A DNA stretch of 64,000 nucleotides from Rhodococcus maanshanensis NBRC 100610 (GTDB lineage: Bacteria > Actinomycetota > Actinomycetes > Mycobacteriales > Mycobacteriaceae): assembly GCF_001894865.1 (NCBI RefSeq), contig NZ_BCXA01000016.1, positions 62,001 to 126,000 of the forward strand. Direction: 5' to 3'. Below are positions 1 to 64,000 of this stretch, in pieces. The translations under genes and the position numbers were made by a program. Below the pieces are notes generated by a model, which saw only the letters and a program-made list of their open reading frames with translations, did no database searches and was not told the DNA's origin. Numbering within the stretch: the stretch's first letter is position 1; each line of letters starts with the position of its first letter.

Positions 1-1077
1 GAAGCCGGTCAGCACGACCACCGACAGCAGGAACACCGCCGCCGCGAGGGTCAGCGTCAGCGAGCGCAGCCAGTCGCCGCTGAAGGCGATGACCACGACC
101 GCGAGCGTTCCGGCGACCACGGCCAGTGTGCGCCAATGGATCTGACCCGAACCCAGCCGTGGCATCCGTTCCGAGATGTGACTGCGCAGCGGCAGCCCCT
201 TCCCGCGTACGACGAGCACCACGAGGATGACCAGGAACGGCACCGCGCGGTTGATGCCCGTCAGCGTCTCCAGCCCCAGCAGGTCGCGGATGCGATCCTG
301 GTACAGCACGACCAGGCTCTCGCCCACGCCGAGGAGCAGCCCACCCAGCAGGGTCAGCGGGAACGACTTGAACCCGCCGAGAAGGGCGGCGGCCAACGCG
401 GACACCGTGACGATGATGATGAAGGCGGTGGGGGTGAGTCCGGTGAGCGGAGCCACCAGGATTCCGGCCGTACCGGCCAGTGCGCCGCCGACGGTCCAGG
501 TCAGTGCGGCCAATCGCTGGGGTGACCACCCGAGCGCGGCCGTGGCCCGTTCGTTCTCGGCCGCCGCGGTGATCGCCAGGCCGACCCGGGTGTATCGCGT
601 CAGCCCCCAGAGCACCGCGGTCATACCGACCGCGATACCCAGCAGGATGAGCCGATCCTGCTGCACCACGACGTCACCCCAGTGGTAGGCGTCGTTCGGC
701 AGATATGCCCGCACGCGAATGGATTTCGTTCCGTAGTACTGCTGCACGCCCGCCTGCAGAATGACGAGCAGGCCAAGCGTGGCGGCCAGCCGGACGATCG
801 GTGCGGCGTTCGTCAGCCACCGCAGGACCAGCACTTGGAACAGCAGCCCGATGAGTCCGGCCACCAGCACGGCGACCGCGAAGGCCACCGGAAGCGACCA
901 GTCGTACTCGCCCTTGAGCGTTTCCAGGCACACATACGCGGCGACCATCGCGATGGCGCCCTGGGCGAAGTTGACGACCCCGGATCCGCGGTAGACCAAC
1001 ACCACGCCGTGCGCCAACAATGCGTACGCCGAGCCCGCGCCGAGGCCGAGGATGGCGAACTGCAGGAATTCAGTCAT
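1..1077 (-). CDS. Branched-chain amino acid-type ABC transporter permease, LivH-LivM fusion (3' part outside window)
   Basis: Inner-membrane permease of a LivFGHMJ-type importer. The frame is open from an ATG at 1077 to the window edge, giving 359 residues. The N-terminus carries the LivH signature (GLGAGSAYALLAHGVVLVYR, then GSGVVNFAQG), and the middle has typical LivH helices (TALLGG-type GGFKSFPLTLLGG loop). LivH proteins are usually about 290 residues; here the frame continues after about residue 290 through a polar linker (SERMPRLGSG) into new hydrophobic helices that resemble the start of LivM, so a LivHM fusion is inferred. GGAGAG lies just upstream of the start. It follows the binding-protein gene at 1140-2360, and the ATPase genes are presumably beyond the edge. 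Confidence 0.85.
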   Translation of the reverse strand, partial: MTEFLQFAILGLGAGSAYALLAHGVVLVYRGSGVVNFAQGAIAMVAAYVCLETLKGEYDWSLPVAFAVAVLVAGLIGLLFQVLVLRWLTNAAPIVRLAATLGLLVILQAGVQQYYGTKSIRVRAYLPNDAYHWGDVVVQQDRLILLGIAVGMTAVLWGLTRYTRVGLAITAAAENERATAALGWSPQRLAALTWTVGGALAGTAGILVAPLTGLTPTAFIIIVTVSALAAALLGGFKSFPLTLLGGLLLGVGESLVVLYQDRIRDLLGLETLTGINRAVPFLVILVVLVVRGKGLPLRSHISERMPRLGSGQIHWRTLAVVAGTLAVVVIAFSGDWLRSLTLTLAAAVFLLSVVVLTGF

Positions 1078-1139
1078 TGGACTCTCTCCGTGGACTCGGG
1101 CGCGGTCCCCGCGTCACCGCAGGGACCGCGCCGGTCGTG

Positions 1140-2360
1140 CTACTGACCGCGCAGGTCGTACTGCTTGGGATCGGTGACCACCGTGTCACCGTCGAACTTC
1201 ATCCGGTACATCATCGAGTTCGACACCCGCTGGAAGATCCCGAACGGCTCGACCGCGCCCGGGGTCCATGCCGGCACCAGGCCGAGCATGTCCAGGTCCT
1301 TGGCGGTCTCGAAACCCTGCATCACGGTGTTCGTGTTGACGGAACCGAGCCCCTGGGCCACCTGACTGAACGCACGCACCGAGAGCCACGAGAACAGCTC
1401 CGTGCCGGTGAGGTTCTCCCTCTCGAGCCCCTGCTCGCCGGAGGCCTCCATGTCCGCGAGGAACGGCTCGAGTCCGGGGAAGTCCTCGGTGCTCGACGAC
1501 GGCGCCGGGACCGGGCTGGTGTACACCGCGCTGGTCGCGAAGGCTCCCAGGTTCTGCAGATCCGCCTGCGTGAACGAGGTGGCGGCGTTGCCGTAGCTCA
1601 GCTTGGACCCGAGCTGGTCGAAGGACTCGGCGATCTGGTTGGACTCGTTGGCGGTCAGGGCCATGATCACGCCCTGGGCGTCGTTGCGTTCGGCCGCGAC
1701 GACGAACTGGGTGTAGTCGGTGGCACCGGCGCCGACCGCGACCTCGTTCACGATCTCGGCGCCCTTGGCCTGCACCGCAGGACCGAGCAGCTGGATGAGC
1801 ATCGCCGCGACCGGGACGTCGGGTCGCATCAGCGAGAGCTTCGTCTTGCCCTCGGCGACCAGGGTGTCCACGAGCCCGTACAGCGTGAGCAGCGAGCCGG
1901 AGAACGGGGTGAACACGTTGGGTGCGGTGAAGTCGGCGATGTTCATCGGGTTCAGGCCGATTCGCGGGATACCCGCGGTCTGGAGGATCTGCGAAACCGA
2001 TTCCGCGGAGGTGGGCGTGAAGTCCGCGAGAGTGGCGACAACCCCCTCCGAGACCATCTTGTTGGCGCAGTCGACTTCCTTGTTGGGATCACCCGTCGAG
2101 TCGCACTGGATCAGTTCGAGCGGGCGGCCGCCGACGCCGCCACGGGAATTCAGCGCGTCGATGGAGGCGGTCAGGCCCGCGGCCTGGGTGGCGACGGACA
2201 GACCGGCGGATTCGATGGGAATGATCTGCCCCACCTTGATCGGCTGACCGGTCGCGGCGCCTTCCGTCGATTCCGCTTCGCTGTCGCCACTACAACCGGC
2301 CGCGACGAGGCTCACTGCGGCGAGCGAGGCGAGAACGGGGGCGAGTCTCTTCAGTTTCAC
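1140..2360 (-). CDS. ABC transporter substrate-binding lipoprotein (branched-chain amino acid type)
   Basis: Extracytoplasmic ligand-binding protein of the same importer as the permease downstream. It is 406 residues from a GTG start at 2360, preceded by AAGGA six bases upstream; a longer in-frame ORF exists but only this start places the signal peptide first. The N-terminus KLKRLAPVLASLAAVSLVAAGC is a lipoprotein signal ending in an LVAAGC lipobox. The body has the Leu/Ile/Val-binding fold pattern (IKVGQIIPIESAG, then INSRGG-like LNSRGGVGGRPLEL). The ligand cannot be read from sequence; its position after a leucine-catabolic operon suggests a branched-chain acid or related compound. Confidence 0.88.
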   Translation of the reverse strand: MKLKRLAPVLASLAAVSLVAAGCSGDSEAESTEGAATGQPIKVGQIIPIESAGLSVATQAAGLTASIDALNSRGGVGGRPLELIQCDSTGDPNKEVDCANKMVSEGVVATLADFTPTSAESVSQILQTAGIPRIGLNPMNIADFTAPNVFTPFSGSLLTLYGLVDTLVAEGKTKLSLMRPDVPVAAMLIQLLGPAVQAKGAEIVNEVAVGAGATDYTQFVVAAERNDAQGVIMALTANESNQIAESFDQLGSKLSYGNAATSFTQADLQNLGAFATSAVYTSPVPAPSSSTEDFPGLEPFLADMEASGEQGLERENLTGTELFSWLSVRAFSQVAQGLGSVNTNTVMQGFETAKDLDMLGLVPAWTPGAVEPFGIFQRVSNSMMYRMKFDGDTVVTDPKQYDLRGQ

Positions 2361-2505
2361 AGTGCGTCCTTCGAGGTAGGCAGCGAGTTGGCAGGAGCGT
2401 ATGGGAATGCGCGACGTAATTTCGGCGGAACGGGGATTTTCGTTGCACCATGCGACGAATTCCGTCCAGCCCGGTTCCCGCTCCGCGGTCACCAGATCGG
2501 GCGCG

Positions 2506-3342
2506 TCACGGCTCAACGGCCCGCCGGGCCAGTTCCACGAGGGCCCCGACCACCTCCGCGCCGCCGATCAGTTCCGCGTCGTTGTGCCCGGCCCCCGGCA
2601 CGGCGACCCGCACGACAGGCCCCCCTGCGCATTCGGCGACCCGCTCACTGTGGTCGGGCGGGACGATGGTGTCGGCGGTGCCGTAGACGACGGTCGTCGG
2701 CGCATCGATCCGCGCGACGGACTCCGCCACCGGGAAGCTGTCCCACAGCAGGAGCCGGACCGGCAGAAACGGATAGTGCCGCTGACCGAGGGTGGCCAGG
2801 TCGACGAATGGCGAGCGCAACAGCAGGCCGGCCGGGCGGTACTCCGTCGCGAGCTCCGTGACGACGCCCGTCCCCAGGCTCTCGCCGAAATACAGGAGCC
2901 GCCCCGGCGACACCGCCCTCTCATCGACGAGGTAGCTGCGGGCGGCCCTGGCATCGAGGGCAAGGCCCTCTTCGCTGGGGCGCCCGGGGTTGCCCCCGTA
3001 CCCGCGGTAGTCGAAGAGCAGCGTTGCGAACCCGGCCACGGCCAACGCGCGGGCCAGCTGCGCACGATCTGCCCTGTTCCCCGCATTGCCGTTGGCGACG
3101 AGAACGGTCACGCCGCGATCGGCGGCGGTGGGCGGCACGTACCACGCGCCGAGCCGGAGACCGTCGGAGGTGGTCAACCAGACGTCCTCGGCGCGGTCCG
3201 TCACCTGCTCCGCCGGACCAGGCGCGGCGCCGTCGGGGAGGTAGATCAGCCGACGCTGACCCAGCCACAGGGCAACGAGCAGGACGGCGACCACGGCCAC
3301 CGCCACCAGCGCGGTCCGCACGACCAACCCACCGGGGGCCAT
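2506..3342 (-). CDS. Membrane-anchored alpha/beta hydrolase (Bem46/ABHD13-like)
   Basis: A 278-residue serine hydrolase. The chosen ATG at 3342 puts a single transmembrane helix (RTALVAVAVVAVLLVALWLG) at the N-terminus; the longer frame upstream would run into the acetoacetyl-CoA synthetase gene. The nucleophile elbow is GESLGTG, the acid is probably in GTADTIVPP and the histidine in GAGHND, in the order of the Bem46/ABHD13 group. It starts 46 bases after the stop of the synthetase gene and may be the last gene of that operon. The substrate is unknown. Confidence 0.8.
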   Translation of the reverse strand: MAPGGLVVRTALVAVAVVAVLLVALWLGQRRLIYLPDGAAPGPAEQVTDRAEDVWLTTSDGLRLGAWYVPPTAADRGVTVLVANGNAGNRADRAQLARALAVAGFATLLFDYRGYGGNPGRPSEEGLALDARAARSYLVDERAVSPGRLLYFGESLGTGVVTELATEYRPAGLLLRSPFVDLATLGQRHYPFLPVRLLLWDSFPVAESVARIDAPTTVVYGTADTIVPPDHSERVAECAGGPVVRVAVPGAGHNDAELIGGAEVVGALVELARRAVEP

Positions 3343-3388
3343 GCCCCCAGTCTCCCCGCTCGGGTCGGGCCGCACACCCGCCGCGGGG

Positions 3389-5332
3389 TCAGCGCTTCTG
3401 CTGGAGGTACCAGTCGATGAGCTCGGGCGCGTCGATCGCGCTCCGGTCGAGGATCCGGTCCGCGTCGGCGCCCTGGAACATTCGCTTGATCGGCACCTCC
3501 AGCTTCTTGCCGGTGCGAGTGTGCGGGACACCGGGCGCCGCGATGATCTCGTCGGGGACGTGCCGCGGCGACGCCTGCTCGCGGATCGTCGACTTGATCC
3601 GGTCCTCGAGCGCGCCGTCGAGCACGGCGCCGTCCGCGAGCACCACGAACAGCGGCATCCAATACCCGCCGTCCGGCTGCTCGGCCCCGATGACGAGCGC
3701 CTCGGTGATCTCGGGCAGGCGTTCGACGGCCTGGTAGATGTCGGCGCTACCCATCCGGATCCCGTTGCGGTTGAGCGTCGAGTCCGAGCGGCCGTGCATC
3801 AGCACGCTCCCCCGCTCGGTGATGGTGATCCAGTCGCCGTGCCGCCACACTCCGGGGAAATCATCGAAATATGCGTCGTGGTACCGCTTTCCGTCGGGGT
3901 CGTTCCAGAACCGGATCGGCATCGACGGCATCGGCTTGGTGATGACCAGTTCCCCCACGTCACCACGGATGGGCACGCCACCCTCGTCATAGGCCTCGAG
4001 CGCGACCCCGAGGAAGGGCGTGGACAGTTCACCCGGCCAGACCGGGACGGTGGGCGCGCCACCGATGAACGCGGAGACGACGTCCGTGCCGCCCGTGATG
4101 GAAGCCACTGGCACACCGACGTTCTCGGCAATCCACAGCGAGGACGACGCAGGCAGGGTGGACCCGGTGATCCCGACCGCGCGCAGCGCGCTCAGATCGT
4201 GGTCACGGCGCGGGACCACGCCCGCCTTCGCGCAGGCGAGCACATAACCCGGGCTGGTGCCGAGCACGGTGGCCCGGTGCCGCGCGGTGAGCGCCCACAG
4301 CGAATCGACGTCCGGGTAGCCAGGGTTGCCGTCGTAGCAGACGATGGTGGCGCCGACCAGCAGCCCGGCGACCTGGAAGTTCCACATCATCCAGCTCGGG
4401 CTGGTGTACCAGAAGAAGGTGTCCTCGGGCCCGATGTCCATCTGCAGGGCAACCGATTTCAGGTGCTCGAGGATCACGCCGCCGTGCCCGTGCACGATCC
4501 CCTTCGGCAGACCGGTGGTACCCGAGGAGAACACCACCCACAGCGGATGGTCGAAGTCGACGTCCACCGGTTCGAGCGGCGCCTCTCCCGCTGTCGCCTC
4601 CGCCCAGGACACGACGCCCTCGGGGTCGGCGTCCACACCGAGCCGCGGCACGAGCACGGTCGTCGTCAGGCTCGGCATCCCGGCCCGCAGTTCCGCGATG
4701 GAGTCACGGCGATCGTGCCCCTTCCCGCCGAAGCGGTAGCCGTCCGCAGTGATCAGGACCGACGGTTCGAGCTGGCCAAGTCGGTCAAGCGCGGCCGGGG
4801 CCGAGTAGTCCTGTCCGCAGGCCGCCCAGATCGCGCCGAGGCTCGCCGTCGCGAGGAAGGCCACGACGGTCTCCGGGATGTTCGGCAGGTAGCCGACCAC
4901 CCTGTCGCCAGGACCGACCCCGCTCGCCCGCAGGGTCGCGGCAAGTGCGCCCACCTGCCTGCGCAGCTCCGCCCACGACATCGTGACGTCCTCGTCGGCC
5001 GTCTCGCCGGAATAGACGATGGCGGGCCGGTCCGCACGCTCGTTGCGCAGCACCTGGTCCACGTAGTTGAGCCGGACCCCCGGGAACCACACCGCCCCCG
5101 GCATCCGGTCCTGCGCGAGCACCTCGCCGACCGGCGTCGCGGACCGGACCTCGAAGTAGTCCCAGACCGACCGCCAGAAATCGTCGAGGTGTTCGACCGA
5201 CCATCGCCACAGCGAGTGGTACTCGGGCACCGACACCGAGTACTCCCGCTCCACCCACGAGGCGTAATCGGTGATCCGGGCGTTCCGCACGTCGTCGCGT
5301 GTCGGTTCCCACTGCGGCTGTGGCGATTCCAT
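3389..5332 (-). CDS. aacS: Acetoacetyl-CoA synthetase (acetoacetate-CoA ligase)
   Basis: Activates acetoacetate to acetoacetyl-CoA with ATP and CoA. The 647-residue length matches the family. The N-terminal ACS-type domain (YHSLWRWSVEHLDDFW) and the adenylation loop SSGTTGLPKGIVHGHGG are clear, and the C-terminal hinge region reads HGRSDSTLNRNGIRMG. It lies 17 bases after the CMD-like gene and closes the leucine-type operon, whose end product acetoacetate it would return to acetoacetyl-CoA for the thiolase encoded two genes upstream. The start is ATG at 5332. Identification rests on length plus the family-typical N-terminus; other AMP-forming ligases are less likely. Confidence 0.9.
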   Translation of the reverse strand: MESPQPQWEPTRDDVRNARITDYASWVEREYSVSVPEYHSLWRWSVEHLDDFWRSVWDYFEVRSATPVGEVLAQDRMPGAVWFPGVRLNYVDQVLRNERADRPAIVYSGETADEDVTMSWAELRRQVGALAATLRASGVGPGDRVVGYLPNIPETVVAFLATASLGAIWAACGQDYSAPAALDRLGQLEPSVLITADGYRFGGKGHDRRDSIAELRAGMPSLTTTVLVPRLGVDADPEGVVSWAEATAGEAPLEPVDVDFDHPLWVVFSSGTTGLPKGIVHGHGGVILEHLKSVALQMDIGPEDTFFWYTSPSWMMWNFQVAGLLVGATIVCYDGNPGYPDVDSLWALTARHRATVLGTSPGYVLACAKAGVVPRRDHDLSALRAVGITGSTLPASSSLWIAENVGVPVASITGGTDVVSAFIGGAPTVPVWPGELSTPFLGVALEAYDEGGVPIRGDVGELVITKPMPSMPIRFWNDPDGKRYHDAYFDDFPGVWRHGDWITITERGSVLMHGRSDSTLNRNGIRMGSADIYQAVERLPEITEALVIGAEQPDGGYWMPLFVVLADGAVLDGALEDRIKSTIREQASPRHVPDEIIAAPGVPHTRTGKKLEVPIKRMFQGADADRILDRSAIDAPELIDWYLQQKR

Positions 5333-5349
5333 GCGGTTCGTCCTCTCAG

Positions 5350-5769
5350 TCAGTCTGTTTTCGGCCCGAGGTCCTCAGTGAGGACCTCCTGCACCACTCG
5401 CATGGCGGCGAGCGCGGCTGGCGCGCCGCAGTACCCGCTGGTGTGGATGATCGCCTCGGTGATCTCCTCGCGGCTCAGACCGTTCCGGAGCGCCCCACGG
5501 ACGTGCCCGCGCAGCTCCGAGTCCGCGCGCAGCGCCGTCAGCATGCCCAGGTTCAGCAGGCTGCGGTCCCGTCGGCTCAGACCGTCGCGGGTCCAGACCG
5601 AACCCCACACCGTCTCGGTGATGTGCCGCTGGATGGCCTCGCTGTCGGTGCCGAGGTCACGGGTCAGCGCGCGATCGACGAAGTCGTCGCCCATCACCTC
5701 ACGCCGGACGGCGAGGCCGGCGTCGAACCGGCCGTCGCCCTCCGGCAGGCCCTCGACCCGTCCGGTCAC
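5350..5769 (-). CDS. Carboxymuconolactone decarboxylase family protein
   Basis: A 139-residue alpha-helical protein of the CMD/AhpD superfamily, similar in length to PcaC. The conserved block [17 protein letters not shown] followed by [17 protein letters not shown] and [18 protein letters not shown] is typical of 4-carboxymuconolactone decarboxylase. No protocatechuate genes are present nearby, so a role in aromatic breakdown is not supported by context. The GTG start at 5769 overlaps the stop of the thiolase gene by four bases (GTGA), so the two are probably translationally coupled. Confidence 0.8.
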
Positions 5770-6962
5770 TGCGCGGGGACCCGGATGATCAGGGCGTCAC
5801 CCTGACCGCCGCCACCGCACAGCGCCGCCGCTCCGACGCCGCCACCGCGACGCTGCAGTTCCAGCGCCAGGTGCAGGGCGATCCGCGCGCCGGACATGCC
5901 GAGCGGATGTCCGACGGCGATCGCGCCGCCGTTCACGTTGACCTTGGCCGGGTCGAGTCCGAGCTCGCGGGTCGACGCGATGCCGACGGCCGCGAAGGCC
6001 TCGTTGATCTCGACGAGGTCGAGATCGGTCGGGGCGATGCCCTCCTTCGCGCAGGCCTTGGCGATCGCGCGCGCCGGCTGCGACTGCAGCGTCGAGTCGG
6101 GGCCGGCGACCACGCCGTGCGCGCCGATCTCGGCGATCCAGCTCAGGCCCAGCTCCTGCGCCTTGGTCTTGCTCATCACGACCACTGCTGCGGCGCCGTC
6201 GGAGATCGGCGAGGCCGAGCCTGCGGTGATGGTGCCGTCCTTGCTGAAGGCCGGGCGCAGCGTGCTCAGGGACTCGACGGTGGTGTCGGCGCGGATGCCC
6301 TCGTCCTCGGCGAAGACGATCGGATCGCCCTTGCGCTGCGGGATCTCCACCGGCACGACCTCGTTGTCGAACAGGCCGTTCTTCCATGCGCGCGCGGCGT
6401 TCTGGTGCGAGGCCGCAGCGAACGCGTCCTGCTCCTCGCGGGTGATGTGGGTGGCCTCCTGCTGGTTGACCTGTTCGGTCAGCAGCCCCATCGCCTGGTC
6501 GGTGAAGATGTCGTGCAGACCGTCGTACGCCATGTGGTCGCGCATGGTCACGTCGCCGTACTTGAAGCCCTCACGGCTCTTCTCGAGCATGTGCGGTGCG
6601 CGGCTCATCGACTCCTGGCCACCAGCGACCACGATGTCGAACTCCCCCGCGCGGATCAGCTGGTCGGCCAGCGCGATCGCGTCGACGCCCGAGAGGCACA
6701 CCTTGTTGATCGACAGGGCCGGCACGTCCATCGGGATGCCGGCGGCCACGGCCGCCTGGCGCGCGGGCATCTGACCGGCGCCCGCCGTGAGCACCTGACC
6801 CATGATCACGTATTCGACGCTCTCGGGCGCGACGCCCGCCTTCTCCAGCGCGCCCTTGATGGCGATGCCGCCGAGATCGGACCCGGAGAAGCCCTTCAGC
6901 GAACCGAGGAGCCGCCCCATCGGGGTGCGGGCTCCGGCGACGATGACAGTGGACTCGGACAT
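5766..6962 (-). CDS. Acetyl-CoA C-acetyltransferase (thiolase)
   Basis: Cleaves acetoacetyl-CoA (or longer 3-ketoacyl-CoA) to acetyl-CoA. All three active-site blocks are present: [11 protein letters not shown] with the nucleophilic cysteine, [16 protein letters not shown] with the histidine, and [11 protein letters not shown] with the second cysteine. The ATG at 6962 gives 398 residues, the usual size. A GTG at 7025 would overlap the citE stop, but the extra 21 codons (rich in AAA, TCT, GAA) do not look like coding sequence of this genome, so the ATG is preferred. It sits in the leucine-type operon and would finish the pathway. Confidence 0.9.
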
Positions 6963-7021
6963 CAGCTTGCTGTTCCCTTCAGATTTCTCAGTGCCTTTGG
7001 ATTTCACGGCCACCGAACTGT

Positions 7022-7867
7022 TCACAACGATTCACTCCTGCGGACGATCGCCTCCGCGTGCCGAAGCACCGGCGCGTCCACCATCTTCCCCTCGAAGGCG
7101 AATACCCCGCGCTCCTCGGACACCGCGGCGAGCACCCTGCGCGCCCAGGCGAGGTCCTCCGCGCTGGGTTCGTAGGCGGCCCGGATCACGGCGACCTGAC
7201 TCGGATGGATCGCCACCTTGGCGTCGAACCCGACCGCGACCGCGTCGAGGGATTCGGCGCGGAGGCCGCCCTGATCCTTGATGTCGAGGTAGACCGAGTC
7301 CAGCGCGAACCGACCGTGCGCCTTGGCCGCGAGCAGCGATCCGGAGCGCACGTGCCGGGCCACGTCGCGATAGGAGCCGTCGGTGTGGCGGCTGGCGTTC
7401 CCGCCGAGCGCTGCCACCAGGTCCTCCGCGCCCCACATCACCCCGATCGCGTTCGCGACCTGTGCGGACTCGGCAACCGTCAGGGCGCCGAGCGGAGACT
7501 CGATCAGGGCGATCACCTCGCGCGGGGCCAGCGAGCGCACCTGTTCCGCCGACTCACACTTGGGCAGCATCACCCTGGGGTAGCGGGTCTGCAGCAGCGC
7601 CTCCAGGTCGAGCGCCTGATCCTCGGTGCCTGCCGCGTTGATCCGCACCACGGTGCGCTCGGGGTCGAGCGGGGTGTCGATCAGCGCGCGACGGGCCGCT
7701 GCCTTGTCCGCGGGGGCGACGCCGTCCTCGAGGTCGAGGATGACGACATCCGCTGCGGCCGCGGCCTTCGCGTAGCGCTCCGGCCGGTCCGCAGGGCAGA
7801 ACAGCCAGGCCGGGCCGGGCGGTGCCCACGAGTCGGGGCCCGAGGTGTGACCGGAATTCGTGGTCAT
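7022..7867 (-). CDS. citE: HpcH/HpaI family CoA-ester lyase (CitE-like)
   Basis: A 281-residue TIM-barrel lyase with the CitE signatures [28 protein letters not shown] and IESPLGAL. Family knowledge: the M. tuberculosis counterpart in the same operon position (Rv2498c) is a beta-hydroxyacyl-CoA lyase implicated in leucine and itaconate breakdown, acting on 3-hydroxy-3-methylglutaryl-CoA and citramalyl-CoA. By synteny, the same role is inferred here; no other HMG-CoA lyase is seen in the window. ATG at 7867 overlaps the MaoC gene stop (ATGA). Confidence 0.85.
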
Positions 7868-8349
7868 GACGGCCTCTTTCGCACCAGCGTCTTGCGCACC
7901 GCCGTCGCCACCACGTCGCCGTGCTGGTTCCGTGCGGTGTGCGCCAGGGTGATGATGCCCTCGCCCGGCCTGCTCTTCGACTCCCGCTTGTCGGTGATCA
8001 CCGTCTCGGCGTACATGGTGTCACCGTGGAAGAGCGGCTTGGGGAACGAGATCTCGGAGAACCCGAGGTTGGCGACGATCGTCCCCTGGGTGAGCTGGGC
8101 AACCGACAGACCGACCAGGGTGGACAGCGTGAACATCGAGTTCACCAGCCGCTCGTTGAACGGCGGCAACTGCTCGCTGAAGGCGGCGTCCAGGTGCAAC
8201 GCCTGGGTGTTCATCGTCAGGGTGGTGAACAGGACGTTGTCCGCCTCGGTGACGGTGCGACCGGGGCGGTGCTCGTAGACGACGTCGGTCTCGAACTCCT
8301 CGAACCAGAGCCCGCGCTGGACGACCCTCTTGCGGTCCGGCTCGCTCAC
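7864..8349 (-). CDS. MaoC-like hot-dog dehydratase
   Basis: A 161-residue single hot-dog protein with the MaoC pattern (RTVTEADNVLFTTLTMN, then NSMFTLSTLVG and FPKPLFHGDTMYAET). It hydrates or dehydrates an enoyl-CoA; by its place between the acyl-CoA dehydrogenase and the CitE lyase it is the likely methylglutaconyl-CoA (and possibly itaconyl-CoA) hydratase. It matches the gene order Rv2500c-Rv2499c-Rv2498c. GTG start at 8349 overlaps the dehydrogenase stop by four bases. Confidence 0.85.
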   Translation of the reverse strand: MSEPDRKRVVQRGLWFEEFETDVVYEHRPGRTVTEADNVLFTTLTMNTQALHLDAAFSEQLPPFNERLVNSMFTLSTLVGLSVAQLTQGTIVANLGFSEISFPKPLFHGDTMYAETVITDKRESKSRPGEGIITLAHTARNQHGDVVATAVRKTLVRKRPS

Positions 8350-9505
8350 AGCCCGGCCTCGCGCGCGATCAGCATCAGCTGCACCTCGGTGGTCCCCTCG
8401 CCGATCTCGAGGATCTTGCTGTCCCGGTAGTGGCGGGCGACCGGGTACTCGTTCATGAAGCCGTAGCCGCCGAAGATCTGGGTGGCGTCACGAGCGTTGT
8501 CCATCGCGGCCTCGCTGGCGATCAGCTTGGCGATGGAGGCCTGCTTCTTGAAGGGCTTGCCCGCCAGCATGAGTGCGGCCGCGTCGTAGTAAGCGGTGCG
8601 GGCGACGTGCGCGCGCACCTCCATCCGCGCGATCTTGAAGGCGATGGCCTGGTTGGCGCCGATCGGCTTGCCGAACGCCTCGCGCTCCTTGGCGTACTTG
8701 ACCGACTCGTCCACGCAGCCCTGCGCCGCACCGACGCTCAGCGCCGCGATCGCGATCCGGCCCTCGTCGAGGATGCGCAGGAAGTTCGCGTAGCCGCGTC
8801 CGCGCTCGCCCAGCAGGTTCTCCTGCGGCACCCGGACATCCTGGAAGGTCAGCGGGTGGGTGTCGGAGGCGTTCCAGCCGACCTTGTTGTACGCCGGCTC
8901 CGCGGTGAACCCCGGTGTGGAGGTCGGCACCAGGATGGTGGAGATCTCCTTCGTGCCGTTCTCCTTCTCACCGGTGACCGCGGTGACGGTGACCAGCCGG
9001 GTGATGTCCGTACCCGAGTTGGTGATGAACTGCTTGTTGCCGTTGATGATCCAGTCGCCGCCGTCCTGCTTCGCGGTGGTCCTGGTGCCGCCCGCGTCGC
9101 TGCCGGCTCCCGGCTCGGTGAGGCCGAACGCGGCCAACGCCTTGCCACTCGTGAGCTGCGGCAGCCACTCCTGCTTCTGCGCCTCGTTTCCGAAGCGGTA
9201 GATCGGCATCGCGCCGAGCGAGACGCCTGCCTCCAGGGTGATGGCCACGGACTGGTCCACCTTGCCGAGCTCCTCGAGGGCGAGGCACAGCGCGAAGTAG
9301 TCGCCACCCTGTCCGCCGTACTCCTCGGGGAATGGCAGCCCGAACAGGCCCAGCTCGGCCATCCCGGCGACGACCTCGTACGGGAAGGTGTGGTTGGCGT
9401 CGTGCTCGGCGGCGACCGGCGCGACGACGGTCTGCGCGAAGTCGCGGACCGCCTTCGCGAGCTGCTGGTACTCGTCGGGCAGCGATCCGGAGGAGAGGTA
9501 ATCGG

Positions 9506-9509
<4 letters not shown>
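8346..9509 (-). CDS. Acyl-CoA dehydrogenase (FadE19-like, probable isovaleryl-CoA dehydrogenase)
   Basis: FAD-dependent alpha,beta-dehydrogenation of an acyl-CoA. The 387-residue protein has the family blocks [47 protein letters not shown] and the C-terminal [15 protein letters not shown]. The chain of biotin-dependent carboxylase, hydratase and lyase genes beside it makes isovaleryl-CoA the expected substrate. The start ATG at 9509 overlaps the stop of the carboxylase alpha gene (ATGA). Substrate assignment is inferred from context, not from a specific residue. Confidence 0.87.
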
Positions 9510-11556
<2,047 letters not shown>

Positions 11557-11560
<4 letters not shown>

Positions 11561-13134
11561 ATCCTGAAGACGCCGTAGGAGACCGGCTCGAGCGGCGCCT
11601 GAGCGCACGCCGAAAGTGCCAGTCCTAGAACAGTTCTGGTGTCCGCGGGGTCGATGATTCCATCGTCCCACAGTCGGGCGGTCGAATAGTAGGGGTTGCC
11701 CTGCGCCTCGTACTGCGCGCGGATCGGCGCCTTGAAGGACTCCTCGTCCTCCGCCGACCACGGCTTGCCCGAGGCGTCGAGCTGATCGCTGCGGACGGTG
11801 GCCAGCACCGAGGCCGCCTGCTCGCCGCCCATCACCGAGATCCGCGCGTTCGGCCACATCCACAGGAACCGCGGCGAGTAGGCGCGTCCGCACATCGAGT
11901 AGTTGCCCGCGCCGTACGAGCCGCCGATCACCACGGTGAGCTTGGGGACCCGCGCGCAGGCCACCGCGGTCACCATCTTGGCGCCGTGCTTGGCGATGCC
12001 GCCCGCCTCGTAATCGCGGCCGACCATGAACCCGGCGATGTTCTGCAGGAACAGCAGCGGCACGCTGCGCTTGTCACACAGCTCGATGAAGTGGGCGCCC
12101 TTCATCGCGGACTCGGCGAAGAGCACGCCGTTGTTGGCGACGATGCCGACCGGGTGCCCGTGGATGTGGGCGAACCCGGTGACCAGGGTCTTGCCGTACT
12201 CGGCCTTGAACTCCTGGAACTCTCCCGCGTCCACGATCCGGGTGATCACCTCGTGCACGTCGTAGGGGGTGCGCGGGTCCGTCGGGACGACGTCGTAGAG
12301 CTCCGCCTGCGGAGCGATGGGCTCCACCGCCGGGATCACGTCCCACGGCCGGTCCGTGCGCGGACCGAAGGTGGCGACGATCCGGCGCACGATGCGCAGC
12401 GCGTCCTGATCGTCCTCCGCGAGGTGGTCGGTGACGCCGGAGACCTTCGAGTGCAGGTCACCGCCGCCGAGGTCCTCGGCCGTGACGACCTCGCCGGTCG
12501 CAGCCTTCACCAGCGGCGGGCCGCCGAGGAAGATGGTGCCCTGGTTGCGCACGATGACGGCCTCGTCGCTCATCGCGGGGACGTAGGCGCCGCCCGCGGT
12601 GCAGGAACCCATCACCGCCGCGATCTGCGGGATGCCCTTGGCACTGAGGTTGGCCTGGTTGAAGAAGATCCGCCCGAAGTGCTCACGATCGGGGAAGACG
12701 TCGTCCTGGCGGGGCAGGAAGGCTCCGCCGGAGTCGACGAGGTAGAGGCACGGCAGGTTGTTCTGCAGCGCGATCTCCTGCGCGCGCAGGTGCTTCTTCA
12801 CGCTCATCGGGTAGTAGGTGCCGCCCTTGACGGTGGCATCGTTGGCCACGATGACGCACTCGCGGCCGGAGACCCGGCCGATGCCTGCGATCACGCCCGC
12901 GCCGGGGCACTCGTCGTCGTACATGCCGTTCGCGGCGAGCGGGGAGAACTCGAGGAACGGGCTGCCCGGGTCCAGGAGGGCGTCCACCCGCTCGCGCGGC
13001 AGCAACTTGCCCCTGCTCACGTGACGTTGTCGCGATTGCTCACTGCCGCCGAGCGCCGCGGTCGCGAGCCGCTCGCGCAGCTCGGTCACCAGGCGTACGT
13101 GCTCGCCCCGGTTGCGCTCCCCGTCGATGGTCAT
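11557..13134 (-). CDS. accD1: Acyl-CoA carboxylase beta subunit (carboxyltransferase), methylcrotonyl-CoA type
   Basis: Transfers CO2 from carboxybiotin to the acyl-CoA. The 525-residue protein has both crotonase-type halves, with [18 protein letters not shown] in the N-terminal half and [16 protein letters not shown] plus [17 protein letters not shown] in the C-terminal half, the latter typical of methylcrotonyl-CoA carboxylase beta chains. It is the first gene of the minus-strand operon, with ATG at 13134. The promoter must lie in the 116 bases shared with the divergent tetR gene, where a 9-bp inverted repeat is found. Confidence 0.92.
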
Positions 13135-13167
13135 GTCGTCGCCCTGTCTGCTCGGATCGGCTCGCGG

Positions 13168-13214
13168 TCAGTTAATTGCCAATAACCGAATCTAAGATAA
13201 CTATGATTAACTGA
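13168..13214. promoter_or_regulatory. Divergent promoter region with inverted repeat, candidate TetR operator
   Basis: An AT-rich island between accD1 and tetR. The arms TCAGTTAAT (13168-13176) and ATTAACTGA (13206-13214) are perfect inverted copies separated by 29 bases. Inside the left half, GTTA-N8-TAAC forms a second, shorter dyad. The location between a TetR gene and the operon it would control makes this the obvious operator candidate; binding is inferred. Confidence 0.55.
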
Positions 13215-13250
13215 GTTGTCCAGACCCACAGGTTGAAGGGAGGTGTCGAC

Positions 13251-13850
13251 GTGGCACCCGACGATTCGGCGCTGACCAAGCGCGGCCGCGCGAAGGCCGA
13301 TCGCCGCCGGCAGCTCCTGCAGGCTGCCGCCCGCCTGATCGCCGAGCGGGGGTTCGCCGGGGTTCGTCTCGAGGACCTCGGATCCGCGGTCGGGATCAGC
13401 GGCCCCGCCGTCTACCGGCACTTCCCCAACAAGGAGGCGCTGCTGGTGGAGCTGCTGGTCGACATCAGCCGCCGCCTGCTCGAGGGCGCTATCGCGGTCG
13501 CCGACGCGGCCTCGAGCCCGGACGAGGCGCTCGCGGGACTGATCGAGTTCCACCTCGACTTCGCGCTCGGCGAGCCCGACCTCATTCGCGTGCAGGACCG
13601 AGACCTGGAGTCACTTCCCGTGGCCGAACGCAGGCAGGTCCGGCAGTTCCAGCGCCGCTACGTCGAGGTATGGGTCGAGGTCCTCCGGAAGGTCGACGCG
13701 GAGCTGGCGGAGTCGGATGCGCGGATCAAGGCGCACGCGACGTTCGGCCTGATCAACTCCACCCCGCACAGCGTGAATCCCTCCGCCCCCGCCCACACCC
13801 GCGCGGTACTGCGCGCGATGACGGCCGCGGCGCTCGCGCCCGGGGTGTAG
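13251..13850 (+). CDS. TetR family transcriptional regulator (Rv2506-like) of the leucine-type operon
   Basis: A 199-residue regulator. The N-terminal helix-turn-helix reads [36 protein letters not shown] and FPNKEALL; the rest is a helical ligand domain. GTG at 13251 is chosen because GGGAGG lies seven bases upstream; a TTG at 13233 would place the ribosome site inside the gene. It is divergent from accD1, the same arrangement as Rv2506 beside the M. tuberculosis leucine cluster, so it probably represses that operon and responds to a pathway CoA ester. Confidence 0.88.
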
Positions 13851-13864
13851 CTAGGGTCCTGCGC

Positions 13865-14194
13865 ATGACCGTCGCGAAATCCGTCGCCCTGTTCGTCGTG
13901 GCCGCCCTGCTGGAGATCGGCGGCGCCTGGCTGGTCTGGCAGGGCGTGCGGGAACACCGCGGCTGGATCTGGGTCGGCCTCGGCGTGATCGCGCTCGGCG
14001 CCTACGGGTTCGTCGCCACCATGCAGCCCGACGCGAACTTCGGCCGGATCCTGGCCGCGTACGGCGGTGTCTTCGTCGCGGGCTCATTGCTCTGGGGCAT
14101 GGCCATGGACGGCTTCCGACCCGACCGATGGGATGTCACGGGAGCGCTGATCTGCCTCGCAGGCGTCGCCGTCATCATGTACGCGCCGCGCTGA
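13865..14194 (+). CDS. YnfA family (UPF0060) small membrane protein
   Basis: A 109-residue protein with four predicted transmembrane helices in the order of the YnfA family: an opening [18 protein letters not shown], then [38 protein letters not shown] and a closing [16 protein letters not shown]. The motif YGFVATMQP and AAYGGVFV are diagnostic. The family is related to small multidrug-resistance exporters, but its function is not settled. It follows the tetR stop by 14 bases and overlaps the convergent DUF1275 gene by 20 bases at its 3' end. Confidence 0.9.
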
Positions 14195-14828
14195 GCCGAT
14201 CCCGCGCGAACAGCACGGCGAGCAGCAGCGCCAACGCCACCGCGACCCACAGGCCGGCCAGCCCGACCCCGCGGTGCACCGCCGCGCCTGCGACCACCCC
14301 GAGCACCAGGCCGAGCCACAACCCGGCGAACCGCACCCACTCCCATCGCGGCCCGCCGGTCAGCGCCGCGGCGATGCGTTGCCCCAGCTTGACCAGCGTG
14401 CCGGTCATGTAGGTGAGGCTGATCGACGCCTCGCCGGTCCGCTCGAACACCGTGTTCTCGGCCCCCATCGCCAGCGCCAGCGCGGCGATCACCACCTGCC
14501 GCGGGCCGATGGCCGAGGCTGCCACCGCCGTCACCAACAGGCCCGCGACGAGGCACATCACGACCGCTCTGCGGCGCGCGCGAGCAATCCGCCCCAGCAC
14601 CGAACCCAGCACCACACCGAGCACGAACAGCCCGATGACCGCGGCGCCGACAGCAGCGACGTGCCAGTGGCCGTCGACCGCACCGACCGCCATGCGGGTG
14701 GAGTTCCCGCTCATGAACGAGACGAAGAACCCGCCGAGGGTGATGTACCCCATGGCGTCGACGTAGCCCGCAAGGGCCGCGAGCAGCACCGCGAGGACGA
14801 ACGTCCGGCGACCGACGTCGACTACCAC
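14175..14828 (-). CDS. DUF1275 (YoaK) family membrane protein
   Basis: A 217-residue integral membrane protein. The family signature appears near the N-terminus: [20 protein letters not shown] followed by [11 protein letters not shown]. Six or so hydrophobic segments follow, with an arginine-rich patch ARARRRAV in the middle loop. Function of the family is unknown. The GTG start at 14828 gives the normal length. It is convergent with the YnfA gene and overlaps its last 20 bases. Confidence 0.85.
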
Positions 14829-14880
14829 TGGGTCCCCACCCGGACCGGTCGCCGACGCCGCGACAGCACGCAGGCCTCGG

Positions 14881-15144
14881 CTACTCCTTCCTGGTCAGGG
14901 CGGTGTAGCCGAGGGTCAGTGCGGCCGCCGCCGCGATGCTGATGATCCAGCGCCACCAATCGATGCCCTTCGTGTCGCCGGTGTCGCTGATCATGCCCCA
15001 GATCCAGTACCCGATGAGCGCGCCGGCGATGCCGAGCACGACGGTGATGACCCATCCCATTGCCTGCTTGCCCGGGATCACCAGGCGTGCGAGCACGCCG
15101 ATGACCGCGCCGAAGATGATGGTGCCGATGATGTCGCCGATCAT
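14881..15144 (-). CDS. GlsB/YeaQ/YmgE family membrane protein (transglycosylase-associated)
   Basis: An 87-residue membrane protein with three hydrophobic segments. The glycine-rich opening IGDIIGTIIFGAVIGVLARL and the motif PGKQAMGWVITVVLGIAGA are those of the YeaQ/GlsB family, usually induced by stress. A ribosome site AGAGGAG sits eight bases before the ATG at 15144; a longer in-frame ORF starting near 15297 has no such site. The protein has a longer C-terminus than most members (about 20 residues more), with one extra helix. Confidence 0.85.
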   Translation of the reverse strand: MIGDIIGTIIFGAVIGVLARLVIPGKQAMGWVITVVLGIAGALIGYWIWGMISDTGDTKGIDWWRWIISIAAAAALTLGYTALTRKE

Positions 15145-15255
15145 TGTTGGCTCCTCTCGTGCCACCTCAGTCGCGCGACTGCGTGCTGGGTTGTCGATCT
15201 TGATAGTGACACGGCGAGGTCCTCCAGAGGAACCCTCGCGTGGCCCCGACCCGGC

Positions 15256-15298
15256 GGTGCCCCGCCGTCCGGCCGAGGGAACCGGAGGGCGGGGCACC
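15256..15298. terminator. Hairpin downstream of the alcohol dehydrogenase gene
   Basis: Perfect 11-bp arms GGTGCCCCGCC (15256-15266) and GGCGGGGCACC (15288-15298) with a 21-base loop. It lies in the gap between the alcohol dehydrogenase stop and the YeaQ gene start. No U-tract follows, as usual for actinobacterial terminators. Confidence 0.5.
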
Positions 15299-15310
15299 GA
15301 GGGGGACCGT

Positions 15311-15329
15311 CGGCCGGGCGACCCGGCCG
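15311..15329. terminator. GC hairpin immediately after the alcohol dehydrogenase stop codon
   Basis: Arms CGGCCGGG and CCCGGCCG with a three-base loop, starting six bases beyond the stop codon at 15335. Together with the second hairpin at 15256 it would end transcription of the fadD-regulator-ALDH-ADH run. Confidence 0.55.
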
Positions 15330-15334
15330 GACGG

Positions 15335-16444
15335 TCAGGCGTGCACGATCACCCCGCGGATGTTCTTGCCGTTGCGCAGGTCCTCGTAGCCCTGGTTGAC
15401 GTCCTCGAGGCGGTACTGCGTGGTGACCAGTTCGTCGAGCTTGAGCTGACCCGCGTCATAGAGCCGCAGCAGCTTGACGATGTCGTACTGCGGATTCATC
15501 GACCCGAAGAGCGAGCCCTTGATGGTCTTCTGGTTCAGCGTCAGGTCGCAGCCGGACACCTGCACCGTGAGCTTCGCCGGATCGGCCAACCCCGTGATGA
15601 CGACGGTGCCGCCCTTGCCGATCACCGCGGTCGCCGCGGACACGACCTCCTCCTCCACCGTGCCGACCAGGATCAGGGCGGCGTCGGCGCCCTGGCCCCA
15701 GGTCAGTTCGTTCACCTTCTCCGCGGCGCTCGCCGCGTCGGCGAAGGCATGGGTGGCACCGAACTTCAGCGCGGTCTCGCGCTTGAGCGCAACGGGGTCG
15801 ACGACGACCACGTACTTGCAGCCCGCGCTGACCGCGCCCTGCACGGCATTGATGCCGAGGCCGCCGACGCCGTAGATGACGGCGGTGTCTCCCGCGTGCA
15901 GGTTGCCGGCGTTGACCGCGGTTCCCCATCCCGAGGGGACCCCGCAGCCGACGAGCACGGCGGTCTCCAAGGGCAGCCAGTCATCGACCTTGACCACCGA
16001 ATGCTGCGAGATGGTGGCCCGCTCGGCGAACGTGCCGAGCATGCACATCGCACCGAAATCGGTTCCCTTGGAATGGAACCGGAAGGTGCCGTCCGGCATC
16101 GAACCCTCCAGGATGGTGGCGCCCATGTCGCAGAGGTTCTGCCTGCCCGTCGAGCAGTACCGGCAGATTCCGCAGTTCGGGATGAAGCTGCACACCACGT
16201 GGTCGCCCGGCTTGACCTTGGTGACGCCGGGCCCGACCTCCTCGATGATTCCCGATCCCTCGTGCCCACCGACGATCGGATAGCGCGGCGGAAGGTCTCC
16301 GTCGGTCAGGTGCAGGTCCGAGTGACACAGCCCCGCGGCCGTGTACTTGATCAGCACCTCCCCCGGCCCGGGGCCGTCGAGCTCGAGCTCCATCAGTTCG
16401 AACGGCTTTCCGGCCTCGAGCAGGACTGCGGCGGTGGTCTTCAT
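15335..16444 (-). CDS. NDMA-dependent (mycofactocin-type) zinc alcohol dehydrogenase
   Basis: Oxidises a primary alcohol to an aldehyde while holding its nicotinamide cofactor tightly; family knowledge is that such enzymes need an artificial acceptor (NDMA) in vitro and mycofactocin in vivo. The 369-residue MDR protein has the catalytic zinc site AAGLCHSDLH and GHEGSGIIEEVG, a structural zinc loop with four cysteines (CGICRYCSTGRQNLC) and the Rossmann motif GVGGLGINAVQG. The insertion FHSKGTDFGAMCMLGTFAE is typical of the NDMA-dependent subfamily. It follows the aldehyde dehydrogenase by 29 bases and is the last gene of the run before two hairpins. Confidence 0.87.
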   Translation of the reverse strand: MKTTAAVLLEAGKPFELMELELDGPGPGEVLIKYTAAGLCHSDLHLTDGDLPPRYPIVGGHEGSGIIEEVGPGVTKVKPGDHVVCSFIPNCGICRYCSTGRQNLCDMGATILEGSMPDGTFRFHSKGTDFGAMCMLGTFAERATISQHSVVKVDDWLPLETAVLVGCGVPSGWGTAVNAGNLHAGDTAVIYGVGGLGINAVQGAVSAGCKYVVVVDPVALKRETALKFGATHAFADAASAAEKVNELTWGQGADAALILVGTVEEEVVSAATAVIGKGGTVVITGLADPAKLTVQVSGCDLTLNQKTIKGSLFGSMNPQYDIVKLLRLYDAGQLKLDELVTTQYRLEDVNQGYEDLRNGKNIRGVIVHA

Positions 16445-16473
16445 GTGTGATTCTCCTTCTGAGGACGGGCGGG

Positions 16474-17976
16474 TCAGAGTGCGACGTTGACGGATTTGGT
16501 GATGGTGTAGGCATCGAGTCCGGCCGCGCCCAGCTCGCGACCCCAGCCGGACTGCTTGTAACCACCGAAGGGCATGGCGGTGTCGAAGCCGTTGTACTGG
16601 TTGATCCACACGGAGCCGGCCTTGATCTGCCGCGCGGTGCGGTGCGCCTTGGAGATGTCGCGGGTCCAGATTCCCGCGGCGAGACCGTAGATGGAGTCGT
16701 TCGCGGCCGCGGCGACGCCTGCCTCCGCGTTGAACGGCAGGGTCGCGACCACCGGGCCGAAGATCTCCTCGCGGACGATGCTGAACTCCGGCTTGACGTC
16801 GACGAAGACGGTCGGCTCGACGAAGTAGCCGGTCTCGCCCCAACGCTTGCCTCCGGTCAGCGCCCTTGCGCCGTCCGCCAGACCCTCGCGCAGGTAGCCG
16901 GTCACCTTGTCGAACTGTTCCTTCGAGACGAGCGGGCCGAGCTGGGTGGCCGGGTCGAGGCCGGGCCCGATCTTCACCTGGCTCGCCGCGTCAGCGACCG
17001 CCTGGGTGAACTCGTCGAAGATCTTGTCCTCGACGAACAGTCGCGTACCCGCGACACAGCACTGGCCGTGGTTGAACAGCCAGGCGTTGAGCGAACCCTC
17101 CACGGCGGCATCGAAATCGGCGTCCGCGAAGACGATGTTCGGGCTCTTGCCGCCGAGCTCGAGCGAGACCTTCTTCAGATTGCCCTTGGCGGCATCGACG
17201 ATCTTCTTCCCGACCTCGGTGGAGCCGGTGAAGGCGATCTTGTCGACGTCGTCGTGCGCGGACAATGCGGCGCCCGCGTCGCCGAATCCGCTGATGATGT
17301 TCACGACGCCGGGCGGGAACCCGGCTTCCTGGAACACCTCACCGAGCAGCAGCGCCGTCAGCGGCGTCTGCTCGGCCGGCTTGAGGATGACGGTATTGCC
17401 TGCGGCGAGGGCGGGCGCCAGCTTCCACGAGGCCATCAGCAGCGGGAAGTTCCACGGCACGATCAGCCCGCACACCCCCACCGGCTCGCGCAGCGTGTAG
17501 GCGTGGAACTGGGCGCCGGGCGCGAAGGGCATCGACACGTTGACCGTGCTGCCCTCGATCTTGGTTGCCCAGCCCGCGTAGTAGCGGAAAACATCTGCGG
17601 CCCATGCCACGTCGACCGCGCTGGCGATGCCCGCCGACTTGCCGTTGTCCAGCGCCTCGAGCTGGCCGAACTCCTCGGCCCGCTCGCTGAGGATGTCACC
17701 GACACGCCAGAGCAGGCGCTCGCGCTCGTTCGGCTTCATGCCCGGCCACGGGCCGTCGTCGAACGCGGCCCGCGCCGCACGCACCGCCCGGTCGACATCC
17801 TCGGCCTGGCCGTGCGCGACCTCGGTCAGCGCGTTCCCGGTCGCGGGGTCGTAGGTCGGGAAGGTGCGCCCCGAGGCGGCCGGGGTCCATTCGCCGCCGA
17901 TCAGCAGCTTCTTCGGTCCGCCGGTCAAGAACGCATGAACCTCGGACTTGAGCGGGAAATCGGCGATCGCCGTCAT
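16474..17976 (-). CDS. NAD(P)-dependent aldehyde dehydrogenase
   Basis: Oxidises the aldehyde made by the adjacent alcohol dehydrogenase to the acid. It is 500 residues from ATG 17976, preceded by AGGAGGAACCG; an upstream ATG at 18012 lacks such a site. The catalytic cysteine lies in FNHGQCCVAGTR and the general base in LELGGKSPN; the cofactor loop is FTGSTEVGKKI. The closing GGYKQSGWGRELG is typical of the betaine/medium-chain aldehyde dehydrogenase group. A regulator-type palindrome (18044-18060) sits just upstream. Confidence 0.9.
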   Translation of the reverse strand: MTAIADFPLKSEVHAFLTGGPKKLLIGGEWTPAASGRTFPTYDPATGNALTEVAHGQAEDVDRAVRAARAAFDDGPWPGMKPNERERLLWRVGDILSERAEEFGQLEALDNGKSAGIASAVDVAWAADVFRYYAGWATKIEGSTVNVSMPFAPGAQFHAYTLREPVGVCGLIVPWNFPLLMASWKLAPALAAGNTVILKPAEQTPLTALLLGEVFQEAGFPPGVVNIISGFGDAGAALSAHDDVDKIAFTGSTEVGKKIVDAAKGNLKKVSLELGGKSPNIVFADADFDAAVEGSLNAWLFNHGQCCVAGTRLFVEDKIFDEFTQAVADAASQVKIGPGLDPATQLGPLVSKEQFDKVTGYLREGLADGARALTGGKRWGETGYFVEPTVFVDVKPEFSIVREEIFGPVVATLPFNAEAGVAAAANDSIYGLAAGIWTRDISKAHRTARQIKAGSVWINQYNGFDTAMPFGGYKQSGWGRELGAAGLDAYTITKSVNVAL

Positions 17977-18043
17977 CGGTTCCTCCTGCGAGAAAGTAGG
18001 TGTGTGATGCACGCCATACTTCGCCGGTTCCGATGCGGATAAC

Positions 18044-18060
18044 TGTGCGACTTCCGGACA
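18044..18060. promoter_or_regulatory. Operator-like dyad upstream of the aldehyde dehydrogenase gene
   Basis: TGTGC-N7-GGACA preceded by AAC. It closely matches the dyad upstream of fadD at 21504-21520 (TGTCC-N7-GGACA, also preceded by AAC); the two share AACTGT and TCCGGACA at identical spacing. It lies 68 bases before the ALDH start and just beyond the stop of the AcoR-like regulator gene. Confidence 0.55.
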
Positions 18061-18063
18061 GCC

Positions 18064-19731
18064 TCAGGGGGTCACGTCGAGCGCGCGGATTCTCGAATAC
18101 AGTGTGCTGCGGCTGATTCCGAGTTTCGCGGCGGCATGCACCTTGTTCCCGCCACATTCCTGCAACGCATCGATGATCGCCTGGCGTTCCGCACGCTCGC
18201 GGCCCGCGAGGCGGGTGACCCGCGAGCTGGTCCGGTACGCGTCGGGCAGGTCCGCGAGCCCGAGTCTGGTGCTCGCCCGGTCCCGCGCCGTCCTGGCCAG
18301 CACCACCCGCAACTCGGTCAGGTTGCCCGGCCACTCCCCCGCCACCAACGCCTCGAGCGCGGTCGAGGTCAGGCTCAGCCCTGGCTCGATCTCGTCGAGC
18401 ATCGCCTGGGCGATCTCCGGCAGTTCGCCGATCCGCTGACGCAACGGAGGCACCACGATGCGTTCGGGGCACCGCGCGATCATGGCCGCTGTCGCAGGGG
18501 GTAGATCCTCGATCGGGCCGCTCGTCAGCACCATCCGGGGTCCGCCCTGGGCCGGCAGGAGGTCGGTGACCACGGGCAGTGTCGCCGCGGGCAGCAGGTC
18601 CGCGTGTTCGACGGCCAGCACACCGCCGGTCGCGGCCGCCTGCTCGAGCAGCGCCGACAACCATCGGTCGATCCCGACGATCGGTATCCGGGAGGCATCC
18701 GTCCAGTGCACGGGGTCGGCGCCCGCGAGGTCGCGCACGGCAGTGGTGCGGCCCGAACCGGACTCGCCGACGATCGCAACGGCCTCGGCACTCCCGCGCA
18801 CCCGGCGCAACTCCTCGCGCGCCCGGTCCGCGACACCCGCACCGTCGGGGCGGCGCCGGATCGGCACATGCGGTCGGTGTACGTGCTCGACCAGAAACAG
18901 TGTGCCGCCGTTTGTTCCGGCGATCCGGTCGGCCTGCACCGTCGCCAGTTGCCCGGACGCCAACTCGAGGTCCACCGTCCGCGACTGGTCCGGCAGGAGA
19001 TCGGCCGCGAGCCCGCGCAGCGCGGCGTGGTCGGCCACGTCGAGCAGATCGAGCACGGTCCGGTTGCTGAGCAGGATGTCCTCGCCGATAGCGGCGACGG
19101 CGACATGGCGCTGGGGCGAGACCCGCTGGAAGGCGTCCACCAACCGCTGCTCCGACGCCCGCGACCCCTCGAGCAGCCGACGCTCGATGTCCGCAGCGGC
19201 GCGTTGCAGAAAGGGCGCGAACAGCGAGTTCGCCCGCGGGGCAATACAGGTCATGTCCAGGATCCCCTCGACCCGGTGCGTCACCGGATGCAGGATCGGG
19301 TGCCCGTAGCAGCTCAGACCCTTCAAGCGCTCCAGATAGTGCTCCTCCCCGTTGATGACGATCCCGCGCCGCACCTCGACCGGGGTACCGATCGCGTTGG
19401 TGCCCGCGGTGTCCTCACCGAACCGCGAGCCGATCACCGCACCGAGTTTCTCCAGGTGCCGCTCGACCTGATGGTTGTCGAACACCCGGGCCACGATCCG
19501 GCAATCGCGATCGGCGAGCAGGAGGCACAGCCCCGTGCCCGCGATCTGGATGGCGACCTCGTCGAGGATCGGGCGGGCGGCCCGCAACAGCCGACTGGAG
19601 AGGTCCAGGTCGGTGGCCGGGTCGGCGTCGAACCCGTCCCCGGGGCCGACGCCGCTCAGCGCGGATCGCTTCCAGGACAGCGCGATCTCGGGCCGGACCG
19701 CCGCCCGCCCGTCCGTCTCGCCGGGGTTCAT
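18064..19731 (-). CDS. AcoR-like regulator: GAF, degenerate AAA+ and Fis-type HTH
   Basis: A 555-residue regulator. Residues 50-190 form a GAF-like sensory region (FGEDTAGTNAIGTPVE is the family hallmark), about 320-480 an AAA+ module with a recognisable Walker A (GESGSGRT), and the last 40 residues a Fis helix-turn-helix (ECGGNKVHAAAKLGISRSTL). The sigma-54 contact loop GAFTGA is missing and the Walker B region reads GVLAVEHADLL, so it is not expected to work with sigma-54. In actinobacteria such proteins activate alcohol and aldehyde genes. It sits nine bases after fadD and ahead of the ALDH/ADH genes, which it probably controls. Confidence 0.85.
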   Translation of the reverse strand: MNPGETDGRAAVRPEIALSWKRSALSGVGPGDGFDADPATDLDLSSRLLRAARPILDEVAIQIAGTGLCLLLADRDCRIVARVFDNHQVERHLEKLGAVIGSRFGEDTAGTNAIGTPVEVRRGIVINGEEHYLERLKGLSCYGHPILHPVTHRVEGILDMTCIAPRANSLFAPFLQRAAADIERRLLEGSRASEQRLVDAFQRVSPQRHVAVAAIGEDILLSNRTVLDLLDVADHAALRGLAADLLPDQSRTVDLELASGQLATVQADRIAGTNGGTLFLVEHVHRPHVPIRRRPDGAGVADRAREELRRVRGSAEAVAIVGESGSGRTTAVRDLAGADPVHWTDASRIPIVGIDRWLSALLEQAAATGGVLAVEHADLLPAATLPVVTDLLPAQGGPRMVLTSGPIEDLPPATAAMIARCPERIVVPPLRQRIGELPEIAQAMLDEIEPGLSLTSTALEALVAGEWPGNLTELRVVLARTARDRASTRLGLADLPDAYRTSSRVTRLAGRERAERQAIIDALQECGGNKVHAAAKLGISRSTLYSRIRALDVTP

Positions 19732-19740
19732 CGGCCGGCC

Positions 19741-21378
19741 CTAGCCCTGGCCGATCAGGTCGAGAGACTGCTCACGCATCTCGATCTTGCGGATCTTGCC
19801 GGTCACCGTCATCGGGAATTCGTCCACCACGTGGACGTACTTCGGGATCTTGTAGTGCGCCAGCTTGCCCGTGCAGAAGGCCCGCACCGAGTCCGCGTCC
19901 AGCTCGAGCGCGCCCTCCCGCATCCGGATCCACACCATCAGCTCCTCCCCGTACTTCTCGTCCGGCACGCCGATCACCTGGGCGTCGAGGATGTCGGGGT
20001 GGGTGAACAGGAACTCCTCGATCTCCCGCGGGTAGATGTTCTCGCCGCCCCGGATCACCATGTCCTTGATCCGGCCCGTGATCGCCACATACCCGTCGGT
20101 GTCCATCACCCCGATGTCACCGGTGTGCATCCACCGCGCCGCATCGATCGCCTCCGACGTCTTCTCCGGGTTCTCCCAGTAGCCGAGCATCACCGAATAC
20201 CCACGCGTGCACAGCTCACCCGCCTCCCCGCGCGGCAGCGTCAGCCCCGTCGCCGGATCGACGATCTTCACCTCCAGATGCGGCCCCACCCGCCCCACCG
20301 TGGACACCCGCTGCTCGATGCTGTCGTCCGAGCGGGTCTGCAACGACACCGGCGACGTCTCGGTCATCCCGTAACAGATCGACACCTCCGCCATCCCCAT
20401 CCGCTCGATGACCTGCTTCATCACCTCCACCGGGCACGGCGAACCGGCCATGATCCCCGTCCGCAGACTCGACAGATCGAAACTGTCGAAATCCGGATCC
20501 GCCAGCTCGGCGATGAACATCGTCGGCACCCCGTACAACGACGTGCACCGCTCCGCCTGCACCGCCTCCAGGGTGGCCTTCGGATCGAACGCCGGACCCG
20601 GGATCACCATCGTCGCCCCGTGGGTGGTGCACGCCAGATTGCCCATCACCATCCCGAAGCAGTGATAGAACGGCACCGGAATACACACCCGGTCCGCCTC
20701 CGTGTAGTGACACAACTCCCCGACGAAGTACCCGTTGTTGAGGATGTTGTGATGACTGAGCGTCGCACCCTTCGGAAATCCCGTTGTCCCCGAGGTGTAC
20801 TGGATGTTGATCGGATCATCGGCGGAGAGCTTGGCCTGCGCGGTCGCCAGCATCGAGGGGTCGGCGGCCTGGGCAGCGGTCCCGTCCTCGACCAGCGCCT
20901 GCCAGTCCGTGCTGCCGAGCAGGATCACCGCTTCCAGGTCGGTGCACTGCGGCCGGACCGTCTCGATCATCCCGGCGTAGTCGGAGGTCTTGAAGCTCGG
21001 CGCGGCGACCAACATCTTGATGCCGGCCTGGTCGAGCACGTACTGCAATTCGTGCGAGCGGTAGGCGGGGTTGATGTTCACCAGGATCGCGCCGATCTTC
21101 GCGGTGGCGAACTGGATCAGCGTCCACTCCGGACAGTTCGGCGCCCAGATGCCCACCCGGTCGCCAAGGCCGATCCCGCGCTGCAGCAGACCCGCCGCGA
21201 CGCCGTTCACGTCGACGGCGAGTTCGGCGTAGGTCCATCGCCTGCCCGATGGCCGGTCCACGAGCGCGTCACGGCCGCCGTGGGCCGCGACCGTCCGATC
21301 GAAGTTGTCCCCGATGGTGTCGCCCAGCATGGGGGCATCCCAGACTCCCGAGGCGTAGCTGGGCAGTGCGGTGCTCAT
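19741..21378 (-). CDS. fadD: Acyl-CoA synthetase (FadD35-like AMP-forming ligase)
   Basis: Activates a carboxylic acid to its CoA ester. The 545 residues include the P-loop-like [16 protein letters not shown], the A5 motif YGMTETSP, the A7/A8 region [10 protein letters not shown] and [16 protein letters not shown], and the C-terminal lysine in [11 protein letters not shown]. The length and ends resemble medium-chain/FadD35-type ligases. It heads the run that continues into the AcoR-like regulator, ALDH and ADH, so its likely substrate is the acid produced by those enzymes. ATG at 21378. Confidence 0.87.
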
Positions 21379-21411
21379 GTGTTTCCTCTCCTGGGCGCCG
21401 GCAGCGCCTCG

Positions 21412-21439
21412 GGGAGGGCTCGCCGTGGCGAGCCCTCCC
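21412..21439. terminator. Strong hairpin between the MFS gene and fadD
   Basis: Perfect 13-bp arms GGGAGGGCTCGCC (21412-21424) and GGCGAGCCCTCCC (21427-21439) with a two-base gap (the innermost pairs would open to form a loop). It lies 34 bases upstream of the fadD start and downstream of the putative operator at 21504, so it could be a terminator for the MFS transcript or a leader attenuator for fadD. Confidence 0.5.
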
Positions 21440-21503
21440 GTGGTCGAACCTACTCGTGTTGATGTGACCTACGACATAGTCGGTGGTGCGGGGTGGCCGT
21501 AAC

Positions 21504-21520
21504 TGTCCAAGCTCCGGACA
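21504..21520. promoter_or_regulatory. Operator-like dyad upstream of fadD
   Basis: Perfect dyad TGTCC-N7-GGACA, 126 bases upstream of the fadD start and 17 bases past the MFS stop. It shares AACTGT and TCCGGACA with the site at 18044-18060, and the gene between the two sites is an AcoR-like regulator. Confidence 0.6.
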
Positions 21521-21536
21521 CCCCGACCGCGGGTGG

Positions 21537-22871
21537 CTAGAGCGCGTGGTCCTTGGTCTCGACCAGGGCCTTGGTGCAGAAGAAGCTCAGCACCGACAGT
21601 CCGGCCAGCATGAGCCCGATCGCGAAGCTGCCATAGGTGGAGGCGAGCGGCGCGGCGATCAGCGGCGGGATCGCGCCACCGAGCACGCCTGCCAGGTTGT
21701 AGCCCAGTCCGGCGCCGGTGTAGCGGTACTGCGTCTGGAACATCTCGGGCAGCAGCGCACCGCAGGGGCCGTAGGCGATTCCGAAGATGGCGAGCGTGCC
21801 GAACATGCCGAGCACGAACGCGACGGGCGACCCGGTGTCGAGGATCGGGAACAGGGCCAGCGCCCAGACCAGCGCGGCGACGCAGGACGCCATGATCACC
21901 TTGCGGCGACCGATCCGGTCCGAGTAGAGCGCGGAGACGATGATCGCGATACCGAAGACGACCGCGGAGGCGATGCCGACCATCAGTACGAACGGCCTGG
22001 AGAAGCCGAGCGTCTTGGTTCCGTAGCTGGTGAGGAAGGCCGTGCCGAGGTAGAAGAAGGCGAACAGGGTGGCCAGTGCGCCCGCCGAGAGCAGGATCTC
22101 CTTGCGCTGGTAGCGCCAGGCGTCGAGGAACGGCAGGGTTCGGGGCGCCGCGTCCGGCCCGTCGAGTGCGCGCTGCGCCTGGTTGGCGCGGAACACCGGG
22201 GTCTCCTCGATGGCGAGGCGCATGTACAGGCCGATGCCGACCAGGACGATGGAGAACAGGAACGGCACCCGCCAACCCCAGTTGAGGAAGGTCTCGTTCG
22301 AGTCGCCGAGTACGGCCCCGGTGATGAGGAAGGTGCTGCTGGAGAGGATGAAGGCGATGGCGGGGCCGAGCTGCGGGAACATCGCGTACAGGCCGCGTTT
22401 GCCCGGCGGTGCGTACTCGGCGGTCAACAGCGTCGCGCCCGCCCATTCGCCGCCGACCGCGAAGCCCTGCCCGAAGCGGAGCAGCACGAGGATCAGCGGG
22501 GCCGCGACACCGATCGTGGAGGCGCTGGGCAGCAGACCGATGAGCAGGGTCGAGATGCCCATCAGGAGCAGCGTCGAGATCAGGGTCTTCTTGCGGCCGA
22601 TCCGGTCACCGTAGTGGCCGAACAGCATCGCGCCGACGGGCCGGGCGATGAACGCGACGGCAAAGGTCGCGAACGAGGCGACCGTCCCTGCCGTCGATCC
22701 CAGCGCCGGGAAGAACACCTTCGGGAACACCAGCGCAGCGGCCGTCCCGTAGATGAAGAAGTCGTAGAACTCGATGGTGGTGCCGATGCAACTCGCGACG
22801 GCAACCCGGCGCACGCTGGTGCGCGGGGGCGCGGCGATCACCGTTCCTTCTACTGGCGACACTGTCGTCAT
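21537..22871 (-). CDS. MFS transporter, metabolite:H+ symporter (MHS) family
   Basis: Twelve-helix proton symporter for an organic acid or similar metabolite. The N-terminus ASCIGTTIEFYDFFIYGTAA is the MHS signature; the loop GHYGDRIGRKKTL between helices 2 and 3 and GQGFAVGGEWAGA in helix 4 are typical of the shikimate/proline-betaine/dicarboxylate group. ATG 22871 gives 444 residues and has AGAGG seven bases upstream; an earlier in-frame start lacks one. A paired set of palindromes lies 64-120 bases upstream. The substrate cannot be named. Confidence 0.87.
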   Translation of the reverse strand: MTTVSPVEGTVIAAPPRTSVRRVAVASCIGTTIEFYDFFIYGTAAALVFPKVFFPALGSTAGTVASFATFAVAFIARPVGAMLFGHYGDRIGRKKTLISTLLLMGISTLLIGLLPSASTIGVAAPLILVLLRFGQGFAVGGEWAGATLLTAEYAPPGKRGLYAMFPQLGPAIAFILSSSTFLITGAVLGDSNETFLNWGWRVPFLFSIVLVGIGLYMRLAIEETPVFRANQAQRALDGPDAAPRTLPFLDAWRYQRKEILLSAGALATLFAFFYLGTAFLTSYGTKTLGFSRPFVLMVGIASAVVFGIAIIVSALYSDRIGRRKVIMASCVAALVWALALFPILDTGSPVAFVLGMFGTLAIFGIAYGPCGALLPEMFQTQYRYTGAGLGYNLAGVLGGAIPPLIAAPLASTYGSFAIGLMLAGLSVLSFFCTKALVETKDHAL

Positions 22872-22934
22872 GTGGTCCTCTTCTCGAGCCAAGAGCGACG
22901 CCCGGTCGGGCGTCACTGACTGCGAGGAAAGGTA

Positions 22935-22991
22935 GTGACGTGGCTCACGTGACGACTACCCCCGAAAGGGGGGTGGCGTGAGCCACGTCAC
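22935..22991. repeat. Inverted repeat with nested hairpin: candidate double operator or terminator
   Basis: Perfect 15-bp arms GTGACGTGGCTCACG (22935-22949) and CGTGAGCCACGTCAC (22977-22991). Each arm is itself a dyad around CGTG-N3-CACG, centred at 22944 and 22982, and between them lies a CCCCC-GAAA-GGGGG hairpin (22959-22972). It separates the small acidic-protein gene from the MFS gene on the minus strand. The two internal dyads favour a regulator site; the long foldback favours a terminator; both could hold. Confidence 0.65.
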
Positions 22992-22998
22992 CGCGGGG

Positions 22999-23517
22999 CT
23001 ACTGCTCGGATGCGCTCCGGATCTCGCGGCGCAGCTCGGACCAGACCACGGCATAGGAGTCGGAGAACGAATCCCCCGACTTCACCCGGTCGAGGGAATC
23101 CGCGAGCAGCTCCTGGTACCGCGCCAGGCGGGGGACGTACGCGGAGACGTCGTCGAACACGTCCGACGCGCGACGGTCGAGGTCCACGATCGCATCGACA
23201 TCGTCCTCGGTGAGCTCCGCGAACTCCTCGTCGAGCGGCTCGAAGCGCTCGACGACCTCCGCGAACAGGTCCTCGTCGATGGAGACGCGCTCGGCGTCGA
23301 GCTGATCCTCGAGCTCGGCCACCCCCGCGTCGGTGAGCGAGACCCCGGCGTCACCGGAATCGGAGGCGCGGCCCGCCGCGATCAGCGCGTCGAGCGCGGC
23401 CTGCGCCGAGGACTCGGTGACCCCGAGCTGCACGGCCAGCACCGGCGCCGACACCGAACCCTTCAGCCGCACCGACTGCAACAGAGCCAGCTCATCGACA
23501 TTGCCTGCAAAGGCCAT
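22999..23517 (-). CDS. Small acidic protein with winged-helix-like N-terminus, function unknown
   Basis: A 172-residue protein I do not recognise. Residues 1-70 look like a winged-helix (LLQSVRLKGSVSAPVLAVQL, LGVTESSAQAALDALIAAGR, then a VSLTDAGVAEL wing). The second half is rich in Asp/Glu (FEPLDEEFAELTEDDVDAIV) and helical. ATG at 23517 has AAGGAG eight bases upstream; the ORF extends further upstream but without a ribosome site. No transmembrane segment or signal peptide. It may be a regulator or an accessory protein; the neighbours do not settle it. Confidence 0.7.
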   Translation of the reverse strand: MAFAGNVDELALLQSVRLKGSVSAPVLAVQLGVTESSAQAALDALIAAGRASDSGDAGVSLTDAGVAELEDQLDAERVSIDEDLFAEVVERFEPLDEEFAELTEDDVDAIVDLDRRASDVFDDVSAYVPRLARYQELLADSLDRVKSGDSFSDSYAVVWSELRREIRSASEQ

Positions 23518-23615
23518 TTGTGTTTCTCCTTGGTGCCCGAAACCGGGCGTCGTCACCGCCCCGAAGGTCAGGGGCGAGCTACATCCTTTTGGATGACCGT
23601 CACCTGCGTCAACAG

Positions 23616-24470
23616 CTAGGTCAAGCCGTCGAGAAAACCGCCGACCTCCATGGTGAACACGGCATTGTCGTCCCCCGCGACCATGTGCCCCGCGGCCGAG
23701 ACGTTGACGGCGGTGGCGTGCGGGATCAGCCCGAGCAGCTCCTCGACCCCGTCCGTGCTGACGATGTCCGACTTGCCGCCGTGCACCAGCAGGGTCGGCA
23801 CCTCGACGCCCCGCGCCGCCGCGACCATCCGGCCGTGGTGGTCGGAGGTGATGATGTCGCCCATTCCCCCCGGCTGGGCGAATGCCGGATCCCAGTGCCA
23901 GTACAGGCGACCGTTCGACCGTTCCCGGACGTTCCGGCGCAGCCCCTCGATGTTCGACGGCCTGCTGCGGTGCTGCTGGTATGCGGCCACCGCGTCGGCG
24001 ACCTCGTCGAGACTGGCGAATCCGTCCGGGTTGCCCTGCATGAAATCGGCGATCCGTTTGACGCCCTCGGGCTCCACCTTCGGCGTGATGTCGACCAGGA
24101 CGAGGCCGCGCATCAGCCCGGGGTTCTCACCCTCCGCGATCAGCCCGGTCATCCCGCCGAGGGAGGCCCCGAACAGCACCGGAATCTCACCGAGCTGGTC
24201 GATGACCCCGCGCAGGTCATCGACCAGGCCGTCGACCTGGTAGTCGCCGTCCGGCGCCCAGTCGCTGTCCCCGTGACCGCGCGCGTCCAGGGTGTAGACG
24301 GTCCAGCCGTCGCGCGACAGGGTCGCCGCGGCCCGATTCCAGGAGTGCCGGGTCTGGCCGCCGCCGTGCAGCATCAGGACCGCACCGCGGCCGGCCAGCC
24401 CGTCGTCCGATGTCCAGCGGTCGGCGGCGATGGCCCCCGCTCCCCCGCGGAACTCAATCGTTTCATTCAC
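23616..24470 (-). CDS. Alpha/beta hydrolase
   Basis: A soluble serine hydrolase of about 284 residues. The oxyanion region is LMLHGGGQTRHSW, the nucleophile elbow is FGASLGGMTGL, the acid is probably in LLVHGGKSDIVS and the histidine in VSAAGHMVAGDD. The start is uncertain: GTG at 24470 or ATG at 24482 (four residues more), neither with a good ribosome site. It follows the second fadD gene by about 50 bases on the same strand. Substrate unknown; esterase or C-C hydrolase roles are both possible. Confidence 0.8.
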   Translation of the reverse strand: MNETIEFRGGAGAIAADRWTSDDGLAGRGAVLMLHGGGQTRHSWNRAAATLSRDGWTVYTLDARGHGDSDWAPDGDYQVDGLVDDLRGVIDQLGEIPVLFGASLGGMTGLIAEGENPGLMRGLVLVDITPKVEPEGVKRIADFMQGNPDGFASLDEVADAVAAYQQHRSRPSNIEGLRRNVRERSNGRLYWHWDPAFAQPGGMGDIITSDHHGRMVAAARGVEVPTLLVHGGKSDIVSTDGVEELLGLIPHATAVNVSAAGHMVAGDDNAVFTMEVGGFLDGLT

Positions 24471-24532
24471 GCCCCACACCATAGGAAGCGCTCGCCACCG
24501 CCATGTGGGCGGTGCCGGTGGACGTGCCGATT

Positions 24533-26128
24533 TCAGCGCACGGGTTCAGACAACCCGGCGAGCTCGCGCTTGAGGATCTTGCCGGTGGCGGTCATCGGCA
24601 GGACGGTGGCGAACTCGATCGAGCGGGGGTACTTGTAGCTCGCCATCTGCTCCTTGCACCAGGCGATCAGTTCGTCCTCGGTGATCTGCGCGTTCGGCTC
24701 TAGGATGACGAACGCCTTGATCTCCTCGCCGTGGCTCTCGTGCGGCACGCCGATGACGGCGACGAGCGAGACGGCCTCATGGGTGAGCAGGACCTCCTCG
24801 ATCTCGCGCGGGTAGACGTTGAACCCGCCACGCACGATGAGGTCCTTCGCCCGGTCGACGATGTAGTAGAAGCCGTCGGTGTCGCGGCGAGCGAGGTCGC
24901 CCGTCCGGAACCATCCGTCGTGCATCACCTCGGCGGTGGCCTCGGGGCGATCGAGGTAGCCCGCCATGATGTTGTGCCCCCGCAGCGCGAGCTCCCCCAC
25001 CTCGTCCGCGCCCGGCACGGTGTTCCAGTTCTCGTCGACCAACCGCGCCTCGACGCCCCAGACCGGCACGCCGATCGAACCGGGGCGCGGGTCCCGCTCG
25101 GGGTCGCTGAAGAGGGCCAGCGGGGAGGACTCGGACAGCCCGTACCCCTCGAGGATCTGCACCCCGAACCGCTCGGCGAAGCGGGTCAGGATCTCCACCG
25201 GCAGCGCCGCGCCCCCGGAGATGGCCCGCCGCATGGTGCCTGCGATCCGGCCGACGTCGATGGCGCCGGCGGTGCCGGCCATGTTCGCTGCGTCCAGGGC
25301 ACCGAGCAGGGCCCAGTACATGGTCGGAACTCCTGCGAACACGGTGATGGCCTCGTCGAGCATCAGCCGCAGCGCGGCCTTGGCCTCGAATCGGGGCAGC
25401 AGGACCAGGGTGGCGCCGACCGAGAGACCCGCGTTCATGACGACGGTCTGCCCGAAGGAGTGGAACAGCGGCAGGGTGACCAGATAGTTGTCGTGCCGGA
25501 TCGGGTTGCTGTCGAACAGGCGGTTCGCCGTCGCCGCGTTCATCACCATGTTGGAGTGGGTGAGTTCGGCGCCCTTGGGCTTACCGGTGGTCCCGCTGGT
25601 GTACAGGATCACCGCGGCGTCACCCGCCTCGCGGACCACCGACTCCGCCTCCGTCGACATGCCCTCCAGCGCGGCGGTCAGGGTGGTGACGCCGTCGACC
25701 GGCGCCACGTCGCCCGGGTCCGAGGTGATCAGGAACATCTCCCGGCACGCGTCCGTCGCATCGAAGCCCGCGCGACCGAACTCGCCCATCGGGAGCTCGG
25801 CGCCGCCCTCGAAGCAGAAGTACGCCTTGGCTCCCGAATCCGCCAGATGGTAGGCGATTTCGCGGCCCTTGAGCATCACGTTCAGCGGCACGACCACCGC
25901 ACCGGCCTTGAGGATCCCGTAGTAGACGATCGGGAACTGCGGCAGGTTCGGGCAGGAGAGCGCCACCCGATCTCCCGGCTGAATGCCCCGCGACGTCAAC
26001 AGGTTCGCCACCTGGTTCGCACGGGCGTCGAGCTGCCCATAGGTCAGCCGCTCCCCGCCGAGGGCCAGGGCCGCCCGGTCGGGGTACCGGCGGGCGGAGT
26101 CTTCCAGGAGCATGGACAGGTTCAGCAC
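24533..26128 (-). CDS. fadD: Long-chain fatty-acid-CoA ligase (FadD)
   Basis: A 531-residue AMP-forming ligase. It shows LYTSGTTGKPKGAELTH, YGLSESSP, WFRTGDLARRD and VDRAKDLIVRGGFNVYP, with the catalytic lysine in TATGKILKREL. The start is GTG at 26128. It follows scoB by 49 bases, so the operon reads hydrolase-scoA-scoB-fadD. In M. tuberculosis a scoB-scoA-fadD35 set sits next to accD1; here the corresponding genes are separated from accD1 by 13 kb. The substrate is unknown, probably a medium to long acid. Confidence 0.88.
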   Translation of the reverse strand: MLNLSMLLEDSARRYPDRAALALGGERLTYGQLDARANQVANLLTSRGIQPGDRVALSCPNLPQFPIVYYGILKAGAVVVPLNVMLKGREIAYHLADSGAKAYFCFEGGAELPMGEFGRAGFDATDACREMFLITSDPGDVAPVDGVTTLTAALEGMSTEAESVVREAGDAAVILYTSGTTGKPKGAELTHSNMVMNAATANRLFDSNPIRHDNYLVTLPLFHSFGQTVVMNAGLSVGATLVLLPRFEAKAALRLMLDEAITVFAGVPTMYWALLGALDAANMAGTAGAIDVGRIAGTMRRAISGGAALPVEILTRFAERFGVQILEGYGLSESSPLALFSDPERDPRPGSIGVPVWGVEARLVDENWNTVPGADEVGELALRGHNIMAGYLDRPEATAEVMHDGWFRTGDLARRDTDGFYYIVDRAKDLIVRGGFNVYPREIEEVLLTHEAVSLVAVIGVPHESHGEEIKAFVILEPNAQITEDELIAWCKEQMASYKYPRSIEFATVLPMTATGKILKRELAGLSEPVR

Positions 26129-26177
26129 GCTGAACTCACTTTCGATTGTCGTCGTGACGGTGGTCGGTTCCTACGGC

Positions 26178-26825
26178 CTATGCGAGCGGCGCGTCGGTGG
26201 CCGCGCGCACGGACTCCTCGCTCACGCCGGGTGCGCACTCGCGCAACACCAGACCCGCCTCGGTGACGTCGAGGACGGCGAGGTTGGTGATGATCCGGTG
26301 CACCACACCCTGACCCGTGAGTGGCAGGGTGCACTCGCGCACGATCTTCGATGCCCCTGACCGGTCTGTGTGTTCCATCAGCACGAGGACCCTGCGGGCG
26401 CCGTGGACGAGGTCCATAGCCCCACCCATGCCCTTGACCATCGCGCCGGGCACCATCCAGTTCGCCAGGTCACCGGTCTCGGACACCTGCATCCCGCCGA
26501 GTACCGCGGTGTCGATGTGCCCACCCCGGATCATCCCGAACGAGAGCGCGGAATCGAAGAACGAGGCACCTGGCGTCACGGTCACTGTTTCCTTGCCCGC
26601 GTTGATCAGATCCGCGTCCACACCGTCCTCGTCCGGGTACGCGCCGGTACCGAGAATCCCGTTCTCGCTGTGCAGGACCACCTCGAGCCCCGCCGGGAGG
26701 TGGTTCGGGATCAGCGTCGGCAGCCCGATACCGAGGTTGACGTACTCGCCGGCCGAGAGTTCGGCGGCGGCCCTGGCCGCCATCTGCTCGCGGGTCCAGC
26801 CGACCACTGTCAATGTCGAGGTCAT
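26178..26825 (-). CDS. scoB: 3-oxoacid CoA-transferase subunit B
   Basis: Catalytic subunit of a succinyl-CoA:3-ketoacid CoA-transferase. The catalytic glutamate is in the SENGILG motif ([13 protein letters not shown]), with the preceding [16 protein letters not shown] typical of the B subunit. The ATG at 26825 overlaps the scoA stop (ATGA) and gives 215 residues. With ScoA it would move CoA from succinyl-CoA to acetoacetate or another 3-keto or methylated acid; family work in mycobacteria also links this type to itaconate activation. Confidence 0.9.
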
Positions 26826-27586
26826 AGGGGTAGGTCCTTCCGCGCGGTCACCGTACGCTTCTCGATCTGCTTGTCCTGCACGCCCGTTGCGACGATGCGG
26901 TCGACGAAGATCCCCGGCAGATGCACCTGCGCCGGATCCAGCACACCGGGGCGCACCAGGGTCTCCACCTGTGCGATGCACACCCGGCCCGCCATCGCGG
27001 CGAGCGGGTTGAAGTTGCGTGCCGCCATGTTGAACACCAGGTTCCCCTCGGTGTCCCCGACCGCCGCGTGCACCAAAGCGAAGTCGGTGGTGATCGATTC
27101 CTCGAGCACGTACCGCTTGCCCGCATACTCGCGGACCTCTTTGGGAGGGGATGCCAGGGCAACCGATCCGTCACCGTCGTAGCGCCACGGCAGCCCACCC
27201 TCCGACACCGGGGTGCCGACCCCAGCGGGTGTGAAGAACGCCGGGATACCGGCACCACCGGCGCGGAGTCGCTCGGCCAGCGTGCCCTGCGGCGACAACT
27301 CGACCTCCAACTCACCGGCCAGGTACTGCCGGGCGAACTCCTTGTTCTCCCCGACGTACGACGCGATGACCCGGCGAATTCTCTTCTGTTCCAAGAGCAG
27401 ACCGAGCCCGTGACCGTCGGTTCCGCAGTTGTTCGAGGCAACCTCCAGATCGGTCGCCGACCCGTGCGCGATCGCCGCGATCAACGCATCGGGGATCCCG
27501 CACAGACCGAATCCACCCACGGCCAAGGAGGCACCACTGCCGATGTCGGCAACCGCCTCCTCAGCCGAGACGAACACCCGGGTCAC
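26822..27586 (-). CDS. scoA: 3-oxoacid CoA-transferase subunit A
   Basis: Partner of ScoB. The 254-residue protein has the A-subunit opening [19 protein letters not shown] and the block [18 protein letters not shown], plus [13 protein letters not shown] and [19 protein letters not shown] at 27586 overlaps the upstream hydrolase stop by four bases; the longer frame is within that gene. It forms a tight operon with scoB and fadD. Confidence 0.9.
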
Positions 27587-28164
27587 GACGCGACCTGCTT
27601 CGCCCGCGTCAGCTCGAGCAGGAGTTCCTCCGCCTGCGGCCAATACCCGTAGCCGGCAGCGGGGTTGAGATGTCCGACGTCGCCGAGGTCGACCAGTCGA
27701 CTCCCCCAGGTCTCTGCCATGCCCGCGATCCGCCGGTGGCTCCCGAGCGGGTCATTGCTGCTGGCCGCGACGATGCTGGGGAACGGAAGCCGGCCCCGAG
27801 GGATGGGGTTCCAGCCATTTCGCTCGAGGTCCTCGATCACCGGGTAGCCCTCGGGCAGCGGCTGCTCCAGGTCGGCGGGGGTGGCCAGCAGGGCGCCCTG
27901 GATCGGACGGGTCGGCCGCTGCGCCCAGTGCACCGTGATCATGCAGCCCGCGCTGTGGGCGACCAGCACCACCGGTCCGTCGATCTCGCCGAGCACGGCG
28001 TCGAGCGCCGCGACGCGCGCCGTCAGGCTGAGCTTGTCGTGTTCGAGCGGCGGCACCGTGCGCACCCGGTCGAGCTTGTCTGCGAGGAGGGTCTGCCAGT
28101 GGTCGGCGACGTGGTCGCGCAGACCGGGCACGATCACCACGGTCGGATCGGCGATGCTGTTCAA
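27583..28164 (-). CDS. RBBP9/YdeN family alpha/beta hydrolase
   Basis: A 193-residue serine hydrolase. It opens with VVIVPGLRDHVADHWQ, has the nucleophile elbow VAHSAGCM, the acid in ASSNDPLG and the histidine in DVGHLNPAAGYG, the pattern of the RBBP9/YdeN group. The only good start is TTG at 28164, with GGGAG five bases upstream. It is the first gene of the scoA-scoB-fadD operon and overlaps scoA by four bases. Physiological substrate of the family in bacteria is unknown. Confidence 0.82.
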   Translation of the reverse strand: MNSIADPTVVIVPGLRDHVADHWQTLLADKLDRVRTVPPLEHDKLSLTARVAALDAVLGEIDGPVVLVAHSAGCMITVHWAQRPTRPIQGALLATPADLEQPLPEGYPVIEDLERNGWNPIPRGRLPFPSIVAASSNDPLGSHRRIAGMAETWGSRLVDLGDVGHLNPAAGYGYWPQAEELLLELTRAKQVAS

Positions 28165-28222
28165 GTGGACTCCCGAAGCTGCTGTTTCACAATGAGATCG
28201 GGATCCGGATCGGATCCCTGTC

Positions 28223-28262
28223 GGGTCGGGACGCGGCACAAGCAGGTGCCGCGCCCCGACCC
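28223..28262. terminator. Hairpin terminator downstream of the BKACE gene (distal)
   Basis: Arms of 17 bases with one mismatch (GGGTCGGGACGCGGCAC with GTGCCGCGCCCCGACCC) around a six-base loop. It is the second of two hairpins in the gap between the BKACE stop and the next operon on the minus strand. Confidence 0.65.
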
Positions 28263-28268
28263 GTCGGG

Positions 28269-28308
28269 CGATCGTCGAGCCGCCGCTGCTGCGTCGGCTC
28301 GACGATCG
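28269..28308. terminator. Hairpin terminator downstream of the BKACE gene (proximal)
   Basis: Perfect 14-bp arms CGATCGTCGAGCCG and CGGCTCGACGATCG with a 12-base loop, 13 bases after the BKACE stop. In tandem with the 28223-28262 hairpin it should insulate the scoA operon from readthrough. Confidence 0.65.
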
Positions 28309-28321
28309 GTGGGTGGCCGGC

Positions 28322-29377
28322 TCAGGCGTGCTGGGTGAAGCCGACCTGGCCGGGCTTGCGGTTCGGCGCGTAGCCGAGCCGGGCGAGGGTCTCGTCGGCG
28401 TCGGCGTAGGTCTCGCCGATCCGGTAGATGTCGCGTGCCTCCTTGGCGGTGGCGACCTCGCGGCCGAGCTCGCCTGCGACGCGCACCAGCTGGCGGACCT
28501 GCTCGGCGGAGGTGATCTTGACCTCGCCGCTCGGCGCCCACAGGTTGTCCTCGTTGCCGCAGCGCGGGTGCAGGCCCATCGCGATGGCCATCGCGTTCAC
28601 CGGCAGCACGCTGCGCATCAGCGTCTCCAGCGTCAGGCAGGCGCCGTCCGGGACCCGGTTGATGAACTGCATCATGTTGTACGGGTTGGGGCCGTCGAAG
28701 CCGCCGCCGATCGCGACCCAGGTCAGGTTCAGGGGGCCGGTGTAGACGCCGCGACGGATCAACCGCTCCACGGTCTCGAGCTGCGGGATGGACGAGAGCT
28801 GGAAGTGCGGCTGGATGCCTGCGGCCTGCAGGCGACGCAGGTGCTCCTCGACCCACTCCGGGCCCGCGGGAACGGTCATCTCGCGGTACGTCGCGGACAG
28901 CTCGGCGTTCTCCAGGGAGGTGCCCTTGATGTCGCCAGGCGTCATCAGCTCCATGATGTTCATCTGGCTGGTGTTGATCGCGATGGTGACCTGGTCCGGC
29001 TTCGGATCCAGCTCGGCGAGCATGTGGCGCACGTCGTCGGAGAGCCACTTCGCATCCGCGCCGTCGCCCTCGGGGGCGAAGGAGATCGAGCCGCCGACCT
29101 GCAGGATCATCTCCGGCACGGCCTCGCGGAGGCGGCCGAGGAGCTCGTTGAACTTCGACAGGCGCTTGGAGCCCTTGCCGTCCTCCTCGCGGACGTGGAT
29201 GTGGAGCACGGTGGCGCCTGCCTCGAAGCAGTCGACGGCCTGCTGGACGTGCTCGTCCATCGTCAGCGGCAGGTCCTCGGGGAAATCCTCGACCGCCCAC
29301 TCCGGGCCGTACGGCGCAACGGTGATGACCAGCTTGTCCTGGTTCTCCGGGAACAGCGCGTCGTCGTGAAAGTGCAT
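28322..29377 (-). CDS. Beta-keto acid cleavage enzyme (BKACE, DUF849)
   Basis: Condenses a beta-keto acid with acetyl-CoA and splits it to a new acyl-CoA plus acetoacetate. The 351-residue TIM-barrel protein has the zinc ligands in VLHIHVREEDG, the substrate loop NTSQMNIMEL and the C-terminal GLHPRCGNEDNLW. The specific keto acid (for example dehydrocarnitine or 3-keto-5-aminohexanoate) depends on active-site residues I cannot assign. It lies 57 bases after a TauD-type dioxygenase gene, probably co-transcribed, and its acetoacetate product suits the ScoAB and AacS enzymes in this window. Confidence 0.87.
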   Translation of the reverse strand: MHFHDDALFPENQDKLVITVAPYGPEWAVEDFPEDLPLTMDEHVQQAVDCFEAGATVLHIHVREEDGKGSKRLSKFNELLGRLREAVPEMILQVGGSISFAPEGDGADAKWLSDDVRHMLAELDPKPDQVTIAINTSQMNIMELMTPGDIKGTSLENAELSATYREMTVPAGPEWVEEHLRRLQAAGIQPHFQLSSIPQLETVERLIRRGVYTGPLNLTWVAIGGGFDGPNPYNMMQFINRVPDGACLTLETLMRSVLPVNAMAIAMGLHPRCGNEDNLWAPSGEVKITSAEQVRQLVRVAGELGREVATAKEARDIYRIGETYADADETLARLGYAPNRKPGQVGFTQHA

Positions 29378-29434
29378 GTCGATCTCCTGTCGATTGGGCT
29401 GGAAAAGTCTGGGGTGGAAGAGAATTCGTCTGGA

Positions 29435-30340
29435 TCAGAAGGGACGGTCGCCGACGATGCCCGCGCGTTCCATCTTTCGGACCGCGGGCCAGTAGTCCTG
29501 GACCGCGTAATGCTGCGTCGACCTGTTGTCCCAGATCGCCACGCTGTTGCGCGTCCACCGCCACCGCACCTGGTACTCGGGGATGGTGGCCTGGCTCTGC
29601 AGGTAGCGCAGCAGTTCCCCGGCGCCGGGCGCATAGTCGATGCCGCAGCGCACGTTCTCGGCGGTGTGGAAGTTCGTCAGGTGGGTGGTGAACGAGTTGA
29701 CGAACAGGATCTTCTCCCCCGTCTCCGGGTGGGTGCGCACCACCGGATGCTCGGCGTCCGGGAAACGCTCCTTGAGCTCGAGCCGCTGCTCGATCGGCAT
29801 CCGCGCCCCGAACGACGCCTCGATGCTGTGCCGCGCCCGCAGGCCCTCGATCTGCTCCTTGACCCGCTCGGGCAACTTCTCGTAGGCCAGCGCCATGTTC
29901 ACCCACATGGTGTCGCCGCCCACCTCTGGCCCCTCGACGCATCGCAGCACGGATCCCATCGGCGGGTTCTCCCGCCACGTCGCATCGCAGTGAAAGGAGT
30001 TCTCGAACTGCTCGGGCGGGCTGTCGAGGTCCTTGTAGATCCGAACGAGGCCGGGGTGCTCCGGGTCGCTGCCGAGCACGGGGTGGTCCTCGAGCGAACC
30101 GAACCGCTCGGCGAGTGCCACGTGCTCGCCCCTGCTCATGTCCTGGTCCCGGAAGAACAGCACCTTGTACTGGAGCAGCAGCGACTTCAGTTCCGCGAAG
30201 CGCTGGTCGTCGCGCGCGACATCGGCGAGATCGACGCCGAGGACCTCCGCGCCGATGCTGCAGGTCAGCGGTCGTGCATCCATCGCAGGCATGGCGGTGC
30301 CTGCGGTTCGATCGGCCACGCGGTCGATGGTTGTGGTCAT
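29435..30340 (-). CDS. TauD/TfdA family 2-oxoglutarate/Fe(II) dioxygenase
   Basis: A 301-residue non-heme iron oxygenase. The HxD iron ligands are in FHCDATWRENPPMG, the distal histidine is in DNRSTQHYAVQDYW, and the 2-oxoglutarate arginine region follows (MERAGIVGDRPF). It probably hydroxylates an organic sulfonate, sulfate, aryloxy acid or amine; the true substrate is not visible. No sulfonate transporter or sulfatase gene is near, which argues against a simple taurine role. It lies between the quinone oxidoreductase (32 bases upstream) and the BKACE gene. Confidence 0.85.
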   Translation of the reverse strand: MTTTIDRVADRTAGTAMPAMDARPLTCSIGAEVLGVDLADVARDDQRFAELKSLLLQYKVLFFRDQDMSRGEHVALAERFGSLEDHPVLGSDPEHPGLVRIYKDLDSPPEQFENSFHCDATWRENPPMGSVLRCVEGPEVGGDTMWVNMALAYEKLPERVKEQIEGLRARHSIEASFGARMPIEQRLELKERFPDAEHPVVRTHPETGEKILFVNSFTTHLTNFHTAENVRCGIDYAPGAGELLRYLQSQATIPEYQVRWRWTRNSVAIWDNRSTQHYAVQDYWPAVRKMERAGIVGDRPF

Positions 30341-30372
30341 GACGCTCTCCCTTGCGAACGGGTGGTTCGGAT

Positions 30373-31347
30373 TCAGACTGAGAAGACCGAGGAGCCGATG
30401 CTGATGCCGGACTCCAGGTCGCGATGGGCCTTCTCGGCGTCCTCGAGCCCGTAGCGCTGGTTGATCTCGATGGAGATGCGGCCGGCCGCGACATGACCGA
30501 ACAGTTCGCCCGCGAGCTCAGCCCGCTCGGCCGGATCGGCGATGTAGTCGGCGAGCGCGGGCCTGGTCACGAACAGCGACCCCTTGACCGCGAGCTGCAT
30601 GGCATCGATCGGCGGGATCGGGCCGGATGCGGTACCGAAGGCCACCAGCAGGCCCCGCCGGGCGAGCGAGTCGATCGAGGTCTGGAACGTGGACGCCCCG
30701 ATGCTGTCGTAGACCACCGGCACGCCCGCCCCGCCGGTGAGCTCTCGTACCCGCTCGGCGACGTTCTCCCTCGTGTAGACGATGACCTCTCCGCACCCGT
30801 GAGCGCGCGCAACCGCCGCCTTCTCGTCGGTCGACACAGTGCCGATCACGTTGACGCCCAGCAGCTTCGCCCACTGGCAGAAGATCAGCCCGACGCCGCC
30901 CGCGGCCGCGTGCAGCAACACCGTGTCGCCTGCCTTGAGGGGATGGATCCGGCGGAGCAGGTACGAGGTGGTGAGGCCGCGCATGGTCATCGCGGCCGCG
31001 GTCTCGAACTCGATCGCGTCCGGAAGTGCGATGAGGTGTTCGGCGGGCATCACGCGCTCGGTGCTGTACGCACCGAGCGGGCTCCCGGTGTAGGTGACGC
31101 GGTCACCCTCCCGGAAGTCGGTGACACCGGCACCGACCGCCTCCACGACGCCCGCACCCTCAACACCCATACCCGCAGGCAGGGGCGCGGGGTACATGCC
31201 CGTGCGGAAGTAGGTGTCGGCGAAGTTCAGGCCGACCGCTCCGTGGCGGACCCGCACCTCACCCGGACCCGGGTCGCCGACCTCGACGGATTCCCATCGC
31301 AGGACCTCCGGGCCGCCGGTTTCGTAGAAGCGGATCGCCTTTGCCAT
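30373..31347 (-). CDS. qor: NADPH:quinone oxidoreductase (zeta-crystallin type MDR)
   Basis: A zinc-free MDR reductase of 324 residues. Family blocks: VGLNFADTYFRTGMYP, MGVEGAGVVEAVG and the Rossmann motif LLHAAAGGVGLIFCQWAKLLG. ATG at 31347 has AAGGAG seven bases upstream; the very long frame upstream is spurious. It is the first gene of the qor-tauD-BKACE run and is divergent from an AraC-type regulator gene. Whether it reduces a quinone or an enone intermediate of the pathway is not evident. Confidence 0.87.
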   Translation of the reverse strand: MAKAIRFYETGGPEVLRWESVEVGDPGPGEVRVRHGAVGLNFADTYFRTGMYPAPLPAGMGVEGAGVVEAVGAGVTDFREGDRVTYTGSPLGAYSTERVMPAEHLIALPDAIEFETAAAMTMRGLTTSYLLRRIHPLKAGDTVLLHAAAGGVGLIFCQWAKLLGVNVIGTVSTDEKAAVARAHGCGEVIVYTRENVAERVRELTGGAGVPVVYDSIGASTFQTSIDSLARRGLLVAFGTASGPIPPIDAMQLAVKGSLFVTRPALADYIADPAERAELAGELFGHVAAGRISIEINQRYGLEDAEKAHRDLESGISIGSSVFSV

Positions 31348-31505
31348 TGCCTTCTCCTTGATCGTGGTTCCGCCCCTGGGCGGACATCTCGCTGCGCTGT
31401 CGGATGTGCCCTTCGCGGGGTCCGCCACCGAAAGCGATCGACGCATTCGGTGTGACTCAGATGACACAACGGTAGCCACGAGATCGCATTCACACTTATC
31501 CTCAG

Positions 31506-31560
31506 GGGACATATTTATTTCCTGTTCGGGACACCCAGCCGCGGGTACCGAGCGGGACAC
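31506..31560. promoter_or_regulatory. Three GGGACA direct repeats in the qor/araC divergent region
   Basis: GGGACA occurs at 31506, 31528 and 31554 on the plus strand within an AT-rich stretch upstream of the AraC-type gene, at 22- and 26-base steps. The last copy reads GGGACACATGTG, and an inverted relative (GGGCACATGTCCC) lies downstream at about 32616-32628, before the CMD/MFS genes. Confidence 0.4.
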
Positions 31561-31581
31561 ATGTGAAGGAAGGTGATGCGG

Positions 31582-32586
31582 ATGACCAAGCCCCTCGCTC
31601 GATATGCCGCGCTGACCGGCTACGTCGAACTGAGCCGCACCCTTTCGCTCGATCCGGTGCAGCTGCTCAGGAGTGTCGGACTCGACCCCGCCGGGCTGGA
31701 CCTGCAGGACCGCTGGGTGCCCGCATCCTCGGTCGCACGCCTCCTGGAACTGTCCGCGGCGACATCGGGGCGCCAGGACTTCGCACTGAAGCTGGCCGAG
31801 CGGCGGCGCCTGTCCACCCTCGGCCCGCTGAGCGTGAGCATCCGGGACGAGCCGGACGCCCGCAGCGCACTCCTGATGCTGATCCGCTACCAGCACACCT
31901 ACAACGAGTCGCTGCACATCCGGCTGTCCGAGCGCGACGGCCTGGCCACGATCCGCATCAGCATCGATCCCGGCGACCCGGTCCCGGTCCGGCAGTCCGT
32001 CGAACTGGCGGTCGCGGTGACCCACCAGCTGCTGCGACACCTACTGGGCGAACGGTGGCATCCGGTATCCGTCAGCTTCGAACACGACCGCCCTACCGAC
32101 GATGCGACGCACCGCCAGGTCTTCGACGCACCACTGCACTTCAACAGCGAGTACTCCGGAATCATCACCTACACAGGCGATCTGGACGAACCCAACAGGC
32201 TCTCCGACCCGCTGCTGCGGTCCTATGCGCAGCAACTCCTCGACACGCTCACCACACCGGAGGAACCCACGCTCACCAATCGCGTTCGCGAACTCGTCGA
32301 ACTCCTGCTGCCGAGCGGACGCTGCTCGATCGAGCAGGTTGCCCGCAGCCTCGGCGTGGACCGCCGAACGGTGCATCGGCACCTCGCGAAGTCGGGCCAG
32401 ACCTTCACCTCGGTCGTCGACTCCACCCGTGCCGAACTCGCGACACGCATGGTCGCGGGCAGGCGCTACTCGTTCACGGAGATCTCCGAACTGCTCGCCT
32501 TCTCGACACCGAGCAGCTTCTCCCGCTGGTTCCATCAGCAGTTCGGCATGAGCCCCCGAGAGTGGCGCAAGCAAACCGAGGGTTAG
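31582..32586 (+). CDS. AraC family transcriptional regulator
   Basis: A 334-residue regulator. The N-terminal 190 residues resemble the arabinose-binding-like domain of OruR/ArgR-type AraC proteins (YAALTGYVELSRTLSLDPVQLL). The C-terminal domain has two helix-turn-helix units (SIEQVARSLGVDRRTVHRHL and FTEISELLAFSTPSSFSRWF, ending HQQFGMSPREWR). ATG at 31582 is preferred because AAGGAAGG ends eight bases upstream; GTG/ATG codons nine and six bases earlier overlap that site. It is divergent from qor and upstream of the CMD and MFS genes, and could control either side. Confidence 0.87.
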   Translation: MTKPLARYAALTGYVELSRTLSLDPVQLLRSVGLDPAGLDLQDRWVPASSVARLLELSAATSGRQDFALKLAERRRLSTLGPLSVSIRDEPDARSALLMLIRYQHTYNESLHIRLSERDGLATIRISIDPGDPVPVRQSVELAVAVTHQLLRHLLGERWHPVSVSFEHDRPTDDATHRQVFDAPLHFNSEYSGIITYTGDLDEPNRLSDPLLRSYAQQLLDTLTTPEEPTLTNRVRELVELLLPSGRCSIEQVARSLGVDRRTVHRHLAKSGQTFTSVVDSTRAELATRMVAGRRYSFTEISELLAFSTPSSFSRWFHQQFGMSPREWRKQTEG

Positions 32587-32758
32587 GTCGGTTTCGGTAC
32601 ACCGCACCCACCCCGGGGCACATGTCCCGAAATGCAAAGAATCCCGTCCCGCACAGGCAATTATTCGGCTCATGGGCGACGTAACGTGATGCAGGCCACT
32701 ATCGGGCCGGGCCATAGCCCACATCACACCCGATTCGTTCTCCGTGAAACGAGCCGCC

Positions 32759-33145
32759 ATGACCGCTGAGCCGATACCCACCCCCACGCTCGACCGCATG
32801 AAGCAGGCGGGAAGCTGGAATCCACTGTGGGACACCTTGTCCGAGTGGGATCCGGAGTGGACCGAGCAGTTCATGGCGATGAACGCCACGCCCGTGCGGC
32901 GTGGGGTGTTCACACCCGAGTTCGTCGAACTGCTGAGCATCGCCATCGATGCCGCCGCCACCCACATGTACGCGCCTGGAGTTCGCCGGCACATCCGGGC
33001 CGCGCTCGAGCTCGGCGTGTCCAGGGAGGAAATCCTCACTGTCCTCCAGATGGTCAGCGTCCTCGGAATCCACGCCTGCAATCTCGGCGTGCCGATCCTC
33101 GCGGAGGAACTCGACGCGTACGAGTCCCGACGCGCGGCACGCTGA
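32759..33145 (+). CDS. Carboxymuconolactone decarboxylase family protein
   Basis: A 128-residue CMD/AhpD-fold protein (VRRGVFTPEFVELLSIAIDA, then HIRAALELGVSREEILTVLQ and SVLGIHACNLGVPIL). The cysteine-pair of AhpD (CxxC) is absent, so peroxidase activity is unlikely. A GTG at 32744 would add five residues; the ATG is preferred. It is followed after 47 bases by an MFS transporter gene on the same strand, and the two probably form an operon behind the AraC regulator. Confidence 0.78.
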   Translation: MTAEPIPTPTLDRMKQAGSWNPLWDTLSEWDPEWTEQFMAMNATPVRRGVFTPEFVELLSIAIDAAATHMYAPGVRRHIRAALELGVSREEILTVLQMVSVLGIHACNLGVPILAEELDAYESRRAAR

Positions 33146-33192
33146 GCGCCGGTCCCACCCCTTCCCCTCCAGCCGCACCCCCAGGAGCACTC

Positions 33193-34530
33193 ATGGGACT
33201 GACATCCACCACCACCGAACTCGAGATCGCAGGCGTTGAACCGCTGAGTTCCCCGACGGCCGCCGGCCGCCGCACCTCGTACTACCCCTGGCTCGTCTTC
33301 GCCCTCACCTTCGCGTTGCTGTTGTCCGACTACATGTCCCGTCAGGTGCTCAGTGCGGTCTTTCCGTTCCTGAAGGCCGACTGGGCCCTGTCGGATTCCC
33401 AGCTCGCCTCGCTCACCAGCATCGTCGCGCTGATGGTCGGCCTGCTGACGCTCCCGCTCTCACTCCTGGCCGACCGATGGGGCCGGGTGAAGAGCCTGGT
33501 GCTGATGGCCACGCTGTGGAGCATCGCGACGCTCCTGTGCGCGATCGCATCCAACTACGAGCAGATGCTGGCCGCCCGCTTCCTCGTCGGCGTCGGCGAG
33601 GCCGCCTACGGGAGCGTCGGGATCGCCGTTGTGCTCGGTGTCTTCGCGCCCCGGGTTCATTCGACACTGAGCGGCGCCTTCATGGCCGGGGGTTCCTTCG
33701 GCTCCGTTGTCGGTGTCTCCCTCGGCGGCGTCATCGCCGTGCATCTGAGCTGGCGTTGGTCCTTCGCCGCGATGGCGGTACTCGGCCTCCTGCTCGTCGC
33801 CCTGTTCCGTGCCCTCGTCACCGAACGCCGGTTGGCAGAGCACGCCGCCGACCAGAACGTCGTGACGGTCGGGACCACCGGGAGCGCCATCCGGGTCCCG
33901 GTGTCGAGCCTGTTCACCAATCCCGCGGTGTGGTGCGCCTATCTGGGAGGCGGCCTACAGATGTTCACCGCCGCGGTCCTGCTCGCCTGGACGCCCAGCT
34001 TCTTCAACCGGTACTACGGCATGGCGCCCGACAAGGCGGGCGCGATCGCATCGGTGTTCGTGTTGCTCATCGGGACGGGCATGATCGTGTGCGGCATCAT
34101 CACCGACCGGGTGAGCAGGAACAACCCGGCCGGAAAGTGGTCGAGCGCGATCGCCTTCTGCCTGATCTCGTTCCTCGCGCTCGGCCTTGGACTCCGCCTG
34201 GACACCGGAGCACCGCAACTCGTCCTGCTGGGAATCGGAGCCTTCTTCGCCGCGGGATCGTCGGGCCCCTCCGCGGCCATGGTGGCCAGCCTGACCCACC
34301 CGTCGGTGCGATCGTCCGCACTCGGCACCCTCACCGTCGCCAACAACGTGCTCGGCCTGGCGTTGGGCCCCTTCGTCATCGGTGTCCTCGCCGATCGCCT
34401 CGGCCTGCTCGAGGCCCTGCAGCTGTCGCCACTGGTGTACCTCCTCGCGATGGTCGCCCTCGTCGCGGGCAAGCGGCTCTACCCCGCGGGACTCAAGAAG
34501 CTCGCGGCACAGAGCGCCGCGGCGGCCTGA
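33193..34530 (+). CDS. MFS transporter (aromatic/organic-anion symporter-like)
   Basis: A 445-residue, twelve-helix transporter. The start ATG at 33193 has AGGAG six bases upstream; the long frame before it runs in the CMD gene. The helix 2-3 loop LPLSLLADRWGRVKSLVLMA and helix 4-5 region ARFLVGVGEAAYGSVG are MFS signatures, the latter as in spinster/ACS-type carriers. It lies behind an AraC regulator and CMD protein, so uptake of the inducer of that locus is plausible. The substrate is unknown. It ends at a strong bidirectional hairpin. Confidence 0.87.
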   Translation: MGLTSTTTELEIAGVEPLSSPTAAGRRTSYYPWLVFALTFALLLSDYMSRQVLSAVFPFLKADWALSDSQLASLTSIVALMVGLLTLPLSLLADRWGRVKSLVLMATLWSIATLLCAIASNYEQMLAARFLVGVGEAAYGSVGIAVVLGVFAPRVHSTLSGAFMAGGSFGSVVGVSLGGVIAVHLSWRWSFAAMAVLGLLLVALFRALVTERRLAEHAADQNVVTVGTTGSAIRVPVSSLFTNPAVWCAYLGGGLQMFTAAVLLAWTPSFFNRYYGMAPDKAGAIASVFVLLIGTGMIVCGIITDRVSRNNPAGKWSSAIAFCLISFLALGLGLRLDTGAPQLVLLGIGAFFAAGSSGPSAAMVASLTHPSVRSSALGTLTVANNVLGLALGPFVIGVLADRLGLLEALQLSPLVYLLAMVALVAGKRLYPAGLKKLAAQSAAAA

Positions 34531-34536
34531 CCGTCG

Positions 34537-34571
34537 CGAGTGGGGTTGGTTCACCGAACCAACCCCACTCG
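34537..34571. terminator. Bidirectional terminator between convergent genes
   Basis: Perfect 16-bp arms CGAGTGGGGTTGGTTC (34537-34552) and GAACCAACCCCACTCG (34556-34571) with the loop ACC, placed six bases after the MFS stop and 13 bases after the HAD-lipoprotein stop on the other strand. It would end both transcripts. Confidence 0.85.
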
Positions 34572-34584
34572 TGGCGTTCACACG

Positions 34585-35877
34585 TCAGTAGACGGTGTCG
34601 GCCTGGTCCTCGATCACCGATCCGTCAGCCCTGTGGACCGCCCCCTTGCCGCCGTCCGCGGCGGTGAAGGCCTTGGTCGAGCAGGGGTAGGGCTCCGCCG
34701 CGCGTTCCTTCGGATCGAGGAACATCGGATTGACCAGCCACCGCTCGTCACTGTTGTCGTAGGCGTTGCACATGAGCTCGGCGTTGTTGCGGTTGATCAC
34801 CAGGCGCGCCCCGGTCGCGTCCCCGAGGAACGTCACGTCGGTGACGGAGTCGCCCGCCGCGAACACCTGGCGCCGGTCGGCGGGCAACTGATCGAACGCC
34901 GCGGGCCCGCTCACCCCGAACACGACCTCGTTGACCTGGCACCGCTTGCCGTCGATGTACGGGATCACCGAGTCCTCGCCGTCGCCCACACCGCCACAGC
35001 CGACGAGGTGCCTCGTCAGGACACCGTTCTCGACGACCGGGCGTACGCCCATCGCCCGTTCGGGCGCAAGGCCCAGCTCCTCCGCCCACACCCGCACCAC
35101 GGGCTCCGCCGATGCGGAGATGATGCGAACATCGAAGCCGTTGGTACGCAGCACTTTCACGAGGTCGGCGATCTGCGGGTAGTACCTCACGTACCCGTCG
35201 ACCTGGGTGGTTCCCACGGTCTGCTCGGCCCCCTCCTGCGCGGCGAGGTTCTCGGTTCTTGCCGCCCTGGCGTAGTCGGCCACCTCGTCGGGCGAATGCC
35301 CACCCATCAGCGCAACCGCCCAGGCGTACGCGGGTTTCGTCCGCCGATGGTCGTACCCGGCGAAGGCCGGCTTCCCCGACGTGGTCTCGTCGTCCAGCAC
35401 GGCGACCATCTCGTCGGCGCAGTCGAGATCGGAACGGGTGGGCAGCGGGCCGCCGGGCGCCACCTCGGTGCCGCAGGCCGCCCCCAGCGCCGCGACCGCG
35501 TCCGGGGTCAGGAATCGGCTCGTCGTCGCCCAATCCGCGCCCTCGGGCTGAAGGATCTTGTCATTTTTGATCATCCAGTACGCGGTCGCGCTGCCGATGT
35601 CGTTCTTGACCACGGTGTTGTCCCAGTCGAACAACGCGAGCGGGGCACCGTTCGCGACATCACCGTCGACGCCACAGGTGCCCTTCTCCGCGATCATGCG
35701 GTCCAGCAGTTGCCGGTTCTCGCCGAACCATTCGAGCCCCGGGTCGAGAACGGCGCAGCTGCTGGTGTCGGGCGCGGCAGCGGCGGCGCCGTCACCGCCG
35801 GACGAGCAGGATGCGGTCAGCGCGATCACGCCGGACAGGGCACACGCCCAGGCGGCGCGCGTACGGAACGACTTCAC
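34585..35877 (-). CDS. Secreted HAD-type phosphatase lipoprotein
   Basis: A 430-residue exported protein. GTG at 35877 (AGAGG seven bases upstream) starts a signal peptide ending in a lipobox, GVIALTASC. The mature part has HAD motif I LFDWDNTVVKND, a motif II serine in RIISASAEP and motif IV in FAAGDSVTDVTFLGD. It resembles the periplasmic phosphorylcholine/phosphorylethanolamine phosphatases in being an exported HAD enzyme, but specificity is inferred only from its place 110 bases after eutC. It would release ethanolamine outside the membrane for the Eat permease. Confidence 0.78.
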   Translation of the reverse strand: MKSFRTRAAWACALSGVIALTASCSSGGDGAAAAAPDTSSCAVLDPGLEWFGENRQLLDRMIAEKGTCGVDGDVANGAPLALFDWDNTVVKNDIGSATAYWMIKNDKILQPEGADWATTSRFLTPDAVAALGAACGTEVAPGGPLPTRSDLDCADEMVAVLDDETTSGKPAFAGYDHRRTKPAYAWAVALMGGHSPDEVADYARAARTENLAAQEGAEQTVGTTQVDGYVRYYPQIADLVKVLRTNGFDVRIISASAEPVVRVWAEELGLAPERAMGVRPVVENGVLTRHLVGCGGVGDGEDSVIPYIDGKRCQVNEVVFGVSGPAAFDQLPADRRQVFAAGDSVTDVTFLGDATGARLVINRNNAELMCNAYDNSDERWLVNPMFLDPKERAAEPYPCSTKAFTAADGGKGAVHRADGSVIEDQADTVY

Positions 35878-35987
35878 CAGGAATCCTCTTTCTCGAGTGG
35901 TGCGGGCGCGCGGGAGCACGCCGGCACATGAATCACGTGGAAACACAGTGGCGACGAAGGGAGGACCTCTCGGCTGGGCCGAGCAGG

Positions 35988-36785
35988 TCAGTCGAGGGTC
36001 AGAACCTCTCCTGAGGACAACGTGTCGGACCGCGAGGTGTCCTTGAGGTCGACTCCGGAGCGTCCCAGCTTTCGGGCGCCGGACACCAAGCCCGCCACCA
36101 CCTTTGCGGCCTGGGCGTAGCCGAGTCCCTCCGGCGGGTGGATGTTGGAGACGCAGTTTCGATCGGCATCGGTGCGACCGGGCCGGGGTAGATGCGTCAG
36201 GTAGATGCCGAGGCTGTCCGCCACCGACAGTCCCGGCCGCTCCCCGATCAACACGATCAGCGTCCGGACCCCCATCGCCTCGGCGATGTGGTCACCGAGC
36301 GCCACCCGCGCCTCCGTCGCGATCACCGGCGGCGCGAGCGAGTACCTGTCCGAGAGTTCCTCGGCCAGCGCTCCCAGCAGCGCGGCACCGTGATCCATCA
36401 GGGCTCGGGGCGAGAGACCGTCCCCGAGAACGAAACCCAGGTCGGCGCCGCTGCGCGGCACACCCGCCAGATCGGCGGGCAGTCGACCGAGGTCTGGCCT
36501 GCGCAGGTACTCGGCGCGGCTGCCTGCCCGGCTCGTCACCCGCACGGGACTGCCGAGCCCGAGCGCCTCGACCTGCTGCGACAGCACATCGGTGTCCAAC
36601 GGTAGGTGCACCGCATCGCGGGCCGCGGCGTGTGCGGCGCGGAACTCGAGCACCCGGTCGGTCGGCAGCGAGTCCCCGGCCCGGCCGAGCCCGATCCGGG
36701 ACTGCGTGCTGAGCCGCAGCTCCTCCCAGAAGTCCCGTGGCTCCGCGTCGGCCCGTGCCGTACCCGTACGCTTCTCGAGGTTCAC
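35988..36785 (-). CDS. eutC: Ethanolamine ammonia-lyase small subunit
   Basis: Small subunit of the adenosylcobalamin-dependent lyase that converts ethanolamine to acetaldehyde and ammonia. The 265-residue protein has the EutC blocks STQSRIGLGRAGDSLPT, LEFRAAHAAARDAVH, FVLGDGLSPRALMDHG and IGERPGLSVADSLGIYLTH, with the C-terminal NCVSNIHPPEGLGY that contributes to cobalamin binding. GTG at 36785 overlaps the eutB stop by four bases, as expected for coupled subunits. Confidence 0.94.
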   Translation of the reverse strand: MNLEKRTGTARADAEPRDFWEELRLSTQSRIGLGRAGDSLPTDRVLEFRAAHAAARDAVHLPLDTDVLSQQVEALGLGSPVRVTSRAGSRAEYLRRPDLGRLPADLAGVPRSGADLGFVLGDGLSPRALMDHGAALLGALAEELSDRYSLAPPVIATEARVALGDHIAEAMGVRTLIVLIGERPGLSVADSLGIYLTHLPRPGRTDADRNCVSNIHPPEGLGYAQAAKVVAGLVSGARKLGRSGVDLKDTSRSDTLSSGEVLTLD

Positions 36786-38194
36786 AGCGCCCCCGTCAGA
36801 GCGCGCAGCGGTGAGGCCGCCGCGTCCACCGGGAGGACCCGGCCCGCCGCGTCGGTCATGCCGAGCCGATGCAGCCAGGCCTCGAACTCCGGGGCGGGCC
36901 GCAGGCCGAGCACCTGCCGGACGTACAGCGCGTCATGGAAGCTCAGGCTCTGATAGCCGAGCATCACGTCGTCCGCTCCCGGCACCGCGATGACGAACGC
37001 CGCCCCCGCCGCGCCGAGGAGGGTGAGCAGGGTGTCCATGTCGTCCTGGTCGGCCTCGGCGTGGTTGGTGTAGCAGACGTCGACGCCCATCGGCAGCCCG
37101 AGCAGCTTCCCGCAGAAGTGGTCCTCCAGCCCGGCCCTGATGATCTGCTTGCCGTCGTACAGGTACTCCGGACCGATGAAACCCACCACCGTGTTGACCA
37201 GGAGCGGTTCCAGGTCGCGGGCCACCGCGTAGGCGCGCGTCTCCAGCGTCTGCTGGTCCACGGGACGCCCACCGGTGCCGAGGTGGGCACCCGCGCTCAG
37301 CGCGGAGCCCTGGCCGGTCTCCAGGTACATGACGTTGTTGCCGACGGTGCCCCTCCCGAGCGAGCGCCCCGCGGCGTTGGCCTCCCGCAGCAGCGGCACC
37401 GTGACACCGAAGCTCGCGTTCGCGCCCTCGGTGCCCGCGATGGACTGGAACACCAGGTCCACCGGCACGCCCGCCTCGATCAGTTCCATCGTGGTGGTGA
37501 CGTGGGAGAGCACGCAGGACTGGGTGGGGATCTCGAATCGCTGCCGGATCTCGTCGAGCAGGTGGAGCAGGTCCGAGGTGGCGTGCGGCGAGTCGGTTGC
37601 CGGGTTGATCCCGATCACCGCGTCGCCGCAGCCGAGCAGCAGCCCGTCCAGCGTGGCGGCCGCGATGCCGCGCGGGTCGTCGGTCGGATGGTTGGGCTGC
37701 AGCCGGGTGCTCAACCTGCCGGGCAGCCCGACCGTGGTCCGGAAACCCGCGGTGACCACGGCCGCCCGCGCGACCGCGATGAGGTCCTGGTTCCGCATGA
37801 TCTTGCTGACCGCCGCCACCATCTCCGGCGTCAGCCCCGGCGCGACCGCCCGCAGCGTGGTGGCCGCGTCGTCACCCGCGGCCACCTCGAGCAGCCAGTC
37901 GCGCAGACCCCCGACCGTCAGGTGCGAGATCGGCTGGAACGCAGCGCGATCGTGCGAGTCGATGATCAGCCTGGTGACCTCGTCGGTCTCGTACGGCACC
38001 AGCAACTCGTGCAGGAACGTCTCGAGCGGGACGTCGGCGAGTGCCCACTGCGCCGCCGCGCGCTCGGCATCGGAGGCGGCCGCGCACCCGGCCAGCTCGT
38101 CACCGCTGCGCAGCGGGGTCGCCTTGGCCATCAGCTCGACGAGCCCGTCGAAGCTGTGGGTGGTGCCGCCGATCGTCTGGCTGTAGTGCGTCAT
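36782..38194 (-). CDS. eutB: Ethanolamine ammonia-lyase large subunit
   Basis: Catalytic subunit, 470 residues (family about 455). Typical blocks: RLQPNHPTDDPRGIAAATLD, GDAVIGINPATDS, FQSIAGTEGANASFGVTVPL, LETGQGSALSAGAHLGTGG and the strongly conserved FIGPEYLYDGKQIIRAGLED. Needs adenosylcobalamin. The ATG at 38194 overlaps the permease stop (ATGA). No EutA reactivase and no microcompartment shell genes are present in the window. Confidence 0.95.
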   Translation of the reverse strand: MTHYSQTIGGTTHSFDGLVELMAKATPLRSGDELAGCAAASDAERAAAQWALADVPLETFLHELLVPYETDEVTRLIIDSHDRAAFQPISHLTVGGLRDWLLEVAAGDDAATTLRAVAPGLTPEMVAAVSKIMRNQDLIAVARAAVVTAGFRTTVGLPGRLSTRLQPNHPTDDPRGIAAATLDGLLLGCGDAVIGINPATDSPHATSDLLHLLDEIRQRFEIPTQSCVLSHVTTTMELIEAGVPVDLVFQSIAGTEGANASFGVTVPLLREANAAGRSLGRGTVGNNVMYLETGQGSALSAGAHLGTGGRPVDQQTLETRAYAVARDLEPLLVNTVVGFIGPEYLYDGKQIIRAGLEDHFCGKLLGLPMGVDVCYTNHAEADQDDMDTLLTLLGAAGAAFVIAVPGADDVMLGYQSLSFHDALYVRQVLGLRPAPEFEAWLHRLGMTDAAGRVLPVDAAASPLRALTGAL

Positions 38195-39624
38195 TCGAGT
38201 TCTTCTTCCGCCTTCGCGAGAATCGCGAACTCCTCATCGGGCGAGTTGGCCACCAGGTGGTGCCGGCTGTAGAAGCCGAAGTAGGCCATGAAGGCGCCGA
38301 ACGCGACCACGGTCCACATCGCCGCGGTCGGGTCGACCAGGAAGGTCGCGATCACCGCCGCGATGGCGATCACCAGAGCGAAGGACGTCGTGACGATGCC
38401 GCCCGGGGTGCGGTACGGACGCGGCATGCCCGGCTCACGCTTGCGGAGCACGATGTGGCTGATCATCATCAGCACGTAGCTGACCGCCGCGCCCAGCACC
38501 GCCATGTTGAGCAGCATCGCGCCCTCGCCGGTGAGCGAGAGGATGAAGCCGATGACGCCGGGGACGATCAACGCGAGTGTCGGGGCCTTGCGGGAGTTCG
38601 TCACCGAGAGCCGGGTCGGCAGGTACCCGGCGCGCGAGAGCGCGAAGGTCTGGCGGGAGTACGCGTACATGATCGAGAAGAAGCTCGCGACCAGGCCCGC
38701 CAGGCCGATGTAGTTGACGGCCTTGGCCGCTCCGCCGTCACCGAGCGCCTGCACCAGCGGGTTGCCCGAGGTCGACAGGGCCTCGGCTCCGAGCGCGCCG
38801 GTGGCGAGGAAGAGCACGGATGCCCCGGTGATGATCAGGAGCAGCATGCTGATGATGATGCCCTTCGGCACGTTCTTCTCGGGCTCGCGAGCTTCCTCCG
38901 CTGCGAGCGGAACACCCTCCACCGCAAGGAAGAACCAGATCGCGAACGGCACGGCGGCCCAGATCCCGAACCAACCGAAGGGCAGGAAGCTGGAGCTACC
39001 CGCGGCGCCGGGGTCGGCCGCGATGTCGGTCAGGTTGCTCGGGTCGAACAGGCCCCACGCGGACACCGCGAACACGACGAGGCCGACCAGCGCGATCGCG
39101 GTGATCACGAACATCGCCTTCAGCGCCTCACCGGCGCCGGTCAGGTGGATTCCGATGAAGATGGCGTAGACGGCGAGATAGACCCACCAGCCGTCGGTGA
39201 TCCCGAACAGGTCCAATGACTCGACGTAGCCGCCGATGAAGGTGGCGATCGCGGCCGGTGCGATCGCATACTCGATGAGAATTGCTGTGCCGGTTGCGAA
39301 TCCGCCCCATGGTCCGAGCGCTCGCCTAGCGAACGTGTAGCCGCCGCCCGCGGCGGGCAACGCGGAGGACATCTCGGCCATGCCGAGCACCATCGCCAGG
39401 TACATGCCGGCGATGACGACGCCCGCGATGAGCAGACCGCCGAAGCCGCCCTCGGCCAGCCCGTTGTTCCACCCGGCGTAGTCACCGGAGATCACGTAGC
39501 TCACGCCGAGCCCGGCCAGCAGCAACCAGCCGGCGGAGCCCGACTTGAGCGTCCGCTTCGCGAGATACTCACTGTCCTCGTTGTGGAAGTCCTCGTGCGA
39601 GGCCTTCTTGGTGGTGATCGCCAT
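38191..39624 (-). CDS. eat: Ethanolamine permease (APC family)
   Basis: A 477-residue, twelve-helix APC transporter. The opening VSYVISGDYAGWNNGLAEGGFGG and AAGGGYTFARRALGPWGG are those of Eat-type ethanolamine permeases. First gene of the eat-eutB-eutC run, start ATG at 39624. Preceding sequence (39625-39744) holds no clear operator. It brings ethanolamine into the cytoplasm, where EutBC act without a compartment. Confidence 0.9.
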   Translation of the reverse strand: MAITTKKASHEDFHNEDSEYLAKRTLKSGSAGWLLLAGLGVSYVISGDYAGWNNGLAEGGFGGLLIAGVVIAGMYLAMVLGMAEMSSALPAAGGGYTFARRALGPWGGFATGTAILIEYAIAPAAIATFIGGYVESLDLFGITDGWWVYLAVYAIFIGIHLTGAGEALKAMFVITAIALVGLVVFAVSAWGLFDPSNLTDIAADPGAAGSSSFLPFGWFGIWAAVPFAIWFFLAVEGVPLAAEEAREPEKNVPKGIIISMLLLIITGASVLFLATGALGAEALSTSGNPLVQALGDGGAAKAVNYIGLAGLVASFFSIMYAYSRQTFALSRAGYLPTRLSVTNSRKAPTLALIVPGVIGFILSLTGEGAMLLNMAVLGAAVSYVLMMISHIVLRKREPGMPRPYRTPGGIVTTSFALVIAIAAVIATFLVDPTAAMWTVVAFGAFMAYFGFYSRHHLVANSPDEEFAILAKAEEELE

Positions 39625-39744
39625 GGCGACCTCCTTCTCCTAGTGAATGATCACACGACACCGGCGGCGCCACCAGGGGCGACGCGGCTGCGCACAGTCT
39701 CGAAGATCTATGTCATGAATTGATGTCCACGGGGTAACGGCTGT

Positions 39745-40287
39745 TCAGTTCCTCGGGCCACCGGGGACGGGACAGGCATCGACCGCCTCGGCGACCACCT
39801 GGGGTTCGGCGGGCGGCTCGGGACGCCGCCCTTCCTCCCAGCTCTGCCCGGTGATCGGTTCGGTCTCGGTGAGCGCGACGGTCTCCTCTGCCGTGAACGC
39901 GCGGGCCCGGCTCAGGAAGCGCACGCCCTCCGGCGCCTCGAGGCTGAAACCCGAACCGCGCCCGGGGACCACGTCCAGCACCAGCTGGGTGTGTTGCCAG
40001 GCCTCGAACTGCGTGCCCGAGATCCACACGGGGACAGCGTCATCACCGTCGGGAGTCGAGCTCGGCACCTCGCCGGCCCCGAGCCGCAGGTCGAGCAGGC
40101 CGACCAGGACGTCACGGTCCCCGACGATGAATTCGCCTGCGGGATAACACATCGGAGCCGAGCCGTCGCAGCATCCGCCGGACTGGTGCATCATCAGCGG
40201 TCCGTGCATCCCGCCGAGGCGACGGAGCAGGTCCATCGCCGCCGCGGTCGCGACGATCCGGCCGGGCACCGTCATCGGGTCCGCCAT
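39745..40287 (-). CDS. DUF779 family protein, partner of aldehyde dehydrogenase
   Basis: A 180-residue protein with the DUF779 core: GPLMMHQSGGCCDGSAPMCY with three cysteines, GDRDVLVGLL, and AWQHTQLVLDVVPGRGSGFSLEAPEG. The ATG at 40287 has GGAGG five bases upstream. Members are almost always next to an ExaC/AldA-type aldehyde dehydrogenase, as here (ALDH ends 155 bases upstream on the same strand, with a hairpin in between). Function unknown; the cysteines suggest a metal or redox role. The C-terminal 45 residues are longer than in most members and proline-rich. Confidence 0.83.
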   Translation of the reverse strand: MADPMTVPGRIVATAAAMDLLRRLGGMHGPLMMHQSGGCCDGSAPMCYPAGEFIVGDRDVLVGLLDLRLGAGEVPSSTPDGDDAVPVWISGTQFEAWQHTQLVLDVVPGRGSGFSLEAPEGVRFLSRARAFTAEETVALTETEPITGQSWEEGRRPEPPAEPQVVAEAVDACPVPGGPRN

Positions 40288-40316
40288 CGGAACCTCCGTC
40301 TCGGCGAGAAGTGGAG

Positions 40317-40355
40317 ACACGGCGCCCGCCTCGGGGGGATGAGCGGGCGCCGTGT
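40317..40355. terminator. Hairpin between ALDH and the DUF779 gene
   Basis: Perfect 13-bp arms ACACGGCGCCCGC (40317-40329) and GCGGGCGCCGTGT (40343-40355) around a 13-base loop. A third, same-sense copy of CACGGCGCCCGC follows at 40362-40373, allowing an alternative pairing. It may terminate or attenuate between the two genes. Confidence 0.55.
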
Positions 40356-40441
40356 CGTGGTCACGGCGCCCGCCGCAGGGGGGCATTGGCGAGCGCCGTG
40401 CGATCGTGGGCTCGGGCCTGGAGAGGCCTGGGCCTGGCGGA

Positions 40442-41965
<1,524 letters not shown>

Positions 41966-42054
41966 CGAAGGCTCCTCGTGGTGTGCTGTCTCTCCCCTGC
42001 CGACGACGCGGGTGTCGCCCCGGGGGTGTGATTCAGAACACTAGGATCGCGAGG

Positions 42055-42070
42055 GTTGCAACAACGTTGC
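42055..42070. promoter_or_regulatory. Operator-like palindromes upstream of the acetaldehyde dehydrogenase gene
   Basis: GTTGCAAC (42055-42062, perfect 8-bp palindrome) runs into GCAAC-AAC-GTTGC (42058-42070). It lies 90 bases upstream of the ALDH start and 13 bases past the stop of the GAF regulator gene, its likely binder. Confidence 0.5.
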
Positions 42071-42082
42071 GTCCGGTGGAGC

Positions 42083-43396
42083 TCAGACCCCCAGCCGCCG
42101 GTCGAGCGTCTCGATCCGAGACTTGACCTGGTCATACATCGGCGATCGGCGGTCCATCGAGGACAGGTATGCGGCCCATGCGCCGGTGTCCTCCCTGCCC
42201 TCGACCGTGCTCGTCCACTTGGCGAGCAGGCCCTGGTCGCCCGCCCGCAGCAGCGCCGCACGCATGCGGCCGCGCAGGTCGTTCCTGATGTCCTCGACCC
42301 CGGGCGCGACCGAGCCCGGCAACACCGGGCCGCGATAGACCCGGAGAGCTGCGGCCGCGTCACCGCGGTCGAGCGCGCGGCGGACCTCGTCCACGTCCGA
42401 GCCGAGTTCCGTCAGCAACCGATACGGACGGGACCCGAGTCCTGCGGCGCCGAACACCTTGCGCAACCGCGACATCTCCGCCCGGATCGTCACCGAGTCC
42501 AGTTCCGACTCGTCGAGCAGCACCGCGAGGTGGTCGGAGCTGAGCCCCTCGGGGTGTTCGGACAGCAGCAGCAGGATCTCGGCGTGCCGCTGCGAGAGGC
42601 TCGTCCGGTCGCCGTCCCGCACCAGGGTCGGCCGCTCGGATCCGAGAACCTGGAGGCGCGGTGAGGTGTCGCCGAGCAGCCGGGGCGAGTTCAGCAGGTG
42701 CAGGCGTAGCTCGGACTCGGCAGCGGCGACGGTGGCCCGGATCAACGAGAGCACCTCGGGCACCGCGACCCGCGGCCCGCCGGTGATGTCGATGGCGCCG
42801 AGGATCTGGCCGCTCATCGGGTCGTGGACCGGAGCCGCGGAGCAGCTCCAATCGTGGACCGTGCGGCTGAAGTGCTCGGCCTCGAAGATCTGCACGCAGT
42901 GGTCGAGCGCGAGCGCGGTCCCCGGGGCGTTGGTGCCGACGCGGTCCTCGCTCCAGTCGGCCCCCTCCACGAAGTTCATCGCGAGCGCCCTGTCCTTTGC
43001 CTGCGAGTCACCCTCCACCCAGAGCAGGCGCCCCTCGGCGTCGCTGATCGCGACGAGCAGGCCGGTGTCGGCGGCGTCGTCGACCAGCAGCTTGCGGACC
43101 ACGGGACGGATCAGTGCCATCGGGTGCGCGGAGCGGTATCGCTCCAGTTCGACGCCGTCGAGGTCGACGCCGTCGCCGACGGCATCGGGGTTCACGCCCT
43201 TGTTCCGGCTGCGCAGCCACGAATCGAGGACGACCGACCGGACCGGGTCGTGCCCTGCGGCCGCGGGATCGACTGGTTGTCCCTGGCCACCGTCGACGAA
43301 CGACCTGTGGGCAGACGACATCAATCGCGCGAGTTGCGCGACATCATCGCCCGGCCGTACGGCAATCCAGGGGTTGCCGTGCGTTGCTCTGGTCAA
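42083..43396 (-). CDS. GAF-domain transcriptional regulator of the aldehyde dehydrogenase locus
   Basis: A 437-residue protein. The N-terminal part (about 60-230) is the sensory region seen in AcoR-type proteins, with SWLRSRNKGVNPDA, LWVEGDSQAKDRALAMNFVEG and DRVGTNAPGTALALDHCVQI. Instead of an AAA+ domain and Fis helix, the C-terminus has a winged-helix stretch (LSQRHAEILLLLSEHPEGLS, then VTIRAEMSRLRKVFGAAGL). TTG at 43396 is chosen: GGAGG lies seven bases upstream, whereas the longer frame has none. It precedes the ALDH gene on the same strand and probably regulates it. Confidence 0.82.
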   Translation of the reverse strand: MTRATHGNPWIAVRPGDDVAQLARLMSSAHRSFVDGGQGQPVDPAAAGHDPVRSVVLDSWLRSRNKGVNPDAVGDGVDLDGVELERYRSAHPMALIRPVVRKLLVDDAADTGLLVAISDAEGRLLWVEGDSQAKDRALAMNFVEGADWSEDRVGTNAPGTALALDHCVQIFEAEHFSRTVHDWSCSAAPVHDPMSGQILGAIDITGGPRVAVPEVLSLIRATVAAAESELRLHLLNSPRLLGDTSPRLQVLGSERPTLVRDGDRTSLSQRHAEILLLLSEHPEGLSSDHLAVLLDESELDSVTIRAEMSRLRKVFGAAGLGSRPYRLLTELGSDVDEVRRALDRGDAAAALRVYRGPVLPGSVAPGVEDIRNDLRGRMRAALLRAGDQGLLAKWTSTVEGREDTGAWAAYLSSMDRRSPMYDQVKSRIETLDRRLGV

Positions 43397-43435
43397 TCGA
43401 GTTCCTCCGTGACGTCCCACCAACTGTAACGCCGG

Positions 43436-44929
43436 TCACACTCTGCCACTCCCCTGGGCGTCGTGCGCGGGACTCGCGTCGCCCTCGATCAGGGCGGACA
43501 CCCGTTCTGCGATCATCACCGCGGTCGCGTGCGGACCGCGCGAGGTGACCACGGGCATCACCGAGGTGTCGGCCACCAGGACCTCGTCCACGCCGATCAC
43601 CCGGCAGCGGTCGTCCACGACGGCGTCGCGGTCGGCCTCCGACCCCATCCGGCAGGTTCCGGACAGGTGCATGGAGGTGCCGAGGTTCTCGAATGTCTCG
43701 CTCGGTGAGGGTCCCGCGCCCGCGGCCACCCGCCCGAACGCCGCCGAGGCCAGCAACCCCCGCGCCAGATCGAGGCCGGACCGCATCGCGGCCCGGTCGG
43801 CTGCGGACGCCAGGTACCGATACCGGACGACCGGCGGGTCCGCCGGGTCGGACGACCGCAGGGTGAGCTCGCCCCTGCTGTCCGGGCGCATCAGCGCCAC
43901 CCCGAGCCGCGGGTCCGGATCCGCCACGCCGGGAATGATCTCCGCGAACGGTGCGGTGTACGGACGGATCTCGATGCCATCCACCTCCAGCACCGCTTCC
44001 AGGACGGCGGTGTGCTCGTTCCTCGGGACGCGCAGGCGAGGCCGGTACGCGAGCGTCACCTCGGGATGGTCGCCGAAGTCGCGGCCGACGCCGGGTCTGT
44101 CCGCGACGACCGGCAGCCCCAGGCCCGAAAGATGTTGTGCTGAACCTATTCCGGAGTGCATCAACAGATGAGCGGTTCCGATCGCACCCGCGCACAACAC
44201 CACCTGACGGGCCGGGAGCAGGCGCAGCTCACCCGCTATCTCCGCCTCGACTCCCACCGCCCGCACACCGTCGAACACCACTCGGCGGGCGACGACGCCG
44301 GTCCGTACCCGCAGATTCGGCCTGCCGAGAATCGGTTCGAGGTAGGCGGCCGCGGTGCTGATCCGGCGCCCCGCGACCGCGTTGAGCGGTACCGGGCCTG
44401 CGCCGTCCGCGTTCGGCGCATTGAGATCCGCCGCGTACCCGAATCCCTCCGTCGCGCAGGCGTCGAGAAAGGCGGAACTGACGGGATGCATGCTCTCGCG
44501 ACCGATCCGGGTAACCGGCATCGGACCGTCGTCACCGTGCCACCGGGAGTTACCCGCCCGGTCGGTCTCGAGCTTCCGAAAGTACGGCAGCACTTCGGAG
44601 TACGACCACGTCGCCGGCCAGCTCCGGAAGTCGGACGCGGTGCCGCGGATGAAGTAGCCGCCGTTGACCGCCCCGGATCCGCCGAGCACCCGGCCGCGGG
44701 CGATGGTCGTGCTGTGCCCTGGCAGCAACTCGACAGGATAGGTCGCGGCGACGTCGCTGCGCGGTCCGACCGGCAGCAGGCCAAGCGGCCCTGGATCGCC
44801 CGAACCGGGCCCGGCTTCGATCAGCAGCACCGCGCGATCGGGGTTCGCGCTCAGGCGCGCGGCAACCACACAGCCGCTGGATCCACCGCCCACCACGATC
44901 ACATCGGCCACCGGATCGGGGGCCGGCAC
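43436..44929 (-). CDS. mftG: Mycofactocin-system GMC oxidoreductase MftG
   Basis: FAD-dependent GMC-family enzyme of 497 residues. It has the FAD fingerprint DVIVVGGGSSGCVVAARLS, the GMC signature RGRVLGGSGAVNGG, and a C-terminal catalytic region with SMHLSGTCRMGS and SRGPHATAVMIAERV. Known role: MftG reoxidises mycofactocinol and links it to the respiratory chain during alcohol use. The GTG start at 44929 is three bases past the mftF stop, so the two are coupled. Position at the end of mftE-mftF-mftG is canonical. Confidence 0.92.
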   Translation of the reverse strand: MPAPDPVADVIVVGGGSSGCVVAARLSANPDRAVLLIEAGPGSGDPGPLGLLPVGPRSDVAATYPVELLPGHSTTIARGRVLGGSGAVNGGYFIRGTASDFRSWPATWSYSEVLPYFRKLETDRAGNSRWHGDDGPMPVTRIGRESMHPVSSAFLDACATEGFGYAADLNAPNADGAGPVPLNAVAGRRISTAAAYLEPILGRPNLRVRTGVVARRVVFDGVRAVGVEAEIAGELRLLPARQVVLCAGAIGTAHLLMHSGIGSAQHLSGLGLPVVADRPGVGRDFGDHPEVTLAYRPRLRVPRNEHTAVLEAVLEVDGIEIRPYTAPFAEIIPGVADPDPRLGVALMRPDSRGELTLRSSDPADPPVVRYRYLASAADRAAMRSGLDLARGLLASAAFGRVAAGAGPSPSETFENLGTSMHLSGTCRMGSEADRDAVVDDRCRVIGVDEVLVADTSVMPVVTSRGPHATAVMIAERVSALIEGDASPAHDAQGSGRV

Positions 44930-44932
44930 CGG

Positions 44933-46330
44933 TCAGCCCCGCAGCCGGGGCTTGAGCGCGGCAATGCTGCGCTCGGCGAGCGCCCCGCGCCAGAGTCCTG
45001 TGCCGTAGGCGATGTCGTCCATCCGCTTGAACACGGTGTGCCGCACCGGCCCCAGTCCGCCGGGCTCGCGGTGCGTGTACCAGTCGGCGAGGCCCTCGGC
45101 CACGGCCACCGCAAGCAAGGCACGACGGACCCGGGACGAGACCAACGCGGCCAGCAGCGTCACCGGCCAATAGTGCCTGCACATCGCGGAGGCGAGCTGC
45201 CAGACCCCGCCAGCAAAGCCCTGCGCGGCGAGGATGACCGAGATCCGGGTCGGCTGGTCGAGCTCCCGGAAGGTCCGGCGCAGGCGGATGACGGTGACGA
45301 GCTGCGCGACAAGGGACCCGGCCAGGCCGAGCCTGGTGCAGGTCGCGGCCAGCAGCACGGCCAGCAACGTCAAGGGCGACATGGCGACGGGCGGCACCAG
45401 CCCCTCGTGCCGGAGCGCGAGCGGGGCCGCACCAGTGCCATAGAAGAGCTTGCGGCCGAACCACTTACGGAACGAGACGCGGTGATCGTGGGCGACATTG
45501 GCGATCGGCTCGTAGCGCAGCCGCCAGCCCGCCGCGTGCAGCCGCCAGCAGAGGTCGACATCCTCGGCCACGTGCATCTCCGCGTCGAACCCGCCGCACT
45601 CCTCGAGCGCACGCCTGCGGACCAGCATCGCCGCACTGGGCACGTAGGACACCGGGCTCCCCGCCCGCACCGCCCCCTCCTTGCGCCCCAGATCGAGCGA
45701 GGATCGAGCGTGCTCGTACCGGGCGATCGCGCCCGCATCGGGTTGGAGAGCGACGATCCGCGGTGCGGCCATCGCGACCGCCGGGTCGCTGAAATGACCC
45801 AGCATCGCCTCGAGCCAGCCCAGTCGGGGCACCACGTCGGAATCCAGGAAGGCCACGTACTCCGTTGTCGCGGCAGCCATCCCGGTGTTGCGGGCGGCAG
45901 CAGGTCCGAGTGCGGTCGGATGGCGGAGCACCCGCACCTCGGCCCGCCCGTCACAGCACGGCGGGGTCGTCACCGGATCGTCGGAACCGTCGTCGACGAC
46001 GATCACCGAGAGTCCGCGCAGCGCGGGCAGCAGTCGATTGAGGCCTGCGATGTTGTTGTGGAGCGGGATGACGACCGTGACGTCCTGGTTCGACGGCGAG
46101 CTCATCGGCCGGGGGTTCGCCACCCCGGAATCGAGGAGGTGCCTGGCAACCTGCGCGGATTGGGTGTCGACCACCTTCAGGTATCCGTCGCCGATCATCG
46201 CCGCCGCGGTCGGGGCGAGCTTGAGCATCCGGGTCGGGGAACCCCCGATCAAAACCCGTCCACCCGAGAAGGTGCGCACCTTTGGATCGATTCGCACCCC
46301 GAATCCGTCGGGCAGTCGAGCTTGGCGCAT
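44933..46330 (-). CDS. mftF: Mycofactocin glycosyltransferase MftF
   Basis: Adds the oligoglucose chain to premycofactocin. The 465-residue protein has a short PqqD-like N-terminal part ([20 protein letters not shown]), a GT2 domain with [20 protein letters not shown] and the DxD site [12 protein letters not shown], then [15 protein letters not shown], and C-terminal transmembrane helices. ATG at 46330 is the first start after the mftE stop, 25 bases away; the earlier ORF start lies inside mftE. Confidence 0.93.
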
Positions 46331-46355
46331 CAGGTGATCGTATTCGGATCTGCTC

Positions 46356-47042
46356 TCACCGCAACATGCCTTTGCCATCTGGTTGCCATCGCAACACGGC
46401 CGCAACACAGCGCGCCACCATCTGCTCGAACACCCGTTCACCTTCGGCCGCACTCGCCCCGGTCGGATCGCCGAGCACCCCGTTCACGCTGACGGACGCG
46501 ATCCCACCGGCCCGCAACCGGTCCATCAGCTCACCGATCGGCTGGGTGACGCCCGGCTGCGCGCGGTCCATCCGTACCTCACCTGGCGAAAGATGCAGCA
46601 GCAGGGAGGTTTCAGTGCGCCCGGCGTGCGCATCTGCCCCCGGCACCGCACAGGGCAACCAGGCGACGTCCCGACCCTCGTAGCGAAGCAACGCGACCGC
46701 TTTGGCGAGGGTGGGTGCGTTGCCGCCGTGCCCGTTCACCAGCAACACGCGCGGCGACCATCGACACGCCGAACGCCCGTACTCGACGACCACGGTCTCG
46801 AGCGCGGACGCGCCGAGCGAGACGGTTCCCGCGAAGCCCTCGTGCTCACCGCTGGCCCCGTAGGCGATGGCGGGAGCGACCGTCAGGCCGGGCAGCGACC
46901 GCGCCACCGCGACCGCGATCCGGGTGTCGGTGTCCAGTGGCAGGTGCGGCCCGTGCTGCTCGAGCGAACCGATCGGCACCGCGATGGCGGGCGCGTCGGC
47001 GTCGATGTCGGGCCAGGTGGCGGCGGCGAGATCCTCGGTCAC
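46356..47042 (-). CDS. mftE: Mycofactocin precursor peptidase MftE (creatininase family)
   Basis: Metallopeptidase that cuts the MftC-modified MftA to release the C-terminal dipeptide-derived product. The 228 residues show the creatininase metal site [31 protein letters not shown] and [14 protein letters not shown] start at 47042. In mycobacteria mftE follows mftD directly; here it is about 6 kb away, behind an SRPBCC and a CGNR gene (83-base gap). Confidence 0.93.
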
Positions 47043-47125
47043 CCCCCGATGCTATGCGCGCCCACCCTGGTGAACGGAGACGTTCGCCCGGACAGGTCGA
47101 ACGGACCATTCCCTCAGCCCGAAAC

Positions 47126-47545
47126 CTACTGGGACAGTTCCACCTCCAGGCGCCCGAGCACGGCACGCCAGTACTCGCGCTGCCGCTCGCGCTCGCCCTG
47201 GTCCGCCAGGCGCTCCTGATGGAACCGCACCGTGGTCCCGGTCGCGGTCTCGCGCATCGCCACCTGGACCGTGCTGTCGTGAGTCCAGTTCCGCGGCCGC
47301 CACGTCAGTCGGATCCGGTCGTGCTCGCGCCTACTGCGCAGTTCCCCACGGGTACCGTCGTCCGCCCGCCAGGCGCCGCCGGCGGCCTCTGGGAGCACCG
47401 CCCCGGTGCCCAACCACACGGCGGGGTACCCCGACAGCAGGCGCCACACCGCCTCCACGGGATACGGCAGCGTCTTCGACACCCCGATCTCCCACCCCGC
47501 GTCCCTGGTCAGCCCCACCTGGCGCGCACTACTCGCCTCGGTCAT
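47126..47545 (-). CDS. SRPBCC/START-fold protein (AHSA1-like)
   Basis: A 139-residue helix-grip protein: GVSKTLPYPVEAVWRLLSGY at the start, a tryptophan-rich strand region (IRLTWRPRNWTHDSTVQVAM) and the closing helix REYWRAVLGRLEVEL, as in AHSA1-like SRPBCC proteins. It likely binds a small hydrophobic ligand; no catalytic function is evident. ATG at 47545 overlaps the CGNR stop (ATGA), so the pair is co-translated. Confidence 0.82.
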   Translation of the reverse strand: MTEASSARQVGLTRDAGWEIGVSKTLPYPVEAVWRLLSGYPAVWLGTGAVLPEAAGGAWRADDGTRGELRSRREHDRIRLTWRPRNWTHDSTVQVAMRETATGTTVRFHQERLADQGERERQREYWRAVLGRLEVELSQ

Positions 47546-48144
47546 GTCCGGCTCTCCCTCCGTCGTCTTGTCCTTGCCTTGTCCCGGTTGCCGCAGCGCG
47601 ACATCGCGCACCAGCGGCGCGCCCCCGGCCGTGAGGTGTCCACGAACACCAGGGCACAATCGTCGGCCGCGCAGCGCCGCACCCGCCCGGCGAGCGGTCC
47701 CCCTACCAACGCGACCGCGTCGCGGGCCACCGAGGCCAGCACGCGTGCCGCCGTGACCGGCGAGGCGACCGCCACCACCCCCGCCGACAGCCGGGGTGCG
47801 AGGTCCGGGCGTGCCGCGACCACGTTGAGCGCGTCGACATCCGCTTCCGCGACCGGTTGGCCGTCGGCGAGCCGATTGATGCTGCGCCACAGCACCTCCC
47901 GCAGCGCGATGGCCTCGGCCAGGTCGGCGGGCCCCACCTCGACCCCCTCCGGCGGGATACTCGCACGGATCAGCTGGGAGGCACTCGCCCAAGCCGCGAG
48001 GTCATGGGGGCTGTGCAGGGTCTCCCACCGTGCCCGCTCGCCGAGACCACCGGTGTAGAGGAAGTCGATGCAGGTGGCGCCGCCGACCACGGAAAACCTT
48101 GCGCCATCCGCGGCGACGAGGGTGACGGCATCGGTCCGACTCAT
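47542..48144 (-). CDS. CGNR zinc-finger (ABATE domain) putative regulator
   Basis: A 200-residue protein with an N-terminal ABATE-type domain (CIDFLYTGG, then EAIALREVLWRSINRLA) and the C-terminal CGNR zinc finger: cysteines in RRCAADDCALVFVD and RRWCAMSRCGNRDKARTRRR. Such proteins are thought to be stress-related transcription factors. ATG at 48144. It forms a tight pair with the SRPBCC gene; a comparable CGNR-SRPBCC coupling is common in actinobacteria. No known link with mycofactocin, although both lie inside the cluster. Confidence 0.85.
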   Translation of the reverse strand: MSRTDAVTLVAADGARFSVVGGATCIDFLYTGGLGERARWETLHSPHDLAAWASASQLIRASIPPEGVEVGPADLAEAIALREVLWRSINRLADGQPVAEADVDALNVVAARPDLAPRLSAGVVAVASPVTAARVLASVARDAVALVGGPLAGRVRRCAADDCALVFVDTSRPGARRWCAMSRCGNRDKARTRRRRESRT

Positions 48145-48237
48145 TGCACCACTTTAACTGGTTACCCCGACTCGTGGTCGAGAATCCGCGGGCCAACTGA
48201 ATCGGCGGCCTACGATCGGCACGTGGGACAGGACCGA

Positions 48238-48828
48238 ATGCCGCTGCGAGGCTTCGGCACCGTGAACTTCGAGCTGATGCTGCTCCGCCGGATGCACGAC
48301 CACCAGCCGGCGCTGGTCCGGGCCGCCCTCAAGAACCTCGGCAAGAGCGCCACCGACCTGCGCGCCGCGCACGCCCAGTGGCAGCGCGGCCTGCGGGGCG
48401 GTTTCCCCGGTGGCGCCTCGCGGTACCGGCTCGCCCTCGGCAGGCCCGCCGTGGTGAGCTCACGCCTGCTGCCCGCGGTCGGCGAGCTGGCCATCGAGGC
48501 CTGGCCGATGCCGCTGTGGCCCGGACTGCAGTTCCAGGTCACCTTCGGGCCCGGAGGGGACGTCGTCGACGAGCGACTCGCCAGGATGCCCGACGGGGCC
48601 ACGCCCGCCATCGCCTCGGTGGCGGATCTGCGGCCGTGGCTGTTGGTCATCGACGACCTGGAGTCGACCTGCTCCCCCGTCCGCTACCGCATGTCCGCCG
48701 GGACCGTCGCCAGCCATGCGGCCGCCGTGTTCGCCACTCCGGACGGCGCAACGTGCGAGGCGCAGTTCTCCTGGGGCCTGCTCCAAACCGCCATGGCCGT
48801 GGATGCCGGAAACCAACAGGCGGACTGA
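48238..48828 (+). CDS. Hypothetical protein, unknown family
   Basis: A 196-residue soluble protein I do not recognise. The N-terminal half is basic and helical (FELMLLRRMHDHQPALVRAA, then LRAAHAQWQRGLRGGFPGG); the second half is beta-rich (FQVTFGPGGDVVDERLARMP, RPWLLVIDDLESTCSP). No signal peptide or membrane helix. ATG at 48238 has ACAGGA just upstream; GTG at 48223 is the alternative. It is on the opposite strand to the mycofactocin genes around it, 23 bases ahead of a histidine phosphatase gene with which it may be transcribed. Confidence 0.7.
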   Translation: MPLRGFGTVNFELMLLRRMHDHQPALVRAALKNLGKSATDLRAAHAQWQRGLRGGFPGGASRYRLALGRPAVVSSRLLPAVGELAIEAWPMPLWPGLQFQVTFGPGGDVVDERLARMPDGATPAIASVADLRPWLLVIDDLESTCSPVRYRMSAGTVASHAAAVFATPDGATCEAQFSWGLLQTAMAVDAGNQQAD

Positions 48829-48851
48829 CCTTCGAAGGGCAGGATGGCCCC

Positions 48852-49421
48852 ATGGCCAAGGACGAGGTGACGCGCGCGACGACGATCATGCTGATCCGGC
48901 ATGCGGAACGACCCGAGGGCGGCGAACCGCCCTTCGGGGTTGACCGGGACGGCACCCGGTGCGACGAATCGCTCACCCCCACCGGCTGGCTACGCGCAAC
49001 CGCGCTCGCAGCGCTCTTCGCGCCCGACGCGGGCGAGCCGCCCGCCGGGCTGGTCCGCCCCGAGGCCCTGTTCGCATCAACACCGAGCAAGAAGGACGGC
49101 AGCAAGCGCTCGCTGCAGACGATCTCGCCGCTGGCCGACAAGCTCGGCGTCGAGGTGGACACCGAGATCGGGCGATCGGAGGTCAAGGCTCTCGCGAAAC
49201 GGGTGTTGCGCACGCCTGGCCCGATCCTGATCTCCTGGCAGCGCGAGTACCTCCCCGAGATCGTCGATGCGCTCGGCGAGGTCGATTCGACGCCGCCCGA
49301 CCCGTGGCCCGAGGATCGCTTCGATGTGATCTGGCTGCTCACCCCGGACGGCGCGCACGGCTGGGTGTTCAGCCAGCTGCCGCAACGCCTGCTGCCGGGC
49401 GATCGCGCCACCGGCATCTGA
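48852..49421 (+). CDS. Histidine phosphatase-like protein
   Basis: A 189-residue protein whose start, TTIMLIRHAERPEGG, carries the RHA/E signature of the histidine phosphatase (phosphoglycerate mutase-like) superfamily; SLTPTGWLRATALAALF and ASTPSKKDGSKRSLQTISPL fit the same fold. A second histidine, usually GH, is not obvious in the C-terminal half (the region reads PILISWQREYLPEIV), so activity is uncertain. It overlaps nothing and ends six bases before the convergent OYE gene. It splits the mycofactocin cluster together with the preceding gene. Confidence 0.77.
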   Translation: MAKDEVTRATTIMLIRHAERPEGGEPPFGVDRDGTRCDESLTPTGWLRATALAALFAPDAGEPPAGLVRPEALFASTPSKKDGSKRSLQTISPLADKLGVEVDTEIGRSEVKALAKRVLRTPGPILISWQREYLPEIVDALGEVDSTPPDPWPEDRFDVIWLLTPDGAHGWVFSQLPQRLLPGDRATGI

Positions 49422-49427
49422 CGCGCC

Positions 49428-51380
49428 TCAGAGCGCCACGGCCACCCGATGCCCCTCCCGCACCGCCGCGTCCGCGCGCCGAGGTGTCAGCGCGTCGCCG
49501 ATCCGATGGACCTCGAACTCGCTGTCGGACAGTTGCTTCCAGAGGCGGTCCTCGGGCTGCTGGTGCACCGCACACACCACCCAGTCGAACTCCGGCTCTG
49601 AGGTCACCCCGGTCGGATGGTGCAGCAGCGCGACCCGAACCGCCGACCCAGCCGCCGCGACGACCCCCATCGGCACCAGGTCCGTGAGCTGCGCGATGCC
49701 CCTGAGGTGCGCCCTGCTCTGCCAGCCCTCCATGTCCAGCGTGAGGCCCAGGTCCTGGCCGACGATCATGCCGTTGGTCGCGACGGTCACCGCACAGCCA
49801 CGTTCGGCGAGCGATTCGGCGACCGACGTCGCCTGGTGGAAGCCCAGCTCGTCGATCACGAGCACGCGGCCACCGGGATCGGCCCGGCCCTCGAGCACGT
49901 CCCGCACGTCCACCACCCGCGCCGACTCCCCTGCCCATCGCGGCCGCTGCGGCCGGGCCCCGGTCGCGACGATCACCGCGTCGGGCGCCAGTGACCGCAG
50001 CAGGTCCGCGTCCACGTCGACGCCGGTCCTGACCTCGACGCCGTACCGAGCGCATTCCGCCTCGAGATTCCGCACCAGGTCGCCGAACTCGGCCCGGCCT
50101 GCCGCAGCCGCCGCGGCTCGGACCTGGCCGCCGATGCGCGCGTCCCTCTCGAACAGCGTCACCCGGTGACCACGCTGCGCCGCCGTGGCCGCGGCCTGCA
50201 GCCCGGCCGGTCCGCCGCCGACGACGCAGACCCGCAGACCGAGCCGTCGCGGCATCGGCAACAGAACCGATTCCCGTCCGGCCATGGGATTCTCGACGCA
50301 TCCGAGCCAGCGGCCCAGGCCGACCCGGCCGATGCACTCCTGATTGCAGGACAGACAGGTCCTGATGTCGCCGGGCCTGCCCGCCGCGGCCTTGGCGGCG
50401 AAATCGGGGTCCGCGATCTGTCCGCGCACGACCCCGATCAGGTCGCAATGGCCCTCCTCGATCGCGAGATCCGCATGCTCCGGGTCCGTGAACCGGCCGA
50501 CGCCGATCACCGGCAGCGTCACCCGCCCGCGGATCGCGTTCGGGATGAACAGGGCATACCCGCGCGGAACCGCCATGGAACCCTCGATCAGGTGCAGGGT
50601 CTGCGTCGCCATGCCGATCGAGGTGTTGATGTAGTCGACGTGTCCGCCGGCCTCCACCATCGCGGCGACCTCGACCGCCTCGTCGAGGTGGATACCGTTC
50701 TCGATCAGCTCCTCGCCGGTCAACCGCACGCCAAGCACCGGCTCTGGCCCGAGCGCCGCGCGCACCGACGCCACGATCTCGAGCAGGAACCGGGCGCGAT
50801 TCGCCAGCGCGCCCCCGTACCGATCCGTGCGCCGGTTGGCGTCGGGTGAGAGGAACGCCCGCACGATCGATGCCTGTGAGCACTGGATCTCGACACCGTC
50901 GAACCCGCCGCGCCTGCAGTGCTCGGCGGTGGCCGCGAAACCCGCTACGAGCTCCTCGATCTCGGCCGCGTCGACCGCCTTCGGCACCTCGCGGAACAGC
51001 GGATCGGCCACCGGACTCGGCGCGAGAACCGGCCGCCGCGAGTACATCCCGGAGCCCTGTCCGCCGTTGTGATTGAGCTGGGCCAAGATCACCGCCCCGT
51101 GGGCGTGCACGGCGTCGGTGATCTTCCGATAGTGCGGGACCACCTCGGGGCGGTACCCCTGGATCAGCTTCTCGTACGGCCAGTCCGACGGGTGCGTGCT
51201 GTGTTCCTCGGTGATGATCAGGCCCGCGCCGCCCCTGGCGCGCGCCTCGTAGTACGCGACGTGCTGTTCGGTTGGCAGGCCGCCGCGGGCACTGTTGGTC
51301 AGGTGCGCCGAGAACACCACCCGGTTCCGCAGCGTCAGCCGACCCAGTGCCAACGGGGTCAGCAGGTGGCGGTAGGTCAT
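49428..51380 (-). CDS. Mycofactocin-system FadH/OYE family oxidoreductase (first type)
   Basis: A 650-residue flavoenzyme related to 2,4-dienoyl-CoA reductase. Residues 1-330 are the OYE TIM barrel (TPLALGRLTLRNRVVFSAHL, RRTDRYGGALANRARFLLEI). A four-cysteine [4Fe-4S] site follows (CLSCNQECIGRVGLGRWLGC), then an FAD/NAD domain with VCVVGGGPAGLQAA and IGGQVRAAA. Families of this type are defined by their co-occurrence with mycofactocin genes; the substrate is unknown. ATG at 51380 overlaps the stop of the sister gene upstream. Confidence 0.87.
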   Translation of the reverse strand: MTYRHLLTPLALGRLTLRNRVVFSAHLTNSARGGLPTEQHVAYYEARARGGAGLIITEEHSTHPSDWPYEKLIQGYRPEVVPHYRKITDAVHAHGAVILAQLNHNGGQGSGMYSRRPVLAPSPVADPLFREVPKAVDAAEIEELVAGFAATAEHCRRGGFDGVEIQCSQASIVRAFLSPDANRRTDRYGGALANRARFLLEIVASVRAALGPEPVLGVRLTGEELIENGIHLDEAVEVAAMVEAGGHVDYINTSIGMATQTLHLIEGSMAVPRGYALFIPNAIRGRVTLPVIGVGRFTDPEHADLAIEEGHCDLIGVVRGQIADPDFAAKAAAGRPGDIRTCLSCNQECIGRVGLGRWLGCVENPMAGRESVLLPMPRRLGLRVCVVGGGPAGLQAAATAAQRGHRVTLFERDARIGGQVRAAAAAAGRAEFGDLVRNLEAECARYGVEVRTGVDVDADLLRSLAPDAVIVATGARPQRPRWAGESARVVDVRDVLEGRADPGGRVLVIDELGFHQATSVAESLAERGCAVTVATNGMIVGQDLGLTLDMEGWQSRAHLRGIAQLTDLVPMGVVAAAGSAVRVALLHHPTGVTSEPEFDWVVCAVHQQPEDRLWKQLSDSEFEVHRIGDALTPRRADAAVREGHRVAVAL

Positions 51381-53335
51381 GGCCGCACGTCCCGGACGGC
51401 CGCCACCGCCGCCGCCCGGCCCTCCCGGATCGCTTCGGCTGCGGTTCGCGGCGCCAGGCAGTCCCCGACGCGGACCGACGCGGGCCGCTGCCGGAACAGC
51501 ATCTCGTCCGGAACCCGGTGCGTGCAGTCGATCAGCGTGGCCGCGGCGTGCACCCGCCGCTCGCCGGTGTAGACGTTCTCCAACAGGACGCCGTACGCGT
51601 CGATCGAGCGAACGGTCACGCTCAGGTGGCGCGAGACGCCTGCCCGCTGCAGCCGGGCATTGGCGGCGGAGAGGTCGCCGGTTCGGCCCAGCTGAACGCC
51701 GACGACCTGGTCCGGTGTCGCGATGGACACCTCGCGGCCACCGGCGGCGAGCCATTCGGCGACCGCGACGGCGACCTGATCCCCCACCGGGTCGAACACC
51801 AGGATCGGGCCCTCCCGCAACGGCTTTCCTGCCAGCACCTCCTGCGGGCTCACGATCTCGACGCTCGCGTTGCGGTCACCTCGCCACGGGTTCGGCACGC
51901 TTCCTGTCGCCAGGATCACCGCGCGGCCTGCGGACCTCGCCGCATCGATCTCCTCGGCCGTGATCGCCCGACCGGCCTCGACATGGACGCCGAGCCGGCG
52001 ACATTCGGACTCCAGCCAGTCCACCAGCGTCGCGAGCGAGGCGCGGCCGCCGCCGACCGCGGCCACCCGCAGCATGCCGCCGAGCCGGGGACCGCGCTCG
52101 GCGAGGGTGACCCGGTGACCGCGCATCGCCAGCACCCGCGCGGCTTCCAATCCTGCGGGCCCGCCGCCGACGACCAGGACGTGACCCGGGTCCTCGGCAG
52201 GCAACCCCTCGTCGGGGTCGATGCTCTCGTGTCCCGCCGACGGATTCCCGACGCAGGTGATGATCGGATTGCGCGGGTCGCGAACCTGACAGGTCTGGTT
52301 GCAGAGCAGGCACGGCCGCGGTGCGGCATCGGCCGGCCGCAGGGACCCGCCGCCGCGCCGCGCCTTGACCACCAGGTCCGGCTCGGCGATCTGCGCGCGG
52401 GTCATCTCCACCGCATCGGCGGCACCGTCCGCGAGCGCGCGCTCCGCCTGATCGGCCTCGATCACGCTGCCCTGCAGCACGACCGGCACCGCACCCGCCA
52501 CCGCCGCGCGGATCGACGCACACAGTTTCACGTTGAACACCGGCGCCGTGTGTGCGTCCGGCCGGTACGCCTCCACCGACATCGGACCGCCGCGGACGAC
52601 GACCAGCAGGTCGATCGAATCCGCCAACTCGCGGGCGTGCCGCGCGGCGATCTCGGGGGTGATCCCCGCCCACGGCGCGAGCTCGTCGCAACTCAGTCGC
52701 AGCGACAGCACCCGGTCGGGACCGAGCTCGCCGCGGACGGCCTCGATCACCTCGCGGGTGAGCCGGAGCCGGTCGACGCCGTACCCGTCGCCGCGCAGGT
52801 TGGTCAACCCCGAGTGGAACTGCCGCAGCAGCGCCCGCGGGCCCGCGTCGAGTTCGACCCCGTCCATCCCGGCATCCCTGGCCGAGGCCGCGGCAGACCG
52901 GAATCCCGCTATCAGCGAGTCGATCTCGACCCGTTCCATCTCCATGGGCAGCTCACGGGTGACGACGTCCGCGACGCGCGAGGGCCCCCACAGTGCCGAC
53001 TGCGAGTTCGCGCTCGAGCCCTGAAGCCCGGTGTGGCCGAGTCCGGCCAGCACCAGCGTTCCGTGCGGCCTGCACGCGGCGGCGACGTCCCGCCAGCCAG
53101 GACCGCAGTCCGCGGCCAGCGGCGCCCGCTCGTACGGCCAGTCGTCGGCGTGTACGGAGGCGACCTCGGTGACGATGATGCCCGCGCCACCGCGGGCGCG
53201 TCGCTCGTAGTACGCGACGTGGCGCCCGGACAGGGAACGGTCGCTGCCCAGGTTCGTCTCGTGGGGTCCGAACAGCACCCTGGACCGGGCGGTACGCCCG
53301 GCCAGGGTGAGTCCTTCGGTCAGCCGCAGCGTCAC
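51377..53335 (-). CDS. Mycofactocin-system FadH/OYE family oxidoreductase (second type)
   Basis: A 652-residue paralogue of the next gene with the same layout: OYE barrel (TARSRVLFGPHETNLGS, HVAYYERRARGGAGIIVTEV), [4Fe-4S] cysteines (CLLCNQTCQVRDPRNPIITC) and a C-terminal dinucleotide domain (VLVVGGGPAGLEAARVLAMR). The two differ enough to be distinct enzymes. GTG at 53335 is 23 bases after the mftD stop, so it is very likely transcribed with mftA-B-C-D. No transporter or CoA-ester gene nearby points to a substrate. Confidence 0.87.
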   Translation of the reverse strand: MTLRLTEGLTLAGRTARSRVLFGPHETNLGSDRSLSGRHVAYYERRARGGAGIIVTEVASVHADDWPYERAPLAADCGPGWRDVAAACRPHGTLVLAGLGHTGLQGSSANSQSALWGPSRVADVVTRELPMEMERVEIDSLIAGFRSAAASARDAGMDGVELDAGPRALLRQFHSGLTNLRGDGYGVDRLRLTREVIEAVRGELGPDRVLSLRLSCDELAPWAGITPEIAARHARELADSIDLLVVVRGGPMSVEAYRPDAHTAPVFNVKLCASIRAAVAGAVPVVLQGSVIEADQAERALADGAADAVEMTRAQIAEPDLVVKARRGGGSLRPADAAPRPCLLCNQTCQVRDPRNPIITCVGNPSAGHESIDPDEGLPAEDPGHVLVVGGGPAGLEAARVLAMRGHRVTLAERGPRLGGMLRVAAVGGGRASLATLVDWLESECRRLGVHVEAGRAITAEEIDAARSAGRAVILATGSVPNPWRGDRNASVEIVSPQEVLAGKPLREGPILVFDPVGDQVAVAVAEWLAAGGREVSIATPDQVVGVQLGRTGDLSAANARLQRAGVSRHLSVTVRSIDAYGVLLENVYTGERRVHAAATLIDCTHRVPDEMLFRQRPASVRVGDCLAPRTAAEAIREGRAAAVAAVRDVRP

Positions 53336-53358
53336 GACCTGCGACGCCTATACCTGGC

Positions 53359-54534
53359 TCAGAGGCCGAGGGGGCGGGCGAATCCCGGCGGGATCACGAT
53401 GTCCGCAGCGGTCAGGTCCTGCACGGACGAGTGCCCGAGACCCAGTAGCGCCGAATCGATTCCACCGCGGAGGATGTCGAGCACGTTCTCGACGCCCGCC
53501 TGGCCGTTGGCCGAAAGGCCCCACAGGTAACCCCGGCCGATCATCACCGCGCGGGCACCGAGGGCGACCGCCTTGACGACGTCGCTGCCGCGCCGGATGC
53601 CGCCGTCGAGCAGCACCTCGATGTCGCTTCCCACCGCCTCCGCGATCGCGGGCAGCGCCCGGATCGGTGCGGGCGTGCCGTCGAGGTTGTTGCCGCCGTG
53701 GTTCGACACCGAGATCGCGGTGACGCCCGCGTCGACCGCGCGCTTGGCGTCGTCGACCCGCATGACGCCCTTGAGCATGAACGGGCCGCCCCACTGCTCA
53801 CGCAGCCATGCGACGTCCTCCCAGGACGGCAGCGGCGTGCCCATCCACTCGCCGTACGCGCCGAAGAAGGTCGGTGCCTGCTCGCCGGGCGCGGCCAGGT
53901 TCGGGGTGGTCAGGTCCGGCACGCGGCCGGTCTTCGCGAACTCCCACAACCACTTCGGCCGGGTGATGGCCTCCGGCGCGAACCGGACCATGGCCTTGAG
54001 GTCCATCTTCTCCGGGATCGCCGGGCTGCCCCAGTCGCGGCCGTGCGAGAAGGACCAGTCCAGGGTCATGATCAGCCCGGTCGCCCCTGCCGCGCGCGCC
54101 CGCTCCATGCGCTGCAGGAGCACCTCCCTGCTGCCGACCCAGTACATCTGGAAGAAGGTCTGCGGGTTGGCCGCCGTCACCTCTTCGATCGACTTGCTGG
54201 CGAACGAACTCAGCCCCATCGCGACGCCGCGGGCGGCTGCGGCCCTTGCGACCGCCACCTCGCCGTCGGGGTGCACGGCCTGCACGCCGGTCGGCGAGAT
54301 CAGCACGGGCATCGAGATCGGCTGTCCCATCACGGTGGTCGACAGATCCCGCTTGTCCGACAGCCCCGCGACGTGCGGGGCGAATCCGAGCTCACCGAAG
54401 GCCGAGGTGTTGTCGTCGAGGGTCAGGCCCTGCTCCGAACCGGCGATCAACGCGCCGTACACCGACTTCGGCAGCCGCTTCTTGGCCCGCCGCTGCGCCT
54501 CCGCAACGGTTTCGAACCAGGCATTCTTGGCCAT
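53359..54534 (-). CDS. mftD: Premycofactocin synthase MftD (FMN-dependent alpha-hydroxy acid dehydrogenase family)
   Basis: Oxidatively deaminates the MftE product to premycofactocin, forming the redox-active dicarbonyl. The 391-residue FMN protein has family blocks FASKSIEEVTAANPQTFFQM, LIMTLDWSF, the catalytic VSNHGGNNLDGTPA and the FMN phosphate region DGGIRRGSDVVKAVALGARA with MIGRGYLWGL. ATG at 54534, 35 bases after mftC. Confidence 0.95.
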   Translation of the reverse strand: MAKNAWFETVAEAQRRAKKRLPKSVYGALIAGSEQGLTLDDNTSAFGELGFAPHVAGLSDKRDLSTTVMGQPISMPVLISPTGVQAVHPDGEVAVARAAAARGVAMGLSSFASKSIEEVTAANPQTFFQMYWVGSREVLLQRMERARAAGATGLIMTLDWSFSHGRDWGSPAIPEKMDLKAMVRFAPEAITRPKWLWEFAKTGRVPDLTTPNLAAPGEQAPTFFGAYGEWMGTPLPSWEDVAWLREQWGGPFMLKGVMRVDDAKRAVDAGVTAISVSNHGGNNLDGTPAPIRALPAIAEAVGSDIEVLLDGGIRRGSDVVKAVALGARAVMIGRGYLWGLSANGQAGVENVLDILRGGIDSALLGLGHSSVQDLTAADIVIPPGFARPLGL

Positions 54535-54569
54535 CACTGAACCTTTTCTACTGAGGTGAACAAGTCTCG

Positions 54570-55787
54570 TTAATTCATTCCCGCGAGCGGGTTCTCGTCG
54601 CAGACCTTGGCGGGCGGGCGCACCATCAGCTGCAGCGGGACGGGTGCCCGCGGGGTGCGGCGGTTCCCGGTGCGGGAGTGGTCGACGCTCGACTTCGGGA
54701 TCTCGCCGCGGGTGCCCGCGAGCGCGGTCTCGCCGTAACCCTGCACGCACTCGGGGTCAGGGCCGTCCATCGGCAGGCCGGTGAAGAACTTGGCCGCCAT
54801 GCAGCCGCCGCGGCAGGAGTCGTAGTGGTCGCACTTGCTGCACGCGCCGCCGGTCTGCGGGGAACGCAGCTCGGCGAACAGGTCGGAGTGCTGCCACACG
54901 TGCTGGAAACCGCCGTCGGCCACGATGTTTCCCGCGAGGAACTGCTCGTGGATCGCGAACGGGCAGGCGTACACGTCGCCGACGGGGTCGATCAGGCACA
55001 CCACCCGTCCCGCGCCACACAGGTTCAGGCCGGGGAGCGCGTCACCGTAGGCGGACAGGTGGAAGAACGAGTCGCCGGTCAGGACACCTTCGCCGTTCGC
55101 GACGAGCCAGTTGTACAGCTCGCGCTGCTGCGGCTGGGTCGGGTGCAGCTCGTCCCAGACGTCGGCGCCACGGCCGGACGGACGGAGCCGGGTGATCCGC
55201 AGCGTCGCGCCGTACTTGTCGGCGAGCGCCTTGAACTCGTCGAGCTGGCCGACGTTGTGGCGGGTGACGACGACCGAGATCTTGGCGTCCTTGAATCCGG
55301 CCTCGGCCAGATTCTCGAGGGCACGGACCGCCATCGCGAAGGACCCGGGGCCGCGCACCGCGTCGTTGACCTCCGCGGTCGCGCCGTCGATGGAGATCTG
55401 CACATCGACGTAGTCGCTGGCGGCAAGCCGGGCGGCGACCTTCTTGTCGATCTTCACACCGTTCGTGGAGAACTTGACGCCGACCTGGTGCTCGGTGGCG
55501 TAGTCCACGAGCTCCCAGAAATCGGACCGGACGGTGGGCTCGCCGCCGCCGATGTTCACGTAGAACACCTGCATCCGCTGCAGCTCGTCGATGATGGACT
55601 TGCACTGCTCGGTGCTCAGCTCGCGCGGATCGCGCCTGCCGGAGGACGACAGGCAGTGCACGCAGGAGAGGTTGCAGGCGTAGGTGAGCTCCCAGGTGAG
55701 GCAGATGGGCGCGTCGAGTCCGAGTTCGAACTGTTCGACGAGCCGGCCGACCGGGGCGGGCGCGGGGCGATCGAGCATGGAGGTCAT
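54570..55787 (-). CDS. mftC: Mycofactocin radical SAM maturase MftC
   Basis: Radical SAM/SPASM enzyme that oxidatively decarboxylates the C-terminal tyrosine of MftA and then forms a C-C bond to the valine. The 405 residues have the SAM cluster motif CNLSCVHC within TWELTYACNLSCVHCLSSSG, NIGGGEPTVR, and a C-terminal SPASM domain with auxiliary-cluster cysteines (CGAGRVVCLIDPVGDVYACP, CSKCDHYDSCRGGC). ATG at 55787; the longer frame runs into mftB and is not coding. Confidence 0.96.
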   Translation of the reverse strand: MTSMLDRPAPAPVGRLVEQFELGLDAPICLTWELTYACNLSCVHCLSSSGRRDPRELSTEQCKSIIDELQRMQVFYVNIGGGEPTVRSDFWELVDYATEHQVGVKFSTNGVKIDKKVAARLAASDYVDVQISIDGATAEVNDAVRGPGSFAMAVRALENLAEAGFKDAKISVVVTRHNVGQLDEFKALADKYGATLRITRLRPSGRGADVWDELHPTQPQQRELYNWLVANGEGVLTGDSFFHLSAYGDALPGLNLCGAGRVVCLIDPVGDVYACPFAIHEQFLAGNIVADGGFQHVWQHSDLFAELRSPQTGGACSKCDHYDSCRGGCMAAKFFTGLPMDGPDPECVQGYGETALAGTRGEIPKSSVDHSRTGNRRTPRAPVPLQLMVRPPAKVCDENPLAGMN

Positions 55788-55828
55788 GGGCTGTGTCCTC
55801 GGGGTGTGGGGTTGCGGATCAGGCGAGC

Positions 55829-56119
55829 TCAGGCCGCGGACGCGCCGGGCACGATCATCTTCGAATCGGCCAGCGTGGCGAGCGCACGGGCGTAGGTGTC
55901 CACCTGCGCCTCGTCGATGCCCGCAGCACGGATGGCGGTCCTGGCGTCGGGATGGTCGGGCAGGGCCCGCACGATCTCGACGATGGTGCGGTTCTTCAGG
56001 AACGAGAGCTTCCTGGTCCCAAAGTGGTAGAGCAACGCCCCGAAAGGTTCGGGGCGCAGCGCCACCTGCGGGTGAAGCTTCCACCCGGTGTCGAGATCCA
56101 CGGTCAGTACACGCCGCAC
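55829..56119 (-). CDS. mftB: Mycofactocin precursor chaperone MftB
   Basis: PqqD-like RiPP recognition protein of 96 residues that binds MftA and delivers it to MftC. The core WKLHPQVALRPEPFGALLYH, FGTRKLSFLKNRTIVEIVRA is the family signature. The start is uncertain: GTG at 56119 overlaps the end of mftA by 16 bases, while GTG at 56101 starts just past the mftA stop and gives 90 residues, closer to the usual length. Neither has a clear ribosome site, so coupling to mftA is likely. Confidence 0.92.
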   Translation of the reverse strand: MRRVLTVDLDTGWKLHPQVALRPEPFGALLYHFGTRKLSFLKNRTIVEIVRALPDHPDARTAIRAAGIDEAQVDTYARALATLADSKMIVPGASAA

Positions 56120-56202
56120 ATGCCGTCGATCGAGACCTCTTCCACCAGGGCCTCCTCGACGAGCTCGGTTCCGGCAACGACGCTTTCGCGATGCTCAGAC
56201 AT
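56104..56202 (-). CDS. mftA: Mycofactocin precursor peptide MftA
   Basis: A 32-residue peptide, the ribosomal precursor of mycofactocin. The C-terminus IDGMCGVY is the conserved core; the last Val-Tyr pair is what MftC modifies and MftE/MftD convert. The acidic leader (TELVEEALVEEVS) is what MftB binds. ATG at 56202 has a strong AGGAGG seven bases upstream. It heads the mftA-B-C-D run; its promoter faces mftR across a 27-bp palindrome. Confidence 0.96.
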   Translation of the reverse strand: MSEHRESVVAGTELVEEALVEEVSIDGMCGVY

Positions 56203-56232
56203 CTACATACCTCCTGTGTCAGGGTTGGCGTC

Positions 56233-56259
56233 AGTCACCGCGATCGGTTCGCTGTGACT
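56233..56259. promoter_or_regulatory. 27-bp palindrome between mftA and mftR, candidate MftR operator
   Basis: Arms AGTCAC (56233-56238) / GTGACT (56254-56259) and the inner GCGA (56240-56243) / TCGC (56249-56252) are symmetric about 56246; 11 of 13 base pairs match. It lies 31 bases upstream of the mftA start and 54 bases from the mftR start, well placed to block both promoters. Confidence 0.7.
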
Positions 56260-56312
56260 CGGCTCACCACACTAATGGCATCGAGTGCACAATGAAAGGT
56301 CCGGAGGGGAAA

Positions 56313-56933
56313 TTGACGCAGGCCGGCAGCAAACCCGCAGGTCGCATTGGTCGTCGACCGTCGACGACGCGCGATCGGATCAGCAATATCGGCATCGAAC
56401 TGTTTGCCGAGCACGGTTTCGAGGAGACCAGCGTCGATCAGATCGCGGAGGCCGCCGGGATCGCCAGGCGTACCTTCTTCCGCTACTTCCCGTCCAAGAA
56501 CGCGGTGCCGTGGGGCGACTTCGACCTCCATCTGGCGAACATGCGCGAGCAGCTCGCCGAACTCCCCCGCGAGATCCCGCTGGCCGAGGGGCTCGCCTCG
56601 GCACTGCTCGAGTTCAACAGCTTCCCGCCCGACGTGGCAGCGCTGCATCGCAAGCGGATGGAGATCATCCTGCAAGCTCCCGCGCTGCAGGCGTATTCGA
56701 TGGTGATGTACGACGGCTGGCGCGGCGTGATCGCCGACTACGTGGCGGACCGGATGGGCTGCCGACCCAGCGACCACCTGCCGCGCACGATCGGCTGGAT
56801 GGTCCTCGGCATCGCCCTCTCCGCCTATGAGCAATGGCTGACCGACGACTCCCTCGAACTGCCGGACCTGCTCCGCGCCGGGAGCGAGGTTCTCTCGCAC
56901 GGGCTCGGCGCCTCCGCGACCGAACGCGACTGA
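56313..56933 (+). CDS. mftR: Mycofactocin-cluster TetR regulator MftR
   Basis: TetR-type repressor of the mft genes; the mycobacterial protein is known to respond to long-chain acyl-CoA. Here 206 residues: helix-turn-helix in ISNIGIELFAEHGFEETSVD and QIAEAAGIARRTFFRYFPSK, then a C-terminal ligand domain. TTG at 56313 is chosen because GGAGG lies just upstream; ATG at 56292 (seven residues more) has no ribosome site. Divergent from mftA, with the candidate operator between. Confidence 0.9.
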   Translation: MTQAGSKPAGRIGRRPSTTRDRISNIGIELFAEHGFEETSVDQIAEAAGIARRTFFRYFPSKNAVPWGDFDLHLANMREQLAELPREIPLAEGLASALLEFNSFPPDVAALHRKRMEIILQAPALQAYSMVMYDGWRGVIADYVADRMGCRPSDHLPRTIGWMVLGIALSAYEQWLTDDSLELPDLLRAGSEVLSHGLGASATERD

Positions 56934-57060
56934 CCAGCCCGATCGCGCCTCGGGGTGGCTCGGCCGACCATCCCTGAGCTGCCCCATCCCGATTATCGGG
57001 ATCGCCACTCTGCAATTTACGATCCACCTGGTTGCATGTTTTCCTGCTACATTTGAAAAC

Positions 57061-57074
57061 TAGAACACGTTCCA
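57061..57074. promoter_or_regulatory. KstR-type box upstream of kshB
   Basis: TAGAACACGTTCCA fits the published KstR consensus TnnAACnnGTTnnA at every fixed position, 27 bases before the kshB start in an AT-rich region. KstR is the TetR repressor of cholesterol/steroid catabolism in mycolic-acid actinobacteria. Confidence 0.75.
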
Positions 57075-57101
57075 GATTCACCCCCGAGAGGATCCGCCGC
57101 G

Positions 57102-58157
57102 ATGACCACCGTTGACATGCCGCACAGCTCCAGGTCGGTTGTCCTCACTGTCTCCGGGGTCGTCGAGGAGACCTCCGACGCCCGGTCGCTGGTCTTCACC
57201 GTCCCTGACGAGCATCGCGGCAAGTTCGACTACAAGCCCGGCCAGTTCCTCACCCTGCGCATTCCCAGCGATCAGACCGGTTCCGTGGCCCGCTGCTACT
57301 CCCTCGCCAGCTCGCCGTTCAGCGACTCCGAGCCGAAGGTCACCGTGAAGCGGACCGTGGACGGATACGGCTCCAACTGGCTCTGCGACAACGTCAAGGC
57401 CGGCGACACCATCGAGGTGCTGCCCCCGTCCGGCGTGTTCACCCCCAAGTCGCTCGACCACGACTTCCTGCTCTGGGGCGCGGGCAGTGGGATCACCCCG
57501 GTGATCTCGATCCTCAAGTCCGCACTCACCGAGGGCACCGGCAAGGTGGTGCTCGTATACGCCAACCGCGACGAGAAGTCGGTCATCTTCGCCGACGAGC
57601 TGCGCGGCCTCGCGGCCCAGTACCCGACCCGCCTGACCGTCGTGCACTGGCTCGAGTCCCTGCAGGGCCTGCCCACGCCCGACCAGTTCGCCACGCTCGC
57701 CAAGCCGTTCGGCGGCTTCGAGTCCTTCATGTGTGGCCCCGGCCCGTTCATGGACACGGTCCACAAGGCGCTCGCCGAGGCAGGCGTCCCGCGCACCTCG
57801 GTGCACGCCGAGGTGTTCAACTCGCTGGCTGGTGACCCGTTCCAGGACGTCGAGCTCGAAGAGGTCACCGAGGAGGAGGCCGCCGACGCCGCCACCGTCG
57901 AGGTGCAGCTCGACGGCGAGACCCACACGATGAGCTGGCCGCGCAAGCAGACCCTCGTCGACATCATGCTGTCCAAGGGTCTCGACGTGCCGTACTCCTG
58001 CCAGGAGGGCGAGTGCGGCTCCTGCGCCTGCACCGTGCTCGAGGGCAAGGTCGAGATGGGGAACAGCGAGATCCTCGACCCCGAGGACATCGCCGCCGGC
58101 TACATCCTCGGCTGCCAGGCGCGCCCGATCACCGACCACCTCAAGATCGAGTTCTAG
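57102..58157 (+). CDS. kshB: 3-ketosteroid 9-alpha-hydroxylase reductase component KshB
   Basis: Transfers electrons from NADH to the Rieske oxygenase KshA, opening steroid ring B. The 351 residues run FAD domain (PGQFLTLRIPSDQTGSVARC, RCYSLASSP), NAD domain (LLWGAGSGITPVISILKSAL, FMCGPGPFMDTVH) and a C-terminal plant-type [2Fe-2S] domain (CQEGECGSCAC, then GCQARP). The order and sequence closely follow mycobacterial KshB. No kshA is present in the window. GAGAGGA lies upstream of ATG 57102. A KstR-type box precedes it. Confidence 0.9.
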   Translation: MTTVDMPHSSRSVVLTVSGVVEETSDARSLVFTVPDEHRGKFDYKPGQFLTLRIPSDQTGSVARCYSLASSPFSDSEPKVTVKRTVDGYGSNWLCDNVKAGDTIEVLPPSGVFTPKSLDHDFLLWGAGSGITPVISILKSALTEGTGKVVLVYANRDEKSVIFADELRGLAAQYPTRLTVVHWLESLQGLPTPDQFATLAKPFGGFESFMCGPGPFMDTVHKALAEAGVPRTSVHAEVFNSLAGDPFQDVELEEVTEEEAADAATVEVQLDGETHTMSWPRKQTLVDIMLSKGLDVPYSCQEGECGSCACTVLEGKVEMGNSEILDPEDIAAGYILGCQARPITDHLKIEF

Positions 58158-58165
58158 GCGCCGTT

Positions 58166-58219
58166 GCCGCCCGTGCGCGGTTACCGAGTCCCCACACTCG
58201 TCGGGCGCTCACGGGCGGC
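58166..58219. terminator. Possible bidirectional terminator between kshB and the AlkD gene
   Basis: Perfect 10-bp arms GCCGCCCGTG (58166-58175) and CACGGGCGGC (58210-58219) with a 34-base loop; the right arm overlaps the stop codon of the convergent AlkD-type gene. The long loop makes this only moderately convincing. Confidence 0.35.
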
Positions 58220-58946
58220 GTAGCCGCCGGTACCGCGCGCGGACGTCCGCATCCAGGTGCTCGGTGGCGTAGCTGAGCGCCGTGGCGCCCATCCCGGCGG
58301 CGTGTTCGTCGAGGAACCCGATGAGCAGCTCCCGGTCCACCCGTTTGCCCACTTCGCGCAGCATCCAGCCGAGCGCCTTCTGGGTGAGGTCGCGCCGGTC
58401 CTCGAGCAGGCGGGGCGCCAACTCCAGCGTGGTCGTCGCGTCGCCCCGGCGGATGAAGCCGAACGTGGTCAGTAGTGCCACCCGGCGACGCCACAGGTCG
58501 GGGTCCGCACCGAGTTCGTGGACCAGGTCTCGTGGCCGGTCGAACAACCAGCCGCCGAGCACGATCACCGCAGAGGTGTCGACCAGGTCCCAGTTGTTCA
58601 CCCGGCCCCGGAGCACGGCGGCCAGATAGAAATCGGCGATCCGTTCGCGCTCGGCCTCGTCGCGCTTCCGCGTCCCTGAGGCCCGCGTGAACCGGCCGTT
58701 CAGGATCACCAGAGCCGCCATGCGGTGCTCGTGCACCCCGCTGTCGAGCAAGGCGTCGACCTCGGCCAGCGGCAGGTCGACGAATCGCTTCGCCACCTGC
58801 CGGGTGGCGGGCACCCGCACCCCGATGAAGACGTCACCCTCGCCGTACTCCCCCGGGCCGGTCTTGAAGAACCGCTGTAGTTCGACGGCGTCGTCCGGGT
58901 TCGCCACCTGCGCCAACGCCCTGGTCACCGCCGCTGCATCGTCCAT
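58209..58946 (-). CDS. DNA alkylation repair protein (AlkD-like HEAT-repeat glycosylase)
   Basis: A 245-residue HEAT-repeat protein. The AlkD pattern is seen in FFKTGPGEYGEGDVFIGVRV, HEHRMAALVILNGRF, the active-site region NNWDLVDTSAVIVLGGW (Trp-Asp) and LTQKALGWMLREVGKR. It would remove bulky or charged alkyl purines from DNA. The ATG at 58946 gives the normal length; the ORF extends a further 24 codons without a ribosome site. It is divergent from the SPW gene across a TetR-like palindrome. Confidence 0.87.
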   Translation of the reverse strand: MDDAAAVTRALAQVANPDDAVELQRFFKTGPGEYGEGDVFIGVRVPATRQVAKRFVDLPLAEVDALLDSGVHEHRMAALVILNGRFTRASGTRKRDEAERERIADFYLAAVLRGRVNNWDLVDTSAVIVLGGWLFDRPRDLVHELGADPDLWRRRVALLTTFGFIRRGDATTTLELAPRLLEDRRDLTQKALGWMLREVGKRVDRELLIGFLDEHAAGMGATALSYATEHLDADVRARYRRLRRP

Positions 58947-59001
58947 GCCCCGACCTTGCCAGAAGGCCGGGCGGAACGAATCCGAACCGACGGCGCCAGC
59001 T

Positions 59002-59019
59002 ATTGATCGGCCGGTCAAT
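59002..59019. promoter_or_regulatory. TetR-type palindrome between the AlkD and SPW genes
   Basis: ATTGA-N-CGGCCG-N-TCAAT: eight of nine base pairs match, a layout typical of TetR operators. A TetR gene lies downstream at 59573-60196, on the same strand as the SPW gene. Confidence 0.5.
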
Positions 59020-59067
59020 CAGGGTTATACCTGAGGTAGCGGGGTTCCCTCGTCGAGGAGGCAGGAA

Positions 59068-59439
59068 ATGAAGGCAGCAATGGCTCGGTGGCAGGATTGG
59101 GCCGCCGTGGTGATCGGCGTGGTCGTGGCTCTGTCCCCGCTGTGGATGGACACGAACGACGCCGCGATGTGGTCGATGATCGTGCTGGGTGCACTGGTGG
59201 CGGTCGCCGGGTTGGCGCACATGATGTCGGCAGAGATGCCGGCGCTCCCGTGGGCGATGGGTGTTCTCGGCGTGCTGATGTTCCTCTCTCCGTGGGTGAT
59301 GGGCTTCGCCGACATGGCTGGTGCCGCCTGGACCTCATGGATCGGCGGAGTACTGACGGTGCTCACGGCGATGGCCGCGATGCCGGAGGGCTCGAGGCTG
59401 CACATCGGACACGGTGGTGGATTGGCGACGCATCACTGA
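59068..59439 (+). CDS. SPW-repeat small membrane protein
   Basis: A 123-residue protein with four hydrophobic segments and two SPW-type repeats: ALSPLWMDT near residue 22 and FLSPWVMGF near residue 72. The ribosome site GAGGAGG lies seven bases ahead of ATG 59068. Family function is unknown. A TetR gene follows 133 bases later and a TetR-like palindrome lies 49 bases upstream of the start. Confidence 0.83.
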   Translation: MKAAMARWQDWAAVVIGVVVALSPLWMDTNDAAMWSMIVLGALVAVAGLAHMMSAEMPALPWAMGVLGVLMFLSPWVMGFADMAGAAWTSWIGGVLTVLTAMAAMPEGSRLHIGHGGGLATHH

Positions 59440-59572
59440 CGGACAGTCGATCCCTGACAGAATCAACAACAGTCCCGGACCGGGGCGATGGCCGACCGCC
59501 TCGCTCCATCCGGCCCGAAGCCCAGGCGCGTCGGCCGATCGCGCCTGACGAAACACGTGTGGAGGCAACCGA

Positions 59573-60196
59573 ATGCCAGGTCCGCGCCAGCGCCGGACCG
59601 CCAGCGTGGATGGTGACGCGAGGGAATTGATCCTCGACGCCGCCGAGGAGCTCATCGCCGAGTCGGGTTTCGACGCGACCTCGACGGCGGCCATCGCGAA
59701 ACAGGCGGGCGTGCCGAAGGGCCTGGTCTTCTACTACTTCCCGACCAAGTCGGCGATCCTGACCACGCTCATCGCCGAGCGACTGCCCGCGGAACCGCTG
59801 GCCGACGTCGCCGGCCTGGTGGTCACCGGCGAACCGGAGTCCACCCTGGTCAACCTCGAGGCCGCGCTCAACCTCAGGGACCACCACTCCTCGGTGATGC
59901 GGGTGATCATCTGGCGCGAGGCGGAGACGCACCCCGCCGTGCGCGCGCACCTGCGGCGATTTCGCACGTACCTCCACGATGCGACCGTCGAGGTCCTGCG
60001 CGCGAGCTCGCCGGTGGCGGTGTCCGCGCGGGTGCTCGATTCCTGCGCGACCACCTGGGTGGCCGCGATGTTCTCCGTCGCCAGCATCGACCGACTCCGC
60101 GATCTCGACGGCACCCGCGAGCACCGCGAGGACCTGGGCGGCGTCGCCCGCGTTGTGGCCGCGGGCCTCGAACAGCTCGGCGCGGCCGGTGCATAG
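59573..60196 (+). CDS. TetR family transcriptional regulator
   Basis: A 207-residue regulator. The DNA-binding part reads ARELILDAAEELIAESGF, STAAIAKQAGVPKGLVFYYF and PTKSAILTTL; the ligand domain has TetR_C-type features (HHSSVMRVIIWREAETHPAV). ATG at 59573 with GGAGG eight bases upstream. It follows the SPW gene on the same strand and ends 18 bases before the convergent racemase gene. The palindrome at 59002-59019 is its likely target. Confidence 0.87.
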   Translation: MPGPRQRRTASVDGDARELILDAAEELIAESGFDATSTAAIAKQAGVPKGLVFYYFPTKSAILTTLIAERLPAEPLADVAGLVVTGEPESTLVNLEAALNLRDHHSSVMRVIIWREAETHPAVRAHLRRFRTYLHDATVEVLRASSPVAVSARVLDSCATTWVAAMFSVASIDRLRDLDGTREHREDLGGVARVVAAGLEQLGAAGA

Positions 60197-60214
60197 CCGT
60201 GCGCGTGCCGCGAG

Positions 60215-60967
60215 CTAGCCGAGCAGGCGGCCCGCCTCGAACGCCGCCGCGCCTGCGGGCAACTCCCCCGGCCTGCCACTGAGCAGCACCGTCACCGAGC
60301 CGCTCCCACTCGCGTCGCGGCCGAGCGCGTCGATGCGCCGGAGCGTCTGGGCGGCGACCGCCTCCGCGCTGTCGAAGAGGGTGACCCCGGCAGGCAACTG
60401 GTCCGCGATCTCCCCGGCCATCAGCGGGTAGTGCGTGCAGCCGAGGACCACCCCGTCACAGTCGGCCGGGGTGCGCGCCACGGCGTCCGCGATCGCCTGC
60501 TTCGCCCGGTCGGTGTCGCCGAGGTCGATCGCCTCGGCCAGCCCGTGACACGCCACCCCGACCACGGCGGTGCCATTGGCGAACCGCTCGATCAGATCGG
60601 CCTGGTATCTGCTGGCGGTGGTGGCCGCGGTGGCCCAGATCGCGACCGAGCGGCTGGCCGCGGCCGCTGGCTTGATCGCGGGAACGGTCCCGATCACCGG
60701 AATCTCGTCGCCCAGTCGGGCCCGGACATGGTCGAGCGCGGTCACGCTGGCGGTGTTGCAGGGCAGCACGACGACCTCGGCACCCAGATCCACCGCGTGC
60801 TCCGCCGCCCCGACCACACGGTCGATGACCCACTCCTCGGGCTTGGGCCCCCAGTGCGCACCGTCCGGGTCGAGTGAGAGCAGCAGGTCCAGTTCGGGGC
60901 GCAGACGCCGCAACCAGGCCGACGTCGGCAGCAGACCGAGGCCGGAGTCGATGAGCGCAACAATCAC
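60215..60967 (-). CDS. Aspartate/glutamate racemase family protein (MurI-like)
   Basis: A 250-residue two-domain racemase. Both catalytic cysteines are present: VVLPCNTASVTAL in the first half and VVLGCTHYPLMAGE in the second, with the early Asp-Ser pair in ALIDSGLGLLPTS. The N-terminus departs from ordinary MurI (expected FDSGVGG) and the substrate loop is LSLDPDGAHWGPK instead of the usual DxxxFPYG, so it may be a MurI paralogue and not the cell-wall enzyme. GTG start at 60967. It is monocistronic and convergent with the TetR gene. Confidence 0.8.
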   Translation of the reverse strand: MIVALIDSGLGLLPTSAWLRRLRPELDLLLSLDPDGAHWGPKPEEWVIDRVVGAAEHAVDLGAEVVVLPCNTASVTALDHVRARLGDEIPVIGTVPAIKPAAAASRSVAIWATAATTASRYQADLIERFANGTAVVGVACHGLAEAIDLGDTDRAKQAIADAVARTPADCDGVVLGCTHYPLMAGEIADQLPAGVTLFDSAEAVAAQTLRRIDALGRDASGSGSVTVLLSGRPGELPAGAAAFEAGRLLG

Positions 60968-61025
60968 CCGACAAATCTATCCCGACGCCGGGGCAGGGCC
61001 GTGCGCCGATCCCACCGAACCCGCG

Positions 61026-61856
61026 TCACCCGGCCCTGCCACGCTCCTCGCTCAGGCGCCGGAACATCGCGTTGGCACCGGTCCATGCGACCATCCGCTC
61101 CGCGAAACGGGGGGCAAGCGCACCGACGGACAGCAACGGGCGGACCGGCGCTCCGCTCTCGATGACCTCGGGCAGGTCGCGCCGGATCGCCTTCACCACC
61201 TTGTCCGCCACCTTCACTGTCGTGGTCTCGCCGATCACCCGATTGGACCGGAAGCCGCGTTCGACCATCCGCTGGTACATGCCGTCACCACCGATGAAGC
61301 CAGGACACACCACCGAGAAGCCGACCGGGGACTGCCCGTACTCGGCTCGTAGCGCCTGGGTGAGCCCGATCAGGGCCGCCTTGGTCGCGGCGTAGGGCTC
61401 GCAGTACGCGAGCCCGAACTTGCCTGCCATCGAGCTGATGAACACGACGTGGCCGCGCCCGCGCGCCAGCATGCCGGGCAGCACGTGCCTGGTGAGCAAC
61501 ATCGGCGCCGAGAGGTTGACGTCGACCATCCCCGTCAGCTCCTCGGGAGTGAGCGCGGTGAACGCCGCGACGTTCTCGACGCCTGCATTGTTGACCAGAA
61601 CGTCGATCGGGCCGAAGGACCGCTCGGCGCGCTCGATCAGGGCCCCGGTCGCATCGAGATCGGTGAGGTCGGCCGGTACCGAGTCCGCCCGCACCCCGAT
61701 CGCCCGCAGGGCCGTCGCGGTTTCGTCGAGGGCATCGACCCGCCTGCCGGTGATCACCACATCCATCCCCTCGCGCGCGAGCGCGCGGGCGATGACGGGA
61801 CCGAGCCCACCGGTCGCCCCGGTCACCAGGGCGACGCGGCCTCGCAGCCGTTCCAT
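61026..61856 (-). CDS. Short-chain dehydrogenase/reductase (SDR)
   Basis: A 276-residue NAD(P)-dependent oxidoreductase: cofactor motif VTGATGGLGPVIARAL, NNAGVENVAAF, and active site FISSMAGKFGLAYCEPYAATKA (Ser, Tyr, Lys). The closing part (RPLLSVGALAPRFAERMVAW) resembles actinobacterial SDRs of lipid metabolism. ATG at 61856; it starts 33 bases after the MarR stop and is probably its operon partner. Substrate unknown. Confidence 0.87.
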   Translation of the reverse strand: MERLRGRVALVTGATGGLGPVIARALAREGMDVVITGRRVDALDETATALRAIGVRADSVPADLTDLDATGALIERAERSFGPIDVLVNNAGVENVAAFTALTPEELTGMVDVNLSAPMLLTRHVLPGMLARGRGHVVFISSMAGKFGLAYCEPYAATKAALIGLTQALRAEYGQSPVGFSVVCPGFIGGDGMYQRMVERGFRSNRVIGETTTVKVADKVVKAIRRDLPEVIESGAPVRPLLSVGALAPRFAERMVAWTGANAMFRRLSEERGRAG

Positions 61857-61889
61857 GAACCCGAGCCTTCTCCGGCCACGGACCGGATG

Positions 61890-62369
61890 TCAACGGCTCC
61901 CGTCGGCGCCGCCTGCCGCGGAGCCGACCGCCTCGTTCATCGCCCCGAGAAATCTGGTCACCGCGGCCAGTTCGGCCTCGTCGAACTCTCCGATCGAAGC
62001 GATCATGCGCCCGATCAGCGGTCCGAAGAACGACCAGCCCAGATACTTCGCCTGTTCCTGCACCCGCAGCAGCACCCGGCGGCGGTCCCCGGGGTCCGGC
62101 GTCCTCCCGATGTGGCCCGCCCGTTCCAGCCGGTCGAGCAGGGCGGTGGTCGCCGCCGAGCCCAGGTCCAACTGCCCGCCCAGCCAGCCCGGCGTCGCGG
62201 CGATCCCGGCCCGGTCGGCGTCGAGCAGCGCGATGAGCGCGCAGAGGTCGGTCGCGTGCAGGCCGTTGCGGCTCGCGAACGCGGCACCGAAACGGTCCAG
62301 CTCGACCGTCAGCCTGCGCACCTCGTGCACGAGCCGCAATGCCGCGCCGGGGTCGTCGGTCGCGCTCAC
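61890..62369 (-). CDS. MarR family transcriptional regulator
   Basis: A 159-residue winged-helix regulator. The core is ATPGWLGGQLDLGSAATTAL, LDRLERAGHIGRTPDPGDRR with the wing arginines in DRRRVLLRVQEQ. GTG at 62369 is chosen because GGGAG lies seven bases upstream; the longer frame includes the AT-rich promoter region. It is divergent from an alpha/beta hydrolase gene, with a palindromic region between them. Confidence 0.85.
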   Translation of the reverse strand: MSATDDPGAALRLVHEVRRLTVELDRFGAAFASRNGLHATDLCALIALLDADRAGIAATPGWLGGQLDLGSAATTALLDRLERAGHIGRTPDPGDRRRVLLRVQEQAKYLGWSFFGPLIGRMIASIGEFDEAELAAVTRFLGAMNEAVGSAAGGADGSR

Positions 62370-62420
62370 TGCGCTGCTCCCACGATCTACTCCTCGATTC
62401 GTATCTCTCGATGAACAATT

Positions 62421-62437
62421 ATCTCTATCATCGAGAT
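62421..62437. promoter_or_regulatory. MarR-type palindrome in the marR/hydrolase divergent region
   Basis: ATCTC-N-AT-N-AT-N-GAGAT, symmetric at all but two paired positions and the centre. A further ATCTCTCGAT copy lies just left (62403-62412), whose TCTCGAT pairs with ATCGAGA in the right half. The surrounding 60 bases are much richer in AT than the genes. Confidence 0.55.
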
Positions 62438-62469
62438 TATCTAAGGCCGAGAGAATCCGGGGGCGGTAC

Positions 62470-63327
62470 ATGGACGACGACACGCAGATCCGCACGAAAG
62501 GCCGGTTCGACGCCGCCTACGACGCAGTTCTCGCCCGATGGGACGGCGTGACGGCCCTGGAGACCACCTCCGAGTTCGGCGTCACCCGCGTGCACGCCTG
62601 CGGGCCGACCGGCGCACCACCTGTTCTCCTGCTCCACGGCGGGGGCGCCACCTCGACCGCCTGGTCCGCGGTCGCGACCACACTCGGCAGCACGCACCGG
62701 GTGTACGCCCCGGATCTGATCGGGGACGTCGGACGCAGCGTGCCCGGCTACCGGCGGCCGCGCACCCCGGCAGACCTGATGACGTGGCTCGACGCCGTAC
62801 GCGCCGAACTCGGCGTGCCGCGGGCCACGCTGATCGGGCACTCCTACGGTGCGTGGATCGCACTCTCGTACGCGCTGAGCCACCCGGACCGGGTGAACCG
62901 GCTCGCCCTGCTCGACCCGTCGAACTGCTTCTCCGGACTCCGGGCAGGCTATGTGCTGCGGGCGCTCCCGATGTTGCTGCGCCCCAACGAGAGCCGGGCC
63001 CGGCGTTTCATCGAGTGGGAAACCCGCGGTCGGGCGGTCGACCCGGACTGGCTGACCGTCTACGCGCTCGGTGTCGCGGGGTCCCCTCGGCCGCGAGTCG
63101 TGCTACCGAAGCGCCCGTCCGCGGCCGCGCTCGGCGAGCTGCGTGTCCCGACCCTTGTCGCGCTCGCCAAGGACTCGCGTGCGATCGATACCGACCGGGT
63201 GGGCACGGCGGCACACGGAACCCTCTCGGACGTCCGGGTCGAGGTATTGCCGGACAGCAGTCACCACACCCTGCCCGGCAACGAACCGGGTCAGTTGACC
63301 AGGATCCTCGCGGAATTCCTTTCCTAG
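62470..63327 (+). CDS. Alpha/beta hydrolase
   Basis: A 285-residue serine hydrolase. The oxyanion loop is VLLLHGGGATSTAWS, the nucleophile elbow IGHSYGAWIAL and the histidine in PDSSHHTLPGNEPG. ATG at 62470 is the first start after the divergent promoter; GGGGCGG lies upstream but no strong site. It is controlled, probably, by the neighbouring MarR. The substrate is unknown. Confidence 0.83.
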   Translation: MDDDTQIRTKGRFDAAYDAVLARWDGVTALETTSEFGVTRVHACGPTGAPPVLLLHGGGATSTAWSAVATTLGSTHRVYAPDLIGDVGRSVPGYRRPRTPADLMTWLDAVRAELGVPRATLIGHSYGAWIALSYALSHPDRVNRLALLDPSNCFSGLRAGYVLRALPMLLRPNESRARRFIEWETRGRAVDPDWLTVYALGVAGSPRPRVVLPKRPSAAALGELRVPTLVALAKDSRAIDTDRVGTAAHGTLSDVRVEVLPDSSHHTLPGNEPGQLTRILAEFLS

Positions 63328-63341
63328 CAACTCTTCCCGGG

Positions 63342-64000
63342 TCAGCGCACCAACAGCATGCAGCCGGCGGCGGTCGCGCCGCCGATGCCGACGACGGCCA
63401 CCTCGGGCGGGCCGTCGAGCTGGGCACTCGACGCTCCGCGCAGCTGGGACACCGCCTCGGCGACCAGCTCGAGTGCGGCCGATCGCCCCAGCCCCAACTG
63501 GCCGCCGTGTGGGTTGAGCGGTAGCGCGCCCGCCCGCGAGATCCGCTGACCCCCGGCGACGAACGCGCCCGCCGTCCCCGGCGCACAGAACCCGAGCGCC
63601 TCCAGCCACATCAGTGCCAGAAAGCTGAACTCGTCCTCGAACAGCGCGACGTCCACATTCTCGGGGACGAGTTCGGTACCTTCCCAGAGCCTTTCACCCG
63701 CATCGTGAATCGCCATCCCCGTCAGGTCGGCGCGCTGTTCCCATAGCGGGCTCGCGCTTCGCGCCGCCGCGACGGCCTCGACCGTGACCGCGGGTCCTGG
63801 CAGATCCTCCGCCGTGTCACCCGGGCTGATCAGCACGGCCGTCGCCCCTCCCGCGGGGAGCGCGCAGTCGTGCGCGCAGAGCGGGTCGGCCAGCATCGGG
63901 GCGTCGAGATACTCCCGAAGCCCGATGCCCCGTCCGCCGTTTCGGCCCGCGGTCAGTGCGATCTGGGCCAACTCGACCCGGGTCAGCCCGAACGCCTCGA
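63342..64000 (-). CDS. Thiolase-like (lipid-transfer/SCP-x type) protein, 5' part outside window
   Basis: The frame is open to the right edge, so only about 219 C-terminal residues are visible. Recognisable are GLTRVELAQIALTAGRNGGR, ELVPENVDVALFEDEFSFLA and ALPLNPHGGQLGLGRSAALE, the last corresponding to the C-terminal active-site strand of thiolase-like proteins. Typical thiolases have GHPLG there; here it reads LGLGRSAAL, so the catalytic histidine is not evident, which suggests an Ltp-type aldolase or binding role. It ends 15 bases after the convergent hydrolase. Confidence 0.75.
   Translation of the reverse strand, partial: EAFGLTRVELAQIALTAGRNGGRGIGLREYLDAPMLADPLCAHDCALPAGGATAVLISPGDTAEDLPGPAVTVEAVAAARSASPLWEQRADLTGMAIHDAGERLWEGTELVPENVDVALFEDEFSFLALMWLEALGFCAPGTAGAFVAGGQRISRAGALPLNPHGGQLGLGRSAALELVAEAVSQLRGASSAQLDGPPEVAVVGIGGATAAGCMLLVR

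What the first reader, a model, noticed from the sequence alone, without database searches (positions are those of the whole stretch)
43436..56933. Rearranged mycofactocin cluster: mftABCD separated from mftEFG by an OYE pair and unrelated genes
All core genes are present (MftA core IDGMCGVY, MftC CNLSCVHC, MftD VSNHGGNN), but instead of the contiguous A-F order of mycobacteria there are about 6 kb between mftD and mftE. That interval holds two FadH/OYE-type flavoenzymes in tight coupling with mftD, two plus-strand genes, and a CGNR-SRPBCC pair ahead of mftE. Either the intervening genes take part in mycofactocin chemistry or the operon was broken by insertion.
Basis: partly seen in the sequence, partly recalled or inferred. 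Interest (0 to 1): 0.75.

Follow-up and report, generated by a model that had tools for sequence, protein, structure and literature searches.

The report
Mycofactocin cluster carrying MftD's likely stand-in
In this Rhodococcus-type bacterium the genes that make the redox cofactor mycofactocin carry two extra flavin enzymes which, in many distant relatives, appear where a normally required biosynthetic enzyme (MftD) is missing, so they may be a second way of making the same cofactor step.

Summary
In detail: a complete mycofactocin cluster (mftR, A-G) with mftD and mftE 6.3 kb apart. The interval has two parts. The OYE pair (NCBIfam TIGR03996/TIGR03997, already named "mycofactocin system") is conserved: in the window's family OYE1 is in 43 of 151 genomes, all with mftE, and follows mftD within 23-121 bp in 39 of the 42 that also have mftD. 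The other four genes are variable cargo. mftE directly follows mftD in only 17 of 116 family genomes.

New here: outside the family OYE1 and MftD exclude each other. Of 35 other genomes with MftC, 27 have MftD only, 8 OYE only, none both or neither. A second sample gives 39 OYE only, 68 MftD only, 2 both. MftD-less clusters keep the GMCGVY precursor and mostly carry OYE1-OYE2 with dedicated ETF and FixC/FixX genes. One printed case fits: Saccharopolyspora lacks mftD, has TIGR03997 and is reported to make mycofactocin (PMC11162802). Best reading: the pair is an ETF-linked alternative to MftD. This is inferred, not shown.

The parts
56313..56933 (+). mftR, TetR-type repressor of the cluster (start inferred)
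   Evidence: TIGR03968 283 bits over cut-off; PF17754 MftR C-terminal domain
56275..56289 (-). MftR-operator-like site between mftR and mftA (TGCACTCGATGCCAT, 1 mismatch to a 15-base part of the footprinted M. smegmatis operator)
   Evidence: operator letters from passages of PMC8728441; a site with 0-2 mismatches is found in 41 of 55 family loci scanned, its place checked only in the window, L072, L108 and L109
56104..56202 (-). mftA precursor peptide, core IDGMCGVY
   Evidence: TIGR03969 52 bits over cut-off
55829..56101 (-). mftB (exact start uncertain)
   Evidence: TIGR03967 115 bits over cut-off, longer frame 55829-56119 scanned
54576..55787 (-). mftC radical SAM maturase
   Evidence: TIGR03962 664 bits over cut-off
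53359..54534 (-). mftD pre-mycofactocin synthase
   Evidence: TIGR03966 735 bits over cut-off
51377..53335 (-). OYE1, mycofactocin-system FadH/OYE oxidoreductase 1
   Evidence: TIGR03996 987 bits over cut-off; 4Fe-4S cysteines kept, FadH catalytic pair and second Rossmann GxGxxG lost
49428..51380 (-). OYE2, mycofactocin-system FadH/OYE oxidoreductase 2
   Evidence: TIGR03997 974 bits over cut-off; same architecture and losses
48852..49421 (+). variable cargo gene p2; no NCBIfam or Pfam hit; a LIRHAER stretch suggests a histidine-phosphatase-like protein (motif recalled, read by eye)
   Evidence: with p1 in L053, L055, L057 of the genus, not in L054, L056
48223..48828 (+). variable cargo gene p1, no family hit
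47542..48144 (-). variable cargo: ABATE/CGNR zinc-finger putative regulator
   Evidence: PF07336 and PF11706; with the SRPBCC gene also before mftE in L055, L063, L092, 3 of 41 other OYE+ family loci
47129..47545 (-). variable cargo: AHSA1-type (SRPBCC) protein overlapping the CGNR gene
   Evidence: PF08327
46356..47042 (-). mftE creatininase-type peptidase
   Evidence: TIGR03964 346 bits over cut-off
44933..46378 (-). mftF glycosyltransferase (start inferred)
   Evidence: TIGR03965 611 bits over cut-off, longer frame to 46453 scanned
43436..44929 (-). mftG GMC-type mycofactocin dehydrogenase
   Evidence: TIGR03970 582 bits over cut-off

Best explanation
This is a complete mycofactocin cluster that probably carries two routes for the same biosynthetic step. 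MftD oxidatively deaminates AHDP to pre-mycofactocin, a step described as aerobic. The OYE1/OYE2 pair (FMN barrel + 4Fe-4S + FAD/ADP-type domain) is most likely the remnant, still selected, of a module that does this dehydrogenation without MftD. An FMN active site would oxidise AHDP (or its glycosylated form), and electrons would leave through the 4Fe-4S cluster to an electron-transfer flavoprotein and an ETF:quinone oxidoreductase (FixC/FixX) into the quinone pool. In many distant relatives that module (OYE1-OYE2-etfA-fixC-fixX-etfB) stands where mftD is absent. In the Rhodococcus-type cluster the pair is kept beside mftD without an ETF gene nearby, so an ETF encoded elsewhere would have to serve it (not searched for). 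The CGNR-SRPBCC pair and the two plus-strand genes are lineage-specific cargo that split the operon before mftE. Shown by calls: anatomy, conserved linkage, exclusion with MftD outside the family, co-occurring ETF/FixCX genes, lost FadH and NADPH-binding motifs. Inferred: the reaction itself, the electron path, and that the family's pair still does it.
For: (1) Mutual exclusion: of 35 non-family genomes with MftC in a 376-genome phylum sample, 27 have MftD over cut-off and no OYE1, 8 have OYE1 and no MftD, 0 both, 0 neither (p = 4.2e-8 ignoring relatedness). Two of the 8 are under the TIGR03996 cut-off (G463, cut by a contig end; G331, nearer OYE2). Best MftD scores in the 8 are at most 278.5 bits (cut-off 470.85), in the range of the second hits of MftD+ genomes (up to 315.5), presumably lactate-dehydrogenase kin. 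(2) Second sample, 288 genomes of the order of G396: OYE1 at E<=1e-110 in 41 (33 over cut-off), MftD over cut-off in 70, 2 in common (G578, on separate contigs; G700, 6% contaminated). (3) On an MftC tree (quick method) the two states among 58 non-family rows need 7 changes, 4 on starred branches. (4) OYE1 takes mftD's place: -13 to 221 bp after mftC in 22 of 28 loci holding both. (5) 44 OYE loci (43 genomes) outside the family: etfA in 32, fixC 29, fixX 27, etfB 23, mftD 0; 27 mftC loci of MftD+ genomes: none of etfA, etfB, fixC, fixX, OYE. NCBIfam names the ETF subunits mycofactocin-associated. (6) MftA ending GMCGVY in all 27 found among 30 OYE-only loci with an mftB or mftC anchor. (7) PMC11162802 (section 28 read) reports Saccharopolyspora clusters lacking mftD but with TIGR03997 and cites production of methylated mycofactocin by S. 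erythraea. (8) OYE1/OYE2 keep the Fe-S cysteines (nearly all rows) and first GxGxxG but lack FadH's Tyr166/His252 and the second (NADPH) GxGxxG in both groups, which fits an ETF-linked rather than NADPH-driven enzyme.
Against: No biochemistry. In the window's family 42 of 43 OYE1+ genomes have mftD as well (the other, G094, is 81% complete), so there the pair replaces nothing. No etf or fix genes were found in the 60 family loci examined (L053-L112). Family OYE1 differs at two putative active-site columns from the MftD-less type (D166 in 39/39 and P169 in 33/39, against N166 in 33/38 and Q169 in 33/38) and is less constrained than mftC (dN/dS 0.28-0.33 against 0.04-0.10 in three pairs), so it may have changed role. 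At the column of TMADH's flavin-linking Cys30 (recalled) OYE2 has Leu in all 79 rows and OYE1 mostly Glu. The column next to FadH Tyr166 is His/Tyr/Phe/Trp in 36 of 38 MftD-less OYE1 rows, so an aromatic there is not excluded. The stand-in could be another member of the module, e.g. the FixC-like protein. G238 and G333 show OYE1 but no OYE2, etf or fix genes in the 19 kb fetched; G331 has one OYE2-like protein with etfA, fixC, fixX. The Acidimicrobiaceae loci L008/L009 carry OYE genes with no mft gene in reach. Exceptions to the exclusion outside the family: G578, G700, and L007's genome (a MAG), which also holds MftD.
Confidence: 0.52

Rival explanations
1. The OYE pair is a mycofactocinol:ETF dehydrogenase: it reoxidises reduced mycofactocin and passes electrons via ETF and FixCX to quinone, an alternative to MftG, while AHDP deamination in MftD-less species is done by something else.
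For: ETF and FixCX genes fit a respiratory outlet. About 25% of MftC genomes lack MftG and what could complement it is called an open question (PMC11778925, passages). No mftG hit in the 44 OYE loci.
Against: The 27 mftC loci of MftD+ non-family genomes have no mftG hit either, so OYE presence does not track MftG loss in these loci. In the window and in 35 of 41 other OYE+ family loci OYE and mftG occur together. It leaves the exclusion with MftD and OYE1's place after mftC unexplained.
Confidence: 0.22
2. In the Rhodococcus-type family the pair has been repurposed (another redox step on mycofactocin or on a mycofactocin-linked substrate), although it is descended from the kind of module that stands in for MftD.
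For: Family OYE1 is one clade (98*, quick tree) next to f86 and L006, which carry the ETF module. It has its own D166/P169 and weaker constraint. No ETF gene in the 60 family loci. A gene of about 0.9 kb lies between OYE1 and OYE2 in 27 of 42 genomes; in 18 of 27 such loci my crude gene caller put it in one SDR cluster, and the two scanned are mycofactocin-coupled SDRs.
Against: Several putative site residues of OYE2 (Q166, S168, S171, A258, T259) are nearly the same in both groups, though column 169 is mostly Gln in the family and His in the others. The position next to mftD is kept.
Confidence: 0.2
3. The pair is an ordinary NADPH-dependent 2,4-dienoyl-CoA or ene reductase that happens to lie in the cluster.
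For: Nearest solved sequence to OYE2 is 2,4-dienoyl-CoA reductase 1ps9 (E 5e-84); OYE1's nearest is NCR (6qkg, 2-naphthoyl-CoA reductase), then 1ps9.
Against: At the columns of FadH Tyr166 and His252 no row of 79 OYE2 and 77 OYE1 has Tyr or His, and the NADPH GxGxxG has an invariant Asp in place of its first Gly. Strict linkage to mft genes in the family.
Confidence: 0.04
4. The whole interval, OYE pair included, is a neutral insertion that broke the operon.
For: The four cargo genes behave this way: gap of 11 bp to 10.4 kb with different genes.
Against: OYE1 directly after mftD in 39 of 42 genomes and under purifying selection; the split genomes G024 and G049 keep the pair with mftR and mftE-F-G.
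Confidence: 0.02

Closest known systems
Mycobacterial mftR-ABCDEFG cluster (as drawn for M. smegmatis)
   Same: All eight genes, MftA core and an MftR operator-like site are present
   Different: OYE pair after mftD, operon split by cargo before mftE; mftE directly after mftD is found in 17 of 116 family genomes with mftD
NCBIfam TIGR03996 / TIGR03997 (mycofactocin system FadH/OYE oxidoreductases 1 and 2)
   Same: Window proteins score far over both cut-offs
   Different: The family names state no reaction; the link to MftD absence and to ETF/FixCX is added here
MftD-less mycofactocin clusters of Saccharopolyspora (PMC11162802, section 28)
   Same: TIGR03997 protein in an mft cluster with IDGMCGVY precursor
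   Different: That report is one genus (17 clusters) and calls the OYE's function unknown; the window still has mftD
Trimethylamine / histamine dehydrogenases (Fe-S flavoenzymes; ETF-linked, recalled for TMADH)
   Same: FMN barrel + 4Fe-4S + dinucleotide-type domain; amine oxidation is the chemistry proposed; MftD-less OYE2 has His in the TMADH His172 column (37 of 38)
   Different: No Cys at the TMADH flavin-linking column, no Tyr169 or Asp267 equivalent in the window's OYE2, and Gln at its His172 column (roles recalled; columns)
FadH 2,4-dienoyl-CoA reductase (1ps9)
   Same: Domain order and four Fe-S cysteines
   Different: Catalytic Tyr166/His252 and NADPH GxGxxG lost

Membership tests
Mycofactocin biosynthetic cluster | MftA with C-terminal VY core plus MftB, MftC, MftD, MftE, MftF | tested here: met
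   All over NCBIfam cut-offs
Mycofactocin biosynthetic cluster | MftR operator 5' of mftA | tested here: met
   Sequence resemblance only: 56275-56289, 1 mismatch over 15 bases; up to 3 mismatches give 5 matches against 3.1 expected, so only this 1-mismatch site counts. The loose palindrome is at chance level
TIGR03996 / TIGR03997 | Score over curated cut-off | tested here: met
   987 against 628 and 974 against 793 bits
FadH (2,4-dienoyl-CoA reductase) | Four 4Fe-4S cysteines | tested here: met
   Kept in all OYE2 rows and all but 0-2 OYE1 rows per column
FadH (2,4-dienoyl-CoA reductase) | Catalytic Tyr166 and His252 (roles recalled) | tested here: not met
   Ser171 and Ala258 in the window's OYE2; no Tyr or His at these columns in 79 OYE2 and 77 OYE1 rows
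FadH (2,4-dienoyl-CoA reductase) | NADPH-binding GxGxxG in the second Rossmann unit | tested here: not met
   First Gly aligned to Asp510, which is Asp in all 79 OYE2 and 77 OYE1 rows
TMADH-type amine dehydrogenase | 6-S-cysteinyl FMN (Cys30) and Tyr169/His172/Asp267 (recalled) | tested here: not met
   Leu27 at the Cys30 column in the window's OYE2 (Glu in its OYE1); Tyr169 and Asp267 columns differ; His172 column is Gln in the window, His in 37 of 38 MftD-less OYE2
TMADH-type amine dehydrogenase | Electrons passed to ETF | not testable with these tools
   Genomic hint only: mft_etfA/etfB/FixCX beside the pair in most MftD-less loci, none beside it in the window
Functional equivalent of MftD (pre-mycofactocin synthase) | Present where MftD is absent in genomes with MftC | tested here: met
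   OYE1 in 8 of 8 MftD-less and 0 of 27 MftD+ non-family MftC+ genomes; holds outside the window's family only, with exceptions G578, G700 and L007's genome in other samples
Functional equivalent of MftD (pre-mycofactocin synthase) | Converts AHDP to PMFT | not testable with these tools
   Needs protein and LC-MS

The most novel reading that the evidence does not exclude
OYE1/OYE2 with mycofactocin-specific ETF and FixC/FixX form a second pre-mycofactocin synthase: an oxygen-independent, quinone-linked amine dehydrogenase with an active site unlike FadH or TMADH, which has stood in for the aerobic flavoenzyme MftD several times across the phylum; Rhodococcus-type bacteria keep both routes.
Probability: 0.45. 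Interest if true: 0.8.

Novelty: new variant of a known kind. Interest (0 to 1): 0.62.

Why it matters
MftD is required for mycofactocin in M. smegmatis (PMC7491314, passages), yet mft clusters without it exist, and the two OYE families and the mft-ETF families have names without reactions. The exclusion pattern turns this into one testable claim: which enzyme makes the redox centre when MftD is absent, and can it work without oxygen. It bears on the open question of how MftG-less species handle mycofactocin electrons (PMC11778925, passages). It also matters for annotation: according to PMC11162802, clusters lacking mftD were classed as ranthipeptides. Rhodococcus-type strains, with both systems in one cluster, would be convenient for genetics.

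Tried and rejected
Rejected: 'recent insertion of the OYE pair' (conserved next to mftD); 'FadH-like ene reductase' (catalytic residues and NADPH motif lost); 'composition-marked island' (GC of the cargo region 0.71, like its surroundings). A promoter/terminator scan gave nothing above chance. The loose palindrome TNNGGCANNNNNTGCCNNA with 2 mismatches is at chance level in the window (28 found, 25 expected) and was not used. The 15-base operator search with up to 3 mismatches found no site before mftE or the CGNR gene.

Counts and dropped rows. In one search the first MftC tree contained two wrongly translated rows (L198, L218) and a very divergent one (L131). One search leaves out L198, L218, L131, L155 and L206 (duplicate genome); half of the 'both' family rows had been thinned; one MftD row (L254) is from G578, which has both. 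One search is a quick-method tree with several long rows, so 7 (4) changes is approximate; my independent-pairs run there was circular (complementary labels) and is not used. One search used about half of the family rows, without the mixture model. The 44 OYE loci come from 43 genomes (G463 gives two), include G578 and G700, and many are cut by contig ends, so presence counts are lower bounds. In one search L160 was printed under MftD+ loci but belongs to G436 (OYE+). The mftA finder demands an aromatic end and a nearby Cys, so the VY ending is partly imposed, the rest is not. The 1/C(35,8) figure ignores relatedness. The dN/dS values are three pairwise comparisons. Whether the window's genome has mft-type ETF genes outside the window was not searched. 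That G001 is Rhodococcus oryzae NEAU-CX67 is inferred from equal contig length (575,723) with L005.

Literature: searches cover open-licence PubMed Central only; 'mycofactocin' with 'electron transfer flavoprotein' found 0 papers. Two relevant papers (Ellerhorst 2022, PMC9679996; Ayikpoe 2019, PMC6449177) are not held, so S. erythraea mycofactocin is cited second-hand. 'Not found' is not 'not published'.

Full report
What is there. The window lies in G000:C16:62001-126000, a genome close to Rhodococcus oryzae by OYE1 identity (89%, L005). Between 43436 and 56933 it holds a complete mycofactocin cluster: mftR (+), and on the minus strand mftA, B, C, D, OYE1, OYE2, then two plus-strand genes, then (minus) CGNR, SRPBCC, mftE, F, G. 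All mft proteins and both OYEs pass NCBIfam cut-offs. The OYEs are already named 'mycofactocin system FadH/OYE family oxidoreductase 1 and 2' (TIGR03996, TIGR03997).

Two kinds of interval. I searched 151 genomes of the family (drawn evenly). MftD is in 116, MftE in 118, OYE1 in 43 (41 over cut-off), OYE2 in 42 (40 over cut-off). Every OYE1+ genome has mftE, and 42 of 43 have mftD (the other, G094, is 81% complete). OYE1 starts 23-121 bp after mftD in 39 of these 42. The other three are on different contigs: in G080 a contig break explains it (L092 begins inside mftD), while G024 and G049 are truly split. OYE1-OYE2 spacing falls into 11 tight cases, 27 with about 0.9 kb, 3 with 1.8-2.1 kb and one across contigs. 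The 0.9-kb gene is a mycofactocin-coupled SDR in the two scanned (L058, L090), and 18 of 27 such loci gave a protein of that cluster. The OYE2-mftE gap is under 200 bp in 13 of 42 and 0.98-10.4 kb in 29. Of its contents I scanned only some proteins: MFS transporters and a thiolase in G005, a GNAT acetyltransferase in G031 (g27), a DUF222/HNH protein in G043 (g10). In the genus, G002 and G004 have no cargo there, G001 has the two plus-strand genes only, G003 has all four genes, and G005 has both plus-strand genes and others. So the operon was broken by cargo at OYE2-mftE, while the OYE pair is a fixed part where present.

Regulation. The window has a sequence with 1 mismatch to a 15-base part of the footprinted MftR operator (PMC8728441, passages), between mftR and mftA, and none before mftE or the CGNR gene. 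In G049, where mftABCD lies on another contig, such a site stands both before mftA (L108) and between mftR and OYE1 (L072). G024 has it between mftR and OYE1 (L109); its mftA region was not in the fetched contig (L110). So the pair keeps an mft-type operator even when separated from mftABCD. Binding was not tested.

Exclusion with MftD. In a 376-genome phylum sample MftC is in 47, of which 35 are outside the family. OYE1 at E<=1e-110 is in 9 of 376: the window's genome and 8 of those 35 (2 of the 8 under cut-off). MftD over cut-off is in the other 27 and in none of the 8. In a second sample of 288 genomes (order of G396), OYE1 is in 41 (33 over cut-off) and MftD in 70, with 2 in common; 35 and 54 of these were not in the first sample, both exceptions included. 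On the MftC tree the two states alternate (7 changes, 4 on starred branches), and group f29 holds both states. Completeness of the 8 is 96-99%, so missing data cannot easily explain the pattern. Haft 2011 (PMC3023750, passages and section 9) already notes that the MftD family is in most but not all mycofactocin species; the words OYE, FadH and old yellow do not occur in it.

The MftD-less module. The common order is mftA-B-C-OYE1-OYE2-etfA-fixC-fixX-etfB-mftE-SDR-mftF, with variants. etfA is NF038209 and etfB TIGR04503, both named mycofactocin-associated in NCBIfam; FixX is a weak family match. Of 44 such loci none has mftD in the stretch fetched; of 27 mftC loci from MftD+ genomes none has OYE, etf or fix genes. 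The precursor ends in GMCGVY in all 27 found among 30 anchored loci, so the same substrate is expected. PMC11162802 (section 28 read in full; passages elsewhere) reports 17 Saccharopolyspora clusters without mftD but with TIGR03997, and cites production of methylated mycofactocin by S. erythraea. This is the printed precedent. It calls the OYE's function unknown and does not mention ETF in that section. PMC7491314 (passages) states that the M. smegmatis mftD mutant accumulates AHDP while mycofactocin congeners are abolished, and PMC8406134 (passages) calls the MftD step aerobic.

The enzymes. Nearest solved sequences are 2,4-dienoyl-CoA reductase (FadH) for OYE2 and NCR (2-naphthoyl-CoA reductase) then FadH for OYE1; histamine and trimethylamine dehydrogenases also rank high. 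In 79 OYE2 and 77 OYE1 sequences the Fe-S cysteines (nearly all rows) and the first GxGxxG are kept, while FadH's Tyr166/His252 and the NADPH GxGxxG are gone. They are therefore unlikely to be FadH-type NADPH reductases; nor do they have TMADH's flavin cysteine. MftD-less OYE2s have His at the TMADH His172 column (37 of 38), family OYE2s mostly Gln (34 of 41). OYE1 differs between the groups at columns 166 and 169. The family OYE1s form one clade next to f86 and L006, which bear the ETF module, so the window's pair probably descends from that kind of module.

Reading. The simplest account is that OYE1/OYE2 perform, or take part in, the AHDP-to-PMFT oxidation with electrons sent to ETF and quinone, standing in for MftD where it is absent; in the Rhodococcus-type family both are kept. 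I give this 0.52. The main weaknesses are the co-existence with MftD in the family, the absence of a linked ETF there, the changed OYE1 site, and the chance that another module member does the chemistry. The strongest rival is a mycofactocinol:ETF dehydrogenase (0.22).

Novelty. The window itself is a member of a catalogued kind. The phylum-wide exclusion, its coupling to ETF/FixCX, and the motif losses were not found in the papers searched (open-licence PubMed Central only, mostly listings); the single-genus precedent is PMC11162802.

Noticed in passing
G016, G028, G040, G053, G055, G059, G064, G065, G069, G081, G119, G139, G150: Thirteen family genomes have two MftD matches, all of them without the OYE pair; in g6 (G040, G059, G139, G150) and in G016 the copies are in tandem, where OYE1 follows mftD in G115 of g6. 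G055's two copies look like an assembly overlap.
   Followed up: no
window 36782-43435: Downstream of mftG lie a regulator with a weak DhaR match, an ExaC-type acetaldehyde dehydrogenase, an ethanolamine permease and ethanolamine ammonia-lyase EutB; a homologue of the regulator is in 33 of 41 other OYE+ family loci.
   Followed up: partly
window 57102-58157: A ferredoxin-type oxidoreductase beside mftR; it stays next to mftR in the split genomes G024 and G049 (L109, L072).
   Followed up: no
G578: L223 and L254: One genome with both an MftD-type mft cluster and, on another contig, an OYE1-OYE2-etfA-fixC-fixX-etfB module without mftC nearby.
   Followed up: partly
G517:C162 (L259) and G518:C80 (L260): MftD-like proteins (about 350 bits, under cut-off) with a TAG inside the match in two Acidimicrobiaceae MAGs whose OYE loci (L008, L009) show no mft genes nearby.
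   Followed up: no
OYE2-mftE junction, family loci L053-L092: A recurrent insertion spot with unrelated cargo in different genera. A DUF222/HNH protein (13E12-type, recalled as mobile-element-like) clusters in 6 loci; few other cargo proteins were scanned.
   Followed up: partly
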